Source: Euzebyella saccharophila (GTDB lineage Bacteria > Bacteroidota > Bacteroidia > Flavobacteriales > Flavobacteriaceae). Taken from it: 64,000 nt of DNA. The stretch spans positions 744,001 to 808,000 of the forward strand of contig NZ_JACYFJ010000002.1 in the NCBI RefSeq assembly GCF_014855495.1, written 5' to 3'. Under the pieces are notes generated by a model. The model saw only the letters and a list, made by a program, of their open reading frames with translations, ran no database searches and had not been told where the DNA came from. Made by a program: the position numbers and the translations under genes. Of the stretch, positions 1 through 64,000 are shown piece by piece. How positions within the stretch are numbered: position 1 is the first letter of the stretch; every line of letters begins with the position of its first letter.

Positions 1-833
1 TCTGCAACACTTTGATTGAATAAAAAATTGAAGGCCTCTTGTAGCTTCTTTTCATAAATACCGCTCTTAAATGCCAATTCTTTAACGGTGTGTGGTTTGT
101 GTATGTTACTGGAGATATAGGAGCATAACTTGATTACCCTTTCTAATTCAACATCTCTAATACCTATTTTTTCTTCCGTAGAAAAAGAATTGTCATGATC
201 ATCTAATTGTGCGGCCAACGTACCATACGTAGCAGATTCGGTTATTAATTTCCCCGCTAGATCGGTACGCTTGTTTTCTATCAGTATTTTAGCATGCCTA
301 CCAATAGGATTTTTTAAGCCTCCAATGAACCTGTAAGAGTCGCCATGCTCCATTTTAAGCACAATATCCTTCATTACAGTTCTAATGTTACCCTTTAATT
401 TTAGTTTGTTGGAATTAATATCTTCCCGTAAAATAACAATCACAGATAGCTTCAATCGCACTTTAGCGGGTAGCTTTAAAAGATGTTCTTCATGCTCTGA
501 GGTCAAGCTTATAAGATTTCTACCCTCAGATATTGTTTTCAAACTATCATCGCCGTTATAGCTATGGGAATAGCTACCTTCCAGACAAAATATTAGATAA
601 AGAGGGGAATATTCGTTTTTGGTAAGGGAAAGGACCAGCTCATTTGCCAGTTCTAGGTTATAGGTTCTAACCAAAAGTCCTGGGAAAAGTTCATATAAAT
701 TGATGTAGCCCTTGCCGTTCTTATTATTTAGGATTAAAGATGATGCCCCAACCCCTTCTTTAAATGTAGCACCCAATTCTACGGACAATTTCCGTAGATG
801 ATCCATAGGGCTCTCTTCATTTATTCTTAACAT
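1..833 (-). CDS. AraC-family transcriptional regulator (partial, C-terminus beyond window)
   Basis: The open frame runs from an ATG at 833 off the left edge, about 277 residues. The N-terminal half is a cupin-like sensor region with a segment reading YLIFCLEGSYSH. The last visible part, KELAFKSGIYEKKLQEAFNF, is the first helix-turn-helix of an AraC/XylS DNA-binding domain; the second one lies off the window. It has the same architecture as the divergent gene at 1106, whose matching segment reads LKFLYCLEGKLFH, so the two look like paralogues. The ligand and targets are unknown. The family is clear; the gene is incomplete here. Confidence 0.85.
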   Translation of the reverse strand, partial: MLRINEESPMDHLRKLSVELGATFKEGVGASSLILNNKNGKGYINLYELFPGLLVRTYNLELANELVLSLTKNEYSPLYLIFCLEGSYSHSYNGDDSLKTISEGRNLISLTSEHEEHLLKLPAKVRLKLSVIVILREDINSNKLKLKGNIRTVMKDIVLKMEHGDSYRFIGGLKNPIGRHAKILIENKRTDLAGKLITESATYGTLAAQLDDHDNSFSTEEKIGIRDVELERVIKLCSYISSNIHKPHTVKELAFKSGIYEKKLQEAFNFLFNQSVA

Positions 834-953
834 TCAAATCAAATTAATTCCGTAAAATAAAGACAAATGTTAAAATTGAAATAACAAAATTCATCTAAAT
901 CCTAACAATTATGGCATAATTGCCAGCAAGCACTAAGAATTAAATGGTGTTTT

Positions 954-961
954 TATCTTTG
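954..961 (+). promoter_or_regulatory. possible -7 promoter element
   Basis: TATCTTTG matches the Bacteroidota -7 consensus TAnnTTTG exactly. It lies in the 272-bp gap between two divergent AraC-type genes, about 145 bp upstream of the plus-strand one. No convincing -33 TTTG was found at the usual spacing, so the call is tentative. Confidence 0.3.
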
Positions 962-1105
962 TTTTGCTCCAAATTTCACTATTGCAATACAAGTTTTAAT
1001 CTATATATCCCACTAATGACCGTTTATAACACTGCAAATTTATTTAAAAACTGAATTAGTTATATTAGTAACAATAATTAAAGTTTTGCCAGCCAACCCT
1101 ATCCT

Positions 1106-2155
1106 ATGAAAAGTATTAGCGTGCAATCATTGCCTTTAAGACAGGTCATACAAAACCTCTCAAAACAACTGGGAACATCCTATATAGATCGATGTGAAGA
1201 ATATATTCTAAAATTGCCCCCTGAAATTGGCAAGGGAGAAATTAGAGGAATTAATTTTAATGGTGGTCTGGGAATACTTCTCTATGACTGTTTATTTAAT
1301 GAAGATTTGGAAATCAAATTTGTCGTAAATGAAATTCACCCTTTGAAGTTTCTTTATTGTCTTGAAGGTAAATTGTTCCACAGATTTGAAAACGAAAATA
1401 CGCAACACGAAATTGAACAATATCAAGAAGCCATAGTTGCGAGTGAACGAAACAATGGACATGTTCTACAGTTCAAAAAGAATATTAAAACCAAAATCTA
1501 CAGTTTAGAAATTGCAAGGGAGTCTTTTATAAGAAAAATAGATTGTGATTTAAAAAACGTGGGAAGCAATCTTTACGATTTATTTAACGATGTAAAAGCC
1601 ATAAATGCCTTCTATCATAATGGATTTTACAGTCTTCAACTTGCAAGTATCTTCAAGGAAATGGAAAATTTTAAAGAAGAAAACTTTATCCGTAAGTTAT
1701 TCCTTGAGGGAAAAGCCTATGAGGTGTTGACCAAACAAATACAACTATATCTAGATGATCAAAAAGGGAATAACAATACGCTTTTACTGAGACGGTCAGA
1801 AGTTAAACAGATTGAGATAACCGCCAAACATATAGAACAAAATTTATCCAATTTAAGCTCCATTCAAGAAATAGCGTCAGAAGTAGGATTAAATGTCAAC
1901 AAACTGCAAGAAGGCTTTAGGTATCTTTTTGGTACTACGGTCAAAGAGTTCATTAAGGAAAAACGATATTCAAAAATACAAGAACTTTTAGTGAACACGG
2001 ATTTACAGATCTCCGAAATTTCCGACTTAGTTGGGATTTCAAGTAAAAGCTACATCTCAAAAATCTTTAAAGAACGTACAGGAATGACTCCCCAAGAGTT
2101 TAGAGTTGACTATAAGGAGGCCCTTTCCAGTAAAATAAGGACTATTAGAGAATAG
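1106..2155 (+). CDS. AraC-family transcriptional regulator
   Basis: This 349-residue cytoplasmic regulator has a poorly conserved N-terminal sensor region (about 1-230) and a C-terminal AraC/XylS domain (about 235-340). Both helix-turn-helix units are visible: SIQEIASEVGLNVNKLQEGF, then ISEISDLVGISSKSYISKIF. The family signature end, ERTGMTPQEFR, is also present. The ATG start fits the domain length, and no signal peptide or membrane segment is seen. It is divergent from a paralogue ending at 833 and probably shares a control region with it. Target genes and ligand cannot be deduced. Confidence 0.85.
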   Translation: MKSISVQSLPLRQVIQNLSKQLGTSYIDRCEEYILKLPPEIGKGEIRGINFNGGLGILLYDCLFNEDLEIKFVVNEIHPLKFLYCLEGKLFHRFENENTQHEIEQYQEAIVASERNNGHVLQFKKNIKTKIYSLEIARESFIRKIDCDLKNVGSNLYDLFNDVKAINAFYHNGFYSLQLASIFKEMENFKEENFIRKLFLEGKAYEVLTKQIQLYLDDQKGNNNTLLLRRSEVKQIEITAKHIEQNLSNLSSIQEIASEVGLNVNKLQEGFRYLFGTTVKEFIKEKRYSKIQELLVNTDLQISEISDLVGISSKSYISKIFKERTGMTPQEFRVDYKEALSSKIRTIRE

Positions 2156-2211
2156 TTACAAGAAATGAGGAAGCAATCTGTGAGTAAATACCAAGGGAGA
2201 AATAGGAGCTG

Positions 2212-2316
2212 TTAATAGCTTATATACAACGCAAAACACAGCACACCAGTAAGAAGTGCTACAATCAATAAGTTATACGATTTTCTTTTTTTAACAATTT
2301 TCTTCAATTTAGACAT
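2212..2316 (-). CDS. small single-span membrane protein (hypothetical)
   Basis: A 34-codon frame with an ATG start has a strongly basic N-terminus (MSKLKKIVKKRK) followed by one hydrophobic helix (LLIVALLTGVLCFALYI). That layout fits a small inner-membrane protein with a cytoplasmic basic end. I do not recognise the family. The gene is short, and support comes only from its composition and intact frame. Confidence 0.35.
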   Translation of the reverse strand: MSKLKKIVKKRKSYNLLIVALLTGVLCFALYISY

Positions 2317-2477
2317 AACTTTCGTGCATTTATGGTTTCACTTGCCACTAATCTATCATAGTGTAACAAAAGTTGATTGTTGAAAAGTAAAATCTTTTGA
2401 CTCTATTTAAAATCCTTTTTAAATTTTCATTAATTGATTTCAGAAAGAAGCATTTGAAGTCATTATAGAACACAGAA

Positions 2478-2569
2478 TATAAAATCTCTAATTGAGTAAA
2501 AAACCATCTGTTTTTCAACAAATTAAGCTAGTTACTTAAGAATGTTTGCAATTAACTAGAGATTTTATA
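2478..2569. repeat. 13-bp perfect inverted repeat with 66-nt loop
   Basis: TATAAAATCTCTA at 2478-2490 is the exact reverse complement of 2557-2569. It lies just downstream of the stop of the histidine kinase gene read on the minus strand. It could be a weak transcription end or the trace of a small mobile insertion. The loop shows no coding signal. Confidence 0.4.
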
Positions 2570-2614
2570 TAGCTCACTATTTTTGCCTGTATTCACTTTT
2601 TTAAGTACTAATTT

Positions 2615-5140
2615 CTACAAGGTACCTAATGGTAAATATAACGTAAAGACTGACCCATGACCCTCTACAGATGTAGCTTTAATAATACCATTGTGGGCAT
2701 GAACAATCTTCTTTACAATAGCCAATCCTATTCCCGTACCACCATATTTTGTTCGATCATGTGTCCTCTGAAAGACCTCGAAAATTTTTGCCTCCATCCC
2801 TTTGGGAAATCCAATACCATTATCCTTAATTTTAATTTTGACATAGGGAATCCCGTTTTTAAGTCCTTCCAGTTCCTTTTCTCCTCCCGCCAATACTTCT
2901 GACGTAATGTCTATTACAGGAGCTTGACCTTCCTTTGAAAACTTAAGCGCATTCCCTATTAAATTGTCAAAGACCTGTCTTAGTTGAAAAGGTATCCCTA
3001 CTATAGTGGGTAATTTATCTCTTTGAATCAATGCTCCCAAAGATTCAATATACTCGGAACGGTCTTCCAATATAAATTGAAGCATAGTATCCAAATCTAC
3101 ATTTTCAAGCTTGTAGTCCTCATTATCAGCTTTGGAAAAAGTTAAGAGATCATTTATCAAATTACGCATCCTCTTTGCAGATTCTGTAATTTTATGAAAA
3201 TATGTCTTTCCTTTTGACGATAGATTATTTCCATCATGGTCAATAATCCTAGAGGTGAACATCTGTATTTTCCGTAAAGGTTCCTGCAAATCATGACTGG
3301 ATACGTAAGCGAATGATTCCAGCTCATCATTGGCTTTTTCCAGTTGTTCAATAGAATTTTTTAAATCTATATTGGCCTTATTAAGCATACTTGTGCGTTG
3401 CTCCACTTGCTTTTCCAACTCCTTGGAAAAGTTGATAAGTTTTTCCTTAGCTAGAAATTCATTGGTAACATCCGTTACTGTTATCATGACACCAAAGACC
3501 GTTCCATCCATTTCTCGTAATGGTAGGTATACATAATTAACGTAGAAGACATTTTCAACACCATTTTTTACGACCACGGCCTTGGAATCATAATCTTTAA
3601 CGGTCTCACCCGTACTTATTACCTCTTTTAAAATATTGATATATTTTTGACCCTCCAACTCAGGAAATACCTCAACCAACTTTTTACCGGCAACTTCTTT
3701 CCAAGATTTGTCCCAAAAATGCTTCAGCATTTTATGGTTTGCCATTTCAATTACCAAGTCTTGCCCCCTAAATATCGCCTTTGCTACCGGTGATTGTAAG
3801 ACAAGGTTCTTGAATTGATTTTCCTTTTCGTTCAATATTCTTTGAGATACCACGTAATCGGTAATCTCATTGGCAATCAGCATAATCTCAAAATCCTCCT
3901 TAGAGCTTATTTTGGTGGGATGAAGAATAAAATTGAAATAGGCATGAACAATACTTCCCTGCCTTTTAAGAGGTAAATAGAATTCCTTTCCCACCACCGC
4001 TTTTTCATTTTTGAAAACATCATCAAATAGCGGTTTTATTCGTTCCGTCAAGTCTGGAAAAACTTCGTAAAGTTTCCTTCCTATTAACTCCTCAGAAAGT
4101 TTATCTACGATATTTAAGAAAGTGGGATTCGCCATTTCAACCAGTATATCATCCCCCTTGAACATAGCAATTCCCACAGGAGCATTACGTACAATATTTT
4201 CAAACCTTTCTTTTTCAAATTTTATCTGGAGATTTGCGGTTCTAAGTTGTTCGGCAGATTTCTCTTGTTCGGTAACGTCTTGCAATGTACCGTTAAAACG
4301 GTAGGCTTCCCCTGCACTATCAAACCAAGCACGACCTAAGGCCCTAACAATTTTTATCTCATGGTTTTTTTCGTTTTTAATCCTGTAGATGATATCGTAT
4401 TTTCCATTGTTATTCCCGTCCAATGCATTCTGAATACTTTTTTCCACACGTTTCCTGTCCTCTGGAAGTATTGCATTTAAGGCAATTGCGAGATCAATTT
4501 CGCTATTTATAGAAATTCCAAACCAATTTTTTAGCCTTTGGTTGCCATGAAATTTACCGGTCCTTGGGTTATAGTCCCAAGTACCCAATTCTGCAGCATC
4601 CACCGCAAACTTCAACAAATCTTCACTTTCCTCTAACCGTTGTAAGCTCAAAACCGCTTGAGTAGTCTCCGTGCAGGTGACCAACACGCCAGAAACCTGT
4701 TCATCATCTCCCATTAGTGCACTATAGCTAAACGTCCAATAGACATTTTCTAACCGCCCGTTTCTATATATTGGTATAAGCTGGTTCTCTCTCCAAATGG
4801 GTTTACCGGAAGTTATGACCTGCATCAACATAGGTTCAATGGTTTCCCAAATTTCAGGATAGGCCAATGCTGCTTTTTCACCCAAAATTCTGGGATGTTT
4901 GCCATCTGTGCCAAGAATAGGTTTATAGGAATCATTGTAAAAGCAAAACAAGTCTTCTCCCCAGAATATTAACGAAGGAAAAGCGGTTTTGAGCATATTA
5001 TTCAAGGAAATTTTGAAGGCAACGGGCCAAATTTCTGGGGTTCCCAATGGGTGATCACTCCAATCTTTATCGCAAATGAGCCCACTCATTTCACCTCCAC
5101 CCCTCAAAAATGATGGGGTCATTCCTTCTTTACCGTGCAT
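2615..5140 (-). CDS. multi-PAS sensor histidine kinase
   Basis: This 841-residue protein has no signal peptide or obvious membrane span, so it is probably a soluble sensor. Four PAS-type regions come first, at about 30-160, 175-295, 310-430 and 440-565. The first is the type that starts with a conserved HPLGTPEIWP segment. A coiled coil (about 570-610) leads into a HisKA domain with SHDLQEPLRKIQ, where H is the phospho-acceptor, and then a HATPase domain with N box DNLIGNALKFS and G boxes DNGIGFP and GGTGIGLAIVKK. No response regulator lies next to it, so it is an orphan kinase. PAS regions of this type often sense light, redox state or small molecules; which applies here is unknown. Confidence 0.9.
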   Translation of the reverse strand: MHGKEGMTPSFLRGGGEMSGLICDKDWSDHPLGTPEIWPVAFKISLNNMLKTAFPSLIFWGEDLFCFYNDSYKPILGTDGKHPRILGEKAALAYPEIWETIEPMLMQVITSGKPIWRENQLIPIYRNGRLENVYWTFSYSALMGDDEQVSGVLVTCTETTQAVLSLQRLEESEDLLKFAVDAAELGTWDYNPRTGKFHGNQRLKNWFGISINSEIDLAIALNAILPEDRKRVEKSIQNALDGNNNGKYDIIYRIKNEKNHEIKIVRALGRAWFDSAGEAYRFNGTLQDVTEQEKSAEQLRTANLQIKFEKERFENIVRNAPVGIAMFKGDDILVEMANPTFLNIVDKLSEELIGRKLYEVFPDLTERIKPLFDDVFKNEKAVVGKEFYLPLKRQGSIVHAYFNFILHPTKISSKEDFEIMLIANEITDYVVSQRILNEKENQFKNLVLQSPVAKAIFRGQDLVIEMANHKMLKHFWDKSWKEVAGKKLVEVFPELEGQKYINILKEVISTGETVKDYDSKAVVVKNGVENVFYVNYVYLPLREMDGTVFGVMITVTDVTNEFLAKEKLINFSKELEKQVEQRTSMLNKANIDLKNSIEQLEKANDELESFAYVSSHDLQEPLRKIQMFTSRIIDHDGNNLSSKGKTYFHKITESAKRMRNLINDLLTFSKADNEDYKLENVDLDTMLQFILEDRSEYIESLGALIQRDKLPTIVGIPFQLRQVFDNLIGNALKFSKEGQAPVIDITSEVLAGGEKELEGLKNGIPYVKIKIKDNGIGFPKGMEAKIFEVFQRTHDRTKYGGTGIGLAIVKKIVHAHNGIIKATSVEGHGSVFTLYLPLGTL

Positions 5141-5676
5141 CCTTCAGTGGATTTAGAATAAAATTGATAGCTTATTGAACTTTACACCTATTACCATAAA
5201 ACTAACTTTAGAAAACCTAGGGAATATCTTTTATGCAAGCGTAAAAAATTTTCAAATAAAGATTACTCTTTTTTCATCCGCAAGTAATCTCTCAACTAAA
5301 TTATCGATTTAAAGTAACCACATATTACTTCTTTACCATTGTTAGTTATTCAGAAGCTAAAACAAAATCTTTAGAATAAAAAATGCCCCTCACCCCAATA
5401 AACCAAATTCAAAGGATTTAAATTATTGACCTAAAACGAAACAATTCCTAAAGGGCCAATTTATGTAATTTGAGTACATCCTCGCTCTAAATAGAAGTAT
5501 ATTTTTGTCTCCATATTTTTAAATCTAACTCAAATTTTGCATACCTAGAAAAAATCACGATAATAAAGATTTCACCCTCTTTGTCACTGCCATTAAATCA
5601 GACAATAATTTTTGCAATTAGAATACCACACCCAGAAAAACACCCCTAAAATTGTATCCTAAACAAATTTCCCCCA
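5141..5676. other. intergenic region without recognised gene
   Basis: About 535 bp of AT-rich DNA between the divergent kinase gene and a small plus-strand frame. No RNA gene, strong hairpin or coding frame with family resemblance was seen. It must contain the kinase promoter. Confidence 0.5.
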
Positions 5677-5895
5677 TTGTCAAGAGATAGCTATTCTTAT
5701 TTCCTATTAATATTCGCAATTCCAATTATTGTTTCCATACTCAACATTTGCATGACTTTGAATTTCGCTAATTGGCTTACCGAATATGGACTATCCATCA
5801 TGACAACTTTATTTTGCCTGTTAGTTTTATTAATCATAGGAAAGACCCTTATTAAGCTTTGCGGGATACGTATTCCTAATAAGTCTATAAAATAA
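5677..5895 (+). CDS. small two-span membrane protein (hypothetical)
   Basis: A 72-codon frame with a TTG start encodes two hydrophobic helices, about residues 8-28 and 38-60, joined by a short polar loop (NFANWLTEYG), and ends with a basic tail. The pattern fits a small inner-membrane protein. The family is not recognised and no ATG begins the full frame, so either the start or the whole call may be wrong. Confidence 0.3.
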   Translation: MSRDSYSYFLLIFAIPIIVSILNICMTLNFANWLTEYGLSIMTTLFCLLVLLIIGKTLIKLCGIRIPNKSIK

Positions 5896-6108
5896 TTTAA
5901 AGAAGACGATTTTTTTATTTCTTAATTCTTACTAGAATGATGTTTAAATTTTGATTAAAACCCATTTAATCTTAAGAAAAGGATGTTTTAGTAAAATAAT
6001 TTTTTGATGTATAGCATTCTCTTTTAAAATTGAATGGACTACTATTTTTTTCTGTTTCGTTAATCAATAATGTCATAGCGTTATATCTTACCGTAAAATA
6101 AAGCCAAA

Positions 6109-6480
6109 ATGACAAAAACGGATGTACTGGATAAAGAATTGAGCAATGCCTATGCGTTGACCAAGCAAATAAACAATCTCTTTGAAAACTTCGATCATAC
6201 ATTCCTTGATAAAAGGACGAAATTGACATTGACCGCCTATCTTGATTGGAATCAAAAATATGAAAAGAGCTTTTCTGAAAGTTTAAGGGAATTGGGAATA
6301 AATCCAGGGAATACAATTGATTCCGTTGCAAAGGAAATGCTTGATAACATAAGTGAATTGGATAACGAAAAACTTAGCAAGAGTGTAAAAAATCTTTCTT
6401 TCAAATTATGTCTGAATCGTTTATTGTCATACCATAAAGCCAATATGGAAAATATTCAAGAATTGCTGAAAAATCAATAA
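6109..6480 (+). CDS. hypothetical helical protein
   Basis: A 123-residue protein rich in K, N, L and E, predicted by eye to be almost entirely alpha-helical, with no signal peptide or membrane span. It starts at an ATG preceded by an A-rich leader typical of Bacteroidota. I do not recognise the family; a small four-helix-bundle protein is the most I can say. Its neighbours are small membrane proteins, an AI-2E-family permease and an MscS channel, which gives a loose envelope-stress context. Confidence 0.6.
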   Translation: MTKTDVLDKELSNAYALTKQINNLFENFDHTFLDKRTKLTLTAYLDWNQKYEKSFSESLRELGINPGNTIDSVAKEMLDNISELDNEKLSKSVKNLSFKLCLNRLLSYHKANMENIQELLKNQ

Positions 6481-6567
6481 TATTTCAAATCTTTTTGTTC
6501 GGCCTTATTATCTACGCTAGATTATAACTCAATATATTCTGTTGAAGCTAAAATTTTAAAACTTAAG

Positions 6568-6596
6568 CTGGAACGGTGGACCAAGCACCATTCCAG
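6568..6596 (-). terminator. Rho-independent terminator of the small DUF5670-type gene
   Basis: An 11-bp stem with one G-T mismatch (arms 6568-6578 and 6586-6596) is followed on the minus strand by a T-rich run. It begins 10 bp downstream of the stop of the lmo0937-type gene. Confidence 0.7.
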
Positions 6597-6606
6597 CCAT
6601 TCCATG

Positions 6607-6762
6607 CTAAATCTTTCTTCCGCTTACCAAGTTGTAAATCAACAAGACTACGGCAATTACCAAAATTGCGTGAATAATGTTACCAACATCTGGTAACAAA
6701 GTAAAACCCAGTAACCAAGCTACGACCAGTACCACGATGATAATCCATAATGTACTTTTCAT
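6607..6762 (-). CDS. lmo0937-family (DUF5670) small membrane protein
   Basis: A 51-residue protein starting at ATG 6762. It has two hydrophobic helices: LWIIIVVLVVAWLLGF, then IIHAILVIAVVLLIYNLV. Between them is the short G-N-containing turn (PDVGN) typical of the lmo0937 family of tiny membrane proteins, and the protein ends in SGRKI. Its function is not known in any organism; members often lie among general stress genes. Here it lies upstream of nothing on its own strand and has its own terminator, so it is a single-gene unit. The frame is intact and the family pattern is good. Confidence 0.75.
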   Translation of the reverse strand: MKSTLWIIIVVLVVAWLLGFTLLPDVGNIIHAILVIAVVLLIYNLVSGRKI

Positions 6763-6861
6763 AATTTATGTGTTTTTATTGATTAGGTCGACAAATTACA
6801 TAATGGAGTTAGGTACAGATAACTTAATCAGAGACATAAATGACTCTTACGGATTTTTTTA

Positions 6862-7881
6862 TTAAACTCCTATTCTGACAGATTTACGATAAATGCGTTG
6901 CATAATGACCAACATACTCAGAACAATGGGACCTATGACCACTCCAACGATTCCAAACAGGGGTATACCAACTAGTACTCCAATTAGGGTTTGTAGGGGA
7001 TGAATGTTGTCATAATGTTTGAGGAACATCATTCTTATCAGATTATCCACAGTGGAAACTACCAAAATTCCGTATAGTAGAACTCCCCACGCCGCATCAT
7101 CATTATTGGAGCCAAGTAGCAATAAAAAAAGTGGAATGAAATCCAAAGCACTACCAATAAAGGGCACCAAAGATGCAAAGCCCACTATTAGGGACCAAAA
7201 TAACACATCCTCCACCCCTAAAAAGTAGAAGCCGACAGCTGCTACAATGGCTTGGGTAAAAGCTGTTATGGGAATTCCTATAAAATTAGATCGGATTTTC
7301 CGCCGTATGGGTACAGCAACTCTCTTAATATCCTTATTTGAAAAAGGTAGATAGTCAGTATATCTCCGGTTTTTATCAGCTTTAAAAAGCAACATGTAAT
7401 AGAGAGAACTTACCATTAAAAGTAAAGCAATGGCAGTGGTCAAAATATTATCTGCTAACATACCGGAGCCTTCCATCATGTATGAGGATACAACCTCTGG
7501 TTCAAAGCCCCATTGAAAATCACGGCCTATATATTTTTTAACTATGAACATCAATTTATCCATAGCATTGGATATGGCCCAAGTACCATCCATTACCTTG
7601 TCCATCTTTTGCCAAATCAATAATAGAAGGACCGTGGGAGGCACACAAACAGCTAAAATTGTAAGCATTGTTAGCAAAACTGCCGCCCATCTTGGACCTA
7701 TGCCTTTTTCCAGCAATTCTTCCATCCTACATTCCAAATGGACATAAAAGATAACTGAGGCCATTAACCCCGGCAGGTAGGGAGATAGTTGCCAGAGAAT
7801 GAAAACCAGCAGCACAATAGTCAAGGATAAAAGAAAAAATTGTTTTAACAACTTTGGTTTTAAGATTGGCATTTTAAGCAT
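6862..7881 (-). CDS. AI-2E family transporter (PerM/UPF0118)
   Basis: A 339-residue integral membrane protein with about eight helices. It shows the family pattern: two N-terminal helices, a soluble segment around residues 85-150, and a C-terminal membrane half. Conserved pieces include LVPFIGSALDFIP, STVDNLIRM and HPLQTLIGVLVGIPLFGIVG. Despite the family name, most members are not shown to export autoinducer-2; some act as ion or proton antiporters. The start at ATG 7881 fits; a second ATG three codons in is possible. It is followed by a small stress-type membrane gene and preceded by an MscS channel on the same strand. Confidence 0.85.
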   Translation of the reverse strand: MLKMPILKPKLLKQFFLLSLTIVLLVFILWQLSPYLPGLMASVIFYVHLECRMEELLEKGIGPRWAAVLLTMLTILAVCVPPTVLLLLIWQKMDKVMDGTWAISNAMDKLMFIVKKYIGRDFQWGFEPEVVSSYMMEGSGMLADNILTTAIALLLMVSSLYYMLLFKADKNRRYTDYLPFSNKDIKRVAVPIRRKIRSNFIGIPITAFTQAIVAAVGFYFLGVEDVLFWSLIVGFASLVPFIGSALDFIPLFLLLLGSNNDDAAWGVLLYGILVVSTVDNLIRMMFLKHYDNIHPLQTLIGVLVGIPLFGIVGVVIGPIVLSMLVIMQRIYRKSVRIGV

Positions 7882-7996
7882 TACAGGTACTGAGGTAAAC
7901 TAGTTCTTAATTATATTTTGAAATTCTATTTAGCCGTAATAAATAGCACAAATGATATTTAAGACGCTTTTTATTAATACTTGGGAAAATTATCAG

Positions 7997-8884
7997 TTAG
8001 ACAGGAGTATTCTTTTGAGGGCTAATTTTTACGGGAAATTCCTTCTCACCCCCATAAAGCTTGATTTCCTGAATATCAGCTGGCATATAATAACCAGCTT
8101 CTTCTAGAGCCTCTTTGACATTTCTCACTACGTTTCCCTTGGTAATCAACGCCATTCTTCTAAAATCTTTGGTATCTACCCAAAAAAACACTTTAAGATT
8201 TACCGTGCTAGTTGCAAGTTCATCTTCGATAACGAAATTCTCATGTTCCTCGTCTTCGATTACATTTGGTTCTTTTCGCAGCGCCCTGAGTACGGTGGCT
8301 TTGGCCCCGTCAATATTGTCTTCATAAGCTATACCTATTGTAAAAGTCCAGCGAAAAAACCCATCCTCGGTATAGTTGGTAACGGGTTTAGTCAAGACGT
8401 CACTATTAGGAATATAGACATCTTTACCATCAAAAGTTTTAAGTTTTGTATACCTAAACTCTAGAGCTTTCACCTTACCAAAATTATCATCGATTTGTAC
8501 CGTATCGTTTATGTCGAAAGGTCTACCGAAAGCCATAATAATTCCTGCAATAAAATTTTGCCCAATATCTTTAAAGGCAAAACCTAGTACCACGGCACTA
8601 GCCCCAGCCGCTGTAAGAATACCTGTTGCAATGGAACCCAGACCGGAAACCTCGAGTGCCAACATTATGGCAATAATAACTGAAACATATTTTATGGCTT
8701 GCCCTAAAAATTTGCTCATCAATGGGTCGCCAGTTTTAACCGACAATCTTCTTTTTACGAACATTCCTATCCAAGACCCAATCAAAACTCCAAGAATGAT
8801 TATTAATATTCCAATTCCTATTCCGGGCAATCGGCCTATAAAATCATTATAATATCTAAGCAAAGCCTCAGATATAGTTGTCAT
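7997..8884 (-). CDS. mscS: small-conductance mechanosensitive channel, MscS family
   Basis: This inner-membrane channel opens under membrane tension and releases solutes during osmotic downshock. About 295 residues are predicted from ATG 8884, which I prefer to an in-frame ATG nine codons upstream because it places the first helix normally. Three helices are seen. The third is the pore helix, with the Gly/Ala-rich pattern around TGILTAAGASAVVLGFAFKD. It is followed by the MscS beta domain with FGRPFDINDTVQIDD and VYIPNSDVLTKPVTNY. The length is typical of the short MscS type. It is the last chromosomal gene before the island boundary and is transcribed away from it. Confidence 0.9.
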   Translation of the reverse strand: MTTISEALLRYYNDFIGRLPGIGIGILIIILGVLIGSWIGMFVKRRLSVKTGDPLMSKFLGQAIKYVSVIIAIMLALEVSGLGSIATGILTAAGASAVVLGFAFKDIGQNFIAGIIMAFGRPFDINDTVQIDDNFGKVKALEFRYTKLKTFDGKDVYIPNSDVLTKPVTNYTEDGFFRWTFTIGIAYEDNIDGAKATVLRALRKEPNVIEDEEHENFVIEDELATSTVNLKVFFWVDTKDFRRMALITKGNVVRNVKEALEEAGYYMPADIQEIKLYGGEKEFPVKISPQKNTPV

Positions 8885-9136
8885 GTTATTATTGATTAGT
8901 AAGACCACCATTCCATTTTTTTTGAAGTAATGTATAAAAGGAATGAATTTTGTAATAACGCTAACTACTTTTAAATTGACCCCATTAGAATTATGACTCT
9001 TTTGGTAACTCTAAAAGTTGGTGTTAGGCACATATGAAGACCAATCGACTTTTTGAAATATAAGAAAAGATAGGTTCAACCCTTTTGTATAAAATGGTAG
9101 GACTTCCAATCATCCTAATAAATCATAGGTTACTAC

Positions 9137-9176
9137 CAAAAAACAAAAACCTGCTAACCAAAAGATTAACAGGTTT
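9137..9176 (-). terminator. stranded terminator, probably the original tRNA-Pro terminator
   Basis: An 11-bp stem with one mismatch (arms 9147-9157 and 9166-9176) is followed on the minus strand by a long T run. No minus-strand gene lies directly upstream of it, and the island operon has its own terminator at 9641. It begins 22 bp beyond the left copy of the tRNA 3'-end repeat, which is where a tRNA terminator would sit before the island inserted. Confidence 0.75.
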
Positions 9177-9197
9177 CATACTAATTGTATGTTGAAA

Positions 9198-9211
9198 TGT
9201 CGGGATGACAG
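9198..9211. repeat. attachment site, distal end (core direct repeat)
   Basis: TGTCGGGATGACAG is identical to the sequence at the 3' end of tRNA-Pro at 56483-56496, in the same orientation. No further tRNA sequence follows on either side, as expected for the distal copy of a tRNA-targeted integration. Confidence 0.8.
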
Positions 9212-9640
9212 AACTATTAGTCAATTCACAACATTCTAAATATCAATAAGTTAATCGTTAATTTTCATATCAGGTAATCGAATAGGTAACTTTTGACAGC
9301 TTCGATTGATACTCTACAGCAAATTTAGTAAAGTTTGATGTTATATACTACTAATCATATAGAGCTGTCACTATAATCTTGATAATCCTGGATGCATAAC
9401 CTCTAAACCTTTATATCAGATCAAAGGGTATTCAAACCCATTGTATAAAAGATCATCACTATACATAATTGATAGTGGAAAGCCGTTCTTTGGCTTTTGC
9501 AATAATCAATTATAGAGTATTTGTTTGCACGGTTAAGTTCAAAGCTGTTTTAAAATTGAATAAAATCTTATATCATTTATGTAGACCTATTTTTCATTTT
9601 ACCTTGGCAAAAAGAAACACTTTTTAAATTAGATTTCATA
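9212..9640. other. non-coding left end of the island
   Basis: About 430 bp with no convincing gene on either strand. It contains the arm-type repeat at 9272-9295. Short dyads such as CTATA-rich stretches around 9470-9520 are seen, but nothing I can name. Confidence 0.5.
9272..9295. repeat. probable integrase arm-type site, left end
   Basis: A 12-bp-period tandem (AGGTAAT, CG, AATAGGTAAC) followed by TTTTG. It matches 56363-56386 at 23 of 24 positions. It lies 60 bp inside the left core repeat, where arm sites of lambda/CTnDOT-type integrases are expected. Confidence 0.65.
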
Positions 9641-9676
9641 AAAAAAGGCCATTTTCAAATTCGAAAATGGCCTTTT
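9641..9676 (-). terminator. strong terminator of the locus A susCD unit
   Basis: A 14-bp perfect stem (AAAAGGCCATTTTC and its complement) with a 6-nt loop is followed by a T run on the minus strand. It lies about 70 bp beyond the susD stop. Confidence 0.9.
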
Positions 9677-9745
9677 CACTAACAAACTAACTGTAAACAT
9701 ACGCCTAACCTTAATAATGACGTATGCCAACTCAAATAATTACTA

Positions 9746-11602
9746 CTATTTAGGTCCTGCCCCGTAGTCCGGATTTTCTTCATCAAACCAAAGTCTTTCG
9801 GTATTCAAGATGACAGGATCATTGGTTCCCGTACTGAATCCTTGCTCCTCAACGGCTTGAATTTGGTTAGGGAAGTTCTTATTGTCCTCCGTGGGCGTAC
9901 CGGCAACGAAGCGTCTTGGCACTGTAAGCTCCCTACCAGAAGAAGTGAATATTTCCCTTGGTAAGTGCATACTATTGATTTTAGGAATACCCGAACGCCT
10001 TACCGTTGTCCAAACATCATTGGGTGTGCCCGCATGATTAATGTATTGTTGAATGTAAACCTTCTCCAGGCCATCTGTACTTAAATCATAGGCCGGTTGA
10101 GCCAACAAAGCCTCAATTTCCCCTGCCTTCAATTTAGTTGATGCCATTGCTGCCATGGTCTCATCCGTATACACAGGATCCTCCTCATAATAGGGCAAAC
10201 CACTATTTTTGGCAAGACGATCAAGTCTTTCCACGGAGAGCCTAACACCTTGATTGAAATAGTCCTGAGCCGTACCCGGTATATTGGCTCCCAATAACTT
10301 AAATTCTGCCAAATAGAGATTGGTTTCCGCCGAGGATCCTAAAATAACCTCTAAAGGAGGAAAATTATCTATAATCTCTAGTACTCTACCACCTGGTTTT
10401 GTTGGATACGTAAAATTGAAACCGGTCCTTGTAATCCGTTCAGTATAGCTGGAAGTAGCCGTATATTGTTTTTGAACATCACCAGCAGAAAGCCTATATA
10501 GTTCTCCTTGGTTAAAATAAACGGTATTGTCGGTATCAAATGTCTCGTCAGGTGATAAGGGTGCGCCTGCATATCTTACCCAAGGTTCTCCTGGACCCGA
10601 CCAACCGGCAAAATTACCTTCACCGTCTACAGTAACGTATTGCTCTACATATGGAGGCAACTCCTTATCTGCTTCCAAAAAGGCCTGAACCACCTCGGCA
10701 TTAAAATGATTTTTGGTATAAATCACTCGTAAACGAGGGTCCTGGTTGGCTAGCATGAAGTCCACTATATTCTTTCCTGCTATCCCTGGCTGTTGGCCAT
10801 TACCGGTTCCCCTATAGTTAATATCTCTTCTGTAGATAAAATCATCATCTAAGGCATTCATATACCCCACAGATGAACTGGCCACCTCCTCAGCAATGGA
10901 TAGCGCCTTTGCCCTATCCTTGTTAATCAGCCTAGCTGCAATCTTTAATTTAAGTAGATTACAGAATTTAGCCCACTTCTGATAATCACCATTGTAGATA
11001 ATATCCTGGCTACCAATGTTAAATTGATTAGGAGCGGACAGTTCTACTATAGCAGCATCGAGTTCTGATAGCCATGTATTGAACAAGGTTTCCTGATTAT
11101 CATATTTTGGGGTAATCAATGGAGGGGACGTATAAGGTGCCAAAGCTCCCTCAGTATAAACCATTGATCCCTCCGTATCGGTAATGGTGATGGCCGGGTG
11201 AATTACAATAGGAAATGTCATGGCACTCATAGCCCTATACTCCTCACCCTCCCCTTCAGGAAGAGCTTCAATTCTAGCTCTAATATCGCGGGCGTTGGCG
11301 TATAGACTTGGGTAAATACTTTGACCTCCAGCGGGGCCCATTTCAACAAAAGCTTCGGAATTCCCTCCTGTAACGGAAGCTGTGGTTAATTGACTCCAAG
11401 GGAAGATATAATCGAAATTGCTGTAGAACCAAACAGTGTAATCGTTGGAATACATATCCTGAATGGCTTGGGCAGTTGAAAAACGTAGGTCTGCGACCGC
11501 TACCGCTTCGGGATTGCTGTTCAAGTCAGCAAAATCCTCCTCATCACAACCAATAGTGAGTACTAATACTGCACTAAATAGTATCTTATATATATGTTTC
11601 AT
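9746..11602 (-). CDS. SusD/RagB-type outer-membrane lipoprotein (locus A)
   Basis: A surface-exposed lipoprotein that caps the SusC channel and binds the imported substrate. From ATG 11602 the signal peptide ends in a lipobox (VLTIGC), and the mature region opens with DEEDFADLNSNPEAV, typical of the SusD-like 2 subgroup. Residues around 195-240 carry the TPR-like helices (YQKWAKFCNLLKLKIAARLI) that contact SusC. The C-terminal NDVWTTVRRSGIPKINS motif is also typical of the subgroup. A TTG three codons upstream is a less likely start. It follows SusC by 18 bp in one transcript and is ended by the hairpin at 9641. The ligand is unknown; context suggests glycan or glycopeptide. Confidence 0.92.
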   Translation of the reverse strand: MKHIYKILFSAVLVLTIGCDEEDFADLNSNPEAVAVADLRFSTAQAIQDMYSNDYTVWFYSNFDYIFPWSQLTTASVTGGNSEAFVEMGPAGGQSIYPSLYANARDIRARIEALPEGEGEEYRAMSAMTFPIVIHPAITITDTEGSMVYTEGALAPYTSPPLITPKYDNQETLFNTWLSELDAAIVELSAPNQFNIGSQDIIYNGDYQKWAKFCNLLKLKIAARLINKDRAKALSIAEEVASSSVGYMNALDDDFIYRRDINYRGTGNGQQPGIAGKNIVDFMLANQDPRLRVIYTKNHFNAEVVQAFLEADKELPPYVEQYVTVDGEGNFAGWSGPGEPWVRYAGAPLSPDETFDTDNTVYFNQGELYRLSAGDVQKQYTATSSYTERITRTGFNFTYPTKPGGRVLEIIDNFPPLEVILGSSAETNLYLAEFKLLGANIPGTAQDYFNQGVRLSVERLDRLAKNSGLPYYEEDPVYTDETMAAMASTKLKAGEIEALLAQPAYDLSTDGLEKVYIQQYINHAGTPNDVWTTVRRSGIPKINSMHLPREIFTSSGRELTVPRRFVAGTPTEDNKNFPNQIQAVEEQGFSTGTNDPVILNTERLWFDEENPDYGAGPK

Positions 11603-11620
11603 TTTTATCAATTTTTATGA

Positions 11621-14600
11621 TTAAAAGTCTACTGAAATCGTCATGGTGTAACTTGACACATATGGACTAAAAGAGCGCTCCCTAAAAGATTCACTACTTG
11701 AAGTTCCCCTAAAGCTTTCAGGGTTAATGTCATTGGGCATGGTGTTGTGCAGGTAACCAAGATTCCTTGCATTGATCCCAATGTAGAAGTTACGAGCACC
11801 CAATTTATCGGTAAATGCTCTAGGAAACTGATAACCAAATGAAATGTTTCGTACAGCAATGTATTCCAATTCTGTAAACCAGTCATCATTAACAACACCT
11901 TGACCCCAAGAATTTCTAAAGTAGTTATAAAAACTAGCGTGGGTGGGCTCAACGTGTCCTTGATCAACCGCTTCTTGATAGGTCAAACCACCAACATTTA
12001 CTATTGAACCGTCTGGTGCGGTTACCTCCTGACCATCTGCAAAAACCCCATCTGGAATAATACCATCATTATAGGTGTCGCCTTGGGTATCCCCGTATTG
12101 GGAGGTCCAAGAAATACCACCATATTCTGCATCCCTTCCTCTCAATGATTTTTCCAAGTATCCATAAGCCGTTCCGTACCTACTGGAATAAGAGGCGATA
12201 TGCCCTCCAAATCTAGCATCTAACAATACAGAAAGACTCAAGCCCTTGTAAAGAAATTCATTGTTAAAAGAACCTTCAAAGTCTGGTTGAATTTTACCAA
12301 TTTCCTCTGCTTCGTAGCTTCTTTCATAATAAGCTCCTCGTCTAGAATCACTCCATACGAGTACTTTTTTACCATTGTTTGGATTATCAACAGGATTGCC
12401 TGCCTCATCTGTAGCTTGGTAAAGTTTAGGGCTGCTATCCGAGTAAAGTACTCCGTACTCTCCGTCTTCAAAACCTACTGAACCTATACGGAAGTTACCA
12501 TAGGTAATACTACCTCCAAGGTTTTTGAATTCTCCAACGTCTTCGTGTAATTCTTTGATTTTGGTTGTATTTCTCCAATAATTGAAAGTGGTATTCCATG
12601 AGAAATCCTCTGTTTGAACCGGGGTTCCATTAAGGGAAATCTCAACACCATAGTTACTTAAGGTTCCAATATTAGTAAACAGGTTGTTATATCCTGAAAC
12701 ATTTGGAATTGGAATCTCACCAATTTGATTCTCGATTGTCTCATTATAATAAGCGGCATCGATTCCCAGGCGGTTGTTGAAGAAACGAAGGTCTGCACCT
12801 ATTTCATAAGAATTCTTTTTCTCTGGTTCTACCCCCCTGTCAACTAAGGTAGTATTAATAGAATTTAAATAGATAAAGCTATCCTCTAACTGATAAGTAC
12901 CTAAACCATAGGTTCTATTTAAAGTATAGGGGCTAGTATCGCTACCCACTTGCGCCCAAGATGCACGCAATTTACCAAAGGTGAAAATGTTGTTGGTATT
13001 AAACGTTTCACTAAAAACCCATGAGGTAGATACGGAAGGATAAAAATATGAGTAGTTACCCTCGCCATTGGTATAAACCAAAGACGAAGACCAGTCATTT
13101 CTACCGGTAATATCCAAGAACAATTGATCTTTATATCCAAAATTGGACAAAAAGTATAAGGAATTGATTTGCTTTGTAGAGTTAATACCGCCTTCGGACA
13201 ATTTTACCCTTTTGGAGTTTTCCAAGAAAAATTTACCTGGTACAATTAAACCTCCATCGGTACGAACTCTGGTATAGGAAGCCTCCCTATTCCAAATTTC
13301 ACCTCCTACGATGAATTGAGAAGTAAGGTTTTCAGAAATCTTTGGGGTAAAGTTAAAGGTTAACTTACCCATTTTTGTGATATCTTCATTATGCCTTACT
13401 TCATAGTAACCTCCCTCGTTTGCGTAGCCACTACCAAGTTCTTTGTTTTCAAACCTAGTATTGTATTGGTTCAGGTTACCTTCAGCGGCAACTGTAAACC
13501 AATCCGTTACATTGGCAGTTAACCTAACTACAGGACGGATTACTTTTTCCTCATTGATTTGATCATTGTTATAGTATCCAAACCACAAACCTCTATTAGG
13601 AACATTGATAAAAGAATCTCCATAATTAGCGCTAGGAACCCCCCCGTGGTCTGCTTGCCAATATTGGTTTTGGGTATACTTGTCGGTATTGTACAATCTT
13701 TCAAAAGTACCATCAAAAAAGCCTTGCGATATATCATTTCTTGGGTTCTTAGAACTAGAAGTAACGTAAGAAATAGATGCGTTTGCATTTAACCATGGAG
13801 CCAATTGATAAGAACCGGAAAACATCAAAGAGTTTCTCCTAAAACTATTATCCGGCATAATACCTGTTCTGTAATTATAGGAATCGGAAAGGTAAAAATT
13901 ACCCTTTTCGTTACCTCCGCTCAAAGCTACCGATGTATTGGAATTATAACCAGTATCATACACATCAGCCATATTGTTTTCATTGGCGGTATATGGAATT
14001 AGGTTTCCATCATAGTCCTCAATCATTCTTCCATCAAACCTAGGTCCGTAGCTTAAACCTCCGCCACCATGGTTTACCAACGTTGGGTTACCGGCCTCAT
14101 TATAGTAAAACTGAGAATTATCAAATCTATAGAACTCACCATTTTCATTGGTATCACCATAACTTACATAACCTGCCAAGGTACCTGGACCAAATTCATT
14201 TTGTAAAGCAGGCTGCTTAAACACACGGTCAATACCCATAGATTGTTTTATAGAAACGCCAATACCTCTGGCATTGGAACCATCTTTGGTCTCAATAAGT
14301 ACCACACCATTAATACCCCTTGACCCATAAAGAGCCGTAGCTGCCGCACCTTTAAGTACAGATACACTTTTATAATCATCAGGGTTCAGGTTTTTTAAGA
14401 TATTACCATAATCATTGGCACTACCAGCCCAATCTGCACTTTCATTAGAAACGCTGTTGTCTAGAAATACCCCATCGATAACAAAAACAGGTTGGTTGTT
14501 ATTGGAGTTTAAGGTAGACACCCCTCTTATCTGAATTTTACTGTTTCCGAACAATCCACCATCTGATCCACCTATACTTACACCGGCAGCTTTACCTTGT

Positions 14601-15361
14601 AGCGCCTGAACCGGGTTAACAGTATTGGTTTCTGCAAGTTCTTCACCCTTTACTTCGGTCATGGCATAACCTAAGGCTTTTTGCTCACGCTTAATTCCAA
14701 GTGCGGTAACCACTACCTCACCCAGTTGTTCAGTATCTTCCTCTAAGGTCACATTTACGTTGGAATTACCATTTACAGCTCTTTCAATGGTCTTGAAGCC
14801 CAGGGCAGAAAATACCAACGTAGCGTTGTCTGCAACTTGAATTTCATAATTACCATCAAAGTCCGTAGAAGTACCATTACTGGTACCCTTCTCTACAACA
14901 TTCACCCCAGGCAATGGAACACCTTGATCATCTGAAACAATACCGGAAATTGAAGATTGGTACGTGCTGTTGTTTGTAACGGTGTTAGCCTTAACACCTC
15001 TTTTTACTATTATGGTATTGTTATCGGTAAATTCATAGGTAAGACCTACTGAGGAAAGTCCCAATTCCAGTAAATCTTTTACTAGAACAGAACCCTTACG
15101 TAGTTGAACTTTTGGTGCATTGACCACTAGGTCATCACTATAAACAAATTTATAGCCTGCCTGCTCTCTTAATAGTTCGAATAGTTCTGATAGTTCAATT
15201 TTTTTGTTGGTAGTTATTAGAATTTTAGTATTCTGAAAAAAAGATTCCTTGGGGGAAAAGCTAAAGGATGTCGAAGTGGACAAAATAAGTAGAGCACTTA
15301 GTAACCCTAGGAAACTTTTGTTTCTAAATCTTAGAAACAAGTTAGTTGAGTTATTTTCCAT
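11621..15361 (-). CDS. SusC/RagA TonB-dependent transporter with STN signalling domain (locus A)
   Basis: A 1246-residue outer-membrane beta-barrel that imports a bulky substrate using TonB energy. The order is: signal peptide (about 15-37); STN domain (about 50-120, with ELFELLREQAGYKFVYSDD); carboxypeptidase-regulatory-like domain (about 137-215, with PLPGVNVVEKGTSNGTSTD); a plug with the SusC signature LKGAAATALYGSRGINGVV; then the barrel. The STN domain normally binds the periplasmic part of a FecR anti-sigma factor, and one is encoded 86 bp upstream. This fits substrate-triggered control by the divergent ECF sigma factor. The length is slightly above the family average because of the STN domain. 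Substrate is inferred only from neighbours. Confidence 0.93.
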   Translation of the reverse strand: MENNSTNLFLRFRNKSFLGLLSALLILSTSTSFSFSPKESFFQNTKILITTNKKIELSELFELLREQAGYKFVYSDDLVVNAPKVQLRKGSVLVKDLLELGLSSVGLTYEFTDNNTIIVKRGVKANTVTNNSTYQSSISGIVSDDQGVPLPGVNVVEKGTSNGTSTDFDGNYEIQVADNATLVFSALGFKTIERAVNGNSNVNVTLEEDTEQLGEVVVTALGIKREQKALGYAMTEVKGEELAETNTVNPVQALQGKAAGVSIGGSDGGLFGNSKIQIRGVSTLNSNNNQPVFVIDGVFLDNSVSNESADWAGSANDYGNILKNLNPDDYKSVSVLKGAAATALYGSRGINGVVLIETKDGSNARGIGVSIKQSMGIDRVFKQPALQNEFGPGTLAGYVSYGDTNENGEFYRFDNSQFYYNEAGNPTLVNHGGGGLSYGPRFDGRMIEDYDGNLIPYTANENNMADVYDTGYNSNTSVALSGGNEKGNFYLSDSYNYRTGIMPDNSFRRNSLMFSGSYQLAPWLNANASISYVTSSSKNPRNDISQGFFDGTFERLYNTDKYTQNQYWQADHGGVPSANYGDSFINVPNRGLWFGYYNNDQINEEKVIRPVVRLTANVTDWFTVAAEGNLNQYNTRFENKELGSGYANEGGYYEVRHNEDITKMGKLTFNFTPKISENLTSQFIVGGEIWNREASYTRVRTDGGLIVPGKFFLENSKRVKLSEGGINSTKQINSLYFLSNFGYKDQLFLDITGRNDWSSSLVYTNGEGNYSYFYPSVSTSWVFSETFNTNNIFTFGKLRASWAQVGSDTSPYTLNRTYGLGTYQLEDSFIYLNSINTTLVDRGVEPEKKNSYEIGADLRFFNNRLGIDAAYYNETIENQIGEIPIPNVSGYNNLFTNIGTLSNYGVEISLNGTPVQTEDFSWNTTFNYWRNTTKIKELHEDVGEFKNLGGSITYGNFRIGSVGFEDGEYGVLYSDSSPKLYQATDEAGNPVDNPNNGKKVLVWSDSRRGAYYERSYEAEEIGKIQPDFEGSFNNEFLYKGLSLSVLLDARFGGHIASYSSRYGTAYGYLEKSLRGRDAEYGGISWTSQYGDTQGDTYNDGIIPDGVFADGQEVTAPDGSIVNVGGLTYQEAVDQGHVEPTHASFYNYFRNSWGQGVVNDDWFTELEYIAVRNISFGYQFPRAFTDKLGARNFYIGINARNLGYLHNTMPNDINPESFRGTSSSESFRERSFSPYVSSYTMTISVDF

Positions 15362-15447
15362 ACAAAAAAGTTTGGATTAGTAAATAGTTTTAAATTAGTC
15401 TTTGGTTGCTTTTGAGAAACATGGTTTTGCACTTTGTACTGCTTCCC

Positions 15448-16665
15448 TTAATCGATAATTACTGTTTTGTCTTTAATCTTATAGTTTATTTCATTTGTTT
15501 TTTGGATGTTAATTAATATTTGACTTATTGTATTTCCTCGATCTAGGACACCAGTGAATGTTTTTGTTCTTTTTTGGGAATCTTGAAAGGTGTATTCCAC
15601 ATCATACCATCTAGACAATACCATCATAATATCTTCAATGGACTTCTGCCGGAAACTAAAATAGCCCTCCTTCCATGCTATTTCATCGAATACTTTTGAA
15701 ACTTTTTTGATTGAAAAAGACCCGGGAGATTCTTGGTCAATAATGGCCTGCTCCATTGGTTTCAAAGTTTTTTTAGCATTTCCTGAGGCTATCGTAATCC
15801 TACCTTCTACTAAAGTGGTAGTTATATTCTTCTCACCTTGGTAGGCTTTAATATTAAACTGTGTTCCTAAAACATCAATTTCTTGGGATTTGCTCTGCAC
15901 TAAAAAATGTGATGCTATGTCACCCTCGCTACTTCCTTTACCTTTTGTTACTTCAAAATAGGCTTCCCCGTATAACAATTCCACCTTCCTAGGTCTACCA
16001 TTCAAGAACTTGACAGGATATTTTAACTTTGAATCTGAATTGAGCCACACCTTTGTACCGTCTGAAAGTTGTACAAAAAATTGCCCCCCTTTAGGAATGG
16101 TTAAAAAGTTATAAATCTCCTTTTCCTCATCAATATTAGAATTCCGCTTGTACACCAAGCGCTCACCCTCTTGATTTGCTTGCTTTAATTGAACCTCCTT
16201 TTCCTTCTCTAAAACAATCTCATCACCATTTTCAAGAGTAAGAATCGCTTTGTCATGACCAGGCATAACGTCCTCCACAGGAACCGTAACTGTTTTCTTT
16301 TCTTCTTCATTTTTATAAAATTTCCCTGAGTTGAAAACATAGGTGAACACGCCTCCCAATAGTACAAGGAGTAAAGCAGCATATTTTAAAAAGACCAATC
16401 TTCTTATTTTTCGCTTCCTCCTTTCTTCTGACTTAATTTTATCGAGAACTTTACCCTTCTCATTATCAGTATCGAAATCAAGCATGCAGTGGTCAATTAA
16501 ATAGTTGGTCCGTATGAATTCTTCGAACAACAAAATATTAGATTCTTCCTTTAACCACTCCGTTAATTCAATCAATTCCTTTTCTGAGGCCGATTTAGAA
16601 AAATACTTTACTATGATATCTTGTATTCTTTCGTTCAAACTTTTTAGTTTACACCTGTAAGACAC
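15448..16665 (-). CDS. FecR-family anti-sigma factor
   Basis: This inner-membrane regulator holds the ECF sigma factor inactive until the STN domain of SusC signals substrate. The 405 residues comprise a cytoplasmic N-terminal helix bundle (about 10-85), one membrane span (about 95-115, FLKYAALLLVLLGGVFTYVF), a FecR domain (about 180-300, with LSDGTKVWLNSDSKLKYP and VLGTQFNIKAY) and a C-terminal DUF4974-type STN-like domain (KSIEDIMMVLSRWYDVEY). The full frame begins with GTG at 16665; a TTG a few codons in is an alternative. It is transcribed with SusC and SusD and is divergent from its presumed sigma factor. Confidence 0.92.
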   Translation of the reverse strand: MSYRCKLKSLNERIQDIIVKYFSKSASEKELIELTEWLKEESNILLFEEFIRTNYLIDHCMLDFDTDNEKGKVLDKIKSEERRKRKIRRLVFLKYAALLLVLLGGVFTYVFNSGKFYKNEEEKKTVTVPVEDVMPGHDKAILTLENGDEIVLEKEKEVQLKQANQEGERLVYKRNSNIDEEKEIYNFLTIPKGGQFFVQLSDGTKVWLNSDSKLKYPVKFLNGRPRKVELLYGEAYFEVTKGKGSSEGDIASHFLVQSKSQEIDVLGTQFNIKAYQGEKNITTTLVEGRITIASGNAKKTLKPMEQAIIDQESPGSFSIKKVSKVFDEIAWKEGYFSFRQKSIEDIMMVLSRWYDVEYTFQDSQKRTKTFTGVLDRGNTISQILINIQKTNEINYKIKDKTVIID

Positions 16666-16744
16666 ATCAGAATTGCAACACCCCTATGCTTTTTAATATT
16701 TTTTTTACATTGCATAACATTTCTTTAAGATTAATTACACCGTA
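16666..16744. promoter_or_regulatory. shared divergent control region of sigma factor and FecR-susCD
   Basis: Only 79 bp separate the divergent starts, and the region is AT-rich. It must hold both promoters. An ECF promoter is expected here but I could not pick one with confidence. Confidence 0.45.
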
Positions 16745-17353
16745 TTGAGCAAATATCATAATGATTTTCAGGTAAAGCAGGCCTTAAGAGAAGGTGATCA
16801 CAAAGCCTTGGAATATCTAATGGACAGCTATCACCACAGGCTTTGCGTCTATGTCTATAGCCTTACACATGACCAAGATAGTGCCAAGGATATAGTGCAG
16901 AATGTTTTTATTAAGCTTTGGGAGCAAAAAGACCGACTTATGCACGTTGAATCCCTTAGAAGTTTTCTCTATAAATCTGTCTATAATGGTTTTCTTAACC
17001 ATTTGAGAAGCGAAAGAAGAATGCTGACTATCGAAGAAAAACATATGGAACGCCTCTATCAAATAATAGAGGAAGATCAGGAATTAGTTGAAAAGCAAAT
17101 TGTTCTCATAAGAACGGAAATTCAGAATCTACCTCCTAAATGTAGAGAAACCTTTATGCTTAGTAAGGGTGAAGGTTTAACCAATATTGAGATAGCAAAC
17201 TTTATGAATGTATCCTTAAAAACGGTTGAAAACCAAATGAGCAAAGCTTTTAAAATTTTAAGGAAAAAACTTCAGCATAAAATTGAACCTGTACTTTTCT
17301 TACTGTTCGGAATTACGGATAATCAATCTCGTTTAAAAGTTCGCCAAGTGTAA
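16745..17353 (+). CDS. RNA polymerase ECF sigma factor (FecI-like)
   Basis: A 202-residue sigma-70 family factor. Region 2 (about 20-90) shows YHHRLCVYVYSLTHD, DSAKDIVQNVFIKLWEQKD and SFLYKSVYNGFLNHLRSERR. Region 4 (about 120-175) shows LPPKCRETFMLSKGEGLTNI and a helix-turn-helix with VSLKTVENQMSKAFKILRK. The first codon is TTG; no ATG lies upstream in frame before a stop. It should direct RNA polymerase to the FecR-SusCD unit and perhaps to the PNGase F-like gene, which lies 256 bp downstream on the same strand. Confidence 0.9.
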   Translation: MSKYHNDFQVKQALREGDHKALEYLMDSYHHRLCVYVYSLTHDQDSAKDIVQNVFIKLWEQKDRLMHVESLRSFLYKSVYNGFLNHLRSERRMLTIEEKHMERLYQIIEEDQELVEKQIVLIRTEIQNLPPKCRETFMLSKGEGLTNIEIANFMNVSLKTVENQMSKAFKILRKKLQHKIEPVLFLLFGITDNQSRLKVRQV

Positions 17354-17609
17354 AGTAGGGGATATTTATTGTCTTCTCCCTATCCTAAAGGAGTATATAC
17401 TTCAGGAAATACTATTCATTTTTTAATATTAGTATGTCCTTAAACATTCCTATCTATCTTAAAGTTCTGGATGTACATAAATCAGATTTAACAAAATCTT
17501 AGGTTAGCTGCTAAAAGTATGTAACTATTTTCAGCGCTTTCAAATCCAGAAAAGCAAATTATATCTTGACCATCAGACCTGATCTTTTTATGGTTTCAAG
17601 ATATTTTCA

Positions 17610-19574
17610 ATGATCAAAACCAAACCATTTTACCGAATGAAACTTAAACACCACTTCTTATTAGCTGTAATCACCACCCTGCTTTTTAACTGCCAATCCA
17701 CTAAAAAAGAAAGGGTTACAAAAAATGTAATTAGCCACGAAAATGTTACCATTATTTGCGATCCGAGTCAAGGAAATAATCTCTTTTCTTCATGGGGAGT
17801 CTTTCCAAAACAACAAGAATCCATTAGAAGAATTTTTATGGAAGTTACTTTAGGTCATCCAGATTCCATAGATATTGCGCATTGGGACTATATGGACCCT
17901 ATACGAATTAATCGGGTTGGAGGACTAAAAGGAGATACCTTAAATTTGGAAATAGGTAAAATGCTGACACCCTACGGTAGTAACTTCAAGAAGGATTGGG
18001 ACTGGCGCTGGCAAATAGATGTAACAGATTTTTCAAGTATACTTAGAGACAGCGTAGAAATCACCTATAACCATACGGGATACGAAGGAGCCAATGTAGG
18101 CTGGAAACTTAAAATTGACTTTAAATTTGAAATGGGTGATCCTGTTGCTCAACCCTTAGGCTTTCACAAATTATATGACGATGGCTTTAGTTATGGCAAT
18201 CCAGAGAAACCTATTACAGAATCTCTATCCCCTAAACAAATCAAAATGAAGGAAGGTGCAGATTTCGCACGAATTCGTGTTCTACATACCGGCCATGGAA
18301 TGGACAAGCCCAAAGGTTGTAGCGAATTCTGTAGTAGATGGCGGGAGATTTTAGTCGATGGTAAGACCATTGACCATAGGGATATGTGGAAAGAATGTGG
18401 AGATAACAATCTATACCCGCAAGGAGGCACTTGGATTTTTGATAGAGCATATTGGTGTCCTGGAGACTTACAGGCTCCAGATATAATTGATTTTCCAATT
18501 ACCAAGCCCACCCACACCCTCGATTTTGAAATGGAACCATATGTAGCAGAAGAAAATATACAGGCTTACGAAAGTATAAGCGCCATGGTTTTTGAATATA
18601 AGAAACCTTCAAAATCAAATGATGTTTCTTTGGAGCAAATACTAGTGCCTAACGACGCCCCAGAATTAAATCGGTTAAACCCTTCCGTAATAGAGCCTAA
18701 AATTATCATTAAAAATTTGGGTTCGGAAAATTTGAAGGAGGTCCAAATAAAATATGGAACTGAAGGATTCGAAGAAAAGACATTCCTTTGGAAAGGAAAT
18801 CTTGCTTTTTATGAGGAAGCTTACATCACTTTACCAGGCATCATTGATTTTAAGTTCGGTGAAAACATATTCAATGTTGCTTTGGAGAAACCCAATGGAA
18901 AGTCGGATGAATGGATTAACGACAATAGGAAATCCACTAACTTCAATTCACCTAAAGAAATGCCCCAAAATGTGGTGGTCACCTATCAAACAAATAATAA
19001 CCCAGAGGAAAATACCGTACGCATTATAAATACCGATAACAAAATTATTTACGAAAAACTACCTTCTAAAGCAAAAAAAGATACCGTTTATAGAGACACT
19101 TTAAAGCTGAATAATGGTAGTTATAGAATGTCTCTAGAAGACTCGGAGCATAATGGATTGGAATTTTGGTTTATGCCCAAACAAGGATTCGGATACCTCC
19201 AGATTTCAGACCTTGAGGGTCGTGTACTACACAGGTTCGAGAGTGATTGCGGTGTAGGCGAGCAATTGGATTTTATCATAAAAAATAATCCTACCATTGA
19301 TACAAATGTAGAGCAAAGCCTAGTAAAGTTATATCCTAGAAGAATTCGTGAAACCACTCAATTATTGGTTCAACTGGAAGCAGAATCCAATGGTGAAATA
19401 CACATTCTTAAAGATGGTGACATTCAAGAAAAAATACCTTTTTCTAATATCAAAGAGAAGACATTTGAAATAGATTTAAGCTCATACGAAGATGGTAGAT
19501 ACGTAATTGAACTCTTTGTCAATGGAGACTCCAAATTGAAACAAAGAATTTCCAAACAAAATAATAGAAACTAG
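17610..19574 (+). CDS. PNGase F-like peptide:N-glycosidase (secreted)
   Basis: Peptide-N4-(N-acetyl-beta-glucosaminyl)asparagine amidases cleave N-glycans from asparagine. The PNGase F core motifs are visible. HWDYMD (about residue 91) fits the catalytic Asp60 region. GCSEFCSRW (about 235) keeps the Cys-x-Glu-x-Cys of Glu206 and its disulfide. DRAYWCPGD (about 278), with an upstream Cys, matches the third disulfide region. Sequence between these (RIRVLHTGHG, KPKGCSEF) also follows PNGase F. At 654 residues it is about twice the classical length. The extra C-terminal part ends with a segment resembling a type 9 secretion tail (about 575-650). The N-terminus has a signal peptide with a possible lipobox (LLFNC); ATG 17637 is an alternative start. 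Confidence 0.8.
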   Translation: MIKTKPFYRMKLKHHFLLAVITTLLFNCQSTKKERVTKNVISHENVTIICDPSQGNNLFSSWGVFPKQQESIRRIFMEVTLGHPDSIDIAHWDYMDPIRINRVGGLKGDTLNLEIGKMLTPYGSNFKKDWDWRWQIDVTDFSSILRDSVEITYNHTGYEGANVGWKLKIDFKFEMGDPVAQPLGFHKLYDDGFSYGNPEKPITESLSPKQIKMKEGADFARIRVLHTGHGMDKPKGCSEFCSRWREILVDGKTIDHRDMWKECGDNNLYPQGGTWIFDRAYWCPGDLQAPDIIDFPITKPTHTLDFEMEPYVAEENIQAYESISAMVFEYKKPSKSNDVSLEQILVPNDAPELNRLNPSVIEPKIIIKNLGSENLKEVQIKYGTEGFEEKTFLWKGNLAFYEEAYITLPGIIDFKFGENIFNVALEKPNGKSDEWINDNRKSTNFNSPKEMPQNVVVTYQTNNNPEENTVRIINTDNKIIYEKLPSKAKKDTVYRDTLKLNNGSYRMSLEDSEHNGLEFWFMPKQGFGYLQISDLEGRVLHRFESDCGVGEQLDFIIKNNPTIDTNVEQSLVKLYPRRIRETTQLLVQLEAESNGEIHILKDGDIQEKIPFSNIKEKTFEIDLSSYEDGRYVIELFVNGDSKLKQRISKQNNRN

Positions 19575-19620
19575 CCTACTAAAACAATTTAACCGTTTGT
19601 TCGAAACAATTGTCCTATTA

Positions 19621-19649
19621 AAAATGTCGTGGTTTTCCACGACATTTTT
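19621..19649 (+). terminator. Rho-independent terminator after the PNGase F-like gene
   Basis: A 12-bp perfect stem (AAAATGTCGTGG and its complement) with a TTTT loop, followed by a T run, 47 bp past the stop. Confidence 0.9.
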
Positions 19650-19908
19650 ATTTACACTTGCGTTGTTATTTCCTCTGGAATTTTTGAAGTAATGACCTCT
19701 TTGAGGTAATTTCTTTAAAACCTATAGTATTGTGAAAACAATGCACATTGCCAAATTTTATTATTTATCGTTTAGTGAAAAATCCATTTAATTTTTTACT
19801 GCTTACAACCAGTAATTAGACTATGCAGTTTTAGAACAATAAAAGTAATATCGAAATATATAGAATACTAAATTGAACTCTAACACCCACCATCATCACA
19901 ATCTTTAG

Positions 19909-20115
19909 AATCCTTTATTATTTCTCTCCTTTACGCTTCCTGCACTACGTCAAGGGAAAGAGGTTAACGCTGTTGCAACAAAAATCTCTCAAAATGTCCC
20001 TACAAGATTAATTGAAATAGTTGGCAATTCTAGGATAACATTGTGGCTACAAAAATTAAAAAAAATCATTTCTTCTGGTAACACCTCCGTTATGAATCAA
20101 ATTGTTGAGGAATAG
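19909..20115 (+). pseudogene. possible gene remnant in an otherwise empty gap
   Basis: The 588-bp gap between the terminator at 19649 and the next gene holds a 68-codon open stretch with no ATG at its head. It reads like a hydrophobic leader (NPLLFLLFTLPA) followed by a mixed helical segment (EVNAVATKISQNVPTRLIEI) and ends at TAG 20113. I cannot assign a family. It may be a decayed secreted protein or chance; nothing else is seen in the gap. Confidence 0.2.
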
Positions 20116-20237
20116 AATCAATTTGTAAAGGACCTATTGATACCAAAAGCTATTTTTATTTTTCTCAATTGAACTACCAATTTTTGCCAATTCAGGATTT
20201 TTAAATCTGCCTGTTATTGTCAAGAAAACTCAAACTA

Positions 20238-23200
20238 ATGAAAACTAACTATCAACTCAGACTATTAATGGTCTTGTTACTGGCCCCCTTTTCTATTTGG
20301 TGCCAAAACAGGAACACACTTTTCAAACTGCATTCGGCAAATCGTACCGGAATTGAATTCAATAATTTATTGACGGAAAGCGACACTCTCAATATTCTCA
20401 ACCAGGCCAATATTTATAATGGAGGTGGAATCGGTATGGGCGATTTTAATAATGACGGACTTATTGATGCCTATTTTGCTGGCAATATGGTTTCAAACAA
20501 ACTCTACCTCAACCAAGGGAATTTTAATTTCAAAGATGTTACCAAAGAGGCACTCGTTGATGGGCAAGGGCATTGGAGTACGGGAATTTCAGTAGTAGAT
20601 ATTAATGGCGATGGCTGGCTAGACATCTATGTCGCAGCTTCATTTAGAAATGACTCCGAACGCAGAACCAACCTTTTGTACATCAATAAAGGAACCAACA
20701 AGAAGGGAATTCCCATTTTTGAAGAGTCGGCCAAATCTTATGGGTTGGCCGATGATGGATATAGTACACAAGGCTATTTTTTTGACTACGATCAAGATGG
20801 TGATCTAGACATGTATCTCGTCACTAATGAAATTTATGATCCTCGCACCCCTATTCGCTATCGGGCGAAATTGACCGACGGTTCTGCAAAAAATACAGAC
20901 CGCCTTTATCGAAACAACGGAAACCAAACGTTCACCAATGTCTCAGAAAATGCAGGAATCACTATAGAGGGATGGGGACATGCCGCTAACATCAGTGATT
21001 TTAACGGAGATGGGTGGCCCGATATTTATGTGGCCAACGATTTTGTCTCGAACGACCTGCTTTATATCAACAATCAAGATGGCACTTTTACCAATCAGTT
21101 AGACAACTATTTCAAGCACACGGCATGGAATGCCATGGGTACCGACGTAGTCGATTTCAACAATGACGGCTTTCCTGATGTTATTTCGTTGGAGATGCTT
21201 CCTGAGAACAATCTTCGTAAAAAACGAATGCTAAGCGGTAATGAGTATTACAATTACATCAACAACCAACAGTACAGCTACAACCACCAATATGTTCGTA
21301 ATGTGCTTCAGTTGAGCAGCGGGCCGACACCTAACGGCCACCCTGTATTTACTGATCAGGCATTTATGTCAGGTATTTACCAAACCGATTGGAGCTGGTG
21401 CCCGCTTGCTGCGGATTTTGATAATGACAGCTATAAAGACCTCATCATCACCAATGGTTTGCCTAAAGACGTTACTGATCTTGATTACATAGCTTATGAA
21501 AGTGGGCAAACAGCAGGAGCACAGAGTTACACCCTTGAAATGACCTACCGCTTACCCGTAGTTAAATTGGCCAATTACTCCTTTAAAAATATTGATGGTT
21601 CCAGATTTGAAAATACTTCTAAAAAATGGGGGCTAAATCAAAAGTCATTTTCTAACGGTGGGGTCTATGCCGACCTTGATAATGATGGTGACCTTGATGT
21701 TTTAGTAAACAATTTAAATGACACCGCATTTGTCTATGAAAATACCTTGAACGTTTCAGAAGGGCATGTATCGGTATCCATTAAAGGCCCGGCCAACAAT
21801 CCTGATGGTTATGGGGCATCCATAAAGGCATACTCCAACGGTAAAATGCAATATTTTGAGCATTACCCCATCAGAGGTTATCTGTCCACCAATGATTCCA
21901 GAATTCATTTAGGTATCGGCAACGCGGCCCAGGTTGATTCTTTACGGGTACAGTGGCCCGATGGAAAATCGCAAGTTTTAAGTAACCTCGTTGAAAACCA
22001 GATTTCAGTTAATTATTCGAATGCGACATCCACTAAAGAAAGTAAGCCTTCTTTTGACAATTCTATTTTCACGGACGCTTCTTCCGAACATCAATTGGTT
22101 TACACCCCAAAAGAAACAGACTTTTCAGACTTCAATATTCAGCCAACCATTCCCCATAAATTAAGTCAATATGGGCCGGGCATCGCCGTGGGCGATATTG
22201 ACGGTAATGGTCATGATGACCTATATATTGGTGGCTCTTCCGATAACCCAGGAGTGTTCCTTATGCAAAATAGTGACGGTATATTTACAAAAGATGTCAA
22301 TCGTTTCTCGCAAAAAGAAGACATTCTTTATGAAGATATGGGCGTACTTTTTTTCGATGCTGAAAACGACAACGACCTTGACCTTTACCTAGTTAGTGGC
22401 AGCTATGAAATACCTGCAAGGCACGAAATCAGCAATGACCGCTTTTTTCTTAATGACGGTAAAGGTTACTTTACACGGGCCAACAACCTTCCTAAAGATT
22501 TCACCAATGGGTCTTGTGTAAAAGCCGCTGATTTTGATGGGGATGGCGACCTAGACCTATTTGTAGGCGGTAGAGTCGTTTCAGCAGCCTATCCACAGGC
22601 ACCGGAAAGCTTTTTATTCCGTAACGACAACGGTCAATTTGTTGATGTTACCGAGACTTATAGCCCTAAATTGAAACGCATTGGAATGGTTACGGATGCT
22701 CTTTGGAGCGATTTTGATATGGATGGAAAACCAGACCTTATCTTGGCCGGTGAGTGGATGCCCATTACCTTTTTCAAAAACACAGGAGACTCGCTGGTCG
22801 AAATAAAAACGGGCATCGAAGACCGCAAAGGCTGGTGGAACAGCTTAGTAGCCGGCGATTTTGATAATGACGGTGACATGGATTATGTAGCCGGAAATTT
22901 AGGGCTCAACACAAATTACGAAGCTACCTCAGAAGAACCGATGACCATCATTGCCAAAGACATGGATAAAAATGGATCTTTTGATGGAACCGTTTTTTGT
23001 TATATGATGGGTGATGACGGAATACGCAAACCTTATCCGATACCATCACGTGACGATTTGGTGGGTCAGGTAGTCAGCATGAGAAAAAAATTTCCTACCT
23101 ATACCTCATACGGAATGGCCGACATGGGTCAACTTTGGACGGAAGCCCAAAAAGAAGGAGCCATCATTTTAGAGGCCAACGAAATGAGAACATCCTTTAT

Positions 23201-23753
23201 TGAAAACAAGGGCAATGGTCAATTCGCCATGTCTCCCTTGCCCAATGAAGCACAAACGGCCCCAATTTATGGTATGATGGCCGAAGATATCAATGAAGAT
23301 GGTTATTTAGATATACTTATGGTCGGCAACGATTACGGAATGGATCCCTACAGCGGTCGCCACGATGCCTTTAATGGACTTTGCTTATTAGGTTCAAAAA
23401 ATTCAGGGTTTCAACCCATGCAGTTACAAAACTCTGGATTTTATGTAAAGGGTGATGCCAAAGGGTTGGCTAAGGTACACATAGCCGACCAGAAAGACCT
23501 TTATGTTGCCACCCAAAACCAAGATGAGCTTATTGTACTGCAAAAAGATACAAATAAAACCAAGAAGTGGATACATATTCAACCCGACGATTTTTCTGCC
23601 GATATTTGGTTTAAAGATGGCCGTCGCAGAAGGGTAGAATTTCAGTACGGGTCTAGCTACCTTTCGCAGTCTTCAAGAACGCTTCCTTTAGAAGAAGGTA
23701 CTACCAAAATTACCATCACCAATTTTAAAGGAGAAAAAAGAGAGGCCCTATAG
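20238..23753 (+). CDS. FG-GAP/VCBS repeat protein with ASPIC/UnbV domain (CRTAC1-like)
   Basis: A secreted beta-propeller protein of about 1171 residues from ATG 20238; a TTG seven codons upstream is less likely. After a signal peptide (MKTNYQLRLLMVLLLAPFS) come many calcium-binding FG-GAP repeats of the type MGDFNNDGLIDAYFAGN, DINGDGWLDIYVAAS and DFDGDGDLDLFVGGR. An ASPIC/UnbV domain lies near residues 525-600 (GIGNAAQVDSLRVQWPDGKS). A second propeller set follows. Such proteins often accompany SusCD pairs and probably bind substrate or other surface proteins; no enzymatic activity is established. It lies 73 bp upstream of the haloperoxidase-fold gene and probably shares its transcript. Confidence 0.9.
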   Translation: MKTNYQLRLLMVLLLAPFSIWCQNRNTLFKLHSANRTGIEFNNLLTESDTLNILNQANIYNGGGIGMGDFNNDGLIDAYFAGNMVSNKLYLNQGNFNFKDVTKEALVDGQGHWSTGISVVDINGDGWLDIYVAASFRNDSERRTNLLYINKGTNKKGIPIFEESAKSYGLADDGYSTQGYFFDYDQDGDLDMYLVTNEIYDPRTPIRYRAKLTDGSAKNTDRLYRNNGNQTFTNVSENAGITIEGWGHAANISDFNGDGWPDIYVANDFVSNDLLYINNQDGTFTNQLDNYFKHTAWNAMGTDVVDFNNDGFPDVISLEMLPENNLRKKRMLSGNEYYNYINNQQYSYNHQYVRNVLQLSSGPTPNGHPVFTDQAFMSGIYQTDWSWCPLAADFDNDSYKDLIITNGLPKDVTDLDYIAYESGQTAGAQSYTLEMTYRLPVVKLANYSFKNIDGSRFENTSKKWGLNQKSFSNGGVYADLDNDGDLDVLVNNLNDTAFVYENTLNVSEGHVSVSIKGPANNPDGYGASIKAYSNGKMQYFEHYPIRGYLSTNDSRIHLGIGNAAQVDSLRVQWPDGKSQVLSNLVENQISVNYSNATSTKESKPSFDNSIFTDASSEHQLVYTPKETDFSDFNIQPTIPHKLSQYGPGIAVGDIDGNGHDDLYIGGSSDNPGVFLMQNSDGIFTKDVNRFSQKEDILYEDMGVLFFDAENDNDLDLYLVSGSYEIPARHEISNDRFFLNDGKGYFTRANNLPKDFTNGSCVKAADFDGDGDLDLFVGGRVVSAAYPQAPESFLFRNDNGQFVDVTETYSPKLKRIGMVTDALWSDFDMDGKPDLILAGEWMPITFFKNTGDSLVEIKTGIEDRKGWWNSLVAGDFDNDGDMDYVAGNLGLNTNYEATSEEPMTIIAKDMDKNGSFDGTVFCYMMGDDGIRKPYPIPSRDDLVGQVVSMRKKFPTYTSYGMADMGQLWTEAQKEGAIILEANEMRTSFIENKGNGQFAMSPLPNEAQTAPIYGMMAEDINEDGYLDILMVGNDYGMDPYSGRHDAFNGLCLLGSKNSGFQPMQLQNSGFYVKGDAKGLAKVHIADQKDLYVATQNQDELIVLQKDTNKTKKWIHIQPDDFSADIWFKDGRRRRVEFQYGSSYLSQSSRTLPLEEGTTKITITNFKGEKREAL

Positions 23754-23826
23754 TCGGTATTCTTATTAACCCAATTTTAAAGAACTAGTTTCACCGCTTA
23801 GGCGGTTTTAAACCAAAACCCCATAA

Positions 23827-25152
23827 ATGAAAAGATTTAGTTTATTGGCAATTTTAATGATGCTGACCGTTTCTTCCAAACCTCCGATCAATTACATGAA
23901 ACTTTCTGCCAGTGAAGAAGCCGATTATTTACATCGAGCCCTAAAACAGGTTACCGATGTAATGGTGTACGATATATATTCGCCCCCCGTGACCAGCAGA
24001 ACGTATGCTTATGTTTCGGTAGCTGCCTACGAAACCCTTATTCAGGATAATAAAAAATACATATCAATGGCCGGCCAACTTCATGGTCTTGAAGCCTTCC
24101 CTTCTTTGGATAAGGATAAGAAATACAATCTTACCTTAGCAGCCGTTCACGCCGTTCTGACCACAGGTAAGGCCTTTGTCATCTCCGAAGAACGCATTGA
24201 TACTTTTGAAAAGGAATTGTTAGCGGAAATCAAAGAGAATGGTATTCCACAGAAAATATTCGACAATTCAATTGCCTATGGAGACATGGTAGCAAAGCAC
24301 GTTCTTCAATGGTCCGCAAAAGATAAATATTCCCAGATTAGGTCAATGCCCGATTATAGCGTCAAAAGTGGCGAAGGCTACTGGAAACCCACGCCCCCTG
24401 CTTACATGAAGGCCATTGAACCCAACTGGAACAAACTTAGAACCTTTATGATCGACTCTGCAGAGCAATTTAAGCCTGTAGCTCCCCCAGCTTTTTCTCG
24501 TGACAGTACCAGTTTGTTTTACAAGGATGTAATTGATGTTTATGAGCAAGTGAAAAACAATACGCCCGAAGAGAATGAGATTGCTAATTTTTGGGACTGT
24601 AACCCTTTTAAAATGAACGTGCGCGGGCATGTTATGTTCGCCACCAAAAAGATATCGCCTAACGGACATTGGATGAACATCACATCTTTGGTCTGCAAAA
24701 AAGCCAAGGCCTCTGCCGTAGAATCAGCGGAAGCCTATGCTTCATTGGCGGTCACCCTAGCCGATTGCTTCATCAGTTGTTGGGATGAAAAATACCGCAG
24801 TTCGGTCATCAGACCAGAAACTTACATCAATCAATATATCGACCCGAACTGGTTACCGGTACTCCAAACCCCTCCATTTCCTGAATATACTAGCGGTCAC
24901 AGTGTAGTGTCTTCTGGAGCGGCTATTATTTTGACCAAACTTTTCGGAGAGAATTTTGAATTTGCAGATTCTACAGAAGAAGAGTTCGGCCTGCCTATTC
25001 GTCATTTTAAATCGTTTAGGGATGCCGCTAACGAGGCGGCCATCAGTCGTTTTTATGGAGGTATCCATTACATGCCAGCTATCGCCAACGGTCAAGATGA
25101 AGGTTTTGCGATTGGTGCGTATTATGCGACTAAACTTAAGACGAAAAGATAA
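23827..25152 (+). CDS. vanadium-dependent haloperoxidase / PAP2-fold protein
   Basis: A 441-residue secreted protein of the vanadium haloperoxidase and acid phosphatase superfamily. The vanadate/phosphate-binding set is complete: K and R in DEKYRSSVIRPETY (about 319-332), the PEYTSGHSV segment (about 352-360) with S-G-H, and SRFYGGIHYM (about 406-415) with R and the vanadate-ligand H. Members either oxidise halides with hydrogen peroxide or hydrolyse phosphate; sequence alone does not decide. Halide oxidation would fit a marine bacterium. The first 20 residues look like a signal peptide. It is paired with the FG-GAP/ASPIC gene upstream, a common arrangement in Bacteroidota. Confidence 0.85.
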   Translation: MKRFSLLAILMMLTVSSKPPINYMKLSASEEADYLHRALKQVTDVMVYDIYSPPVTSRTYAYVSVAAYETLIQDNKKYISMAGQLHGLEAFPSLDKDKKYNLTLAAVHAVLTTGKAFVISEERIDTFEKELLAEIKENGIPQKIFDNSIAYGDMVAKHVLQWSAKDKYSQIRSMPDYSVKSGEGYWKPTPPAYMKAIEPNWNKLRTFMIDSAEQFKPVAPPAFSRDSTSLFYKDVIDVYEQVKNNTPEENEIANFWDCNPFKMNVRGHVMFATKKISPNGHWMNITSLVCKKAKASAVESAEAYASLAVTLADCFISCWDEKYRSSVIRPETYINQYIDPNWLPVLQTPPFPEYTSGHSVVSSGAAIILTKLFGENFEFADSTEEEFGLPIRHFKSFRDAANEAAISRFYGGIHYMPAIANGQDEGFAIGAYYATKLKTKR

Positions 25153-25318
25153 GTTCAATTACCATTAAAACCAATCGCTTGATCTAACCTACCGGATAAG
25201 TTGATAACTGCATCGAATTGGATATGGAGTGAGCAAGACAGTATTAAATGTTGGGAAAGAACAGGGTACTTTGTGGATAAAAATGGATTAAGGATTTTCA
25301 GTCATATTTGTTATAATG

Positions 25319-25347
25319 AAAATGGTGGGGCATGCCCCACCATTTTT
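25319..25347. terminator. bidirectional terminator between converging loci A and B
   Basis: A perfect palindrome centred on CATG (12 bp each side, AATGGTGGGGCA and its complement) flanked by A and T runs. It can end both the plus-strand haloperoxidase transcript and the long minus-strand locus B transcript. Confidence 0.9.
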
Positions 25348-25369
25348 ATCTCTATTGACACTGCCCTTT

Positions 25370-28057
25370 CTATTTTTGTTTTTCTAGAAATGATATTAAA
25401 GAAGCCAATTCTTCATAACTTAAGGCATTGGCGAGTCCGGTGGGCATCATGGAATTTTCCAATTCCTTTCGACTTGTAATCTCCGTCTTTTTTAACTGGG
25501 TGGCAATACCCGCTATATTGGTCAAGGTAAGGTCATCAGCGGATTCTCGGGTTACAAAACCTATGTACATTTTTCCTTCTTTGGTCTTTACCTGCACGGT
25601 AGCAAAACCTTGGGAGATAGAAGCATTGGGCTTTAATATGGACTCCGTAATCTGTTCCCGGTTCATAATCGAACCTATTTGCCCCATAAACGGCCCCTTC
25701 ATTACCTCACTGGTTTTTAGGCTGTGACAAGTGTTGCACGCTTGTGAACGAAACAGTTCCGCCCCCTTTTCCGGGTCTCCGGGAATTTGCTTCATTGCGA
25801 TCATAACATCTTCAATGGAAGCTTCCCCCACTTGGCCCTTCTTATTTTTTATTTTTTCCAAATCGGCTACCGGTTGTGGCTCCTCCGCCTGTACGGAAGT
25901 ATCCACCACCCCAAAATCCTCTATATCCAAACGGTATTTTGTATTTAAAAGTGCGTAAAGCTCCTTATCGTCCGCTTGTGTCGCCATCCATTCTTCCATT
26001 AAAAAATCTTGGATTCTTTCGGTTTCTGCCCATGGTTGGGTTTTGTAGTACGGACCTCTGGTATCCGGTCTGGTACCCCACCACCAAGAAGTATCATAGG
26101 GGGCCTCCTTATAGTAAATCCTGGCCAAGGAATGCAACAATTTTTCCTTCTTACCAGCATCGGAACTACGTTTATAAGCCTCCATCAGGGCCGTAACCAC
26201 CTTGGGCTGGTGCATATACCTCATGGCCCATAAGGCTAGTTCTTCATTAGGACTGCCAAGAGCTTTGATACATTCATCCACCGCTTTCAACTGCACCAAG
26301 GCCTTTACCGCCAAATGTGGTAGAATCATTTCTAAATTTGGAGTAGCATGTGGCCCCTCCGTACCAAATTTGGGCGCTTTAAAGGAATTGGGTACATTAA
26401 CGGCCAGCAAGTGCTCCGCTACTTCCTTTTTCCCCAATCTACCCAAACCTATTACGGCGGCCGCTTTTACACGATCGCTTCCGTCTTTTAAACCTTTTAC
26501 AAAGGGCGCTACCGAAACTTGCTCCGTATAGGGCTTTCTATCGGCCAAGGCGCGTAGGGCAAACTCCTGAACGGATGCATCATTGGTAAGTTTCTCCAAT
26601 GCCGGGATTGCTTCGCCCCCCTTCAACTGGGCATATGTGAAAATGGCTGCCACCCTTGTTTCCAAACTCTGGCCTTGATCCTTGGCCATATCCAACAAAT
26701 CGCTAGCTCCATCACCTCTTTTAAGGAGTTCCAACTGTGCACTTTGACGAACTTTGGCGCTTCCGGACTCTAAAAGATCCACTACACTGCCGGTCCAATA
26801 ATACTTACTGATATCCGGAAAGGGTTCCGATTTTAACCCTTCGGGCACCAAGCGAACAATAAAACCTTTATCCGGACTTCCGGAATAACCTGCCCCGTCC
26901 CAAGCGGAGAGGTACATTTTCCCCGAAGCATCGATATCCACATCCGTAATTTGGGGCAGCTTTAAAAACTTTTCTTCCTGCTGCGTAAAACTGGCCCCGT
27001 CTTCCGTTACCCTATGTACAAAAAGATAGTTTCTACCCCAGTCACCCATTAAAGGAATCTTGTTAAAATCGGTAGGCCACCGATTATCATCCAAATAAAG
27101 AGCGCCAACGCCAGACCCTCCACCAACATCCACAAGGGCCGGTAATATTTCTTCGGTAAAATTTTTAAAGAGAACGGGATAGCCATATTCACCACTTTGT
27201 ATCTGATGGATAAACCTTATGTTCCACCCACCACCATCATTAGTATTCCCCCGGGTATAGATATTCATAAAAGGATCGATGGCCACATCGTAAATGTTAC
27301 GAAGACCATGGGTGTACATTTCCATTTCCGTGCCATCTGGGCGTACTCTTAGCACGCCGCCACCCAAGCAGGTAAGCTGTCTGCCATCCGTTCCCGTAGC
27401 GTTGTTAAAACCAAAATCGCCAACAGCTATATAGATCCAACCATCAATACCCATTTGAATGCCATTGGTTGCGTGGTCCGTACCTCTTTCTCTTAAATAT
27501 TTTGGATTACTAAGATTCTTGATTAGCACTTTGGCAGGCCCATCAGCAATACCATCATTATCCGTATCATTAAGTACGATCAGATCCATATTCTCGGCCT
27601 TACCGGTGGTTTCCGAAAAACGGGTATGGAGCACAAAAACCTGTTCGCCTACGGGCAAGACACCCCTAGGGTTATCTACCTGGGCAAATTCCGTAACAGC
27701 ATCCATGATGCCATCATTATTGCAGTCTACCAGCCTTTTAATATAACCCTTGCCCATTTCCTTTCCCAAAGAGCCCATCATATCCACTCCAACAAAGACC
27801 TCTCCAACAGCCGATACGGCCATACATGCCGGGCTTGGGGTAATATCCGGACCTGCAAAGGCCCTTATCTCCAACCCTTCCGGAACTTTCAGGGAAGTTA
27901 ACAAAGAGTCGGTTGGATAACTGGGAACCTTGGTACTGACAGTACAATCTACCTTTTGGTCTTGACATCCAGCGATAGCTAAAGATGCCATTAAAATTGC
28001 ATATCTATTTCGATTTTGAAAATATGTTTTGGCAACAAATTGTAGTTTCTTGAGCAT
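25370..28057 (-). CDS. PQQ/NHL-propeller dehydrogenase with HEAT repeats and C-terminal cytochrome c
   Basis: A periplasmic or surface lipoprotein (lipobox ASLAIAGC) of about 895 residues from ATG 28057; the longer frame opens with TTG. Residues about 55-430 form a six-bladed propeller like soluble sugar dehydrogenases (NGIQMGIDGWIYIAVGDFG, MYTHGLRNIYDVAIDP). HEAT-type helical repeats (about 440-690) follow. The end is a cytochrome c domain with haem motif CNTCH and a late Met ligand region (ENSMMPTGLANAL). This is the architecture called membrane-bound dehydrogenase plus haem-binding domain in Planctomycetes and Bacteroidota. It probably oxidises a sugar-like substrate and passes electrons to a partner. 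It is the last gene of the locus B run. Confidence 0.85.
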   Translation of the reverse strand: MLKKLQFVAKTYFQNRNRYAILMASLAIAGCQDQKVDCTVSTKVPSYPTDSLLTSLKVPEGLEIRAFAGPDITPSPACMAVSAVGEVFVGVDMMGSLGKEMGKGYIKRLVDCNNDGIMDAVTEFAQVDNPRGVLPVGEQVFVLHTRFSETTGKAENMDLIVLNDTDNDGIADGPAKVLIKNLSNPKYLRERGTDHATNGIQMGIDGWIYIAVGDFGFNNATGTDGRQLTCLGGGVLRVRPDGTEMEMYTHGLRNIYDVAIDPFMNIYTRGNTNDGGGWNIRFIHQIQSGEYGYPVLFKNFTEEILPALVDVGGGSGVGALYLDDNRWPTDFNKIPLMGDWGRNYLFVHRVTEDGASFTQQEEKFLKLPQITDVDIDASGKMYLSAWDGAGYSGSPDKGFIVRLVPEGLKSEPFPDISKYYWTGSVVDLLESGSAKVRQSAQLELLKRGDGASDLLDMAKDQGQSLETRVAAIFTYAQLKGGEAIPALEKLTNDASVQEFALRALADRKPYTEQVSVAPFVKGLKDGSDRVKAAAVIGLGRLGKKEVAEHLLAVNVPNSFKAPKFGTEGPHATPNLEMILPHLAVKALVQLKAVDECIKALGSPNEELALWAMRYMHQPKVVTALMEAYKRSSDAGKKEKLLHSLARIYYKEAPYDTSWWWGTRPDTRGPYYKTQPWAETERIQDFLMEEWMATQADDKELYALLNTKYRLDIEDFGVVDTSVQAEEPQPVADLEKIKNKKGQVGEASIEDVMIAMKQIPGDPEKGAELFRSQACNTCHSLKTSEVMKGPFMGQIGSIMNREQITESILKPNASISQGFATVQVKTKEGKMYIGFVTRESADDLTLTNIAGIATQLKKTEITSRKELENSMMPTGLANALSYEELASLISFLEKQK

Positions 28058-28395
28058 TAAGATTGGTTGTTTTGGTAATGGAATATATTGGATTCGATAT
28101 CTTTTTAATAATCGTTCCAATGAAAATATTCCTAGCTGGCGTTAAAAAAATAATTTCGTGAAGGTATCAAAAATACTATTTTACGCGGAAGTATTTAATA
28201 TTTCGCCATTTAACATATACCCATATCTGAAAACCAAAGCAATAAAGAGTCTATACTATCTTATTTTCATCACCTATTAATCCATTATGAGGAACAAACC
28301 AACCATAAAATTATCCTTATCGAGAAGGATTAAAGAATCAAGCTTGTTCACCTCCCTCATAAAACTATTGCTTAAAAAGGTTAAAAGATTTAATC

Positions 28396-29151
28396 TTATT
28401 TAACCCAATCAAGGCTATTCCTTAATAAAGTTTGATACGCCTGTAAATCGTGAGCCCTTTCATCATGCCCCAACGTATTGCCTACAATTTTTGCCTTTGG
28501 ATGTTTCACTACCCAAACTACAGGAAATTCTTCACCTGACTCTAAACCTTTACCAATGGCCAAGACCTCGACATCTGTTCCGGCAGGGTCTTTTTCCCAA
28601 CGATAAAGTTCATCTACAATTCTAAAAGTTGCTGGAACGTCTTTCATAATAGGATGTTCCGGTTTGGTAACGATCACCTCAAACTCTTGCAGTTCTTCAT
28701 GTGAGCGTGATCCACCACCAACCAACTCTTTATTGTATTTGGGCCAATCTTCCCAATTGTACCATGTGCTCGGGTGGTAAATAAGCATATCAAGCTTACC
28801 ACTTTCTACATTGGAAAAAATGGATTCCTTAACCTCGACACTCAAGGGTTTGTTGTTGGTCAACATAAGCACATCAACAACTGGAACCAAAGAAGCTATT
28901 TCTGCCATATCTTCGGAATAGACCACCGTATTGCTACCGTTGTCACTCAAGATTTTTCCATCAGCTTTTCCGAAGAACTTTAAAAAATCATGTGATCCGC
29001 CACCTCCGGTAATAGCAATTTTACTGGCCTTCTTATTATTGGCTATGTAATGACCCTTTGCAGCATCAGTAGCATATTCTTTTGGCAGTTCTTGCGTCTT
29101 ACAACCGACGGCCATCGTCAATGTAGCAAGACCTAATAGTATGTTTCTCAT
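28396..29151 (-). CDS. ThuA-like domain lipoprotein
   Basis: A 251-residue lipoprotein (lipobox TMAVGC) with the class I amidotransferase-like ThuA fold: SKIAITGGGGSHDFLKFF near the N-terminus, DVLMLTNNKPLSVEV, LIYHPSTWYNW, and HPIMKDVPATFRIVDELYRW with the conserved H-P-I/D-E-L-Y pattern. The end is GNTLGHDERAHDLQAYQTLL. ThuA proteins act in the 3-keto-sugar route of disaccharide use in rhizobia, but the exact reaction of this secreted branch is unsettled. It lies between two propeller dehydrogenases on one strand, which supports a role in handling oxidised sugars. Confidence 0.85.
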   Translation of the reverse strand: MRNILLGLATLTMAVGCKTQELPKEYATDAAKGHYIANNKKASKIAITGGGGSHDFLKFFGKADGKILSDNGSNTVVYSEDMAEIASLVPVVDVLMLTNNKPLSVEVKESIFSNVESGKLDMLIYHPSTWYNWEDWPKYNKELVGGGSRSHEELQEFEVIVTKPEHPIMKDVPATFRIVDELYRWEKDPAGTDVEVLAIGKGLESGEEFPVVWVVKHPKAKIVGNTLGHDERAHDLQAYQTLLRNSLDWVK

Positions 29152-29190
29152 TTTCTGTTTTATTTCTGTTTATATACCTTTCTCACATAA

Positions 29191-31902
29191 TTATGCCCCT
29201 GTGACCTGAACCTCTTTTTCGCCATTGGGCGTTACAATAATGACCCCTTGCATAAACCTCCAGTGTCCAGGAAATGTACAAACAAAAGGATATCGGCCTG
29301 GCTTGTTCGGTAAGTTGATGATAATGGAATCACTTTCATTCGGGGCAAGCATAGTGGTCGCACCCAAGACATAACGTGAATTAGGAACGTAACCCATTTT
29401 TTCCGCTTCCGGCGTAGCCACAAACTCGTCTACTAGAGGTCCAAAAGCATCTAGGCTTTCAGGTCTTACAACCACCAAGTTATGCGGCATCTGATCCATA
29501 TTCTTCAATTTGATTTCTATGGTTTGACCGGCCTTGGCAAATAGTTCGGTTTGGTCAAAAGCCATCTCTTGAGGAACCGTTTTAAGATCAAAGACCACAT
29601 CGGCCTTGGTCTCACCTACTTTACCGATACCCATATCGATGTATTGATCCCCTCCGGTATTTATACAGTGTAATGCTATTACATTCTTACCTTTCTTGAA
29701 CAATTGACTTTTGGCCTCATCAAGTTTGATGAACTTATAGGCCTGACCGCTAGCGCCCGATTCAGCCATTAACTTCTCACCATTGATGAAAACTTCGTAG
29801 TCATCGTCATGGGCAATCTTCAAGACCGGCTCTTCAATTGCTTCATTCAATTGAAACTCTTTTCTTAACCAGATGTCATTTGAATCCCAAAGTGATTTAG
29901 CTTTTTCAATGGCCTTACCCCCAAAGAAGGCATCTCCCTTTTTCCAGCTAGAGGTATCGAACTGCTCCGATGCCCAATCACCTCCAGGATCTGAGGTGGT
30001 ATACAACCATTGCGAGGCACGGTCTTCTGCAGAAGGAACTATCATTTCTACCACGGCAGGGTCAACAGTTTCATAATTCAGTTCTCTAAAGTATACCTTG
30101 GTAGCTGCATTCAACCACTTATCAGAACTATTGGAAGCATCACCGGCCAACTTTTCCATGTCGGCATAAAGTCCTGATGATTCAGGAAGTTCAGATGCCC
30201 TAACTATCGCCGCCAACCTCACTTGGGCATTCGAATCGGTCAATAATTTGGACCCGGCAAGTAATTCACTACCTGCGGTATCGTTTGGCAACAAGGCCAT
30301 AGCTGCTCTTTTCACGGCAAAGCTTCCGTTTTCAAGTGCCTTTTTTAAAAGATCTTGCGTATTGGCATCTTCTCCATCAAAAGCTCCCAAACCATCCAAG
30401 GTCCACAAAGCATGCAGAACAGGAGCGTTGATTTCTTCATTCTGCCCTAAACCTTCTTCGGCCATTGTAATTAATTCACCTACGAGCTCTTTTTTACCTT
30501 CTTCAACAATCAAGCGTTGCGCCGTAATCCGCCAGAAAAGATTATCACTTTTTAAAGCGGCCAGAAGAGGTTCGTTATCACCTGCATCTAAAGATGTTAT
30601 GGAATCATCTATCTTATCATCGTATTTTACAATGTAGATACGACCATGACCATAGTCTCTTAATTTATTGATGTGAGCATTGCCCTCACCCTTGTCGGCA
30701 TTCCATATTTGATTGTCCATTCCCCTTTTATCGGGGTTATGCTGAATAACGGGGTTGTACCAATCTGCAACCCAAAGGTTACCATCGGGCCCGGTTTCAG
30801 CAAATACAGGGGCTGTCCATGCATCGGTACTGGCAAAGATATTTCCGCCATCGACCTCTTTATAACCCGCCCCATCCTTTACAATTTTGGCAATGTGAAC
30901 CAAATGTCCGGTAGGCTCTGCTACATACATTTGATTTCTATATTCTTTTGGATAGTTGCCTGCCGTATAAAAGTTAGCCCCGGAAGCCGCGGTAAAACCT
31001 CCACGAACATCGACCTGTTGCAGGGGGATGTCGGTAACGGGAGAAATTTCGTAGTGGCCTTGAATAAAATCGGCATTTAAAGCCCAAGAAGGAAGTTTCT
31101 CCAAATATTCGTAGTGCCTTAAAGGAATACCTACATAGCAAGCATGGTTATTATTGGCGGTAGAACCGAAAATTTCGAAATTCTCGTTATAGCCCATTCC
31201 CCAAGTATTATTATCAAACTGACCCACCGGTTCTAAAAAAGAGCCATCTTGACCAAAGCGATAAACACCTCTTTCAAACTTGACATTCTTATCACCGAAG
31301 GTATTTTCAAATCCGGAATATCCAACAGCACCCCATAAGTTATTATCAAGACCATATCTTAAACTTGACGGGCCTGCATGCGTATCAAATGTACCGAAAC
31401 CACCAAAAAGCACGGTGCGCTTGTCCATTTTATCATCCCCATCGGTATCTTCTAAAAAGACCATTTCAGGAGCTTGGGAAACAATAGCTCCCCCCTTGAC
31501 CAAAACAATTCCGGTGGTCAAACTTTGTTCGGTAGCAAAGTCGGTAAACTTATCCGCCTTGCCGTCACCATCGGTGTCCTCACATATGGTTATGCGGTCA
31601 CCGCCCACATCATTCGCCAAGTCGTGGGGATAATCTTTTGACTGCACTACCCATAGCCTTCCTTTCTCATCCCAAGTAAAGGCTATCGGGTTGATAATAT
31701 TCGGTTCGGCCGCAAAAAGATGTGCGCTAAAGCCTTCCGGTAACTGAATGTGCTTTTGTGAATCTTCAGGACTCAGTGGATCTTGTACCTTAGGGTTTTC
31801 CCCCGTGTAGGTAAGAGGCGGTGGCGGTTCTTTCGTTTCGGTACAGGAATAGAGCCCCATACCCAAAATGGCCAAAAAAAGGCCAGATCTAAATTTTATC
31901 AT
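29191..31902 (-). CDS. propeller dehydrogenase with HEAT repeats and C-terminal azurin-like copper domain
   Basis: A 903-residue lipoprotein (lipobox GMGLYSC). Order: propeller (about 45-400, with GFSAHLFAAEPNIINPIAFT and PDGNLWVADWYNPVIQHNP), HEAT repeats (about 430-600), a beta-sandwich (about 620-770, SQWLYTTSDPGGDW to HCINTGGDQYIDMGIG), and an azurin/plastocyanin domain (about 785-895). The blue-copper ligands are visible: His in QMPHNLVVV, then Cys, His and Met in CTFPGHWRFMQG. The copper domain could receive electrons from, or give them to, the cytochrome c of its paralogue at 25370. The substrate is unknown. It is separated from the ThuA-like gene by 39 bp. Confidence 0.88.
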   Translation of the reverse strand: MIKFRSGLFLAILGMGLYSCTETKEPPPPLTYTGENPKVQDPLSPEDSQKHIQLPEGFSAHLFAAEPNIINPIAFTWDEKGRLWVVQSKDYPHDLANDVGGDRITICEDTDGDGKADKFTDFATEQSLTTGIVLVKGGAIVSQAPEMVFLEDTDGDDKMDKRTVLFGGFGTFDTHAGPSSLRYGLDNNLWGAVGYSGFENTFGDKNVKFERGVYRFGQDGSFLEPVGQFDNNTWGMGYNENFEIFGSTANNNHACYVGIPLRHYEYLEKLPSWALNADFIQGHYEISPVTDIPLQQVDVRGGFTAASGANFYTAGNYPKEYRNQMYVAEPTGHLVHIAKIVKDGAGYKEVDGGNIFASTDAWTAPVFAETGPDGNLWVADWYNPVIQHNPDKRGMDNQIWNADKGEGNAHINKLRDYGHGRIYIVKYDDKIDDSITSLDAGDNEPLLAALKSDNLFWRITAQRLIVEEGKKELVGELITMAEEGLGQNEEINAPVLHALWTLDGLGAFDGEDANTQDLLKKALENGSFAVKRAAMALLPNDTAGSELLAGSKLLTDSNAQVRLAAIVRASELPESSGLYADMEKLAGDASNSSDKWLNAATKVYFRELNYETVDPAVVEMIVPSAEDRASQWLYTTSDPGGDWASEQFDTSSWKKGDAFFGGKAIEKAKSLWDSNDIWLRKEFQLNEAIEEPVLKIAHDDDYEVFINGEKLMAESGASGQAYKFIKLDEAKSQLFKKGKNVIALHCINTGGDQYIDMGIGKVGETKADVVFDLKTVPQEMAFDQTELFAKAGQTIEIKLKNMDQMPHNLVVVRPESLDAFGPLVDEFVATPEAEKMGYVPNSRYVLGATTMLAPNESDSIIINLPNKPGRYPFVCTFPGHWRFMQGVIIVTPNGEKEVQVTGA

Positions 31903-31951
31903 TCTTCTATATTCTTGATTAGTAAGTAGGCCATTCAGGTAGGCCCTTGGT

Positions 31952-32359
31952 CTATTTTTTTCGGTAACTAGCGTAGGGTTCTTGTTGGCTCACATCAAGT
32001 GTACCAGCTTCCCAGCCCTCTGGTGGCGACAATACAGCCAAAAACTCAAGATCACCCTTACCTGCATTAAAAGTGCCATGCACCACATCTTTATCTATAT
32101 AGATAGAATCACCCACCTCTAGATATTGCATTTCATCTTCGATCCATTGTTCGGCCCTTCCTTTAAGTATGTACAGTATTTCGTGCATATTCGGATGCCG
32201 GTGAAAATCGTGGCCCATGCCCTCGGGCACTACCACCTTGACCATATAAGACTGTGCGCCTGCCATGGTTTCGGGGTGGTAATGCCAATAATGGAGCCTG
32301 CCAACGGTTTCCTCGAACATTAAATCCTCTTCCTTAACAAATTTCCATTGATCGGACAT
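31952..32359 (-). CDS. single-domain cupin protein
   Basis: A 135-residue cytoplasmic cupin. Motif 1 is GHDFHRHPNMHEILYILKG, with the metal-ligand histidines and Glu. Motif 2 includes GDSIYIDKDVVHGTFN, with the last histidine. There is no signal peptide. Small cupins of this type act as sugar isomerases, oxalate or keto-acid enzymes, or ligand-binding proteins; which applies is not clear. It lies 11 bp after the PEP-hydrolase-like gene, so the two are almost certainly cotranslated, and both probably act on the same metabolite. Confidence 0.8.
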   Translation of the reverse strand: MSDQWKFVKEEDLMFEETVGRLHYWHYHPETMAGAQSYMVKVVVPEGMGHDFHRHPNMHEILYILKGRAEQWIEDEMQYLEVGDSIYIDKDVVHGTFNAGKGDLEFLAVLSPPEGWEAGTLDVSQQEPYASYRKK

Positions 32360-32369
32360 GTTCTATTTT

Positions 32370-33230
32370 CTAAAGGGTTAACGATTTGAACTCTTTGGTC
32401 AAATTGGTCAATGAAGCTTCAACCCCCATTCTTTCTAAAGAGGAAGCCCCTACAAAACCGTGTAAACCGTCAACGTGATCTAAGGCATATCTAACATCAG
32501 AAGGAGTGTTAATTGGGCCGCCGTGCGCTAAAAAGAAGGTATCGTGATTAGCTTTTTTAACAGCATCTACTATTTCTTGGGTACGTTCAAGAGCAGCATC
32601 CATAGAAACGGTTGCATCGGTTACACCAATCGAACCACCGACAGTAGTACCTACGTGGGCAATAATGGCATCTGCACCTGCGTCGGCCATTTGAACCGCT
32701 TCTTCGGGTTTGGCCACATAGACCACAGAGAACATATCCATTCTAGTAGCCAAGTCGACCATAGCCACCTCCTTTTTAAAACTCATTCCTGTTTCTTCCA
32801 GAACGTTTCTAAAATGGCCATCGATAATGGAGTGGGTAGGAAAGTTGTTAACTCCGGAAAAGCCCATGTCTTTCACTTGACCTAGAAAATGCCACATTCT
32901 TCTTCTTGGATCACTACCGTGAACCCCACAGATAACAGGTACTTCCTCTACTACCGGCAAGACTTCAAACTCGCCGATTTCCATAGCGACCGCATTGGCG
33001 TCACCATAGGCCATCATACCTGCGGTAGAACCATGACCGCTCATTCTAAATCGACCAGAATTGTAAATAATGATAAGGTCGGCGCCACCTTTTTCAATGA
33101 ATTTAGCACTGATACCAGTTCCCGCTCCTGCACCGATAATAGCTTTGTTTTGATCTAAAACCTTTTTTAAACGGTCTCTTACTTCTTGTTTGGTATAAGG
33201 GTTACCTATTCCCGTCCATTTGTTAGGCAT
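32370..33230 (-). CDS. PEP-hydrolase family TIM-barrel protein
   Basis: A 286-residue cytoplasmic TIM barrel of the phosphoenolpyruvate hydrolase-like family. Typical pieces are AIIGAGAGTGISAKFIEKGG, ADLIIIYNSGRFRM, PVICGVHGSDPRRRMWHFL, GVNNFPTHSIIDGHFRN and FFLAHGGPINTPSDV. The family resembles isocitrate-lyase/PEP-mutase-type barrels; its physiological reaction is not established. It follows the Tm-1-like gene by 54 bp. In plants the same two domains form one protein (tomato Tm-1), so the neighbouring genes probably encode subunits of one complex. Confidence 0.88.
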   Translation of the reverse strand: MPNKWTGIGNPYTKQEVRDRLKKVLDQNKAIIGAGAGTGISAKFIEKGGADLIIIYNSGRFRMSGHGSTAGMMAYGDANAVAMEIGEFEVLPVVEEVPVICGVHGSDPRRRMWHFLGQVKDMGFSGVNNFPTHSIIDGHFRNVLEETGMSFKKEVAMVDLATRMDMFSVVYVAKPEEAVQMADAGADAIIAHVGTTVGGSIGVTDATVSMDAALERTQEIVDAVKKANHDTFFLAHGGPINTPSDVRYALDHVDGLHGFVGASSLERMGVEASLTNLTKEFKSLTL

Positions 33231-33284
33231 ACTTCAATATTTAATTTTGGTTATACTTATATTTTGTTTGAATTACTTTCAATT

Positions 33285-34520
33285 TTATTTATCCATTAAT
33301 AGCAACAACTCTTCGGTTATTACTTCGGCAAATTCCGAAGTGTTTACGTTTACATCTACCTCAACTACTTTTATCTTCGAGTCTAGATGCTCACATATAG
33401 ACTTAAAAAGTTGCTTATCGGCCTCTGCGTCATAAAACACCTCGCCCTTAGCGCCTATTTTAGATAATCCGTTCAAGGGAAGAACAACGGTAACCGCATT
33501 CTTTGAGCTGTTCAACCTTTCAGCAATTTGCCTACCCAGTATATCGTTCTCGTCTTTATTCGTTCTCATAAGGGTTACGTCGGGTGCCCATGAGAACAAA
33601 TGCCTGTCTTGGTATTTTTCAGGAACCGTACTTTTCGCGGCAAAATTCACCATATCAATACACCCGGGAACCACCACTTGTGGAAGGCCCATTTTTGAGG
33701 CAGATTTTAATCTATGGGGACCAGCGCTACAGATTCCCCCGCACAGCTCATCAGCCAATTCAGTGGTCGTAAGGTCAAGTACGGCGTCAAAAACACCTTC
33801 TTCCATTAAAGACTCCATCGTTTTACCTCCGGTACCTACGGCATGAAAAGCCAGAACATCGTATCCTTTCGATTTTAAGATTTCAGAAGCCCTATTCGCA
33901 CATACCGTGGTGTTACCAAATACACTGAGGGCTATACTACCTTTGGTATCGCTATCTTTTAAAGGCACGATATTGGCCATTCCTAAAACGGCACCTGCGG
34001 CTTGATTGATCAACACCCTACTTATGCGATTAAGACCCGCTACATCAACAATTGAAGGCATCAGCACAATATCTTTATCCTCAATCTTTTCTGATAAATC
34101 TTTAGTGGCCAAGGTACTCAAACACAGTTTTGGTACACCGAATGGTAGGGTTTTCATAGCTTCTATAGCCACAAAGGTACCACCGCCACCGCCCATTCCG
34201 ATTACTGCATTAATCTCATTCTTTTGGAAAAGATCCGCCAGAATTTGTCCTGCACCTTTACCCATGACAATAAGAGCCTCTCCTCTGTCATTCGCCTTCC
34301 TCAATGCCGTGATGTATTGTTCTGCAGCCTCAGCAACCTTATCAGCCTCAAAATTTACAGGAAACTGGTCGGTACTACCTAAAACACCCGTATTAATGGA
34401 AACTACCTCAGCACCTCCTTTTGTCAAACAACTATGTAGGTAGGCGAAATCTTCTGCTTTGGTATCAAAACAGCCCACCATCGCCACCTTAGTTTTTTCA
34501 CTCATATTCTTATTAATCAT
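33285..34520 (-). CDS. Tm-1-like ATP-binding protein (UPF0261)
   Basis: A 411-residue cytoplasmic protein of the UPF0261/Tm-1 N-terminal family. Markers are VAMVGCFDTKAEDFAYLH at the start, AVIGMGGGGGTFVAIEAMKT (glycine-rich nucleotide-binding loop), VDVAGLNRISRVLINQAAGA and VFGNTTVCANRASEIL. The start ATG at 34520 overlaps the TGA of the upstream GH43 gene by four bases, suggesting translational coupling; a second ATG lies five codons later. ATP binding is known for the plant protein, which blocks tomato mosaic virus replication. The bacterial role is unknown. It is followed by the TIM-barrel partner. Confidence 0.88.
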   Translation of the reverse strand: MINKNMSEKTKVAMVGCFDTKAEDFAYLHSCLTKGGAEVVSINTGVLGSTDQFPVNFEADKVAEAAEQYITALRKANDRGEALIVMGKGAGQILADLFQKNEINAVIGMGGGGGTFVAIEAMKTLPFGVPKLCLSTLATKDLSEKIEDKDIVLMPSIVDVAGLNRISRVLINQAAGAVLGMANIVPLKDSDTKGSIALSVFGNTTVCANRASEILKSKGYDVLAFHAVGTGGKTMESLMEEGVFDAVLDLTTTELADELCGGICSAGPHRLKSASKMGLPQVVVPGCIDMVNFAAKSTVPEKYQDRHLFSWAPDVTLMRTNKDENDILGRQIAERLNSSKNAVTVVLPLNGLSKIGAKGEVFYDAEADKQLFKSICEHLDSKIKVVEVDVNVNTSEFAEVITEELLLLMDK

Positions 34521-35512
34521 TTTTTGCCCTCAAGTTGCAAAAACCTAAATGTATTTTTATCAATGCTTATTTCTTCTTGTCCTTCGTCACCGTCGCTAAA
34601 TACTAATTTGACAATTGCAGTGCGTCTCGGCTGTACCTTTGAATCATCAAAATGGGTATGAAGGACATAATACAAAGAACCGTCTTCATGCTCTAGAACA
34701 TCGCCGTGGCCCGTTCCGTTGATTCCTAAAATTTCTTTGGTAATGAAAGGTCCGTTTTTAGATTTGGTCCAAGGGCCTAAAGGATGATTGCTAGTGGCAT
34801 AGCCAACGGCATAATCAGGATTACGAAAATCATTCGCCGAATAAATCATGTAATAAATTCCTTTTCTCCTCAAAATAGTGGGCCCTTCGGTTACGGGCCA
34901 TTCGCTATCCCACGTATTTTCCCAAGGCAATTCGCCAGATATACATTCTTTTAACGTCTCAGGTTTTATGGCCTCTAACGAGTCTTCAAGTTCAGCTACA
35001 AAAATTCGGTTACCCTCTGTCAACCTTACATGGTAAAGGTATTTTTTACCGTCATCATCAAAATAAATAAAGGGATCGATTTGCCTTACGGGAGCCTGCA
35101 AGTCTTTCTTTTCTTTATTCTTAAAAGGACCGGAAGGATGGCTCGACGTAGCCAATGCGATGTGCTCATCGGCAGTATAGGCCATATAATATTTAGAGTC
35201 GTACTTAAATATTTGTGGAGCCCAAAAGCCCTTTGTACCAAATGCATCTCCCTGTCTCATGGCCAACCTTTTTGACGGGCCGGAGGGACCTTGCCAGTCA
35301 ACTAAATCTTTGGAAGTGTAGACCAAGAAACCTTTATCCTTTCCCATTTTTGGATCTCCGGTGGTTCCATATAAATAATATGTACCATTTTCCTGAAAAA
35401 TAGTCGGATCGGCCAACAAAGGATTTACCGAGGAATCTTGACCATAACCGCTAAAAAGAATGCCGATAAAAATGGATAGAAAAGAAATGCTATATCTCAT
35501 TGGTAGGTACAT
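34517..35512 (-). CDS. glycoside hydrolase family 43 enzyme
   Basis: A secreted 331-residue five-bladed propeller glycosidase with a signal peptide (about 5-25). The GH43 catalytic triad is visible: Asp35 in LLADPTIF (general base), Asp146 in RQIDPFIYF (pKa modulator) and Glu209 in PVTEGPTIL (general acid). GTGHGDVLEHEDGSLYYVLH also fits. The family covers arabinofuranosidases, xylosidases and galactosidases; subfamily cannot be fixed by eye. Its start codon shares one base with the stop of the mutarotase gene, and its stop overlaps the next start, so it is tightly coupled in the operon. Confidence 0.9.
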   Translation of the reverse strand: MYLPMRYSISFLSIFIGILFSGYGQDSSVNPLLADPTIFQENGTYYLYGTTGDPKMGKDKGFLVYTSKDLVDWQGPSGPSKRLAMRQGDAFGTKGFWAPQIFKYDSKYYMAYTADEHIALATSSHPSGPFKNKEKKDLQAPVRQIDPFIYFDDDGKKYLYHVRLTEGNRIFVAELEDSLEAIKPETLKECISGELPWENTWDSEWPVTEGPTILRRKGIYYMIYSANDFRNPDYAVGYATSNHPLGPWTKSKNGPFITKEILGINGTGHGDVLEHEDGSLYYVLHTHFDDSKVQPRRTAIVKLVFSDGDEGQEEISIDKNTFRFLQLEGKK

Positions 35513-36690
35513 TATTTTGTGGAAAAACGGTATTCAGTCATCGTATGATACTCTTCTCCCGGGTTTAATCTAATGGTCGGAAAATTCTTTTGGTTGGGCG
35601 AATCTGGGTAATGCTGGGTTTCAAGACAGAAAGCGGATCGATGCTCATCGCGTGCGCCCGACTTCAACTTATTCTCTGCATTCATGAAATTACCACTATA
35701 GAATTGCACGCCGGGTTCGGTCGTGAAGACTTCCATAACCACACCTGATTTGTCGCCTACTACCGTAGCGGCCTGCTTTAAAGAATTGTTCGTTTCATCG
35801 CTAAGAACGAAATTATGATCGTAGCCACCTCCATATTTAATCTGAGTATCCTCCGCCTCAATTCGCTCCCCTATTCTATGAGGTTCTGTAAAATCAAAAG
35901 GAGTATACTTTACCGCTTTTAACTCTCCCGTAGGAATCAAGGTTTGATCGACCGGGGTAAACTTATCGGCATACAATATCATTTCATGGTCTAAAATGTT
36001 ACCACTGCCCTCTCCATTCAAATTGAAATAAGCGTGATTGGTAAGGTTAACAATGGTCGGCTTGTCGGTTACCGCATCGTATTCAATTCTTAGGGTGTTA
36101 GGCTTTATCAAATGGTAAGTTACCTTCGCATCTAGAGCCCCAGGAAAACCTTCTTCCATATCTTCTGACAAATAATTCAATACCAACGTAGTATCATTAC
36201 TAGACTGTACTTTCCAAACTTTATCTTGAAAACCGTTCGGACCCCCATGCAAGGCATTTTCACCATTATTGGTCTCTACCGAATAGTTCTTGCCATCTAT
36301 GCTGAATTTACCTCCTGCGATTCGATTGCCCACTCTTCCTATCAAAGCTCCGAAATAAGATTCCGGACCATCGATATATTCTTTGACACTGCCACGCCCA
36401 ATGACCACATCTACCCTATCGCCTTTGGTATCCGGCGTAAATAGGCCCACTATTCTTCCACCATAATTGGTGATGGCCACTTCAATATCATCATTTTTAA
36501 GCCAATAGAGTTTTACTTGATTACCATCGACAATCGTGTCAAAAGCCCCGGCATTAAGATTTCCGGCTCTGGCCTCCATCACCTCAGTGGCCTCTTCTTG
36601 TTCCGGTTGATCCTGCTTCTTTTCTTGTTTGCATGAAAAAACTACCGTTAGCAAAGTGCTTAAAGCAAATAATTTCAGTTTCATATTCAT
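35512..36690 (-). CDS. galM: aldose 1-epimerase (mutarotase), lipoprotein
   Basis: Interconverts alpha and beta anomers of free aldoses such as galactose. The 392-residue protein has a lipobox (LTVVFSC), placing it in the periplasm or on the surface rather than the cytoplasm. Family motifs: NYGGRIVGLFTPD, GRVGNRIAGGKF, ENALHGGPNGFQDKVW (with the catalytic-region His), VNLTNHAYFNLNGEG (with the catalytic His), GGYDHNFVL, and TTEPGVQFYSGNF with the catalytic Glu/Gln region. It lies between the sulfatase and GH43 genes with gaps of only a few bases or none. Its presence suggests that monosaccharides are released outside the inner membrane. Confidence 0.93.
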   Translation of the reverse strand: MNMKLKLFALSTLLTVVFSCKQEKKQDQPEQEEATEVMEARAGNLNAGAFDTIVDGNQVKLYWLKNDDIEVAITNYGGRIVGLFTPDTKGDRVDVVIGRGSVKEYIDGPESYFGALIGRVGNRIAGGKFSIDGKNYSVETNNGENALHGGPNGFQDKVWKVQSSNDTTLVLNYLSEDMEEGFPGALDAKVTYHLIKPNTLRIEYDAVTDKPTIVNLTNHAYFNLNGEGSGNILDHEMILYADKFTPVDQTLIPTGELKAVKYTPFDFTEPHRIGERIEAEDTQIKYGGGYDHNFVLSDETNNSLKQAATVVGDKSGVVMEVFTTEPGVQFYSGNFMNAENKLKSGARDEHRSAFCLETQHYPDSPNQKNFPTIRLNPGEEYHTMTEYRFSTK

Positions 36691-36695
36691 CCTTT

Positions 36696-38402
36696 TTAAT
36701 TTGGAGCAGGGTAAACCTTATATTTGTTAGCCAGTTCTTCCCATTCTTTCGCTAATTCTTTTACTTCTTTATGATGGGTAGCGGCCAAATTGACCTGTTC
36801 CGTTTTATCGTTCGATAGGTTATAGAGTTCCCAAGGTTGTCCAGCATCTAACCTTACCAATTTTAAATCTCCTTTACGTAGTGCTTGAGAACCGAAATGT
36901 TCCCAAAAAAAAGTTTCTTGTGTGGGACGGTCGGCCTTGCCTTTCAATAAAGGAATGATACTGCTGCCAGGAGTAGGGGTTATTAACCTTCCATCAAATT
37001 CTGTTGGATAAGTACCGCCAGAGACATCTACACAGGTTGCCATAATATCACTCACATGGGCCGGCACTGTTCTAACCTCCCCATTATTCTTTAATTCTTT
37101 GGGCCACGAAGCTATAAACGGAGTATTGATACCACCTTCGAAAACTTTGGCCTTCCAAAACCTAAAGGGGGTATTTACGGTATGGGCCCACTGCGGACCG
37201 ATACCTGAAAGAACCGTTTGGGGCCCGGGAAGTACTTCTTTATTAACAGGAAATTGAACCTGTTCGCCATTTCGTGTACTTCCTGCCCTGTCGAAACCAG
37301 GCCCATATTTAGAGGGTCTTTCTGAACTCGCTCCGTTATCGGAGAGAAAGAGTACCAACGTATTTTCTAGTTTGCCGGTTTCTTCGAGTTTGTTCATCAA
37401 TTCGCCAATTGTTCTATCCATAACATCGACCATAGCAGCGTGTACGGCCATAGCGCGTACATCCCATTCTTTATCGGAATTGTTTTCCCAATTTAATTCG
37501 GGAAACATAAATTCTGGCAATTGGGTATCTTCAGATATCAATCCCTTTGCTACCAAATTCTTATAACGCTCTTCCCTAATGGCTTGCCAGCCCTTCTCGT
37601 ATTTATCAACATACTTTTGAATTATACTATCAGGGGCTTGAAGGGGCCAATGGGGGGCACAATGGGCCACGTACAAGAAAAATGGATTTTCTTTTTTAGA
37701 AAACTCGCTTACATAGGCAACAGCCGAATCTCCTATAGCTTGCGTATGATAATAATCTTCGGGCACTTTTTCTACTTGCTGGTTGCCATTGACCAAACTA
37801 AATGGATCAAAATAATCGACCACACCCCAGATATTGCCATAGAATTTATCGAATCCTCTTGCGGTCGGGTATGATTTTAAATCGGAAAATGGGCCGTAAT
37901 TTTCTTGATGAGCCAACCATTTGAGTTGTTTGTCACCCCGTAGATCATTCGTTTCAGAAACATGCCATTTACCTACCATACCCGTTTGATACCCTTCTTT
38001 TTTGAGTACCTCGGCAATGGTAACGGTATTTTCGTTCAATGTACCTTGATAACCCGGCAGACCTGCATCCATTGTCATTCTACCCAGACCCGCTTGGTGT
38101 GGATATAACCCAGTGAGCAAAGAAGCCCTTGTGGGGCAACAGCGGGAAGTATTATAAAATGAAGTAGACCTTATACCTGTCGCAGCCAGACGGTCTAGGT
38201 TCGGTGTATTTATTTCGCCCCCGTAACAACCTAAATCTGAAAAACCGAGATCATCGGCCATTATGATTACAATATTTGGTCTATTGCCTTTCTTAGGATG
38301 AACTTTATATGTTTGCGACTTAGCATCACTACCCATCGAGAAAAAGGTAATGACCAAAAGGCTTGATAAAACTATCGATATGTAGGTTGCAATTTTTAAC
38401 AC
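36696..38402 (-). CDS. sulfatase (family S1, formylglycine type)
   Basis: Removes sulfate esters from carbohydrate; about 568 residues and secreted. The core is NIVIIMADDLGFSDLGCYGG (metal-binding DD), followed by the active-site motif SRCCPTRASLLTG, where the first Cys becomes formylglycine. GMVGKWHVS, APHWPLQAP and FLSDNGASSERPS supply the other metal and substrate ligands. I chose GTG 38402, 28 bp after the upstream GH43 stop, because it starts a proper signal peptide (MLKIATYISIVLSSLLVI). The longest frame would begin at 38501 inside that gene. The sulfatase shows that the polymer used by locus B carries sulfate. Confidence 0.88.
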   Translation of the reverse strand: MLKIATYISIVLSSLLVITFFSMGSDAKSQTYKVHPKKGNRPNIVIIMADDLGFSDLGCYGGEINTPNLDRLAATGIRSTSFYNTSRCCPTRASLLTGLYPHQAGLGRMTMDAGLPGYQGTLNENTVTIAEVLKKEGYQTGMVGKWHVSETNDLRGDKQLKWLAHQENYGPFSDLKSYPTARGFDKFYGNIWGVVDYFDPFSLVNGNQQVEKVPEDYYHTQAIGDSAVAYVSEFSKKENPFFLYVAHCAPHWPLQAPDSIIQKYVDKYEKGWQAIREERYKNLVAKGLISEDTQLPEFMFPELNWENNSDKEWDVRAMAVHAAMVDVMDRTIGELMNKLEETGKLENTLVLFLSDNGASSERPSKYGPGFDRAGSTRNGEQVQFPVNKEVLPGPQTVLSGIGPQWAHTVNTPFRFWKAKVFEGGINTPFIASWPKELKNNGEVRTVPAHVSDIMATCVDVSGGTYPTEFDGRLITPTPGSSIIPLLKGKADRPTQETFFWEHFGSQALRKGDLKLVRLDAGQPWELYNLSNDKTEQVNLAATHHKEVKELAKEWEELANKYKVYPAPN

Positions 38403-38430
38403 TAGTTTTTTGCCTTTCGGATTGTATTTT

Positions 38431-39675
38431 TTAATTCTGCAATGGTTTTGGAATCGGTTCAGTGGTTGGGCCATCGACCACCAAAGTTCCGTCTTCTTCA
38501 ATATTCATCTGGTCAATAAAAACAACTCTATTTTCTCCTGTTGCCTGTGTGCGACCATGATAAACGGTGTACATTTTTTTTCCACCAACTAGAGATAAGA
38601 CCATATTATGACCGGTTCCGGTGACATCGCCGCCCTTATCTATATTCTTCTGTAAAACAGGGTTGTTATCTGCCTTTTGATAAGGACCTAATGGCGAATT
38701 AGATGTGGCATAACCCACAGAATAATTTGGGCCTGCGTAGTGGTTTGCCGAATACATCATGTAATAAGTGCCGTTATTTTTAAAGGTAAAAGAACCTTCT
38801 GTCCATCTTCTATTTACTTCTTTTGAAATAACCGAACGACTTTCCCATTCGGCATTACGGTCGTTCATTTCAAGCGGTGGCCTAAGTAGTAATTGGGGTT
38901 TGCCGATAACACTTTTAAAATCAGCTGCCAATTCTACCCCATAGACCCAACTTTCTTCAATTTCGTCATACAGACCTTCTTTTTTGGCCCATTCAGAAAT
39001 CTCACTCTCTACAGGATGTTTGTAGCAAACCCTCGAATAATAAAGGTAAAATTTACCATCGTCATCTTTAAAGACATTCGCGTCTATAATAGGATACCCG
39101 GGATCAAATAAAGGTTGGTCGGTCAAATCTGTAAAAGGACCTTTAGGACTATCGGAAATAGCCACCCCAATCTTGAAATTTTCAAGTTCATTGTTGGGAT
39201 TATCCTTATCATCTGCACTGAAAAACAAGAAATACTGATTTTCAAATTTGTACACTTCGGGCGCCCAAAAGTTCTTTTGAGTCCAAGATGCTTCGGTATT
39301 TCCTTCATAAATACGGCCTTCGAACTTCCAGTTCACCAAATCATTTGATGAATAGGTAGCAAAGCCATTTTCAACTTGGCCTGTTCCATACATATAAAAA
39401 GTGCCATCGCCATTATCCAACACAAATGGATCCCCAAATTCAACATCTATCGGATTAGAAAACGTTTCGTCGGCTACTTCCTTAACTTGTTTCTTTTCAA
39501 CCTTCTCCTTACATCCTAATAAAGAACAAAAGATGAGGTTGACTAACAAAAAGCAATATTTGTGTTTTTTTATCAAATCAATAGTATTAAAGTGCCTATA
39601 AGTTATAAATAAAAAGCTTGTTCCTTGATTTCTTAAATACCGGGCCCCTATCACAAAGGCCCGGTAAAACCTCAA
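38431..39675 (-). CDS. glycoside hydrolase family 43 enzyme, lipoprotein
   Basis: A 414-residue frame from ATG 39675, but the first 33 residues are odd ahead of the signal peptide (CFLLVNLIFCSLLGC, lipobox Cys55). A TTG near 39576 may be the true start. Catalytic residues fit GH43: Asp82 in EFGDPFVL, Asp198 in PIIDANVF and Glu293 in RRWTEGSFTF. A long insert after the second Asp (about 215-285, KKEGLYDEIEESWVYGVELA) sets it apart from the GH43 at 34517. GTGHNMVLSLVGGKKMYTVYHG near the end also fits. It is the first enzyme gene after the susCD-DUF3823 block. Confidence 0.88.
   Translation of the reverse strand: MRFYRAFVIGARYLRNQGTSFLFITYRHFNTIDLIKKHKYCFLLVNLIFCSLLGCKEKVEKKQVKEVADETFSNPIDVEFGDPFVLDNGDGTFYMYGTGQVENGFATYSSNDLVNWKFEGRIYEGNTEASWTQKNFWAPEVYKFENQYFLFFSADDKDNPNNELENFKIGVAISDSPKGPFTDLTDQPLFDPGYPIIDANVFKDDDGKFYLYYSRVCYKHPVESEISEWAKKEGLYDEIEESWVYGVELAADFKSVIGKPQLLLRPPLEMNDRNAEWESRSVISKEVNRRWTEGSFTFKNNGTYYMMYSANHYAGPNYSVGYATSNSPLGPYQKADNNPVLQKNIDKGGDVTGTGHNMVLSLVGGKKMYTVYHGRTQATGENRVVFIDQMNIEEDGTLVVDGPTTEPIPKPLQN
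39638..39666. promoter_or_regulatory. stem-loop between DUF3823 gene and downstream enzyme genes
   Basis: A 9-bp GC-rich perfect stem (TACCGGGCC and its complement) with an 11-nt loop in the 102-bp gap. The run after it on the minus strand (TTTAAG) is too short for a firm terminator. It may be a leaky terminator or an mRNA-end stabiliser that lowers expression of the distal genes relative to susCD. Confidence 0.5.
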
Positions 39676-39777
39676 TTTAAGTGACTACTAACAACTCAAC
39701 ATTAGCCAATCATTAAGATACTCTTCCCTTTATTCATTTGCACCATCTCTCGCTTCATTACAGGGAAAAGCAATGTA

Positions 39778-40467
39778 TTACAAGTTTAACTTTTCAACAG
39801 GTGTATAAATCATATCTTCAATACCCTCTACCTTTACCCCTATACGGGCAAAGATGTAGTCTTGATCCGGTTTTTTGGCATCCTCGGGTATATCTACCGA
39901 CATGGAGAGGTTGCTCAAATCACTTAAATCGGCATCGACCTGGGCAATGCTTCCTTCACCCCCACTGTTGGTATCGACAAACTGGGTTCTGTTGATTACC
40001 AAGGTAACACGTTCAACGGCCCTGCCATTTGCTCCAGTGATTATTTGATCAACACCACAAGTACCGCTTACCGTTCCGGAAGATTGCGAAAACTGAGCTC
40101 CACGGATCATGTAATAAGGAGTAACATTGAGGTCCATAGTTTTGTTTCCGCTTAGATTAAAATACAGAGTATCGGAGGAAGCCCTGAATGGACCTTCACC
40201 CGGTAGAAAAATCAATTTATAGTCTCCGGAAAAAAGTCTGCTGCTAAAGCTTCCGTCTTGAGCTATAGCCACGTCAATAGGCGCAGGGCTGCCATAGCCC
40301 GATTGCCATAATTCAAACCTTACCTGGTTTCTCGCAACTGGTATCGCTTGACCCTCATATACAATATTTCCGGTAAAGTCGGCATCAGGTTCATTGAAGT
40401 TATCCAATTCACATGAGGCAGAAACCGCTAGTACAAGTAAGGCCAGTATATAGAATTTTACTTTCAT
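39778..40467 (-). CDS. DUF3823 domain lipoprotein (SusE-position protein)
   Basis: A 229-residue lipoprotein (lipobox AVSASC) with an N-terminal carboxypeptidase-regulatory-like beta domain (about 30-115, FTGNIVYEGQAIPVARNQ) and a second beta domain, together the DUF3823 pattern. These lie directly after SusD genes and are thought to sit on the cell surface and bind glycan, in the manner of SusE/F. It follows SusD by 19 bp. No catalytic motif is seen. Confidence 0.85.
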   Translation of the reverse strand: MKVKFYILALLVLAVSASCELDNFNEPDADFTGNIVYEGQAIPVARNQVRFELWQSGYGSPAPIDVAIAQDGSFSSRLFSGDYKLIFLPGEGPFRASSDTLYFNLSGNKTMDLNVTPYYMIRGAQFSQSSGTVSGTCGVDQIITGANGRAVERVTLVINRTQFVDTNSGGEGSIAQVDADLSDLSNLSMSVDIPEDAKKPDQDYIFARIGVKVEGIEDMIYTPVEKLNL

Positions 40468-40486
40468 GTTCTTTAGTTTTCTAGTT

Positions 40487-42376
40487 TTATTGATTAGGAT
40501 TTCTGACCAGCTTTGGATTATTGTTAATCAATCCCTGACCGATTTCAGAGTAATAGTTTCCTAAGCGGAACCTATCGGATCCAGTAATTCGGGAAAGTCT
40601 ATTGATTCTGTACAACCATTTGCCATCATTAGCGTCACCTGGATTATAGTACTTGTAAGGCCAGATGTTGTACGGTTGTGTTTCTCTTTTGGTGGCAACA
40701 CCGATGTTCTCGGTAACCTCTTCGGGGGAAATCGGGTTACCATCCAAAATAACATGAGCAAGTCTCCATCTTTTCAAATCAAAGAAATGAAGGCCCTCAA
40801 AAGCTAATTCAACATATCTCTCATGTACTATTTTATCAAAGGTAACATCAGCAGCGGTCAATGGCACAGTAAGACCTGCCCTTTCGCGAACATCGTTCAA
40901 ATACTCGGCAGCCAATTCTGGTTGGTTAAGCTCAAAAGCAGCTTCAGCAGCGTTCAATAACACCTCTGCATAACGATACCTGATGAACCAAACATCACTT
41001 TGAGTACCCCTTCTACCCGATCCAGTTGCCGGATCTTGGTATTTTCTAATGTAAAAACCTGTCTGTGCCGTGAACTCGAGTCCATCGATTGGCCCATCAA
41101 AACCTACCACCTGCACTTGTCCGGTCATTCCAGGAAGTTCTTTTTGTTGACCTCTTGAATCACCGCTAACAACAGAACCATCTGCCAAAACTACACCGGC
41201 CCATATATCAACATCGGTAGACTTGAACTTGCTTCCTGGAAGAATAACCGTTCCTGCCAGGCGGGCATCCCTACCTTGAAAGATATCTCCGATATTATCA
41301 AAATATACTGGAGCACCGCCGACTTCATTTTCAAGTGGTGCGTAAGTACCATCCAGCAATTCAAATGATTGAACAAACTGTAGACTTGGATTGATACGTC
41401 CACCTTCTTCTTCTTCGGCTCCGAATCTTGGTTGGTTCACAATGGTATAACCATGGGTTTTACCTCCACCTACAAGATAATCTTCAACAAAAATAGCTTC
41501 TGGGTTGTTCGCCTTATCGTAAAAGATGCTGGAGAAGTTTTCAGAAAGATCAGGCTTCTTGGTATAAAGACCGTAGCCACCTGCTTCGCCATTGATGATT
41601 GCTTCGGAAGCTTCCAAAGCTTTTGTGTAATATTCGTTGGCTCTTGAAGCCGGTATACCCACCTCACCACCAGGCAATGAAACTTGTGGTGTTGTAGCAC
41701 CGTACTTGGCAATCGAAGCGGCGTATAGTGCAGCTCTGGCCTGCATGGCCAGAACGGCACCTTTGGTAGCCCTTGATTTGGTATTGGCGTCGTTTGGCAA
41801 TATATCTTTCAATGCTTCAGCTTCACTGATCACAAAATCATAAATAGCGGCCTCTGTTTCACGTGGATGCTGCAAATAAGAAGCATCACCGCTGAAATCG
41901 TACGTTTCCGATTCAAGAATAAGCGGAACCCCACCCATTCTTTTTACCATTTCAAAATAATAGGAAGCTCTCAAGAATCTAGCCTCGGCCAAGAATCTGG
42001 TCTTGTCTTCCTCGGTCAGTTCGGTAGCCTCGGAGCAACGTTCAAGAAACAAATTGATTTCCCTTATATACGCATAGTCCCAAGTGCCCCAAGCTCCGTA
42101 GCCCCAACCATCGTTCTGAAATTCAGGGTATCTACCCGCTTCAGACCAATAGGCGACATTAAAGCCGGCTAGAGACGCCCAGTCTTCAACCGTACCAAAA
42201 TCATAATACCTATTATAGAGGTCTGCCAATACCGAAAGTGTAGTTTTTGGATCAGAGAATATCTGTTCTTGTGTTAAAATCGAGGTAGACGGCCGATCTA
42301 AAAACTCTTCGTCATTCTTAGAGCAACTCCATATTGCTACACTCGCAATTAGTAGTAAATAAATATGTTTTTTCAT
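40487..42376 (-). CDS. SusD/RagB-type outer-membrane lipoprotein (locus B)
   Basis: A 629-residue substrate-binding lipoprotein with lipobox SVAIWSC and the canonical SusD start (EEFLDRPSTSILTQEQIFSD). The TPR region (about 130-230) contains RFLAEARFLRASYYFEMVKR and GGVPLILE. The C-terminal SusD signature is NDVRERAGLTVPL, then IVHERYVELAFEGLHFFDLK. It binds oligosaccharide at the surface and closes over the SusC pore. It lies 13 bp downstream of SusC. This is the classical SusD type, unlike the SusD-like 2 protein of locus A, so the two loci have separate origins. Confidence 0.95.
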   Translation of the reverse strand: MKKHIYLLLIASVAIWSCSKNDEEFLDRPSTSILTQEQIFSDPKTTLSVLADLYNRYYDFGTVEDWASLAGFNVAYWSEAGRYPEFQNDGWGYGAWGTWDYAYIREINLFLERCSEATELTEEDKTRFLAEARFLRASYYFEMVKRMGGVPLILESETYDFSGDASYLQHPRETEAAIYDFVISEAEALKDILPNDANTKSRATKGAVLAMQARAALYAASIAKYGATTPQVSLPGGEVGIPASRANEYYTKALEASEAIINGEAGGYGLYTKKPDLSENFSSIFYDKANNPEAIFVEDYLVGGGKTHGYTIVNQPRFGAEEEEGGRINPSLQFVQSFELLDGTYAPLENEVGGAPVYFDNIGDIFQGRDARLAGTVILPGSKFKSTDVDIWAGVVLADGSVVSGDSRGQQKELPGMTGQVQVVGFDGPIDGLEFTAQTGFYIRKYQDPATGSGRRGTQSDVWFIRYRYAEVLLNAAEAAFELNQPELAAEYLNDVRERAGLTVPLTAADVTFDKIVHERYVELAFEGLHFFDLKRWRLAHVILDGNPISPEEVTENIGVATKRETQPYNIWPYKYYNPGDANDGKWLYRINRLSRITGSDRFRLGNYYSEIGQGLINNNPKLVRNPNQ

Positions 42377-42389
42377 TTTTCGATCAATT

Positions 42390-45300
42390 TTAGATAGAAA
42401 GGTTAACCCCTACGTTAACAAATTTGTTCTGCGGATACTGCAATCCGTTCTCTTCATTTACCTCTGGGTCAATTCCGAATTTCTTAAGATTGTCAAACGA
42501 GAAGAGATTGTACCCGTTCACATAAATTCTAGCCTTTTGAAAACCAACTTTATCTAACCAAGGTTTTGGTAACGAATAGCCCAGTTCTAAAGTACGTGCA
42601 CGCAAATAAGTTACATTATGCATCCAATAGGTAGAAACCCTATAATTGCTATGATAACCTGCATTGTATCTCAGTGCCGGATACTTTCCTGGAACCCAAG
42701 TACTGTTCGGGTTTGCAGGGTCCTGCCTTGACCAACTATCCAAGAATATCTTATTAAGTGCCCCTTGGTTTTGGAAAGCCCAACGGGTTTCCCAGTTCTG
42801 AATCCAAGAATAGCCAGAACCTCCAGAAAAATCTGCTGTCATATCGACACCTTTATAAGAAAGTCTAATATTCAATCCGAAGTTGATATTCGGTTGTTTA
42901 CCGAACGAATACCCAATAGGCTTCTCGTCATAACCATTAATACGGCCGTCACCATTGATATCTTCATAAATCAAATCACCTGGAAGAAGCGTACGGTTAC
43001 CTTGGCCATCAATATCTACGGTGTAGTTATTGATTTCCTCTTGTGTTTGAAACTCCCCAATTACATTATAACCCCAACGCATATCATTATACCTGCCTTC
43101 ACTTGAAGCTCGGTATTCTTGCCATGAATTAGAAAATCTTGGTTTATAGGATTCGATAAATTTTCCTCTTGAATAGGATCCGTTGGCGGAAACCGAAACA
43201 TTGAAATCACCAAAACTATCATTGTAGGTCAATGCGCCCTCGAAACCTGCCTGCGAATCACTATTTACGTTCTCGTCAGGAAGGGTGTAACCCAATTCAC
43301 TTGGTATAAGTATATCATACTTAAAGCCTCTAAGACCGGTACGTAAACGGTAGAACCAATCATAAGAACCTGTTACCTTGCCATCAAACAGAGCGAAATC
43401 AATACCGATATCGGTTATCTTACTTTTGAACCAAGTAAGGTTATCTACAATCTGACCTTTATCTCTGGCACTTACTACAGGTTCTCCGTTTAAAATGGCA
43501 GTACCAACGTTGTAGTTATAACCTGGTAAATAATCATAAGCACCGATTCCGATATCATCATCACCTAAAATACCGTAAGAAGCCCTTAACTTAAATTCTG
43601 TCAACCAAGCATCTTCTCCAGCGATAGTCTCATACCAATCTTCTTCGGTCATCCTCCAACCGATAGAACCAGAAGGGAAGAAACCGGTTCTTTTTGATGG
43701 GGCAAACTTCCAAGACTTATCTTGACGACCGGAAATCTCCAAAAAATATTTCTGCTTGTAGTTATAATTGAACTTACCGATATAACCGATTCGGGCTAAT
43801 TCACCATCGAAATCATTGAATTCGACCAAGTTGGCAAAGTACATTAACGGAAGAATATTGTTTTCAGGAACTGAACGCATCCATTGGTTTTGATCACGCT
43901 CTTCTTGTCTTTCTACCAAGAAAAGGCCTTCTACATTGTGCTCTTGCTCACGACCAAAAGCCTTTTTATACTGAGCCTGCCCTTGATAGACATTTTTAAC
44001 AATTTTGCGATTTCTTCTTTCACGCCATGGGTTGGTACTACCACCCGTCACGTTGTAAGCGTCATTTTCAGCATCATAGGTATATGCTTCATAGGTATAT
44101 TCGTGACCGTTCAATACTTGGTCTTGAATATAGTACGAGTACATACCTCTCACCGATAGACCTTCTAACACCCCGCCAAATTGGTATTCACCATTAAAGT
44201 TCGATTGCATAGTTCTTAAGATGTTGGTTGAATAACCCCCAATTTCTTTATTGTGCAGCGCCCAGTTGGTTTCGTTATGCCCTATATCATTCAGATAATC
44301 AGGGTTATCGTTAGCATAAGGACGCTCAAATGGGCGGTTACGCAAAATGGCGAACCTTGGCAACCAATAATCATCGGCCCCTGGAATACCCGGGTTATCG
44401 GTAGTTTCTATACGACCGCTGATTTGCATGCCAACCTTTAAACGATCGGTAATATTTGCGTCTAGGTTGTTTTGAATATTTGTTCTTTCAAAATTAAATT
44501 CAGGACCTAAGACCGCCTCCTGTTTAAGGTGGGTTCCAGATATGTAGTAGTTGATTTTTTCAGAACCCCCTGTTGTACTTACGTTTACACTGTACAATGG
44601 TGCATTTTTCTTAATGATAAAATCCTTCCAATTGAACGACTGATAGCCTGGTTCTGTACCAACTCTATAGCGCTCTAATTCTTCAGGAGTAATTTGTGTC
44701 TCACCAAACTCGTTCAAATCCGCTTCCGCTTTTTTGCTCATATAGGTATAAGAGTCGTTCACAACATCAGGGAAACGCGACCAATTCTGACCACCGTAAT
44801 AGGCATTGACATTCACAACGTTTTTAGAGTTCTTCTTACCTCTTTTGGTTGTTACAACCACAACCCCGTTAGCAGCCCTTACCCCGTAAATAGCAGCAGC
44901 AGCATCTTTCAGTACCGAAATGCTTTCGATATCGCCGGGAGAAATGTTATTAAATTGACCTACGTCAGATTGAATACCATCTATAATGTAAAGAGGGTTA
45001 CCCATATTACGTATTTGAACGGTTGCAGTGGCACCAGGTCTACCATCGGGCATTTTAAACGTTACACCAGAAATTTTACCGGCCAGACCAGAGCTTACCG
45101 ATGCACCTGCGTGCACATTCTCTAAATCTTCACTGGTAACAGTAGATATTGCAGCCGTAATAGACTTTTTGTCTTGGGTAGAATAACCCGTTACTACCAC
45201 TTCATCAAGGGCGGCAACATCTTCGTTCATTTGAACATCGACCGTTGCTTGACCATTAACAGGCACTTCCAGTCTTTGAAAACCGATATAGCTGAAAATC

Positions 45301-45536
45301 AAAGTTGCATCAGCCGGGGCATTAACAGTATAATTACCATCAAAATCGGTGGTCACCCCTGTAGTTGTATTTTTAATAATAATCGAAACCCCTGGTAACG
45401 GAGCCCCATCACTGGCAGCTGTAACCGTACCCGTCACCGAAGGTGCATCTTGTCCGTATCCTTGGTACATAACTGCACACACCAGAAAAACAGACACAAG
45501 AATCTTCTCGATAATGTTAGTCTTTGGTTTTTTCAT
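42390..45536 (-). CDS. SusC/RagA TonB-dependent transporter (locus B)
   Basis: A 1048-residue outer-membrane importer. Signal peptide (about 10-28), carboxypeptidase-regulatory-like domain (about 33-110, LPGVSIIIKNTTTGVTTDFD), TonB box region with LDEVVVTGYSTQ, plug with LKDAAAAIYGVRAANGVVVV, then a 22-strand-type barrel ending in NKFVNVGVNLSI. There is no STN domain, so unlike the locus A SusC it does not signal through FecR. Control is more likely by the hybrid two-component regulator at 49372. It is the first gene of the long minus-strand run. Confidence 0.95.
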   Translation of the reverse strand: MKKPKTNIIEKILVSVFLVCAVMYQGYGQDAPSVTGTVTAASDGAPLPGVSIIIKNTTTGVTTDFDGNYTVNAPADATLIFSYIGFQRLEVPVNGQATVDVQMNEDVAALDEVVVTGYSTQDKKSITAAISTVTSEDLENVHAGASVSSGLAGKISGVTFKMPDGRPGATATVQIRNMGNPLYIIDGIQSDVGQFNNISPGDIESISVLKDAAAAIYGVRAANGVVVVTTKRGKKNSKNVVNVNAYYGGQNWSRFPDVVNDSYTYMSKKAEADLNEFGETQITPEELERYRVGTEPGYQSFNWKDFIIKKNAPLYSVNVSTTGGSEKINYYISGTHLKQEAVLGPEFNFERTNIQNNLDANITDRLKVGMQISGRIETTDNPGIPGADDYWLPRFAILRNRPFERPYANDNPDYLNDIGHNETNWALHNKEIGGYSTNILRTMQSNFNGEYQFGGVLEGLSVRGMYSYYIQDQVLNGHEYTYEAYTYDAENDAYNVTGGSTNPWRERRNRKIVKNVYQGQAQYKKAFGREQEHNVEGLFLVERQEERDQNQWMRSVPENNILPLMYFANLVEFNDFDGELARIGYIGKFNYNYKQKYFLEISGRQDKSWKFAPSKRTGFFPSGSIGWRMTEEDWYETIAGEDAWLTEFKLRASYGILGDDDIGIGAYDYLPGYNYNVGTAILNGEPVVSARDKGQIVDNLTWFKSKITDIGIDFALFDGKVTGSYDWFYRLRTGLRGFKYDILIPSELGYTLPDENVNSDSQAGFEGALTYNDSFGDFNVSVSANGSYSRGKFIESYKPRFSNSWQEYRASSEGRYNDMRWGYNVIGEFQTQEEINNYTVDIDGQGNRTLLPGDLIYEDINGDGRINGYDEKPIGYSFGKQPNINFGLNIRLSYKGVDMTADFSGGSGYSWIQNWETRWAFQNQGALNKIFLDSWSRQDPANPNSTWVPGKYPALRYNAGYHSNYRVSTYWMHNVTYLRARTLELGYSLPKPWLDKVGFQKARIYVNGYNLFSFDNLKKFGIDPEVNEENGLQYPQNKFVNVGVNLSI

Positions 45537-46102
45537 TGTTTCTCATTTTTGAATGATTGCTTAGAGATTAGTTCGCTAGTTGAGTAAATTGATAGAATCT
45601 TAAATTGAGAAAGGTGTTTGTGTTATAATTTCATTTTAAGTTGTTTTAGTTGAGTATTTATTTGAGATAGAGCTTTAAAATTGACAAATTGCCAATGATC
45701 AAATAAAATGAATTCAGAATCCTATTACCCTGTGGATTGTTTCATTCTATCATACAAATCGTTCAAATTTTAAGAGAAGGTTAAGAGAAGAGCCTTTATT
45801 GATACAAATTGTTGCGGTTTGAGACAGATTGTATACCAATCAATTAACAAAGGTTTAAATAATTGATTTTCAAATGGTTTGACAACCATATGAAACAAGT
45901 CAATTCATATCAATAAAAGTGAAATCAGTACAATTTGTGCTGAAGTTGTCATTTCAGGTTGGTTTAGAACATTTCGCGAGATGACTAGAGAAGATTCCTA
46001 TCCTGAAACGATAACAAGAATCAAATCCATCCAAGTATTATCTGACTTGAAGTATTGTTTAAATTGAGAAAATTCAAAGAAGGAGATGGTAGAACTGGTA
46101 CA
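45537..46102. promoter_or_regulatory. control region upstream of locus B susC
   Basis: This 566-bp AT-rich non-coding stretch must hold the promoter of the SusC run. It contains a 10-bp direct repeat (45770-45790) and two ATACAAAT boxes exactly 50 bp apart (45752 and 45802). The second box pairs loosely with ATTGTAT at 45828. No small gene was seen. Confidence 0.5.
45770..45790. repeat. direct repeat TTAAGAGAAG with 11-bp period, candidate operator
   Basis: Two identical 10-bp copies (45770-45779 and 45781-45790) are spaced one helical turn apart, about 235 bp upstream of the susC start. Tandem half-sites on one face of the helix suit the AraC-type DNA-binding domain of a hybrid two-component regulator, but binding is only inferred. 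Confidence 0.4.
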
Positions 46103-46134
46103 TAAAAAATGCCATCCCAATCCAAGGATGGCAT
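46103..46134 (-). terminator. terminator of the GH2-GH43 unit
   Basis: A 9-bp perfect stem (ATGCCATCC and its complement) followed by a T6 run on the minus strand, 49 bp past the GH43 stop. It separates this unit from the susC run downstream. Confidence 0.85.
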
Positions 46135-46182
46135 CGTGCTTAAATTCTAAACAATCCAAATTTGAATCTTACATTTTCTTAT

Positions 46183-47289
46183 TTACAATCCTGAAGGTTT
46201 AACCAATTTCTCAGAGGTTTCTATCGGCTCACCAAGAACGGGCATATTATCTGAAGACCAAGAAATTTTCTGGGCCCTAGGAGACCTTTTGTTACCGCAA
46301 CCATCGACAGGAGTGTCATTTGCATGATATAATATCCAGTCTTCGGTACCATCCGGGCTTTTGAAAAAGGAGTTATGTCCAGTTCCGAACACAGATTTCT
46401 CTTTCGACTGCTGAAAAATTGGTTCTTTCGATTTAACCCAAGACGATTTTTTCATGGGATCATCGGTCTTATTCATCGTTAAAAGGCCAAGGGCGTAGTA
46501 GGGCGTCCAACATCCACTTGCGGAATAAACAATATGAACCTTATCGCCACGGGCCAACATCTGGGGCCCTTCGTTAACGTAAACGGGGGCATCCGGTTTC
46601 CAAACACCCGGGTAATGCCAATTTCTTTCCCAATCAAGTTCTGGAGTACTTATTAGTACCCGATCAGAACTGATCGTATAGGGGTTGGACATTTTAGCGA
46701 TGTAAATGTTCTGGGTCTCCTCTCCCCCATCTGCCTTAGGATTTTCCCAACCGGACCAAATAAAGTAGAGTTGGTTTTGGTGCTCAAAAATACTTCCATC
46801 AATGGCCCAATTATCATTTTTGTCAGTCTTGAGTTTAGACTTCACTTCAAAATCACCTTTGAACGGGTCAGGAGAGCTATTATCTATAACGAACATGCGG
46901 TGATTTCGATTATCGCCATCATCTGCCGCCACATAAATGTACCAGTGCCCATTAATATTATGAATTTCGGGGGCCCAGATATTTCTAGAATGATCGCCGG
47001 TTTCAGGTGCGCGCCATATTACCTTCGACTCTGCATTTCTTAAATCGGTAATATCTTCGGTTCGCAACAAAGTAATAGCGTTACCGCCAGATTTTATATA
47101 ATAAAAATTTCCTTCGTGATAAATCGTCCACGGATCCGCACCACTATCTAATAGGGGGTTTGTGAAAAAGCTGAGTGATTGTTCATCTTCTTGAACAAGC
47201 TCAGTATTTGAATTTTCAGCAGATTCCTTTTCGGTTTCCTTACAAGAGAAAAACAATAACAGCAACACTAAGGGCAAAACCTCTCTCAT
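46183..47289 (-). CDS. glycoside hydrolase family 43 enzyme, lipoprotein (arabinofuranosidase-like)
   Basis: A 368-residue lipoprotein (lipobox LLFFSC, Cys16). GH43 triad: Asp52 in SGADPWTIY, Asp164 in WAIDGSIFE and Glu240 in YVNEGPQML. NIWAPEIHNINGHWYIYVAA, IVYSASGCWTPYYALGLL and GTGHNSFFKSPDGTEDWILY match the branch often annotated as alpha-L-arabinofuranosidase, though specificity cannot be proven by eye. It follows GH2 by 43 bp on the same strand and has its own terminator. Together with two further GH43 genes it suggests a furanose- or pentose-containing substrate. Confidence 0.9.
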   Translation of the reverse strand: MREVLPLVLLLLFFSCKETEKESAENSNTELVQEDEQSLSFFTNPLLDSGADPWTIYHEGNFYYIKSGGNAITLLRTEDITDLRNAESKVIWRAPETGDHSRNIWAPEIHNINGHWYIYVAADDGDNRNHRMFVIDNSSPDPFKGDFEVKSKLKTDKNDNWAIDGSIFEHQNQLYFIWSGWENPKADGGEETQNIYIAKMSNPYTISSDRVLISTPELDWERNWHYPGVWKPDAPVYVNEGPQMLARGDKVHIVYSASGCWTPYYALGLLTMNKTDDPMKKSSWVKSKEPIFQQSKEKSVFGTGHNSFFKSPDGTEDWILYHANDTPVDGCGNKRSPRAQKISWSSDNMPVLGEPIETSEKLVKPSGL

Positions 47290-47332
47290 AAGATTCTAGT
47301 TGTAAAAAATGATTGTTACGTTTAACAAAGGA

Positions 47333-49165
47333 TTAATTTAAGGCATCGATGATTTCTTGATTAATTTTCTTGACTTCTTTGATGTTCATTTTGTCTACCT
47401 TTCTATCATAGGTCATAAAACCATTAACTTCACCCTCTACATCGGTCGTCTGTGTATATACCGCTCCTGAGAAACCTGCTTTGACCAAATTCTTGAGCTC
47501 TTTCGCATACTTGATGTATTCATCGGTAGTTTCTTTTGAGTTCTTGAACTTTATGTACCCCCAGTTATTATCCGGTTTCCATAAATGGCCTTTTAAGGGC
47601 AAGCCAATTCCTCCATACTCACCTAAGACATTTACCCTTTGCGCATCATACAAGTACATGGCCGGCCCAGGATAATTATGTAAATCGACAATATCACCTG
47701 TACGATAAAAATTACCCCCACTGGCTGAGTTGACAAGTCTACTTTGATCGTAATTCTTTGTCCATTCTGTTATCTCTTCTGTTTTGAACTGACCCCACGC
47801 CTCATTGAAAGGAACCCAAACCACGATACTAGGTTGGGAATAGAGATAATCCATAATACCCTTCCATTCCTTACGATAGATTTCTTCAGATTCTGCAGAT
47901 CTTTTTAATTCTGTACCTGTGAAATAGTTGTGATTTTGCCACTGCGGACTTTTATCTCCGCTAGGCATATCTTGCCAAACCAATATACCGAGTCTATCGC
48001 AATGGGTATACCACCTAGCAGGCTCAACCTTAACGTGCTTTCTAATCATATTAAAGCCCAGTTCTTTGGTCTTGACAATATCAAATTTCAGGGCTTCATC
48101 GGTAGGTGCCGTATACAAACCATCGGGCCACCAACCTTGATCCAAGGGGCCAAATTGAAAGTAATCTTTATTATTCAGCTGCATGCGCACAATACCGTAA
48201 TCATCTTTTTTCATGGATATTTTTCGCATTCCGAAATAGCTTTTGACCTCGTCAACCTGATTATTTTGGCTATGCAATCTCACCTGTATATCATAGAGAA
48301 AGGGAGATTCCGGCGACCACAGTTTAGCATTTGGAATACTTAAAACAGTTTCTTGATTCACATTTGCCTTTGCGGTCGCAATTTCAGTTTCACCGTCAAA
48401 AGCTAAAATCTCAACTATATCGCCGTAAGAGGTACCTTCTGTTTCAACTTTTATGCTTACCGTATTATTATCAATGTCAGGAACCGTCTTTAAACTAACA
48501 ATGCTTTTGGTATTCACAGGTTCTATCCACACGGTTTGCCAAATACCTGTTACGGGAGTATACCAGATACCTTCTGGCTTTTTCACCTGTTTGCCACGAG
48601 GTTGAGGACCTTCGTCAGTCGGATCCCAAACTTTCACGGTCAAAACCTGCTCTGAACTTTGTATGAATGGAGTTATATCAAACGAAAAAGGAGTATAACC
48701 GCCCGTATGCGAACCTACTTTTACATCATTGATCCAGATATCAGCTTTCCAATCGACAGCCCCAAAGTGTAACAAGATGTTCTGTCCGCTCCACCCTTCC
48801 GGAATATTAAATTTTGTGCGGTACCAAAGTTCATTTGATGACCCTACTTCTTTCATCACGCCTGACAAGCTAGATTCGGCCGCAAAGGGAACTAAAATTT
48901 TTCCATCAAAACTTTCAGGAAGTGGAGAACCCTTTTTCAAGATACTATAATCCCACAAACCGTTTAAGTTTTTCCATTCTGAACGCTCCATTATCGGCCT
49001 GGGATACTCAGGAAGAACATTTTCTACGTCTAAACTTTCGGCCCATTTGGTCTTAATTTTATCGCCGGCCGGCTTCCATTGCGCATTAATCGAACTTAAC
49101 GCCATAAAAAACAACAGAAAAGAACAGAAACTATCGTTGATTAAGATTAGTAATATTTTTTTCAT
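47333..49165 (-). CDS. glycoside hydrolase family 2 enzyme (beta-galactosidase/glucuronidase type)
   Basis: A secreted retaining glycosidase of about 610 residues. ATG 49165 gives a clean signal peptide (MKKILLILINDSFCSFLLFF...SINAQ). The order is sugar-binding jelly roll (NGLWDYSILKKGSPLP, LHFGAVDWKADIWINDVKVG), immunoglobulin-like domain, then TIM barrel. The acid/base is Glu in VWVPFNEAWGQ (about 453) and the nucleophile is Glu in VLGEYGGIGLP (about 515). GFNMIRKHVKVEPARWY is typical of the short secreted GH2 branch. Specificity is unknown; beta-galactosidase and beta-glucuronidase are both possible. It is divergent from the regulator at 49372. Confidence 0.92.
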   Translation of the reverse strand: MKKILLILINDSFCSFLLFFMALSSINAQWKPAGDKIKTKWAESLDVENVLPEYPRPIMERSEWKNLNGLWDYSILKKGSPLPESFDGKILVPFAAESSLSGVMKEVGSSNELWYRTKFNIPEGWSGQNILLHFGAVDWKADIWINDVKVGSHTGGYTPFSFDITPFIQSSEQVLTVKVWDPTDEGPQPRGKQVKKPEGIWYTPVTGIWQTVWIEPVNTKSIVSLKTVPDIDNNTVSIKVETEGTSYGDIVEILAFDGETEIATAKANVNQETVLSIPNAKLWSPESPFLYDIQVRLHSQNNQVDEVKSYFGMRKISMKKDDYGIVRMQLNNKDYFQFGPLDQGWWPDGLYTAPTDEALKFDIVKTKELGFNMIRKHVKVEPARWYTHCDRLGILVWQDMPSGDKSPQWQNHNYFTGTELKRSAESEEIYRKEWKGIMDYLYSQPSIVVWVPFNEAWGQFKTEEITEWTKNYDQSRLVNSASGGNFYRTGDIVDLHNYPGPAMYLYDAQRVNVLGEYGGIGLPLKGHLWKPDNNWGYIKFKNSKETTDEYIKYAKELKNLVKAGFSGAVYTQTTDVEGEVNGFMTYDRKVDKMNIKEVKKINQEIIDALN

Positions 49166-49371
49166 TTTCACTTTTATTGAATGACTATATAGCTCAAAGT
49201 AAATTATAATCCATAAGTTCATTTAGATATATCATTCTTTTTTAACGTCTAAATAATTCAAATTATACCTAAAACGGTCTATACACACTTGTGTGAGACA
49301 TATAGTAGTATTTATGCAACATTTTGTAGAGTATTAATCATTAACTTTTAACGATATTCGGTGGTTTTTTT

Positions 49372-52300
49372 ATGCAAATGAAGCTCATTCCATATCTATT
49401 TTTATTTCACATAGCTTTTGTTAATGGACAGGATTATTACTTTGACCACTATCAGGTAGAAGATGGTTTATCGCACAATACGGTAACAAGCTCTGTTCAA
49501 GATGGTAAGGGATTCTTATGGTTTGGTACAAAAAATGGGCTTAACAGATTTGACGGATATACTTTTAGACTTTTTCAAAGGGAGGAAGGCCATACCAAAA
49601 CCTTACAAAGTAATTACATCTTAAGTTTACAGGAACATGCAGGCAAACTTTGGGTGGGAACGGATAATGGCCTCTATATTTACAATGATCAGGATGAAAG
49701 TTTCAGTCTGATTGAAACCACAAAAGAGAGTCAGATTTGGGATATAGAAGGAGACAACAATGGGAATCTGTGGTTTAGGGGCAACGGTTCTTTAGGCCGC
49801 TACCATATAAAGGAGCAAACCTGTTATTGGTATCCCTCCAACGAGTTTTTTAACGCCTCTGACGTTATCAATACCAGCGAAGGTGTTTGGGCCTCTTCGC
49901 ACACCCATATGTATAAGTACAATTCAAGTACCGACAGTTTTGAACCTTATGAACTTTCTCCCGAACCTATAAAGGACAAACCCTTTGCCATAAACGAAAC
50001 CTTTTTTCTTGATGAGAGAACAATACTTATAGGAACTCCCAATCATGGCGTGTTAATGTTTGACTTGATTACGAAGGAAACCAAAGAAGCAGATTTCTTG
50101 GGTTCCGAAAGACAACATGTAAGGGACTTTGCCTTAAGGGGAAACGAACTTTGGGTTGCTTCCGAATCTGGTATCCATATATATAATAGAAATACACAAC
50201 AATATAGCAATCCAAAAAAAAACTATGATGATCCTTACGCACTAAGCGATAATGCGGTTTATACATTAACTGTGGACAACGAAGGTGGTGTTTGGGCCGG
50301 CACCTATTTTGGGGGAATTAATTACCAACCCAAACAATACACCCCTTTTAAAAAATATTTCCCTAAATCTTCCGAAAACTCCCTTAACGGCAATGCCATA
50401 AGGGAAATTTGCGAAGATGATAATGGTAATATTTGGATAGGAACCGAAGACGGGGGCTTAAACAAATACGATCCCAATTCCCAGGTTTTTTCCAATTTCA
50501 CCTCCAAGGAAAAGGACAGTGAAGGTATTCTTGCTCATTACAACATACATGCACTATATCCGTATGATGGCAAATTATACATTGGCATGTTTGAAAATGG
50601 AATTGATGTACTTGATATAGATACCAATAAGAAAATTGCCCATTACGGAAGGGAGTCTGGTCTGACCAGTGATTTCGTTTATGCCATTTACGAGGATAAA
50701 AATGAAGAATTATACTTTATTACCACCTCCGGAATGAAAATCTTTGATAAGCAGTCCAATTCCTTTAAACCCTATGAGAATCTCCCAGACCATCAAGGAT
50801 ACACCTGTTTTCTAGAGGATAATGAAGGAAAACAATGGGCAGGCACCTATTTTGGAGGTCTCTTTTCATACAACCCAAAAAGCCAGGAAAATAATACCTA
50901 CTCCTTTGACATTGATAATCCCAAAAGTGTTTCCAATAACCATATCAATTATCTTTTTCAAGATTCAAAGAATAATATTTGGGTATGTACGGAAGATGGC
51001 CTCAACCTCTACAATCCAGAAAATGATTCCTTTAAAAGGTACGGTATGCAAGATGGTTTTCCGGCCAACGTTTTCTATGCTATTTTGGAAGACGATTTTG
51101 GTATTTTATGGATCACCACCTCCAAAGGACTGGTCGCTTTCAATTCCGTTACCAAAGACATAAAAGTATATACAAAAGCGGACGGTCTGCAAAGCGATAA
51201 CTTTAATTATATGTCCGCACATAAAAGGGAAGATGGAACCTTATTCTTTGGAAGTGTAAACGGCATGATCAGTTTTAACCCTGAGAAATTTATTAAAAAC
51301 ACTTATAAGGCACCCATTTACATTACAGGAATACAGATTAACAATGAAGACGTATATGTAGATCAAGAAAACTCTCCGTTAATTGAGTCCGTAACATCAT
51401 TGGAGAAAATAACTTTAAAACCCTCACAGTCCTCCTTTAGTTTGGAGTTTGCCGCATTAAGCTTTACCGCACCGGAGAATACCGAATACTGGTACAAGAT
51501 GGAGGGACTGGACACGGAATGGGTGTATTTACAAAAAAATCATAAAGCCTATTTTACGGAGTTGGCGCCAGGCACTTACAACTTTAAGGTAAGGTCTATG
51601 AATAGCAGTGGGGTATGGGGCAAAGAAACGGCCGGGTTACAAATAAAGGTTTTGCCTCCCTTTTACAAAAGCCATTGGGCCTATCTATCGTATACAGGTC
51701 TCCTCCTATTGCTCATTTTCTTTGGTTTTAGAACCTATCACCAACGCATCAAACTAAAAAACACCAGGAAAATAAGACTCTTAAACAATAGAAAGGAAAA
51801 GGAAATATATGAGGCTAAAATTGAATTTTTCACCAATATCTCCCATGAAATCAGAACCCCTCTTACCCTCATTAAAAGTCCGTTGGAAAAGGTGCTGCGT
51901 ACTTCTGGCCACCTACCGGGCGTAAAGGACAATCTGAATATTGTAAAAAGAAACGCCAACCGCTTGTTAGACCTGGTAAATCAGTTATTGGATTTTAGAA
52001 AAACAGAAATTGAACGAGTCGACCTTACTTTTTTGCGGACCAATGTTACCAAGCTATTACAGAATACGGCCACAAGGTTTAGCGAAGCCATTAGGGATAA
52101 AGAAATTGACTTTAGGTTAAATATCGAAAAGGACGATGTTTATGCATCGGTAGACCCTGAAGCCCTTAAAAAAATATTGAGCAATCTCTTCGGTAATGCC
52201 ATTAAATATGCAGAATCAAAAATTGTAGTCCTCTTAAAGGAAGAAAACGCCCATTTTAAAATGGTTATCCAGAACGATGGAAACTTGATACCCTCACATT

Positions 52301-53316
52301 TAAGGGAAAAAATATTTGAGCCCTTTTACAGATTGTCCGGATTGGAAAATGAAACAGGAACGGGTATTGGACTGGCCTTGGCCCGATCTTTAACTGAAAT
52401 GCATAACGGCACTTTGCATATAGATCCAACGGATCGGGAAATGAACAGTTTTATATTGTCGCTACCTCTTAAACAAGAAAAAGAGTTTATTCTAAAACCT
52501 AATCGGGAAGAAGATAAATTGGAAGAGGGGCTTAATGACCAACCGGTTGCCCAAAGTAATGAAAACACCATATTGGTAGTAGAAGACAGTATAGAACTTA
52601 TAGACTTTATTGCCCGTGAACTTAGGGAAGATTACTATGTGTTAAAAGCTACCGATGCGGAAAAGGCCTTAAAAATACTTCAAGAAGAAAAGGTTCAACT
52701 CATAATAAGTGACGTAATGATGCCCGGTATTAATGGGTTTGACCTGTGCAAAAAAATTAAGACCAACTTGGAAACAAGCCATATTCCGGTAATATTGCTA
52801 ACTTCCAAAAGTGCCATGTCCTCCAAAATGGAAGGTTTGGAATCTGGTGCCGAGGCGTACATAGAAAAACCATTTTCCGTAAAACATTTAAAAGTCCATA
52901 TTGCCAATCTAATTGAAAATAGACGGCATGTAATGGATCATTATGCCAGCTCACCTTTGGCCCATATCCGAAGTATTGCCAACACCAAAACGGACGATAA
53001 CTTCATTAAAAAACTTGATAATGTGATTATTGAGCATATGGCAGATGCAGATTTAAATGTGGAGACCCTGGCAGAAATCATGCATATGAGTCGCTCAACT
53101 TTATACAGAAAAATAAAGGACATTTCCAACCTAAGCCCTAATGAACTGATAAACATTGCTCGGCTTAAAAAATCCGCGGAACTACTTAAAACAGGAAACT
53201 ATCGTGTTTTTGAGGTGGCCGAGATCGTAGGGTACAACTCTCCTACTAGTTTTGGCCGCAACTTTCAGAAACAATTTGAAATGAGTCCGACGGAGTATAT
53301 GAATTCGAAGGACTAA
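49372..53316 (+). CDS. hybrid two-component system regulator (HTCS)
   Basis: A 1314-residue one-protein sensor and regulator. A signal peptide is followed by two periplasmic propeller units with repeats such as FLWFGTKNGLNRFDGYTF and NIWIGTEDGGLNKYDP (about 20-640). Next come a Y_Y_Y domain (about 690-760), one membrane span (about 768-788), HisKA with NISHEIRTPLTLIKSP (His about 825), HATPase with NLFGNAIKYAESK and TGTGIGLALARSL, a receiver with phospho-Asp in IISDVMMPGINGF (about 1113), and an AraC DNA-binding domain ending FQKQFEMSPTEYM. Such proteins sense oligosaccharide in the periplasm and switch on the adjacent susCD locus. It is divergent from GH2. Confidence 0.95.
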   Translation: MQMKLIPYLFLFHIAFVNGQDYYFDHYQVEDGLSHNTVTSSVQDGKGFLWFGTKNGLNRFDGYTFRLFQREEGHTKTLQSNYILSLQEHAGKLWVGTDNGLYIYNDQDESFSLIETTKESQIWDIEGDNNGNLWFRGNGSLGRYHIKEQTCYWYPSNEFFNASDVINTSEGVWASSHTHMYKYNSSTDSFEPYELSPEPIKDKPFAINETFFLDERTILIGTPNHGVLMFDLITKETKEADFLGSERQHVRDFALRGNELWVASESGIHIYNRNTQQYSNPKKNYDDPYALSDNAVYTLTVDNEGGVWAGTYFGGINYQPKQYTPFKKYFPKSSENSLNGNAIREICEDDNGNIWIGTEDGGLNKYDPNSQVFSNFTSKEKDSEGILAHYNIHALYPYDGKLYIGMFENGIDVLDIDTNKKIAHYGRESGLTSDFVYAIYEDKNEELYFITTSGMKIFDKQSNSFKPYENLPDHQGYTCFLEDNEGKQWAGTYFGGLFSYNPKSQENNTYSFDIDNPKSVSNNHINYLFQDSKNNIWVCTEDGLNLYNPENDSFKRYGMQDGFPANVFYAILEDDFGILWITTSKGLVAFNSVTKDIKVYTKADGLQSDNFNYMSAHKREDGTLFFGSVNGMISFNPEKFIKNTYKAPIYITGIQINNEDVYVDQENSPLIESVTSLEKITLKPSQSSFSLEFAALSFTAPENTEYWYKMEGLDTEWVYLQKNHKAYFTELAPGTYNFKVRSMNSSGVWGKETAGLQIKVLPPFYKSHWAYLSYTGLLLLLIFFGFRTYHQRIKLKNTRKIRLLNNRKEKEIYEAKIEFFTNISHEIRTPLTLIKSPLEKVLRTSGHLPGVKDNLNIVKRNANRLLDLVNQLLDFRKTEIERVDLTFLRTNVTKLLQNTATRFSEAIRDKEIDFRLNIEKDDVYASVDPEALKKILSNLFGNAIKYAESKIVVLLKEENAHFKMVIQNDGNLIPSHLREKIFEPFYRLSGLENETGTGIGLALARSLTEMHNGTLHIDPTDREMNSFILSLPLKQEKEFILKPNREEDKLEEGLNDQPVAQSNENTILVVEDSIELIDFIARELREDYYVLKATDAEKALKILQEEKVQLIISDVMMPGINGFDLCKKIKTNLETSHIPVILLTSKSAMSSKMEGLESGAEAYIEKPFSVKHLKVHIANLIENRRHVMDHYASSPLAHIRSIANTKTDDNFIKKLDNVIIEHMADADLNVETLAEIMHMSRSTLYRKIKDISNLSPNELINIARLKKSAELLKTGNYRVFEVAEIVGYNSPTSFGRNFQKQFEMSPTEYMNSKD

Positions 53317-54012
53317 ATTAGAGGAACTCAAACAATCTAGAATTATATATATTACAAAACAGTAGATATCTGGAAAGTACAGTTAGCTTCGAAAATTTAT
53401 TTGGTAGATAAAATCGATGCAAATATACGAGTCCATTTTCGCCGATTTGTCGCAAAATCTTTCCTAAAAATGGGAGTTTGGAGGCCGTTTGTCGCAAATA
53501 CTTGAAATTCAAAACACTGTAACAATTTTCAACTTTCTAATTATCAATAAGTTAAATTTTAAATGAAATACCTAACACCGCTTTGCGTGTTACCCTCTTG
53601 CTATTCCATTTCGTCCCGCAAGCGGGACAAAATTCCATACAAATCAGTTCAAAAACGGTTTGCCATTTCAGGGAAAATAATTTTCTGATATGTTATTTTT
53701 CGATGTACGGGAATATCGGCGAAAGTCAAAAATTGTATAGCCCTGTTTGAAATTCGGTACTGGGTTTCAGTAGATAAAAAATATTGATTATAACTATTTG
53801 GAAAAACTTAATTACAGCCCCGACATTTCAGGATGTGTATAGTTTATTATCAATGTAATTCTGAAACTAAGGATCAGTACTCGCCCGGTAACATAAAGGT
53901 ATCGTTTACAAAGAACATCCGTAAATTATCTAAAGTAAAATCGGTAATGTGGTACTCTTGCTTCATCAAAATAGTATTGTTCCCGTCCCAACAGACTATT
54001 ACACTTCATCGA
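53317..54012. other. non-coding stretch after the HTCS gene
   Basis: About 700 bp without a credible gene. It has two TTTGTCGCAAA copies (53446-53456 and 53488-53498, 42 bp apart) and a GTCCCGC/GCGGGAC 7-bp stem at 53613-53628. This is the start of the decayed mobile module. Confidence 0.5.
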
Positions 54013-54231
54013 CTACCATCTCAGTAACGTAATGCTGGTTCCCATCTTCCGCGGAACAGGTCCAAAGTCTTGAAATTTACAATCAGTCCACTTTTCTCCC
54101 TCATTAGTTTTGTAAGGTTCATTGGTTGCCATTGAAAAACGGGCAATTTTCTTTCCGTTTTGCAACTGTGTAATGGTCGGTGCCTGTCCAACATTACCGA
54201 TCAACTGTACGTAATTTCTAATGGTGCTCAT
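54013..54231 (-). pseudogene. ssb: truncated single-stranded DNA-binding protein
   Basis: The first 50 or so of 72 residues are a normal SSB oligonucleotide-binding fold start: STIRNYVQLIGNVGQAPTIT, then GKKIARFSMATNEPYK and EGEKWTDCKF. The usual continuation (a W-H-x-C/V-A-W-G segment and the rest of the fold, some 50-60 further residues) is missing and replaced by an unrelated tail ending TLLRW. Extra ssb copies are common in integrative elements of Bacteroidota. Its position near the integrase fits a degraded element module. Confidence 0.75.
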
Positions 54232-55003
54232 ATCTAAATTGTTTTATTACCTGTAGCAGGCATGGTTAATAATTTCCCTTTCCAGTGAGCATTGAATTTT
54301 AAGGGGCGTTTGTTTGGTTTCCTTTGTGCACCGCACCATGGAGAAAGTGGGTTCTGTCAAGACTTTTCCGAAAAAATCGGGAGTGTCTGCTCTTGATGGA
54401 CGGGCTAGTAACGAGAAAAGCAGAAACCCTATTTTTTTAAGAAAACCTGCCTTGGTCTTGACAGGTTCCACAAGGGCATTAGGGATTCCCCTAAAGGAGA
54501 GGGTGAGACTTGCGTACGGAAAGTTAAGCTGGGCGAACCTCGGGTTTTAGGTTGGAATCGGTTATGCCCTGCCCGTTTTTCGATGTGCCGAAAAACAACA
54601 AAGGCTGTATGCATTATAGGCCCCTTAAAATGTGAAGGACGGAACTTCGGTTTTAGGGATTCGGCAGCAAGGACGGGAAAGGTCCTTGCCCGAAATCACG
54701 TGAAAAAAGCAAAGTGGAGGCTTTCCGCTGCGCAAGCGGACTCCATCCGCTTTTTCGGTCATAAATGAAGTGTTTCTGACCAGTCCCGATAGCTATCGGG
54801 GCGGGAAGGGTAAGCGGAATGTTGGGCTAAAAACGGGGATGGTGTCCAAGATATTTCGCGAAGCGCTTTTCACTGAATTAGGTTGAAGTGAAACGGGTTG
54901 AGCATTGCTAAAAGCTATCAACTAAAAAGATATTCATATATGATGCAGCGACTATCATTTCCAGCTGAAATCAATTGAAACTGCTAATGGTGTAATTAAA
55001 ACC
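54232..55003. other. GC-richer non-coding scar between ssb remnant and integrase
   Basis: About 770 bp, visibly richer in G and C than its surroundings, with frames on both strands that match nothing I know. It contains a perfect 16-bp palindrome CCCGATAGCTATCGGG (54785-54800) and a TCCGCT/AGCGGA hairpin (54724-54740). It looks like leftover DNA of the mobile module. Confidence 0.5.
54785..54800. repeat. perfect 16-bp palindrome
   Basis: CCCGATAGCTATCGGG is fully self-complementary. It could be a short interspersed palindromic repeat or a protein-binding site. No second copy was noticed in this window. Confidence 0.55.
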
Positions 55004-56256
55004 TTACTTTACAGCGGTAATTTTATGTCCATCGTTGTCCCTATTGAGCTTGCTCCTTAAATCTCCCATATCATTACTGATTTTCTGTTCCAATACCCTG
55101 GCGTAAACCTGTGTGGTCGAAATCTTCGTATGTCCGAGCATTTTTGACGCCGTTTCTATGGGGACTCCATTGGACAGGGTTACCGTAGTGGCAAATGTGT
55201 GTCTGGCGGAGTGGAATGTCAGATGCTTATAAATATAAAGAGAAGCAGCAATTTCCTTTAGGTAAACGTTTATCTTTTGATTGGAATACACCGGAAGTAG
55301 TTTTCCATTGTTCAATTCCGGATAGGTTTTGTATTTGTCCAAAATATAAAGGGCCCTGTCCAATAAAGGGATTTTAACGGGCTGTTCGTTCTTCTGTCGT
55401 TGGGTAAATATCCAATAATCGCCGTCAATACCCCGCACAATGTTATTTTCGTTTAACTGCCTTACATCCGAATAGGATAGACCCGTATAACAGGCAAACA
55501 CAAAAATATCCCTTACGGTCTCATAACCCTTATCGTCCAATTGCGCTTCCTCAAAGATTTTAAGCTCCTCTTTGGACAAGAACTCCTTTTTATGTCTATT
55601 AAATTTCAGCTTATAACGGGCGAATGGGTTCTTTTCCAACCATTCTAGGTCCATAGCAAAGTTCATTAGTTTTCGCAGTCGCTCCAAATGTTTCATCACT
55701 CCATTATTGTTCAAAGGATTAGAGTTCTGCAACGAAGGCCCTTTACGTAAATACTGTTCAAAATCTATGATAAAGCTATACTTAAGATGCTTTAAAAATA
55801 TATCGTTTGTCCTTTTCTTTTGAACAAGGAATCTCTTGATATAATTTTCCATAGTATAGTAATTCTTCAAGGTGCCGGGCTTTAGAACTCCCTTCATATT
55901 TTGATTATGGTAAGCTACTAAATCCAAAAGGGTTTTATGAGTTTCGTCCTGCCCGATGAACCTAGCTTTTATTGATTTTGCCGTAACAAGCTCAAAATCG
56001 GATGATAATTGCTTATGACATAGCAGCAGTTTGGCATACACTTGGTCCAAATAGGTGTTCAATGCCTTGCCATCAGGTGTCCTGGAGGTGGTTTTCTTCG
56101 ATTTGGTATCCCAATAGGTAACCGATACTTGCCGTTGTAAACTGATTTCCGCTCGTTTTCCATCAATGGTAACACGGGCATAAATGGGTGCCATTCGCCT
56201 TTTTTCTTGGCCAGATTTAGCCAAAAATGAATACTGAAAGTTCTTGAAGTTCCCAT
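55004..56256 (-). pseudogene. int: tyrosine recombinase/integrase, CTnDOT type, with apparent frameshift
   Basis: Site-specific recombinase that should integrate and excise the island. The intact part (frame ending at 55004, about 390 residues) has an arm-binding region, a SAM-like core-binding domain (about 110-200) and the catalytic domain with HSARHTFATT, LGHTKISTTQVYARV and the nucleophile Tyr. The first catalytic Arg is replaced by Ser in CYTGLSYSD, as in the CTnDOT integrase. The normal N-terminus (TSRTFSIHFWLNLAKKKG) is present from ATG 56256 but in another frame; the switch falls at or just after an A6 tract (56200-56205). One base appears lost, so the protein is broken unless this is a sequencing error. 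Confidence 0.8.
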
Positions 56257-56359
56257 AGACTCTCGCTTTAGGTGAATACTCGATTTGTTTTCGAAAGTCA
56301 AATCGAAGCGAAAGCCAAAGTCTAAATCGTTACCAATGTAGTGAAAAAATTCGGCCAAA

Positions 56360-56386
56360 AATAGGTAACCGAATAGGTAACTTTTG
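56360..56386. repeat. probable integrase arm-type site, right end
   Basis: Two AATAGGTAAC copies (56360-56369 and 56372-56381) with 12-bp period, then TTTTG. The stretch 56363-56386 matches 9272-9295 at 23 of 24 positions. It lies between the integrase start and the tRNA, about 100 bp from the core repeat. Confidence 0.65.
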
Positions 56387-56482
56387 TTTTGATATTAAAG
56401 CCAATCAAATGAAATCAAAAAAAATGTAATTATTTGATAATCAATTGATTGGCTTTTTAATGGATTGCTTTAAAACCCATTT

Positions 56483-56496
56483 TGTCGGGATGACAG
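56483..56496. repeat. attachment site, tRNA-proximal end (core direct repeat)
   Basis: The same 14 bp as 9198-9211. Here they form the 3' acceptor strand and part of the T stem of the intact tRNA-Pro gene. Confidence 0.8.
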
Positions 56497-56558
56497 GATT
56501 TGAACCTGCGACCCCACGCCCCCCAGGCGTGTGCGCTACCGGGCTGCGCTACATCCCG
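56485..56558 (-). tRNA. tRNA-Pro (anticodon GGG)
   Basis: A 74-nt cloverleaf. Acceptor CGGGATG pairs with CATCCCG, D stem GCGC/GCGC, anticodon stem CACGC/GCGTG with loop CTGGGGG giving anticodon GGG, T stem GCAGG/CCTGT with loop TTCAAAT, and discriminator A. CCA is not encoded. The 3' end is the integration target of the island, and the repeat restores a complete tRNA. Confidence 0.95.
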
Positions 56559-56729
56559 ATTACTTTAAGAACATCACCGTATTTGGTAGGTGCCATCCTA
56601 AAAACAAGAATGCAAAAATAAAAAACTTTATAACATTTTTGACCAAAAAAAAGAAACGAATTTTGCATTTTAGCTTTAATTGTAGGTAACCTCCTGTTAG
56701 TAATTGATTTACAACCTAATTATTGAAAA

Positions 56730-57644
56730 TCATTTCAAACTTTCCATCCACTCAAAAAGCCTTTCTGTCCATCCTCTTAAATGTGCATTTTCCCGTGCCA
56801 AAGAAAAACCGTGCCCCCCCTCTGGGTAAATATGCATGGTAGCGGATACTTCATTATCTTTTAATGCCTGATAAAACAAGAGGCTATTTTCCACAGGTAC
56901 ACCTTTATCGTCTGAAGCATGAACCAGCAAGGTTGCAGGAGTTTCTTTTGTCACCTGCAGCTCATTGGAAAAATGTTTGATACGCTCTTCCGTTTCATAA
57001 CCGCCCAACAAAGCTTTTTGAGACCCGGTGTGCTTAGTGCTTTGGCTAAATGTTATGACAGGATATACCAAACTCATAAAATCTGGTCGTGCACTTTGTT
57101 TATCGGCATCATCAATTGCCTCGTACACCTTTTCATTAAAATGCGTGCCTAGCGTAGAAGCCAAATGTCCTCCGGCGGAAAAGCCAATGATCCCAATTTG
57201 ATTTGTTGCAATATTAAATTCATCCGCTTTGGACCTCACCAACCTTATGGCCCTTTGGGCATCGATTAAGGGAACATTATAGTTTTCTTTTAAGGACTCT
57301 GATGTGGGCAGTCTGTATTTGACGACAATACCGGCAATACCTTTGCCATTTAAGAATTTCGCAATATCGGTTCCTTCCCAATCATAAGCGAGAATTTGAT
57401 ACCCCCCTCCCGGGAAAATTAACATTGCCTGTCCCGTTGCATTTTGTTTCGCCGGCAGGTATACCTCAAGGTGTGGTTCCTGAACTTTGCTGATTCTTAA
57501 AATTCCTTCCTTTACATGTACTTCCTGTTCTTCTGAAGCAATACGATTAGGAATTTGGTTTTTTGGCCACAGGGGAATAATGGTGTCTTGGGCGGTAGTA
57601 GACATGGATAATACAAATATTAGCGTGGTTATTAATAATTTCAT
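56730..57644 (-). CDS. secreted alpha/beta-hydrolase esterase (BD-FAE/acetylxylan esterase-like)
   Basis: A 304-residue secreted serine esterase with a signal peptide (MKLLITTLIFVLSMSTTAQ). MLIFPGGGYQILAYDWEG holds the oxyanion-hole glycines. GIIGFSAGGHLASTLG contains the nucleophile Ser in G-x-S-x-G. The Asp (HASDDKGVPVENSL) and His (PEGGHGFSLA) complete the triad. Relatives remove acetyl or feruloyl groups from plant or algal polysaccharide. It is the first gene beyond the tRNA and follows the VanX-like gene by 15 bp on the same strand. It lies outside the island. Confidence 0.88.
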   Translation of the reverse strand: MKLLITTLIFVLSMSTTAQDTIIPLWPKNQIPNRIASEEQEVHVKEGILRISKVQEPHLEVYLPAKQNATGQAMLIFPGGGYQILAYDWEGTDIAKFLNGKGIAGIVVKYRLPTSESLKENYNVPLIDAQRAIRLVRSKADEFNIATNQIGIIGFSAGGHLASTLGTHFNEKVYEAIDDADKQSARPDFMSLVYPVITFSQSTKHTGSQKALLGGYETEERIKHFSNELQVTKETPATLLVHASDDKGVPVENSLLFYQALKDNEVSATMHIYPEGGHGFSLARENAHLRGWTERLFEWMESLK

Positions 57645-57659
57645 TTTGTATTTTTTGAG

Positions 57660-58382
57660 TTAATTACAGGGCCATTTAAAATTAGCAACTTTATCATTGG
57701 ATCCGGCACCCAAGTTATAATGCCACCATTCGGTTCTTATGGACCAAAAACCATGTTTTTCCATGGTTTCCTTCAACAGTTTGCGGTTATCCAATATTTC
57801 TTGAGGCAGGTCAAAATTATCATGATAGGCCCTTTTTCCAAAAAAATCAAAATCGGTACCCATATTCAGCTCCTCTCCTTCCAAAGTTTCCAGGGTAATA
57901 TCAACAGCACCTCCCTTATTATGGATAGAACCTTTTTTGGGATTGGCAACATATTGAGGATTTGGCACTATTGCCCACATTTTATACTGAACCGAATTGG
58001 GTCTGTAGCAATCAAAAAATTTGATTCTTACCCCCTTTTCCTTAAATTCTTCATTGGCCTTTAACAATGCCTTAACTGTTTTGACCCGAGTATAACACTC
58101 GGCACAATCATAAACTTTCTCCTTCAGAAAATTATTCTCTGTGGCATACCTCAAATCATAAGCAAACCCATCGCTGAAATCGGCTAACCGTACAAAGGTC
58201 GTGTCCGCTAAACCTTCAAAGGTTTTAAAAACCATTTTGGGCGGTTCCGATTTTTGTTTAATGGTATCAGATTGTAAAGATTCCTCAGAATTAATTTTCT
58301 CCAATTTCTTTTTTTCTTCGGGAGATTCTTTGCAGGAAATCGACAGGCATAACAATAATAAAGCAAATGAGAAATACTTCAT
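57660..58382 (-). CDS. ddpX: D-alanyl-D-alanine dipeptidase, VanX/DdpX family (M15D)
   Basis: A zinc dipeptidase that hydrolyses D-Ala-D-Ala in the periplasm. The 240-residue lipoprotein (lipobox LLCLSISC) has the metal and catalytic motifs SIHNKGGAVDIT (S-x-H-x-x-G-x-A/V-D), FFDCYRP (active-site Arg) and RTEWWHYN (catalytic Glu and third ligand His). In non-resistant bacteria such enzymes recycle cell-wall dipeptide, so this is unlikely to be a vancomycin determinant, as no VanH or VanA partner is present. Confidence 0.9.
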   Translation of the reverse strand: MKYFSFALLLLCLSISCKESPEEKKKLEKINSEESLQSDTIKQKSEPPKMVFKTFEGLADTTFVRLADFSDGFAYDLRYATENNFLKEKVYDCAECYTRVKTVKALLKANEEFKEKGVRIKFFDCYRPNSVQYKMWAIVPNPQYVANPKKGSIHNKGGAVDITLETLEGEELNMGTDFDFFGKRAYHDNFDLPQEILDNRKLLKETMEKHGFWSIRTEWWHYNLGAGSNDKVANFKWPCN

Positions 58383-58551
58383 GGAAGTTGAAAATGATTA
58401 TAAGATTAAAAAAAGTAGGCTTGTTTACCCATGGTTAGGATGATTGAGCAATGCGCAACATAATGTTCAATATAGGCATATTTTATCACCCTAAAAATCA
58501 AAAAAAGGCTTCCTTTTGCCATTATAATATCAGTATCTTGGCATAACTCCA

Positions 58552-60366
58552 TTGAACACTAAACTATTAAATCAATTTAAGGTGAAATACTTTTTTCCGA
58601 TTTTGGTACTATTGGTCTTTTCCTGTAAAGAAAAAAACGCAACAGATAAACAAATTGCTCTTAATAGGGATGATAAACGGCCTAATATTATCCTCATTTT
58701 AGCCGATGATCAAGGATGGGGAGATTTGAGCAGTAGCGGAAACCCCAATTTGGAAACACCTCATATTGATGCCTTGGCAACTTACGGCATTTCCTTTGAA
58801 AACTTTTACGTGCAACCGGTTTGTTCCCCAACAAGGGCTGAAATTCTTACCGGTAGATATTTTCCCAGAACAGGAGTATACAGTACGTCTTCTGGTGGAG
58901 AACGCATGAATTATGACGAAACCACACTTGCTGAACTATTTAAGGACAATGGGTATAAAACTGCAGCTTATGGTAAATGGCACAATGGAACCCAAGCGCC
59001 CTACCATCCTAATACACAAGGTTTTGATGAGTATTATGGTTTTGCTTCGGGTCATTGGGGCAACTATTTTAGTCCTATGCTGGAGCACAATGGTAAAATT
59101 GTAAAAGGAAATGGTTTTTTAGTGGATGATTTAACAGACCATGGTCTGGAGTTCATTGAAAAACATAAAGACAATCCCTTCTTTTTATATCTTCCCTTTA
59201 ATACTCCTCATAGTCCAATGCAGGTTCTGGATTCCCTCTGGCAAAAATTTGAAAAAAAGGAACTTCAATTGCCATCCAACCAAGATGCAAATGAAAACCA
59301 GATGTTTACCAAAGCTGCCTTGGCTTTGGTTGAAAACATTGATTATAACGTGGGACGATTAATGGCCAGATTGAGAAAGCTTTATTTGGAGGATAATACG
59401 ATAGTGATCTATTTAAGCGATAATGGCCCCAATAGCCTTAGATGGAATGGTGGAATGCGAGGTAAAAAAGGCTCTACGGATGAAGGTGGTGTTCGTAGCC
59501 CTTTGTACATACAGTGGACCAACTTTTTGGATGAAGGAAAAAAAATAAACCAAATTGCAAGTGCTGTTGACCTCCTACCTACCTTAGCTAGTTTGGCAGA
59601 TGTATATCCCATAACTGCAAAACCCATTGACGGCAAAAACTTGGCTCCCTTGTTGTTTGACGAAAACCAAAACTGGAAAGACCGAGTGATTTATAACCAC
59701 TGGAACGGCAAAACAAGTCTAAGAACCCAAGAATTTAGATTGGATGACGACAATAGATTATACCACATACCATCTGATAGAGGGCAAACCAATGATGTTT
59801 CGGAAAAGTACCCAGGGAAACGGGATTCGCTGGTTTTAATGAAAAACGAGTGGTTATCAATGGTGGAGCCAAAAAACAAAACAAATGATGAAAGAAGTTT
59901 TACGCTGGGTCATCCAGAGCAAATCTTTACCCACTTACCTGCTAGAGACGGTTTACCCCATGGGAAAATAAAAAGAAGCAATAAATACCCTAATGATAGC
60001 TATTTTACCAATTGGAAAAATATAAAGGACTCCATTTCATGGGATGTGGAAATTCTAGCTGATGGTAAATTTGAAGTGGAATTGTACTATACCTGCCCAG
60101 AAGAGAATATTGGTTCCATCGTAGAACTTAGTTTAGGAGATAGCAAAATTGCCAAAAAGATTACAAAAGCCCATGATTCTAAACTTATTGGAAAGAAAAT
60201 GGACAGGGTACCTAGAATGGAATCCTACGTTAAGGATTTTATACCCATGAAATTAGGCGCCATGGTATTAAAAGAAGGAAAAGGCACATTGACCCTAAAA
60301 GCTTTGGAAAAACCGAAATTGGAAGTTGCGGACATCCGCCTTTTGGTTTTCAAACGATTGAATTAA
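58552..60366 (+). CDS. sulfatase (family S1), lipoprotein
   Basis: A 604-residue sulfatase. The lipobox is LLVFSC. Metal motif NIILILADDQGWGDL, formylglycine motif VCSPTRAEILTG and AAYGKWHNG are intact, with later ligand segments NTPHSPMQVLD and YLSDNGPNSLRWN. The C-terminal 110 residues form an extra beta domain. The frame opens with TTG 58552; GTG 58582 (MKYFFPIL...) is a good alternative. A TTTG and a near-consensus -7 (TATCTTGG near 58534) lie just upstream. It is chromosomal, outside the island, and its 3' end overlaps the convergent sulfatase by four bases. Confidence 0.9.
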   Translation: MNTKLLNQFKVKYFFPILVLLVFSCKEKNATDKQIALNRDDKRPNIILILADDQGWGDLSSSGNPNLETPHIDALATYGISFENFYVQPVCSPTRAEILTGRYFPRTGVYSTSSGGERMNYDETTLAELFKDNGYKTAAYGKWHNGTQAPYHPNTQGFDEYYGFASGHWGNYFSPMLEHNGKIVKGNGFLVDDLTDHGLEFIEKHKDNPFFLYLPFNTPHSPMQVLDSLWQKFEKKELQLPSNQDANENQMFTKAALALVENIDYNVGRLMARLRKLYLEDNTIVIYLSDNGPNSLRWNGGMRGKKGSTDEGGVRSPLYIQWTNFLDEGKKINQIASAVDLLPTLASLADVYPITAKPIDGKNLAPLLFDENQNWKDRVIYNHWNGKTSLRTQEFRLDDDNRLYHIPSDRGQTNDVSEKYPGKRDSLVLMKNEWLSMVEPKNKTNDERSFTLGHPEQIFTHLPARDGLPHGKIKRSNKYPNDSYFTNWKNIKDSISWDVEILADGKFEVELYYTCPEENIGSIVELSLGDSKIAKKITKAHDSKLIGKKMDRVPRMESYVKDFIPMKLGAMVLKEGKGTLTLKALEKPKLEVADIRLLVFKRLN

Positions 60367-61994
60367 TCCGCACTGTACTCCAATATTTCACTATCATGAT
60401 ACCCTATACGTTCGGCCTTGGCCTCAAAAGAAATCTCTTTTGATAATGGAGTAGCGTAAACCTGCCAAATGGAATCCTTGGATTGTCTAAAGACAACTGT
60501 TGCATCATTTTTAGGGGATATCAGTTCAATTCCTCTTTCTGTAACTTCAAGTTGCAACTCGTCCAACCTAGGTTGATCCCCATCAATTAACCAACGTTCC
60601 ATTAAAATCCTTTCATCCATTCTTCCCAAATCATTGGTTTCCTTCATCCAATCGTTCAACAATTGTCTATATTCAATTAGCGTTTGTTGGTAATCTGAAT
60701 CCAAAGCCAAATTATGTAACTCATAGGGATCTTCCTTTAAGTCATATAATTCTTCTTCAGGTTTTGTAGGGTGTAGCCATAACTGCTGCACTTCATTCAG
60801 TGTACCTTCGGCATACATTCTACGAAGCTCCCTCATCATGGGCATTTGTTCGCGGTATGATACATTTAGGGCATGGCTCAGGTTCGTATTAAAATTTTTG
60901 ATGTACTTATATTCAGTGGACCTCACGGCTCTTAATCGGTCATAAATTTCATCAAAACGATCAGAAGTATGATAGGTATACTCGGGCTTATCCTCTACCT
61001 CAAATTCCCCGAACATGGCCTTGCCTTGAATTACCTTTGGAGGTTCTATACCCGCCATAGAAAGGACTGTAGGTGCATAATCTATAAAACTTATAAGTCT
61101 GTCATCCCTGGTTCCCCCATCTTCATTTTCAGGAAATTTGATAATCAACGGAACCTTTAGACCCGTATCGTATAATGCCCTTTTATGTCTTGGAAAAGGA
61201 CCGCCATGGTCTCCGTAGAAAAATATAATACTATTTTCATACAAGCCGTCTTCCTTTAAATCCTTTAAAATTTCACCTAGTTGATTATCCAACCTTTTTA
61301 GATTACTGTAATTGACCGCAAGGTCATGCCGAATTGTATCGTTATCGGGAAGGTAGGGAGGCACGTCCAATTTAATAGGGTCTACAAAAAGACTGTCCTT
61401 GCCTCTTTTCCAAATTTGACTTTCGTGACAGACAGCAAAATTAAAAACGGCAAAAAACGGCTGGTTTCCAGCTCTTTTACGATAGTGCCTTTTAGGGCTG
61501 CTTTCATCCCAAGCAGCATCTGTCTTTTCAAAATTATAATCTTCTTTGGGGCCGTTAGTGGTGTAGTATCCTTCCTTTCTAAGATACTCCGTAAACATTC
61601 TAACACCTTCGGGTACAACTGGAGAGTAACTGGGCAAACTATCCAAGAATGGTTCGTTTATTTCTCTCCAAGGGGTATGTGTGCGCATATTGTGTGTTCC
61701 CAAGGTGGTGGGGTACATACCCGTTATCAGAGAGCTGCGGGCAGGAGCACACACAGGAACGGGCGCAACAGCATTATCAAAGGTAACCCCATCTGCCGAC
61801 AAACTTTCCAAATTTGGTAAGGAGATACTTTTATCTCCATACATAGGGAACCATTCGGGGGATTGATCTTCGGCTACAAGCCAAATAATATTTGGTCTCG
61901 TCTCATTTGCGGAAATTTCATCATTGGTTTTACTATCACCGCATGACTGAAATATCATAAGTGAGAAAAAAAACAATAGGTTCATGCTTTTCAT
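60363..61994 (-). CDS. sulfatase (family S1, N-sulfoglucosamine sulfohydrolase-like)
   Basis: A 543-residue lipoprotein sulfatase from ATG 61994 (MKSMNLLFFFSLMIFQSC); a TTG two codons upstream is possible. NIIWLVAEDQSPEWFPMYGD, with the E-D variant of the metal site, and VCAPARSSLITGMYPT, with the formylglycine Cys, fit the branch related to heparan N-sulfatases. FFYGDHGGPFPRHKRALYD is also characteristic. The substrate may be O- or N-sulfated glycan. It is convergent with the other sulfatase. Confidence 0.9.
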   Translation of the reverse strand: MKSMNLLFFFSLMIFQSCGDSKTNDEISANETRPNIIWLVAEDQSPEWFPMYGDKSISLPNLESLSADGVTFDNAVAPVPVCAPARSSLITGMYPTTLGTHNMRTHTPWREINEPFLDSLPSYSPVVPEGVRMFTEYLRKEGYYTTNGPKEDYNFEKTDAAWDESSPKRHYRKRAGNQPFFAVFNFAVCHESQIWKRGKDSLFVDPIKLDVPPYLPDNDTIRHDLAVNYSNLKRLDNQLGEILKDLKEDGLYENSIIFFYGDHGGPFPRHKRALYDTGLKVPLIIKFPENEDGGTRDDRLISFIDYAPTVLSMAGIEPPKVIQGKAMFGEFEVEDKPEYTYHTSDRFDEIYDRLRAVRSTEYKYIKNFNTNLSHALNVSYREQMPMMRELRRMYAEGTLNEVQQLWLHPTKPEEELYDLKEDPYELHNLALDSDYQQTLIEYRQLLNDWMKETNDLGRMDERILMERWLIDGDQPRLDELQLEVTERGIELISPKNDATVVFRQSKDSIWQVYATPLSKEISFEAKAERIGYHDSEILEYSAD

Positions 61995-62045
61995 AGTCAA
62001 GGAGGTTGTATGCTATAAATATACCTGTTTTTTAATGTGAAAAAG

Positions 62046-62078
62046 AAAACCCCTTACATTTTTCGGTAAGGGGTTTTT
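62046..62078 (-). terminator. terminator after the TIM-barrel isomerase gene
   Basis: A 12-bp perfect stem (AAAACCCCTTAC and its complement) with T runs, about 18 bp past the stop at 62096. It also insulates the sulfatase gene that starts at 61994. Confidence 0.9.
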
Positions 62079-62095
62079 AGGTGATATAAAACTTT

Positions 62096-62917
62096 TTAAT
62101 CTAAACTTTCCAAATATTTCAAACTTTCTGGAACCTGCTCTACTACCCTAGAAGATTCATCCTCTATGAACATGTATTCAATTCCCAATTTTTTGGCCTC
62201 TGCAACGGTGCCAGCTATATCTACCTGCCCAGTTCCGAGAACTACATTGGTCTCAACATCTTCGTGACCGGTATTGTTACCTTCAATTCCGTGCTGCATA
62301 TCCTTTAAATGCATAAGCGTGAATTTCTTGGGATATTTTTTCATAAGTGCCAAAGGATCCGCTCCTCCATGGTGTGCCCAAAAAACATCAAGCTCAAAAG
62401 TAAAATCTTTTGCGTTTTGAGCCATATAGTCGAAAAGGGTACCATCTTTCCAAGGTCTAAATTCATAACCATGGGCATGGTATGCCAAGGCTATCCCATT
62501 TTTTTTCAATTCCTTCCCCGCTTTATTGAAAACTTTGGTGGCATGTTCTGTTTCCTCCAAATCCCATTTATTATCATCATGTGGAACCCAAGCGCACATG
62601 GCATAAGTAGCACCAAATTCCTTGGCGTTGTCTATTACCTTTTGCACATTATTTTCTAAATCTTCAAAGCTAGCACCAACACTTACTACATTTAAATTGT
62701 TCTTCTTAAGTAAGTCTTTAAACTCTCCCATTGATAAACCGTAAGTTCCGCCTCCTTCAATCTTGGTAATACCCCACCCGTTGATAATTTTCAAGGTTCC
62801 GGGAACATCTTCCTTAAACTGATTTCTTAAACTATAAAGCTGTAAACCAACTTCTTGCCCTTGCCCCGAAATATTGAAAAGAAGGGCCAATAGAAATGTT
62901 GAAATTATTTTTTTCAT
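62096..62917 (-). CDS. secreted sugar-isomerase-like TIM-barrel protein
   Basis: A 273-residue protein of the xylose isomerase-like (AP endonuclease 2) superfamily. A signal peptide (MKKIISTFLLALLFNISGQG) makes it periplasmic, unlike cytoplasmic sugar isomerases. Metal-site segments: LAYHAHGYEFRP, FTFELDVFWAHHGGADP, LMHLKDMQ and YMFIEDESS, with the conserved Glu, Asp, His and Glu. Secreted members occur in pathways that act on oxidised (3-keto) sugars. It lies downstream of the dehydrogenase pair on the same strand but after a terminator, so it is its own unit. Confidence 0.85.
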   Translation of the reverse strand: MKKIISTFLLALLFNISGQGQEVGLQLYSLRNQFKEDVPGTLKIINGWGITKIEGGGTYGLSMGEFKDLLKKNNLNVVSVGASFEDLENNVQKVIDNAKEFGATYAMCAWVPHDDNKWDLEETEHATKVFNKAGKELKKNGIALAYHAHGYEFRPWKDGTLFDYMAQNAKDFTFELDVFWAHHGGADPLALMKKYPKKFTLMHLKDMQHGIEGNNTGHEDVETNVVLGTGQVDIAGTVAEAKKLGIEYMFIEDESSRVVEQVPESLKYLESLD

Positions 62918-62968
62918 TCGATTTTAATTTAGCTCTTAAAAGTAAGGATATATACTGCTGTAATACAA

Positions 62969-63000
62969 AAACACCCCCTTAAAAATTGAAGGAGGTGTTT
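62969..63000 (-). terminator. terminator of the GMC dehydrogenase unit
   Basis: A 12-bp stem with one mismatch (AAACACCCCCTT with AAGGAGGTGTTT) followed by a T run on the minus strand, 24 bp past the stop at 63024. Confidence 0.85.
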
Positions 63001-63023
63001 CTAATTATCTTGCAATTACCAAA

Positions 63024-63752
63024 TTAGGTCAAAAGATTACCATCTTCATCCCACTCGGCAATCACATTTCTCTTGCTATTATCTACACATTTGGCAATCC
63101 ATTCCGGATCATATTCAACACCGTGTTTCTTGAGAACATCATCTGGTACACCGTCCCAAACATTGGGTTGGTTTCCTTTGTAACCCAAATCTGCAATACC
63201 CACCTTGGAAGTATAGTATCCAGTTACGACCAAGTTTTTCATCAATGCGAAAAACTGAATCTGCAAAGGTTGATCATCTAAGGGCACTTCCATATCTTGA
63301 ATACAAATCTGGTCAAGTATCTCCTTCTGCTGATCTAAACTAGCCGATTTAAATTCCAATCCGTAATCGGTATTCGATTTATGGTCCAACCACATTAAAC
63401 CACCCAACAAGGTATTCTGCATCTGTGGCATATCTTTACCTATAAACTCAATAAATTCCGGCACATCTGCTTCTAACGGACCTCCATGTGGTTCTTTAGG
63501 TGGCAAAATAACCTCACTCAAAACAGCAATCGTTTCCATTTCATGTTCATTGAAAAGCTGTTCTTCCTTTAGCTTGGCATCCCTTTCTGCCTCCGCGGGC
63601 GTTCTACCATAATATTTGGTATCCGTACTAACCGCAGTTTCTCCTTCTACGGGTGCTGCTTCTCCCTTATCCGTTTTACAACTGTGAAATGCAAATGCAG
63701 AAGCACTAGCACCAAGAATCATTGTCTGTATACTCTTTCTTCTGTCCATCAT
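63024..63752 (-). CDS. gluconate 2-dehydrogenase subunit 3 family protein (Tat lipoprotein)
   Basis: The small partner of a GMC-type membrane dehydrogenase, about 243 residues. I chose ATG 63752 because it shares its first base with the TAA of the upstream gene and is followed at once by a Tat motif (DRRKSIQ) and a lipobox (FHSC). An ATG one codon later is equally good, while the longer frame has no signal. The body carries ETIAVLSEVILPPKEPHGGP, EFIEFIGKDMPQMQ and FFALMKNLVVTGYYTSKVG, typical of subunit 3. The Tat route suits export of a protein that folds with its flavin partner. Confidence 0.88.
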   Translation of the reverse strand: MMDRRKSIQTMILGASASAFAFHSCKTDKGEAAPVEGETAVSTDTKYYGRTPAEAERDAKLKEEQLFNEHEMETIAVLSEVILPPKEPHGGPLEADVPEFIEFIGKDMPQMQNTLLGGLMWLDHKSNTDYGLEFKSASLDQQKEILDQICIQDMEVPLDDQPLQIQFFALMKNLVVTGYYTSKVGIADLGYKGNQPNVWDGVPDDVLKKHGVEYDPEWIAKCVDNSKRNVIAEWDEDGNLLT

Positions 63753-64000
63753 TAGATATTTTGTTGTTTCAACTGTTCGATAATATAGTCCGATGCTCTC
63801 CAAGATAGTGCCAAAATGGTCCAAGTACAGTTCTTATCCGCTTGGGAAACAAAGGGTCCTGCATCTACAATAAATACATTGTCAACGTCATGTAATTGAT
63901 TGAATTTATTGGTAACCGAAGTTTTTGGATCATCCCCCATTCTAGTGGTACCTACTTCGTGAATTATCTCACCGGGCGCATGAAGACCATAGTCCCTGTC
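63752..64000 (-). CDS. GMC-family oxidoreductase, large subunit (partial, N-terminus beyond window)
   Basis: Only the last 82 residues are inside the window. They carry the C-terminal FAD-domain signature of GMC oxidoreductases: [18 protein letters not shown] (active-site His), [19 protein letters not shown] and [15 protein letters not shown]. It oxidises a sugar or alcohol group with FAD and works with the subunit 3 protein encoded immediately downstream (overlapping stop and start). Confidence 0.88.

Follow-up and report, generated by a model that had tools for sequence, protein, structure and literature searches.

A candidate sugar-oxidation cassette of five genes, with a copper-tailed propeller lipoprotein and ThuA, attached to a polysaccharide utilisation operon in Euzebyella saccharophila

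The window analysed here, 64,000 nucleotides of the Euzebyella saccharophila genome (contig NZ_JACYFJ010000002.1, positions 744,001 to 808,000), contains a recurrent unit of five genes (28396-34520; Table 1) that encode a UPF0261 protein, a PF09370 protein, a cupin, a copper-tailed propeller protein and a ThuA protein, and that is found in several Bacteroidota families; attached in this genome to a polysaccharide utilisation operon, the unit is somewhat more probably than otherwise a sugar-oxidation cassette of the kind proposed below. The first-pass annotation of this DNA had grouped a different set of genes, a trio in which the copper-tailed protein and a cytochrome-tailed propeller protein flank ThuA at the end of the polysaccharide operon. 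The coordinates and the minus-strand orientation of these three reading frames are correct, and their domains were recognised correctly: a cytochrome-c-type C-terminal domain in one large protein (TIGR02603, 103 bits against a cut-off of 68; motif CNTCH), a cupredoxin at the C-terminal end of the other (Copper-bind PF00127, 37 bits against 21.2; motif CTFPGHWRFM), and ThuA between them (PF06283, 73.3 bits against 33.4). The position at the operon end has to be qualified, as three cassette genes had been overlooked between the operon and the trio; the trio as a set does not stand, the heme gene having been found next to the other two only here and in one near-identical genome (L007). The SusC-like receptor of the operon contains Plug and CarboxypepD_reg domains, the UPF0261 gene and the GH43 gene upstream of it share four bases, and the UPF0261 and PF09370 genes are adjacent.

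Table 1. Features of the window discussed in the text; positions are counted from the first letter of the window.
Feature	Position	Strand	Basis
Cytochrome-c-tailed propeller protein; outside the recurrent cassette	25370..28120	(-)	distribution and domain matches
ThuA protein, itself bearing a lipobox-like signal	28396..29151	(-)	PF06283, tree
Copper-tailed propeller lipoprotein, 903 aa	29191..31902	(-)	domain, ligand and model evidence
Cupredoxin (auracyanin-like) electron-transfer domain, aa 769-895	29218..29598	(-)	PF00127, 2aan match, ligands
GH2-N-like jelly roll, about aa 626-768	29599..30027	(-)	model pLDDT 90.5; fold only
Propeller domain DUF7133 (PF23500), PQQ-dehydrogenase type fold	30619..31773	(-)	356 bits; aa 44-428
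Cupin (Cupin_2), N-terminus not signal-like; cassette gene	31952..32359	(-)	Pfam match
PF09370 'phosphoenolpyruvate hydrolase-like' TIM-barrel protein; cassette gene	32370..33230	(-)	359 bits
UPF0261 (Tm-1-like) protein; cassette gene	33285..34520	(-)	domain match; relatives 3wry, 9mpy
Polysaccharide utilisation operon: GH43, GalM, sulfatase, GH43, DUF3823, SusD, SusC-like TonB receptor, GH43, GH2	34517..49222	(-)	

A pattern-limited scan yielded 56 copper-protein loci. PF09370 is present in all 51 loci with at least 1.5 kb of upstream sequence, the cupin in 45 of the 51 with at least 0.6 kb, and UPF0261 in 38 of the 49 with at least 3 kb, where both UPF0261 and PF09370 lie near the copper gene; UPF0261 was not found in the other 11 of these 49 loci, nor in nine fetched regions of one lineage. 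Eighteen loci contain a glycerate kinase gene; upstream sequence reaches 4.5 kb or more in 47. The linkage reappears from the other side: a reverse search with a PF09370 query in 392 Bacteroidota genomes led to 34 fetched regions, 25 of which contain the close PF09370 subfamily, and in 21 of these 25 it is accompanied by a copper-clade propeller; wherever the ends are intact, the propeller protein carries a fused ThuA (20/20) and nearly always a cupredoxin (19/20). The four close-subfamily regions without a copper-clade propeller are L100, L101, L110 (contig end) and L114, the last with a heme-type propeller about 3 kb away. None of the nine regions with a distant PF09370 subfamily (L125-L133) has an adjacent copper propeller; in L130 one lies about 6 kb off. 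The genomes within each sample are related, and the fractions are not counts of independent events. On plasmids (230 records with a PF09370 match, six regions examined), UPF0261, PF09370 and a cupin gene occur together in four of the six regions, three of these four with a Gfo/Idh/MocA gene and three with a sugar ABC transporter; the contexts of the other two regions are uninformative. Different loci have different glycosidases next to the cassette, and arabinan is one possible substrate here. Solved relatives are 2p10 for PF09370 and, for UPF0261, the Tm-1 protein 3wry and 9mpy; looking for UPF0261 DNA in E. coli gave nothing useful. Among the open-licence PMC papers of the one library searched, none on the cassette was found, and none that pairs "PVC-type heme-binding" with azurin.

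The cupredoxin tail of the central protein qualifies as a type-1 copper domain by its ligand set of His, Cys, His and Met and by its fold. None of the ligands H807, C875, H880 and M884 varies among the 33 orthologues aligned, the same ligand pattern recurs in all 22 two-domain proteins among filtered reading frames of the fetched regions, and the auracyanin-like fold matches 2aan (Z 19.1, rmsd 1.6, 121 residues aligned); against the azurin equivalog TIGR02695 the protein scores 29.7 bits, below the cut-off of 105.1. The jelly roll that precedes the cupredoxin, absent from the first-pass annotation, has 5uj6 as its best match (Z 12.6, rmsd 3.3, 125 aligned) and resembles, by fold, the N-terminal sugar-binding domain of GH2 enzymes. 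Both large proteins had been annotated as lipoproteins with HEAT repeats. The lipoprotein assignment agrees, at motif level, with lipobox-like cysteines near both N-termini, and the corresponding cysteine in ThuA had been missed; HEAT repeats are matched in the heme protein (Pfam HEAT_2), whereas the copper protein has none at E<=1e-3. A HEAT-like segment in the latter is nevertheless likely, since the AlphaFold model contains a helical stretch at residues 443-605 and a distant copper-type relative (L102) matches HEAT_2 with 35 bits.

The propeller of the copper-tailed protein finds its best structural matches among AA12 enzymes (Z 21.9-22.9; 6h7t: Z 22.9, rmsd 4.1, 296 aligned), followed by HHIP (Z 20.0), sGDH (Z 19.4) and Asd (Z 19.3), and homology links it to this genome's AA12-like proteins (E 2.8e-10). 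This makes it a propeller of the PQQ-dehydrogenase type, a fold that also occurs in non-dehydrogenases; HHIP has it, yet is no dehydrogenase. The propeller core of the model is poorly predicted (pLDDT about 50 at residues 170-310), and no solved structure matched the propeller in a profile search up to E 10. Polar motifs (NNTWG, STAN, DWYN, GR[IV][YW]) are strongly conserved across copper-type lineages, and the catalytic-base-like His175, aligned with the catalytic His144 of sGDH and His363 of CcPDH, is kept in 28 of 28 copper-type rows. The same 28 rows have Asn, Ile/Met and Phe/Tyr where CcPDH has R430, R273 and H539, residues that bind PQQ in CcPDH, R430 as the Arg of an Arg/Asx dyad, according to published accounts (PMC6881789, PMC6881810). 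The first-pass annotation had named missing cofactor ligands as evidence that would count against its own reading, and this applies in part: those for copper are present, and those for PQQ are absent. Because R273, R430 and H539 have no equivalents, the copper propeller was not classed as a member of AA12 or sGDH, its assignment as a PQQ enzyme was rejected, and it may have lost or changed its catalysis.

The two large proteins had been called paralogous, and their propeller types are indeed homologous (hhalign E 9e-47 for a copper-type profile against one of the heme type to which the window protein contributes), but they stand very far apart in the tree and their active-site signatures differ: an Arg retained in 15 of 20 heme-type rows is Asn in the copper type. 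Against TIGR02604 the copper protein, in which no CxxCH was found, scores 229 bits (cut-off 122.2) and the heme protein of the window 72.8 bits, below the cut-off.

The copper-tailed propeller goes with ThuA. Of 51 evaluable loci (5 of the 56 were excluded at contig ends), 50 have both, as one chain in 37 and as neighbours in 13, among the latter one broken frame (L052); the exception, L018, has no ThuA nearby. Of the co-occurrence that had been proposed for the trio, the part concerning copper propeller and ThuA is thus upheld, whereas the heme gene shows essentially none beyond this genome. In the tree, the ThuA of the window clusters with the C-terminal ThuA domain of its fused relatives. 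Fusion involves two ThuA subfamilies at opposite ends of the chain, C-terminal in some lineages and, with a different subfamily, N-terminal in deeper ones; five of eight N-terminal-fusion cases retain a free ThuA too, and three of these five, those included in the tree, fall into the subfamily of the window ThuA. In a sample of DUF7133 matches in long frames (19 regions) with three loci of the own genome, fused ThuA occurs in 5 of 5 copper-type proteins and in none of the 17 of heme type (Fisher p 4e-5 when relatedness is disregarded), a count in which the cupredoxin of one copper type is encoded by the gene next to it (L138) and one heme type has a ThuA gene nearby (L136), and which leaves aside the window pair, frames of about 370-550 aa, weak long-frame matches (e.g., G037, G064, G080, G096), two weak frames in L145 and L147 (propeller 9-15 bits) and the 649-aa copper-tailed protein of the own genome (L136, DUF7133 27.7 bits, no fused ThuA), with which it would read 5 of 6. 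Within the own genome, PF07995-type propellers too carry fused ThuA; conversely, copper-tailed propellers without fused ThuA exist in L130 (997 aa) and in the 649-aa family with weak DUF7133 matches, and in L105 ThuA is fused while no cupredoxin was detected.

The cytochrome-tailed neighbour has a different distribution. Forty loci extend 5 kb or more downstream, and one of them, the nearly identical L007, has an orthologue beside the cassette; L032 is omitted from this count for its short flank, and its weak match (42 bits) is another protein. Six sampled family genomes have both genes, in searches that score the best few candidates per genome; the genes are adjacent in the window genome alone and on different contigs in five of the six. 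All 10 fetched neighbourhoods of heme orthologues are free of ThuA and copper genes, and no neighbour is shared by more than 3 of these 10 loci. In L008 and L009 the slot of the heme gene is filled by a different gene of 694-697 aa; the replacement boundary is the ThuA stop codon, which a gap of 275 bases separates from the heme gene, compared with 10-54 bases between the genes of the cassette. A search for the slot gene in the own genome came back empty, with no positive control. Upstream of the heme gene, sigma-70 and terminator scans remained at chance level, and one -7-like site was found, with no full Bacteroidetes-type -33/-7 pattern and no unusual fold. Gene distribution and slot replacement led to the rejection of the heme gene as a cassette member; its place beside the cassette appears to be a chance arrival.

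These observations bear directly on the relay proposed in the first-pass annotation, in which the heme- and copper-tailed proteins of the window would exchange electrons around ThuA. Three adjacent genes on one strand, here and in L007, speak for it; the scarcity of the heme orthologue beside the cassette, its separate contigs and neighbourhoods, and the boundary and gap behind ThuA make it very unlikely for the window proteins. Such a pairing can exist elsewhere: a second locus of the own genome (L136, C14:1-14000) contains a copper-tailed protein, a cytochrome-tailed propeller, a 3-keto-disaccharide hydrolase and ThuA together, and this grouping recurs in relatives. Copper- and cytochrome-tailed proteins of the L136 type occur together in 24 family genomes, in searches again limited to the best few candidates per genome; they are neighbours in 5 of the 24, with ThuA there in four of the five, and the general relay idea may hold for this other locus. 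At L136 the 649-aa copper-tailed gene follows the hydrolase gene (PF06439), and of 10 further regions fetched, nine (L188-L196) have a relative of the hydrolase gene by the 649-aa gene, L187 being the exception. A second strong copper protein of the own genome is followed in its operon by AP_endonuc_2 and GFO_IDH_MocA genes, as occur in 3-keto-sugar pathways.

From the computed domain make-up, copper ligands, AA12-like fold, altered pocket, fusion and gene linkage we infer an oxidoreductase role, with the substrate, the cofactor, the compartment, the ThuA reaction and all cytoplasmic steps as follows. A surface or periplasmic lipoprotein with a PQQ-dehydrogenase-type propeller would oxidise a sugar or oligosaccharide, possibly held as a glycan by the GH2-N-like jelly roll; the type-1 copper in the protein's cupredoxin tail would take up the electrons and hand them to another carrier. 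The oxidised sugar would be converted by ThuA, whether fused to the propeller or present next to it as a lipoprotein, and the product would be imported and processed in the cytoplasm by the cupin and the PF09370 and UPF0261 proteins; where relatives have a glycerate kinase, as many do, processing may end at the glycerate level. A bolder version is offered tentatively: a single surface lipoprotein with built-in copper and ThuA would oxidise the sugar without PQQ, and UPF0261, PF09370 and cupin proteins would split the product to glycerate, a route undescribed in the literature searched.

Several alternatives share parts of this scheme. The propeller might oxidise a ring carbon, for example C3, with ThuA, a 3-keto hydrolase or an elimination then splitting the glycosidic bond, and the system would work as a glycosidase that lacks any classical domain of that kind; such oxidation-assisted cleavage is possible but doubtful, and as a special case of the preferred reading its probability overlaps with that of the cassette as a whole. 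It draws on the PF06439 hydrolase genes beside the 649-aa copper-tailed genes, on the AP_endonuc_2 and GFO_IDH_MocA genes of the second copper operon, on the GH2-N-like domain, and on purified Lac161_ORF7, a relative of the TIGR02604-HEAT-cytochrome type that reportedly releases glucose from lactose (PMC5342196). Against it, no scanned gene of the window matches PF06439, and Lac161_ORF7 is of the heme type and is termed a beta-galactosidase, with no ThuA described in it.

An ordinary PQQ-dependent aldose dehydrogenase of the AA12/sGDH type, with a copper tail, a lactone as its product and ThuA handling the lactone or aldonate, would fit the fold matches, the conserved His175 and a mandelate-racemase/enolase-superfamily gene near one relative (L105), yet it is unlikely given the missing ligand equivalents; PqqC was found in 0 of 22 cassette genomes, in a search with no positive control match, though PQQ can be scavenged. 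More improbable still is a propeller that serves, as in HHIP, as a non-enzymatic binding module within a copper- or glycan-binding or sensing lipoprotein: the HHIP match, the lost PQQ ligands and the sugar-binding-type jelly roll agree with it, but the strongly conserved polar motifs and the linkage to catabolic genes favour an enzyme.

The preferred reading, a sugar-oxidation cassette, replaces a trio confined to one lineage with a unit that recurs in several families. It ties ThuA, through fusion at both ends, to one class of sugar-oxidoreductase-like proteins, and it places UPF0261 and PF09370, to which the literature found assigns no reaction, in a testable sugar context. A copper electron-exit domain occurs where the propeller family usually has heme, together with an altered cofactor pocket; if the PQQ-free route is true, the family in which the plant antiviral protein Tm-1 has its origin would gain a biochemical function.

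Among known systems, ThuA/ThuB-type catabolism of 3-keto-disaccharides in rhizobia relies on a Gfo/Idh/MocA enzyme as the oxidoreductase. The cassette likewise has a ThuA member beside a presumed sugar oxidoreductase; in contrast to the rhizobial system, the latter is a propeller-copper lipoprotein, and ThuA bears a lipobox or is fused. With the AA12 pyranose dehydrogenases CcPDH and TrAA12 the copper-tailed protein shares the fold, the position of the catalytic-base His, and the union of a propeller, sugar-oxidising in AA12, with an electron-transfer domain, which is heme b in CcPDH (PMC6881789, PMC4332668); it differs in lacking R273, R430 and H539, in having copper for heme and a ThuA partner, and in being bacterial with a lipobox. 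The PVC-type heme-binding CxxCH proteins (TIGR02604/TIGR02603) belong to the same propeller family, whereas the copper protein has a cupredoxin tail, no CxxCH, and Asn for Arg. Auracyanins and azurins agree with the tail in fold and in the ligands His, Cys, His and Met; here the cupredoxin is one domain of a chain of 900-1100 aa and falls under the azurin cut-off, and a published azurin survey excluded matches longer than 200 aa (PMC8779525). Finally, in plant Tm-1-like proteins the UPF0261 and TIM-barrel families form one fused protein (PMC5028733), known for inhibiting viral RNA replication; the same two families adjoin in the cassette, as separate bacterial genes in a sugar context.

Three open reading frames at the end of the polysaccharide operon, which encode a heme protein and a copper protein with ThuA between them, are genuine, as the first-pass annotation had it, and lie on the same strand. 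In the copper protein, a DUF7133 propeller (356 bits) is combined with a helical stretch, a jelly roll and a cupredoxin. DUF7133 matches the heme protein less well (90 bits), and this protein also carries HEAT_2 and a heme domain of type TIGR02603. Immediately upstream of the copper gene and on the same strand are genes for a cupin, PF09370 and UPF0261, which that annotation did not mention, preceded by the operon with its GH43, GalM, sulfatase, SusC/D-type and GH2 genes. Within the UPF0261-PF09370-cupin-copper-ThuA series, neighbouring genes are 10-54 bases apart, and there is a 4-base overlap between UPF0261 and the preceding GH43 gene; the heme gene lies 275 bases beyond ThuA. Relatives of the FG-GAP/UnbV_ASPIC and PAP2-like proteins found downstream recur near the cassette in 6 and 8 of 56 loci, respectively.

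Locations of the genes, loci and neighbouring features discussed in the text
Feature	Location	Strand	Remarks
UPF0261	window 33285-34520	-	
PF09370	window 32370-33230	-	
Cupin	window 31952-32359	-	
Copper protein	window 29191-31902	-	903 aa
ThuA	window 28396-29151	-	
Heme protein	window 25370-28120	-	
GC-rich palindrome	window 25322-25343		right behind heme gene; self-inverted blastn match; possibly a terminator
FG-GAP/UnbV_ASPIC protein and PAP2-like protein	window 20217-25152	opposite to cassette	downstream of cassette
Protein with peptide-N-glycosidase F C-terminal domain	window 17610-19574		
Phage-type integrase, two sulfatase genes close by	window 55004-56224 and 58552-62000		possibly an acquired segment
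L136 locus	292-9081 of C14:1-14000		same genome
ThuA-PF07995 fusion, L160	C11:575656-576498		same genome
ThuA-PF07995 fusion, L161	C8:132053-132880		same genome
697-aa slot protein	L009:13513-15606		relatives fill the after-ThuA slot in 8 loci
DUF7133 protein	L093:3881-6193		Ketogulonicigenium vulgare plasmid; 270 bits

The 56 loci came from a pattern-limited search for the copper protein in the species-genome collection and belong to Flavobacteriaceae-type genera, Saprospiraceae, Chitinophagaceae and Cyclobacteriaceae. Where enough sequence was available, PF09370 adjoined the copper protein in 51 of 51 loci, accompanied by ThuA (50/51), the cupin (45/51) and UPF0261 (38/49). Of the 40 loci whose downstream flank spans 5 kb or more, one has a heme orthologue (L007, copper protein 98% identical to the window's). 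In L008 and L009, with copper proteins 98% and 95% identical, a gene of 694-697 aa occupies the slot of the heme gene, and DNA similarity to the window ends at the ThuA stop codon; the slot gene, scanned in L009 only, gave no Pfam match. Among 299 family genomes, heme orthologues were found in 11 and copper-cassette orthologues (at least 66% identity) in 10; six genomes had both, adjacent in the window genome only. Ten fetched heme-orthologue neighbourhoods contained no cassette genes and no neighbour common to more than three of them. In the propeller tree the window heme protein forms a very long branch among the heme types, distant from the copper clade; its exact position is unsure on account of this branch length. 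The trio of heme protein, ThuA and copper protein is not a unit, and the proposal that these three genes form a cytochrome-copper relay oxidising sugars is unsupported, given one co-occurrence in 40 loci and adjacency in one of six genomes. The first-pass observation is confirmed in part; the better finding is the recurrent cassette of copper propeller, ThuA, UPF0261, PF09370 and cupin.

Copper protein and ThuA belong together: they form a single reading frame in 37 loci (about 1,110 aa where complete) and neighbouring genes in 13, the window's near relatives among them. In four Arenibacter loci (L014, L017, L025 and L046) another ThuA gene, or a piece of one, stands in tandem behind the fused ThuA. 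With PF09370 as query, 31 of 392 Bacteroidota genomes gave a match, 29 above the cut-off; 34 above-cut-off regions were fetched from genomes other than that of E. saccharophila, and the close PF09370 subfamily was present in 25, with a copper-clade propeller adjoining in 21. By domain layout, confirmed with Pfam for examples, four of these propellers resemble the fused form of this cassette; nine (one truncated by a contig end) have a cupredoxin and C-terminal ThuA without a jelly roll, in regions lacking UPF0261; and eight have an N-terminal ThuA, with no cupredoxin seen in one of them (L105). The ThuA tree separates the window's subfamily from that of the N-terminal fusions; to the former belong the C-terminal ThuA domains as well as three free ThuA genes from N-terminal-type operons, and HMM searches found such a free ThuA in two more of the eight. 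In a separate DUF7133 sample, ThuA was fused to 5/5 copper-type versus 0/17 heme-type proteins; copper-tailed propellers without fused ThuA are a 997-aa protein in L130 and the 649-aa protein of L136. E. saccharophila also encodes another strong copper protein, in which ThuA is N-terminal and whose gene precedes AP_endonuc_2 and GFO_IDH_MocA genes, and two large proteins that fuse ThuA to PF07995, a GSDH-type propeller; in this genome ThuA is thus partnered with more than one propeller of the sugar-dehydrogenase type.

Heme- and copper-tailed proteins can share one locus with ThuA, through family members other than the window's. In L136, genes for a 3-keto-disaccharide hydrolase (PF06439), the 649-aa copper-tailed protein (a weak DUF7133 match), an HlyIII-type protein and a cytochrome-tailed DUF7133 protein of 753 aa follow each other closely on one strand, and ThuA and a LacI regulator are on the other. 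Relatives of the 649-aa and 753-aa proteins occur in 29 and 48 of the 299 family genomes, together in 24 and adjacent in five of these. Ten regions were fetched, a selection that included the four other adjacent cases; in nine of them a relative of the hydrolase adjoins the 649-aa gene, and in three, all adjacent cases, ThuA and LacI relatives lie by it. Partly conserved in relatives, L136 makes a stronger candidate than the window trio for a heme-copper-ThuA system. The plasmid-borne DUF7133 protein of L093, encoded beside a small c-type cytochrome and a tripartite tricarboxylate transporter, is possibly a simpler relative of the heme type.

An AlphaFold model of the copper protein (33 sequences, mean pLDDT 74.8, poor at 170-310) matched AA12 best in its propeller (6h7t, Z 22.9, rmsd 4.1 over 296 residues; 6jt5, Z 21.9), with HHIP, sGDH and Asd among the next matches; comparison at profile level with AA12-like proteins of the same genome gave E 2.8e-10. 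Compared with the ligands of CcPDH and TrAA12 published in PMC6881789 and PMC6881810, all 28 copper-type rows keep the catalytic His, and fold and His together suggest that the propeller is an oxidoreductase. The sequence contradicts classical PQQ binding, since in all 28 rows R430 (CcPDH numbering) is replaced by Asn, R273 by Ile or Met, and H539 by Phe or Tyr; among the heme-type rows, 15 of 20 retain the R430 equivalent. The cupredoxin aligns with auracyanin A (Z 19.1, rmsd 1.6), and for the jelly roll the match is to N-terminal domains of GH2 enzymes (Z 12.6).

Structures are available for relatives of UPF0261 and PF09370 (Tm-1 3wry; 9mpy; 2p10), and the open-access literature searched gave no assigned reaction for either. 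In four of six plasmid regions examined, a cupin gene accompanies the UPF0261-PF09370 pair; a Gfo/Idh/MocA gene is present in three of these four, as is a sugar ABC transporter in three; the other two regions (Gluconobacter, Streptomyces) offer less telling contexts. Eighteen loci have a glycerate kinase gene (PF02595) close to the cassette, and nine have an MFS transporter there. The copper propeller may take the place of the NAD-linked oxidation in a sugar pathway leading to a three-carbon acid, its individual reactions being putative. The cassette is best placed, as a variant form, among sugar-oxidising systems that couple a propeller to an electron carrier, and is classed neither as a PQQ enzyme nor as an azurin.
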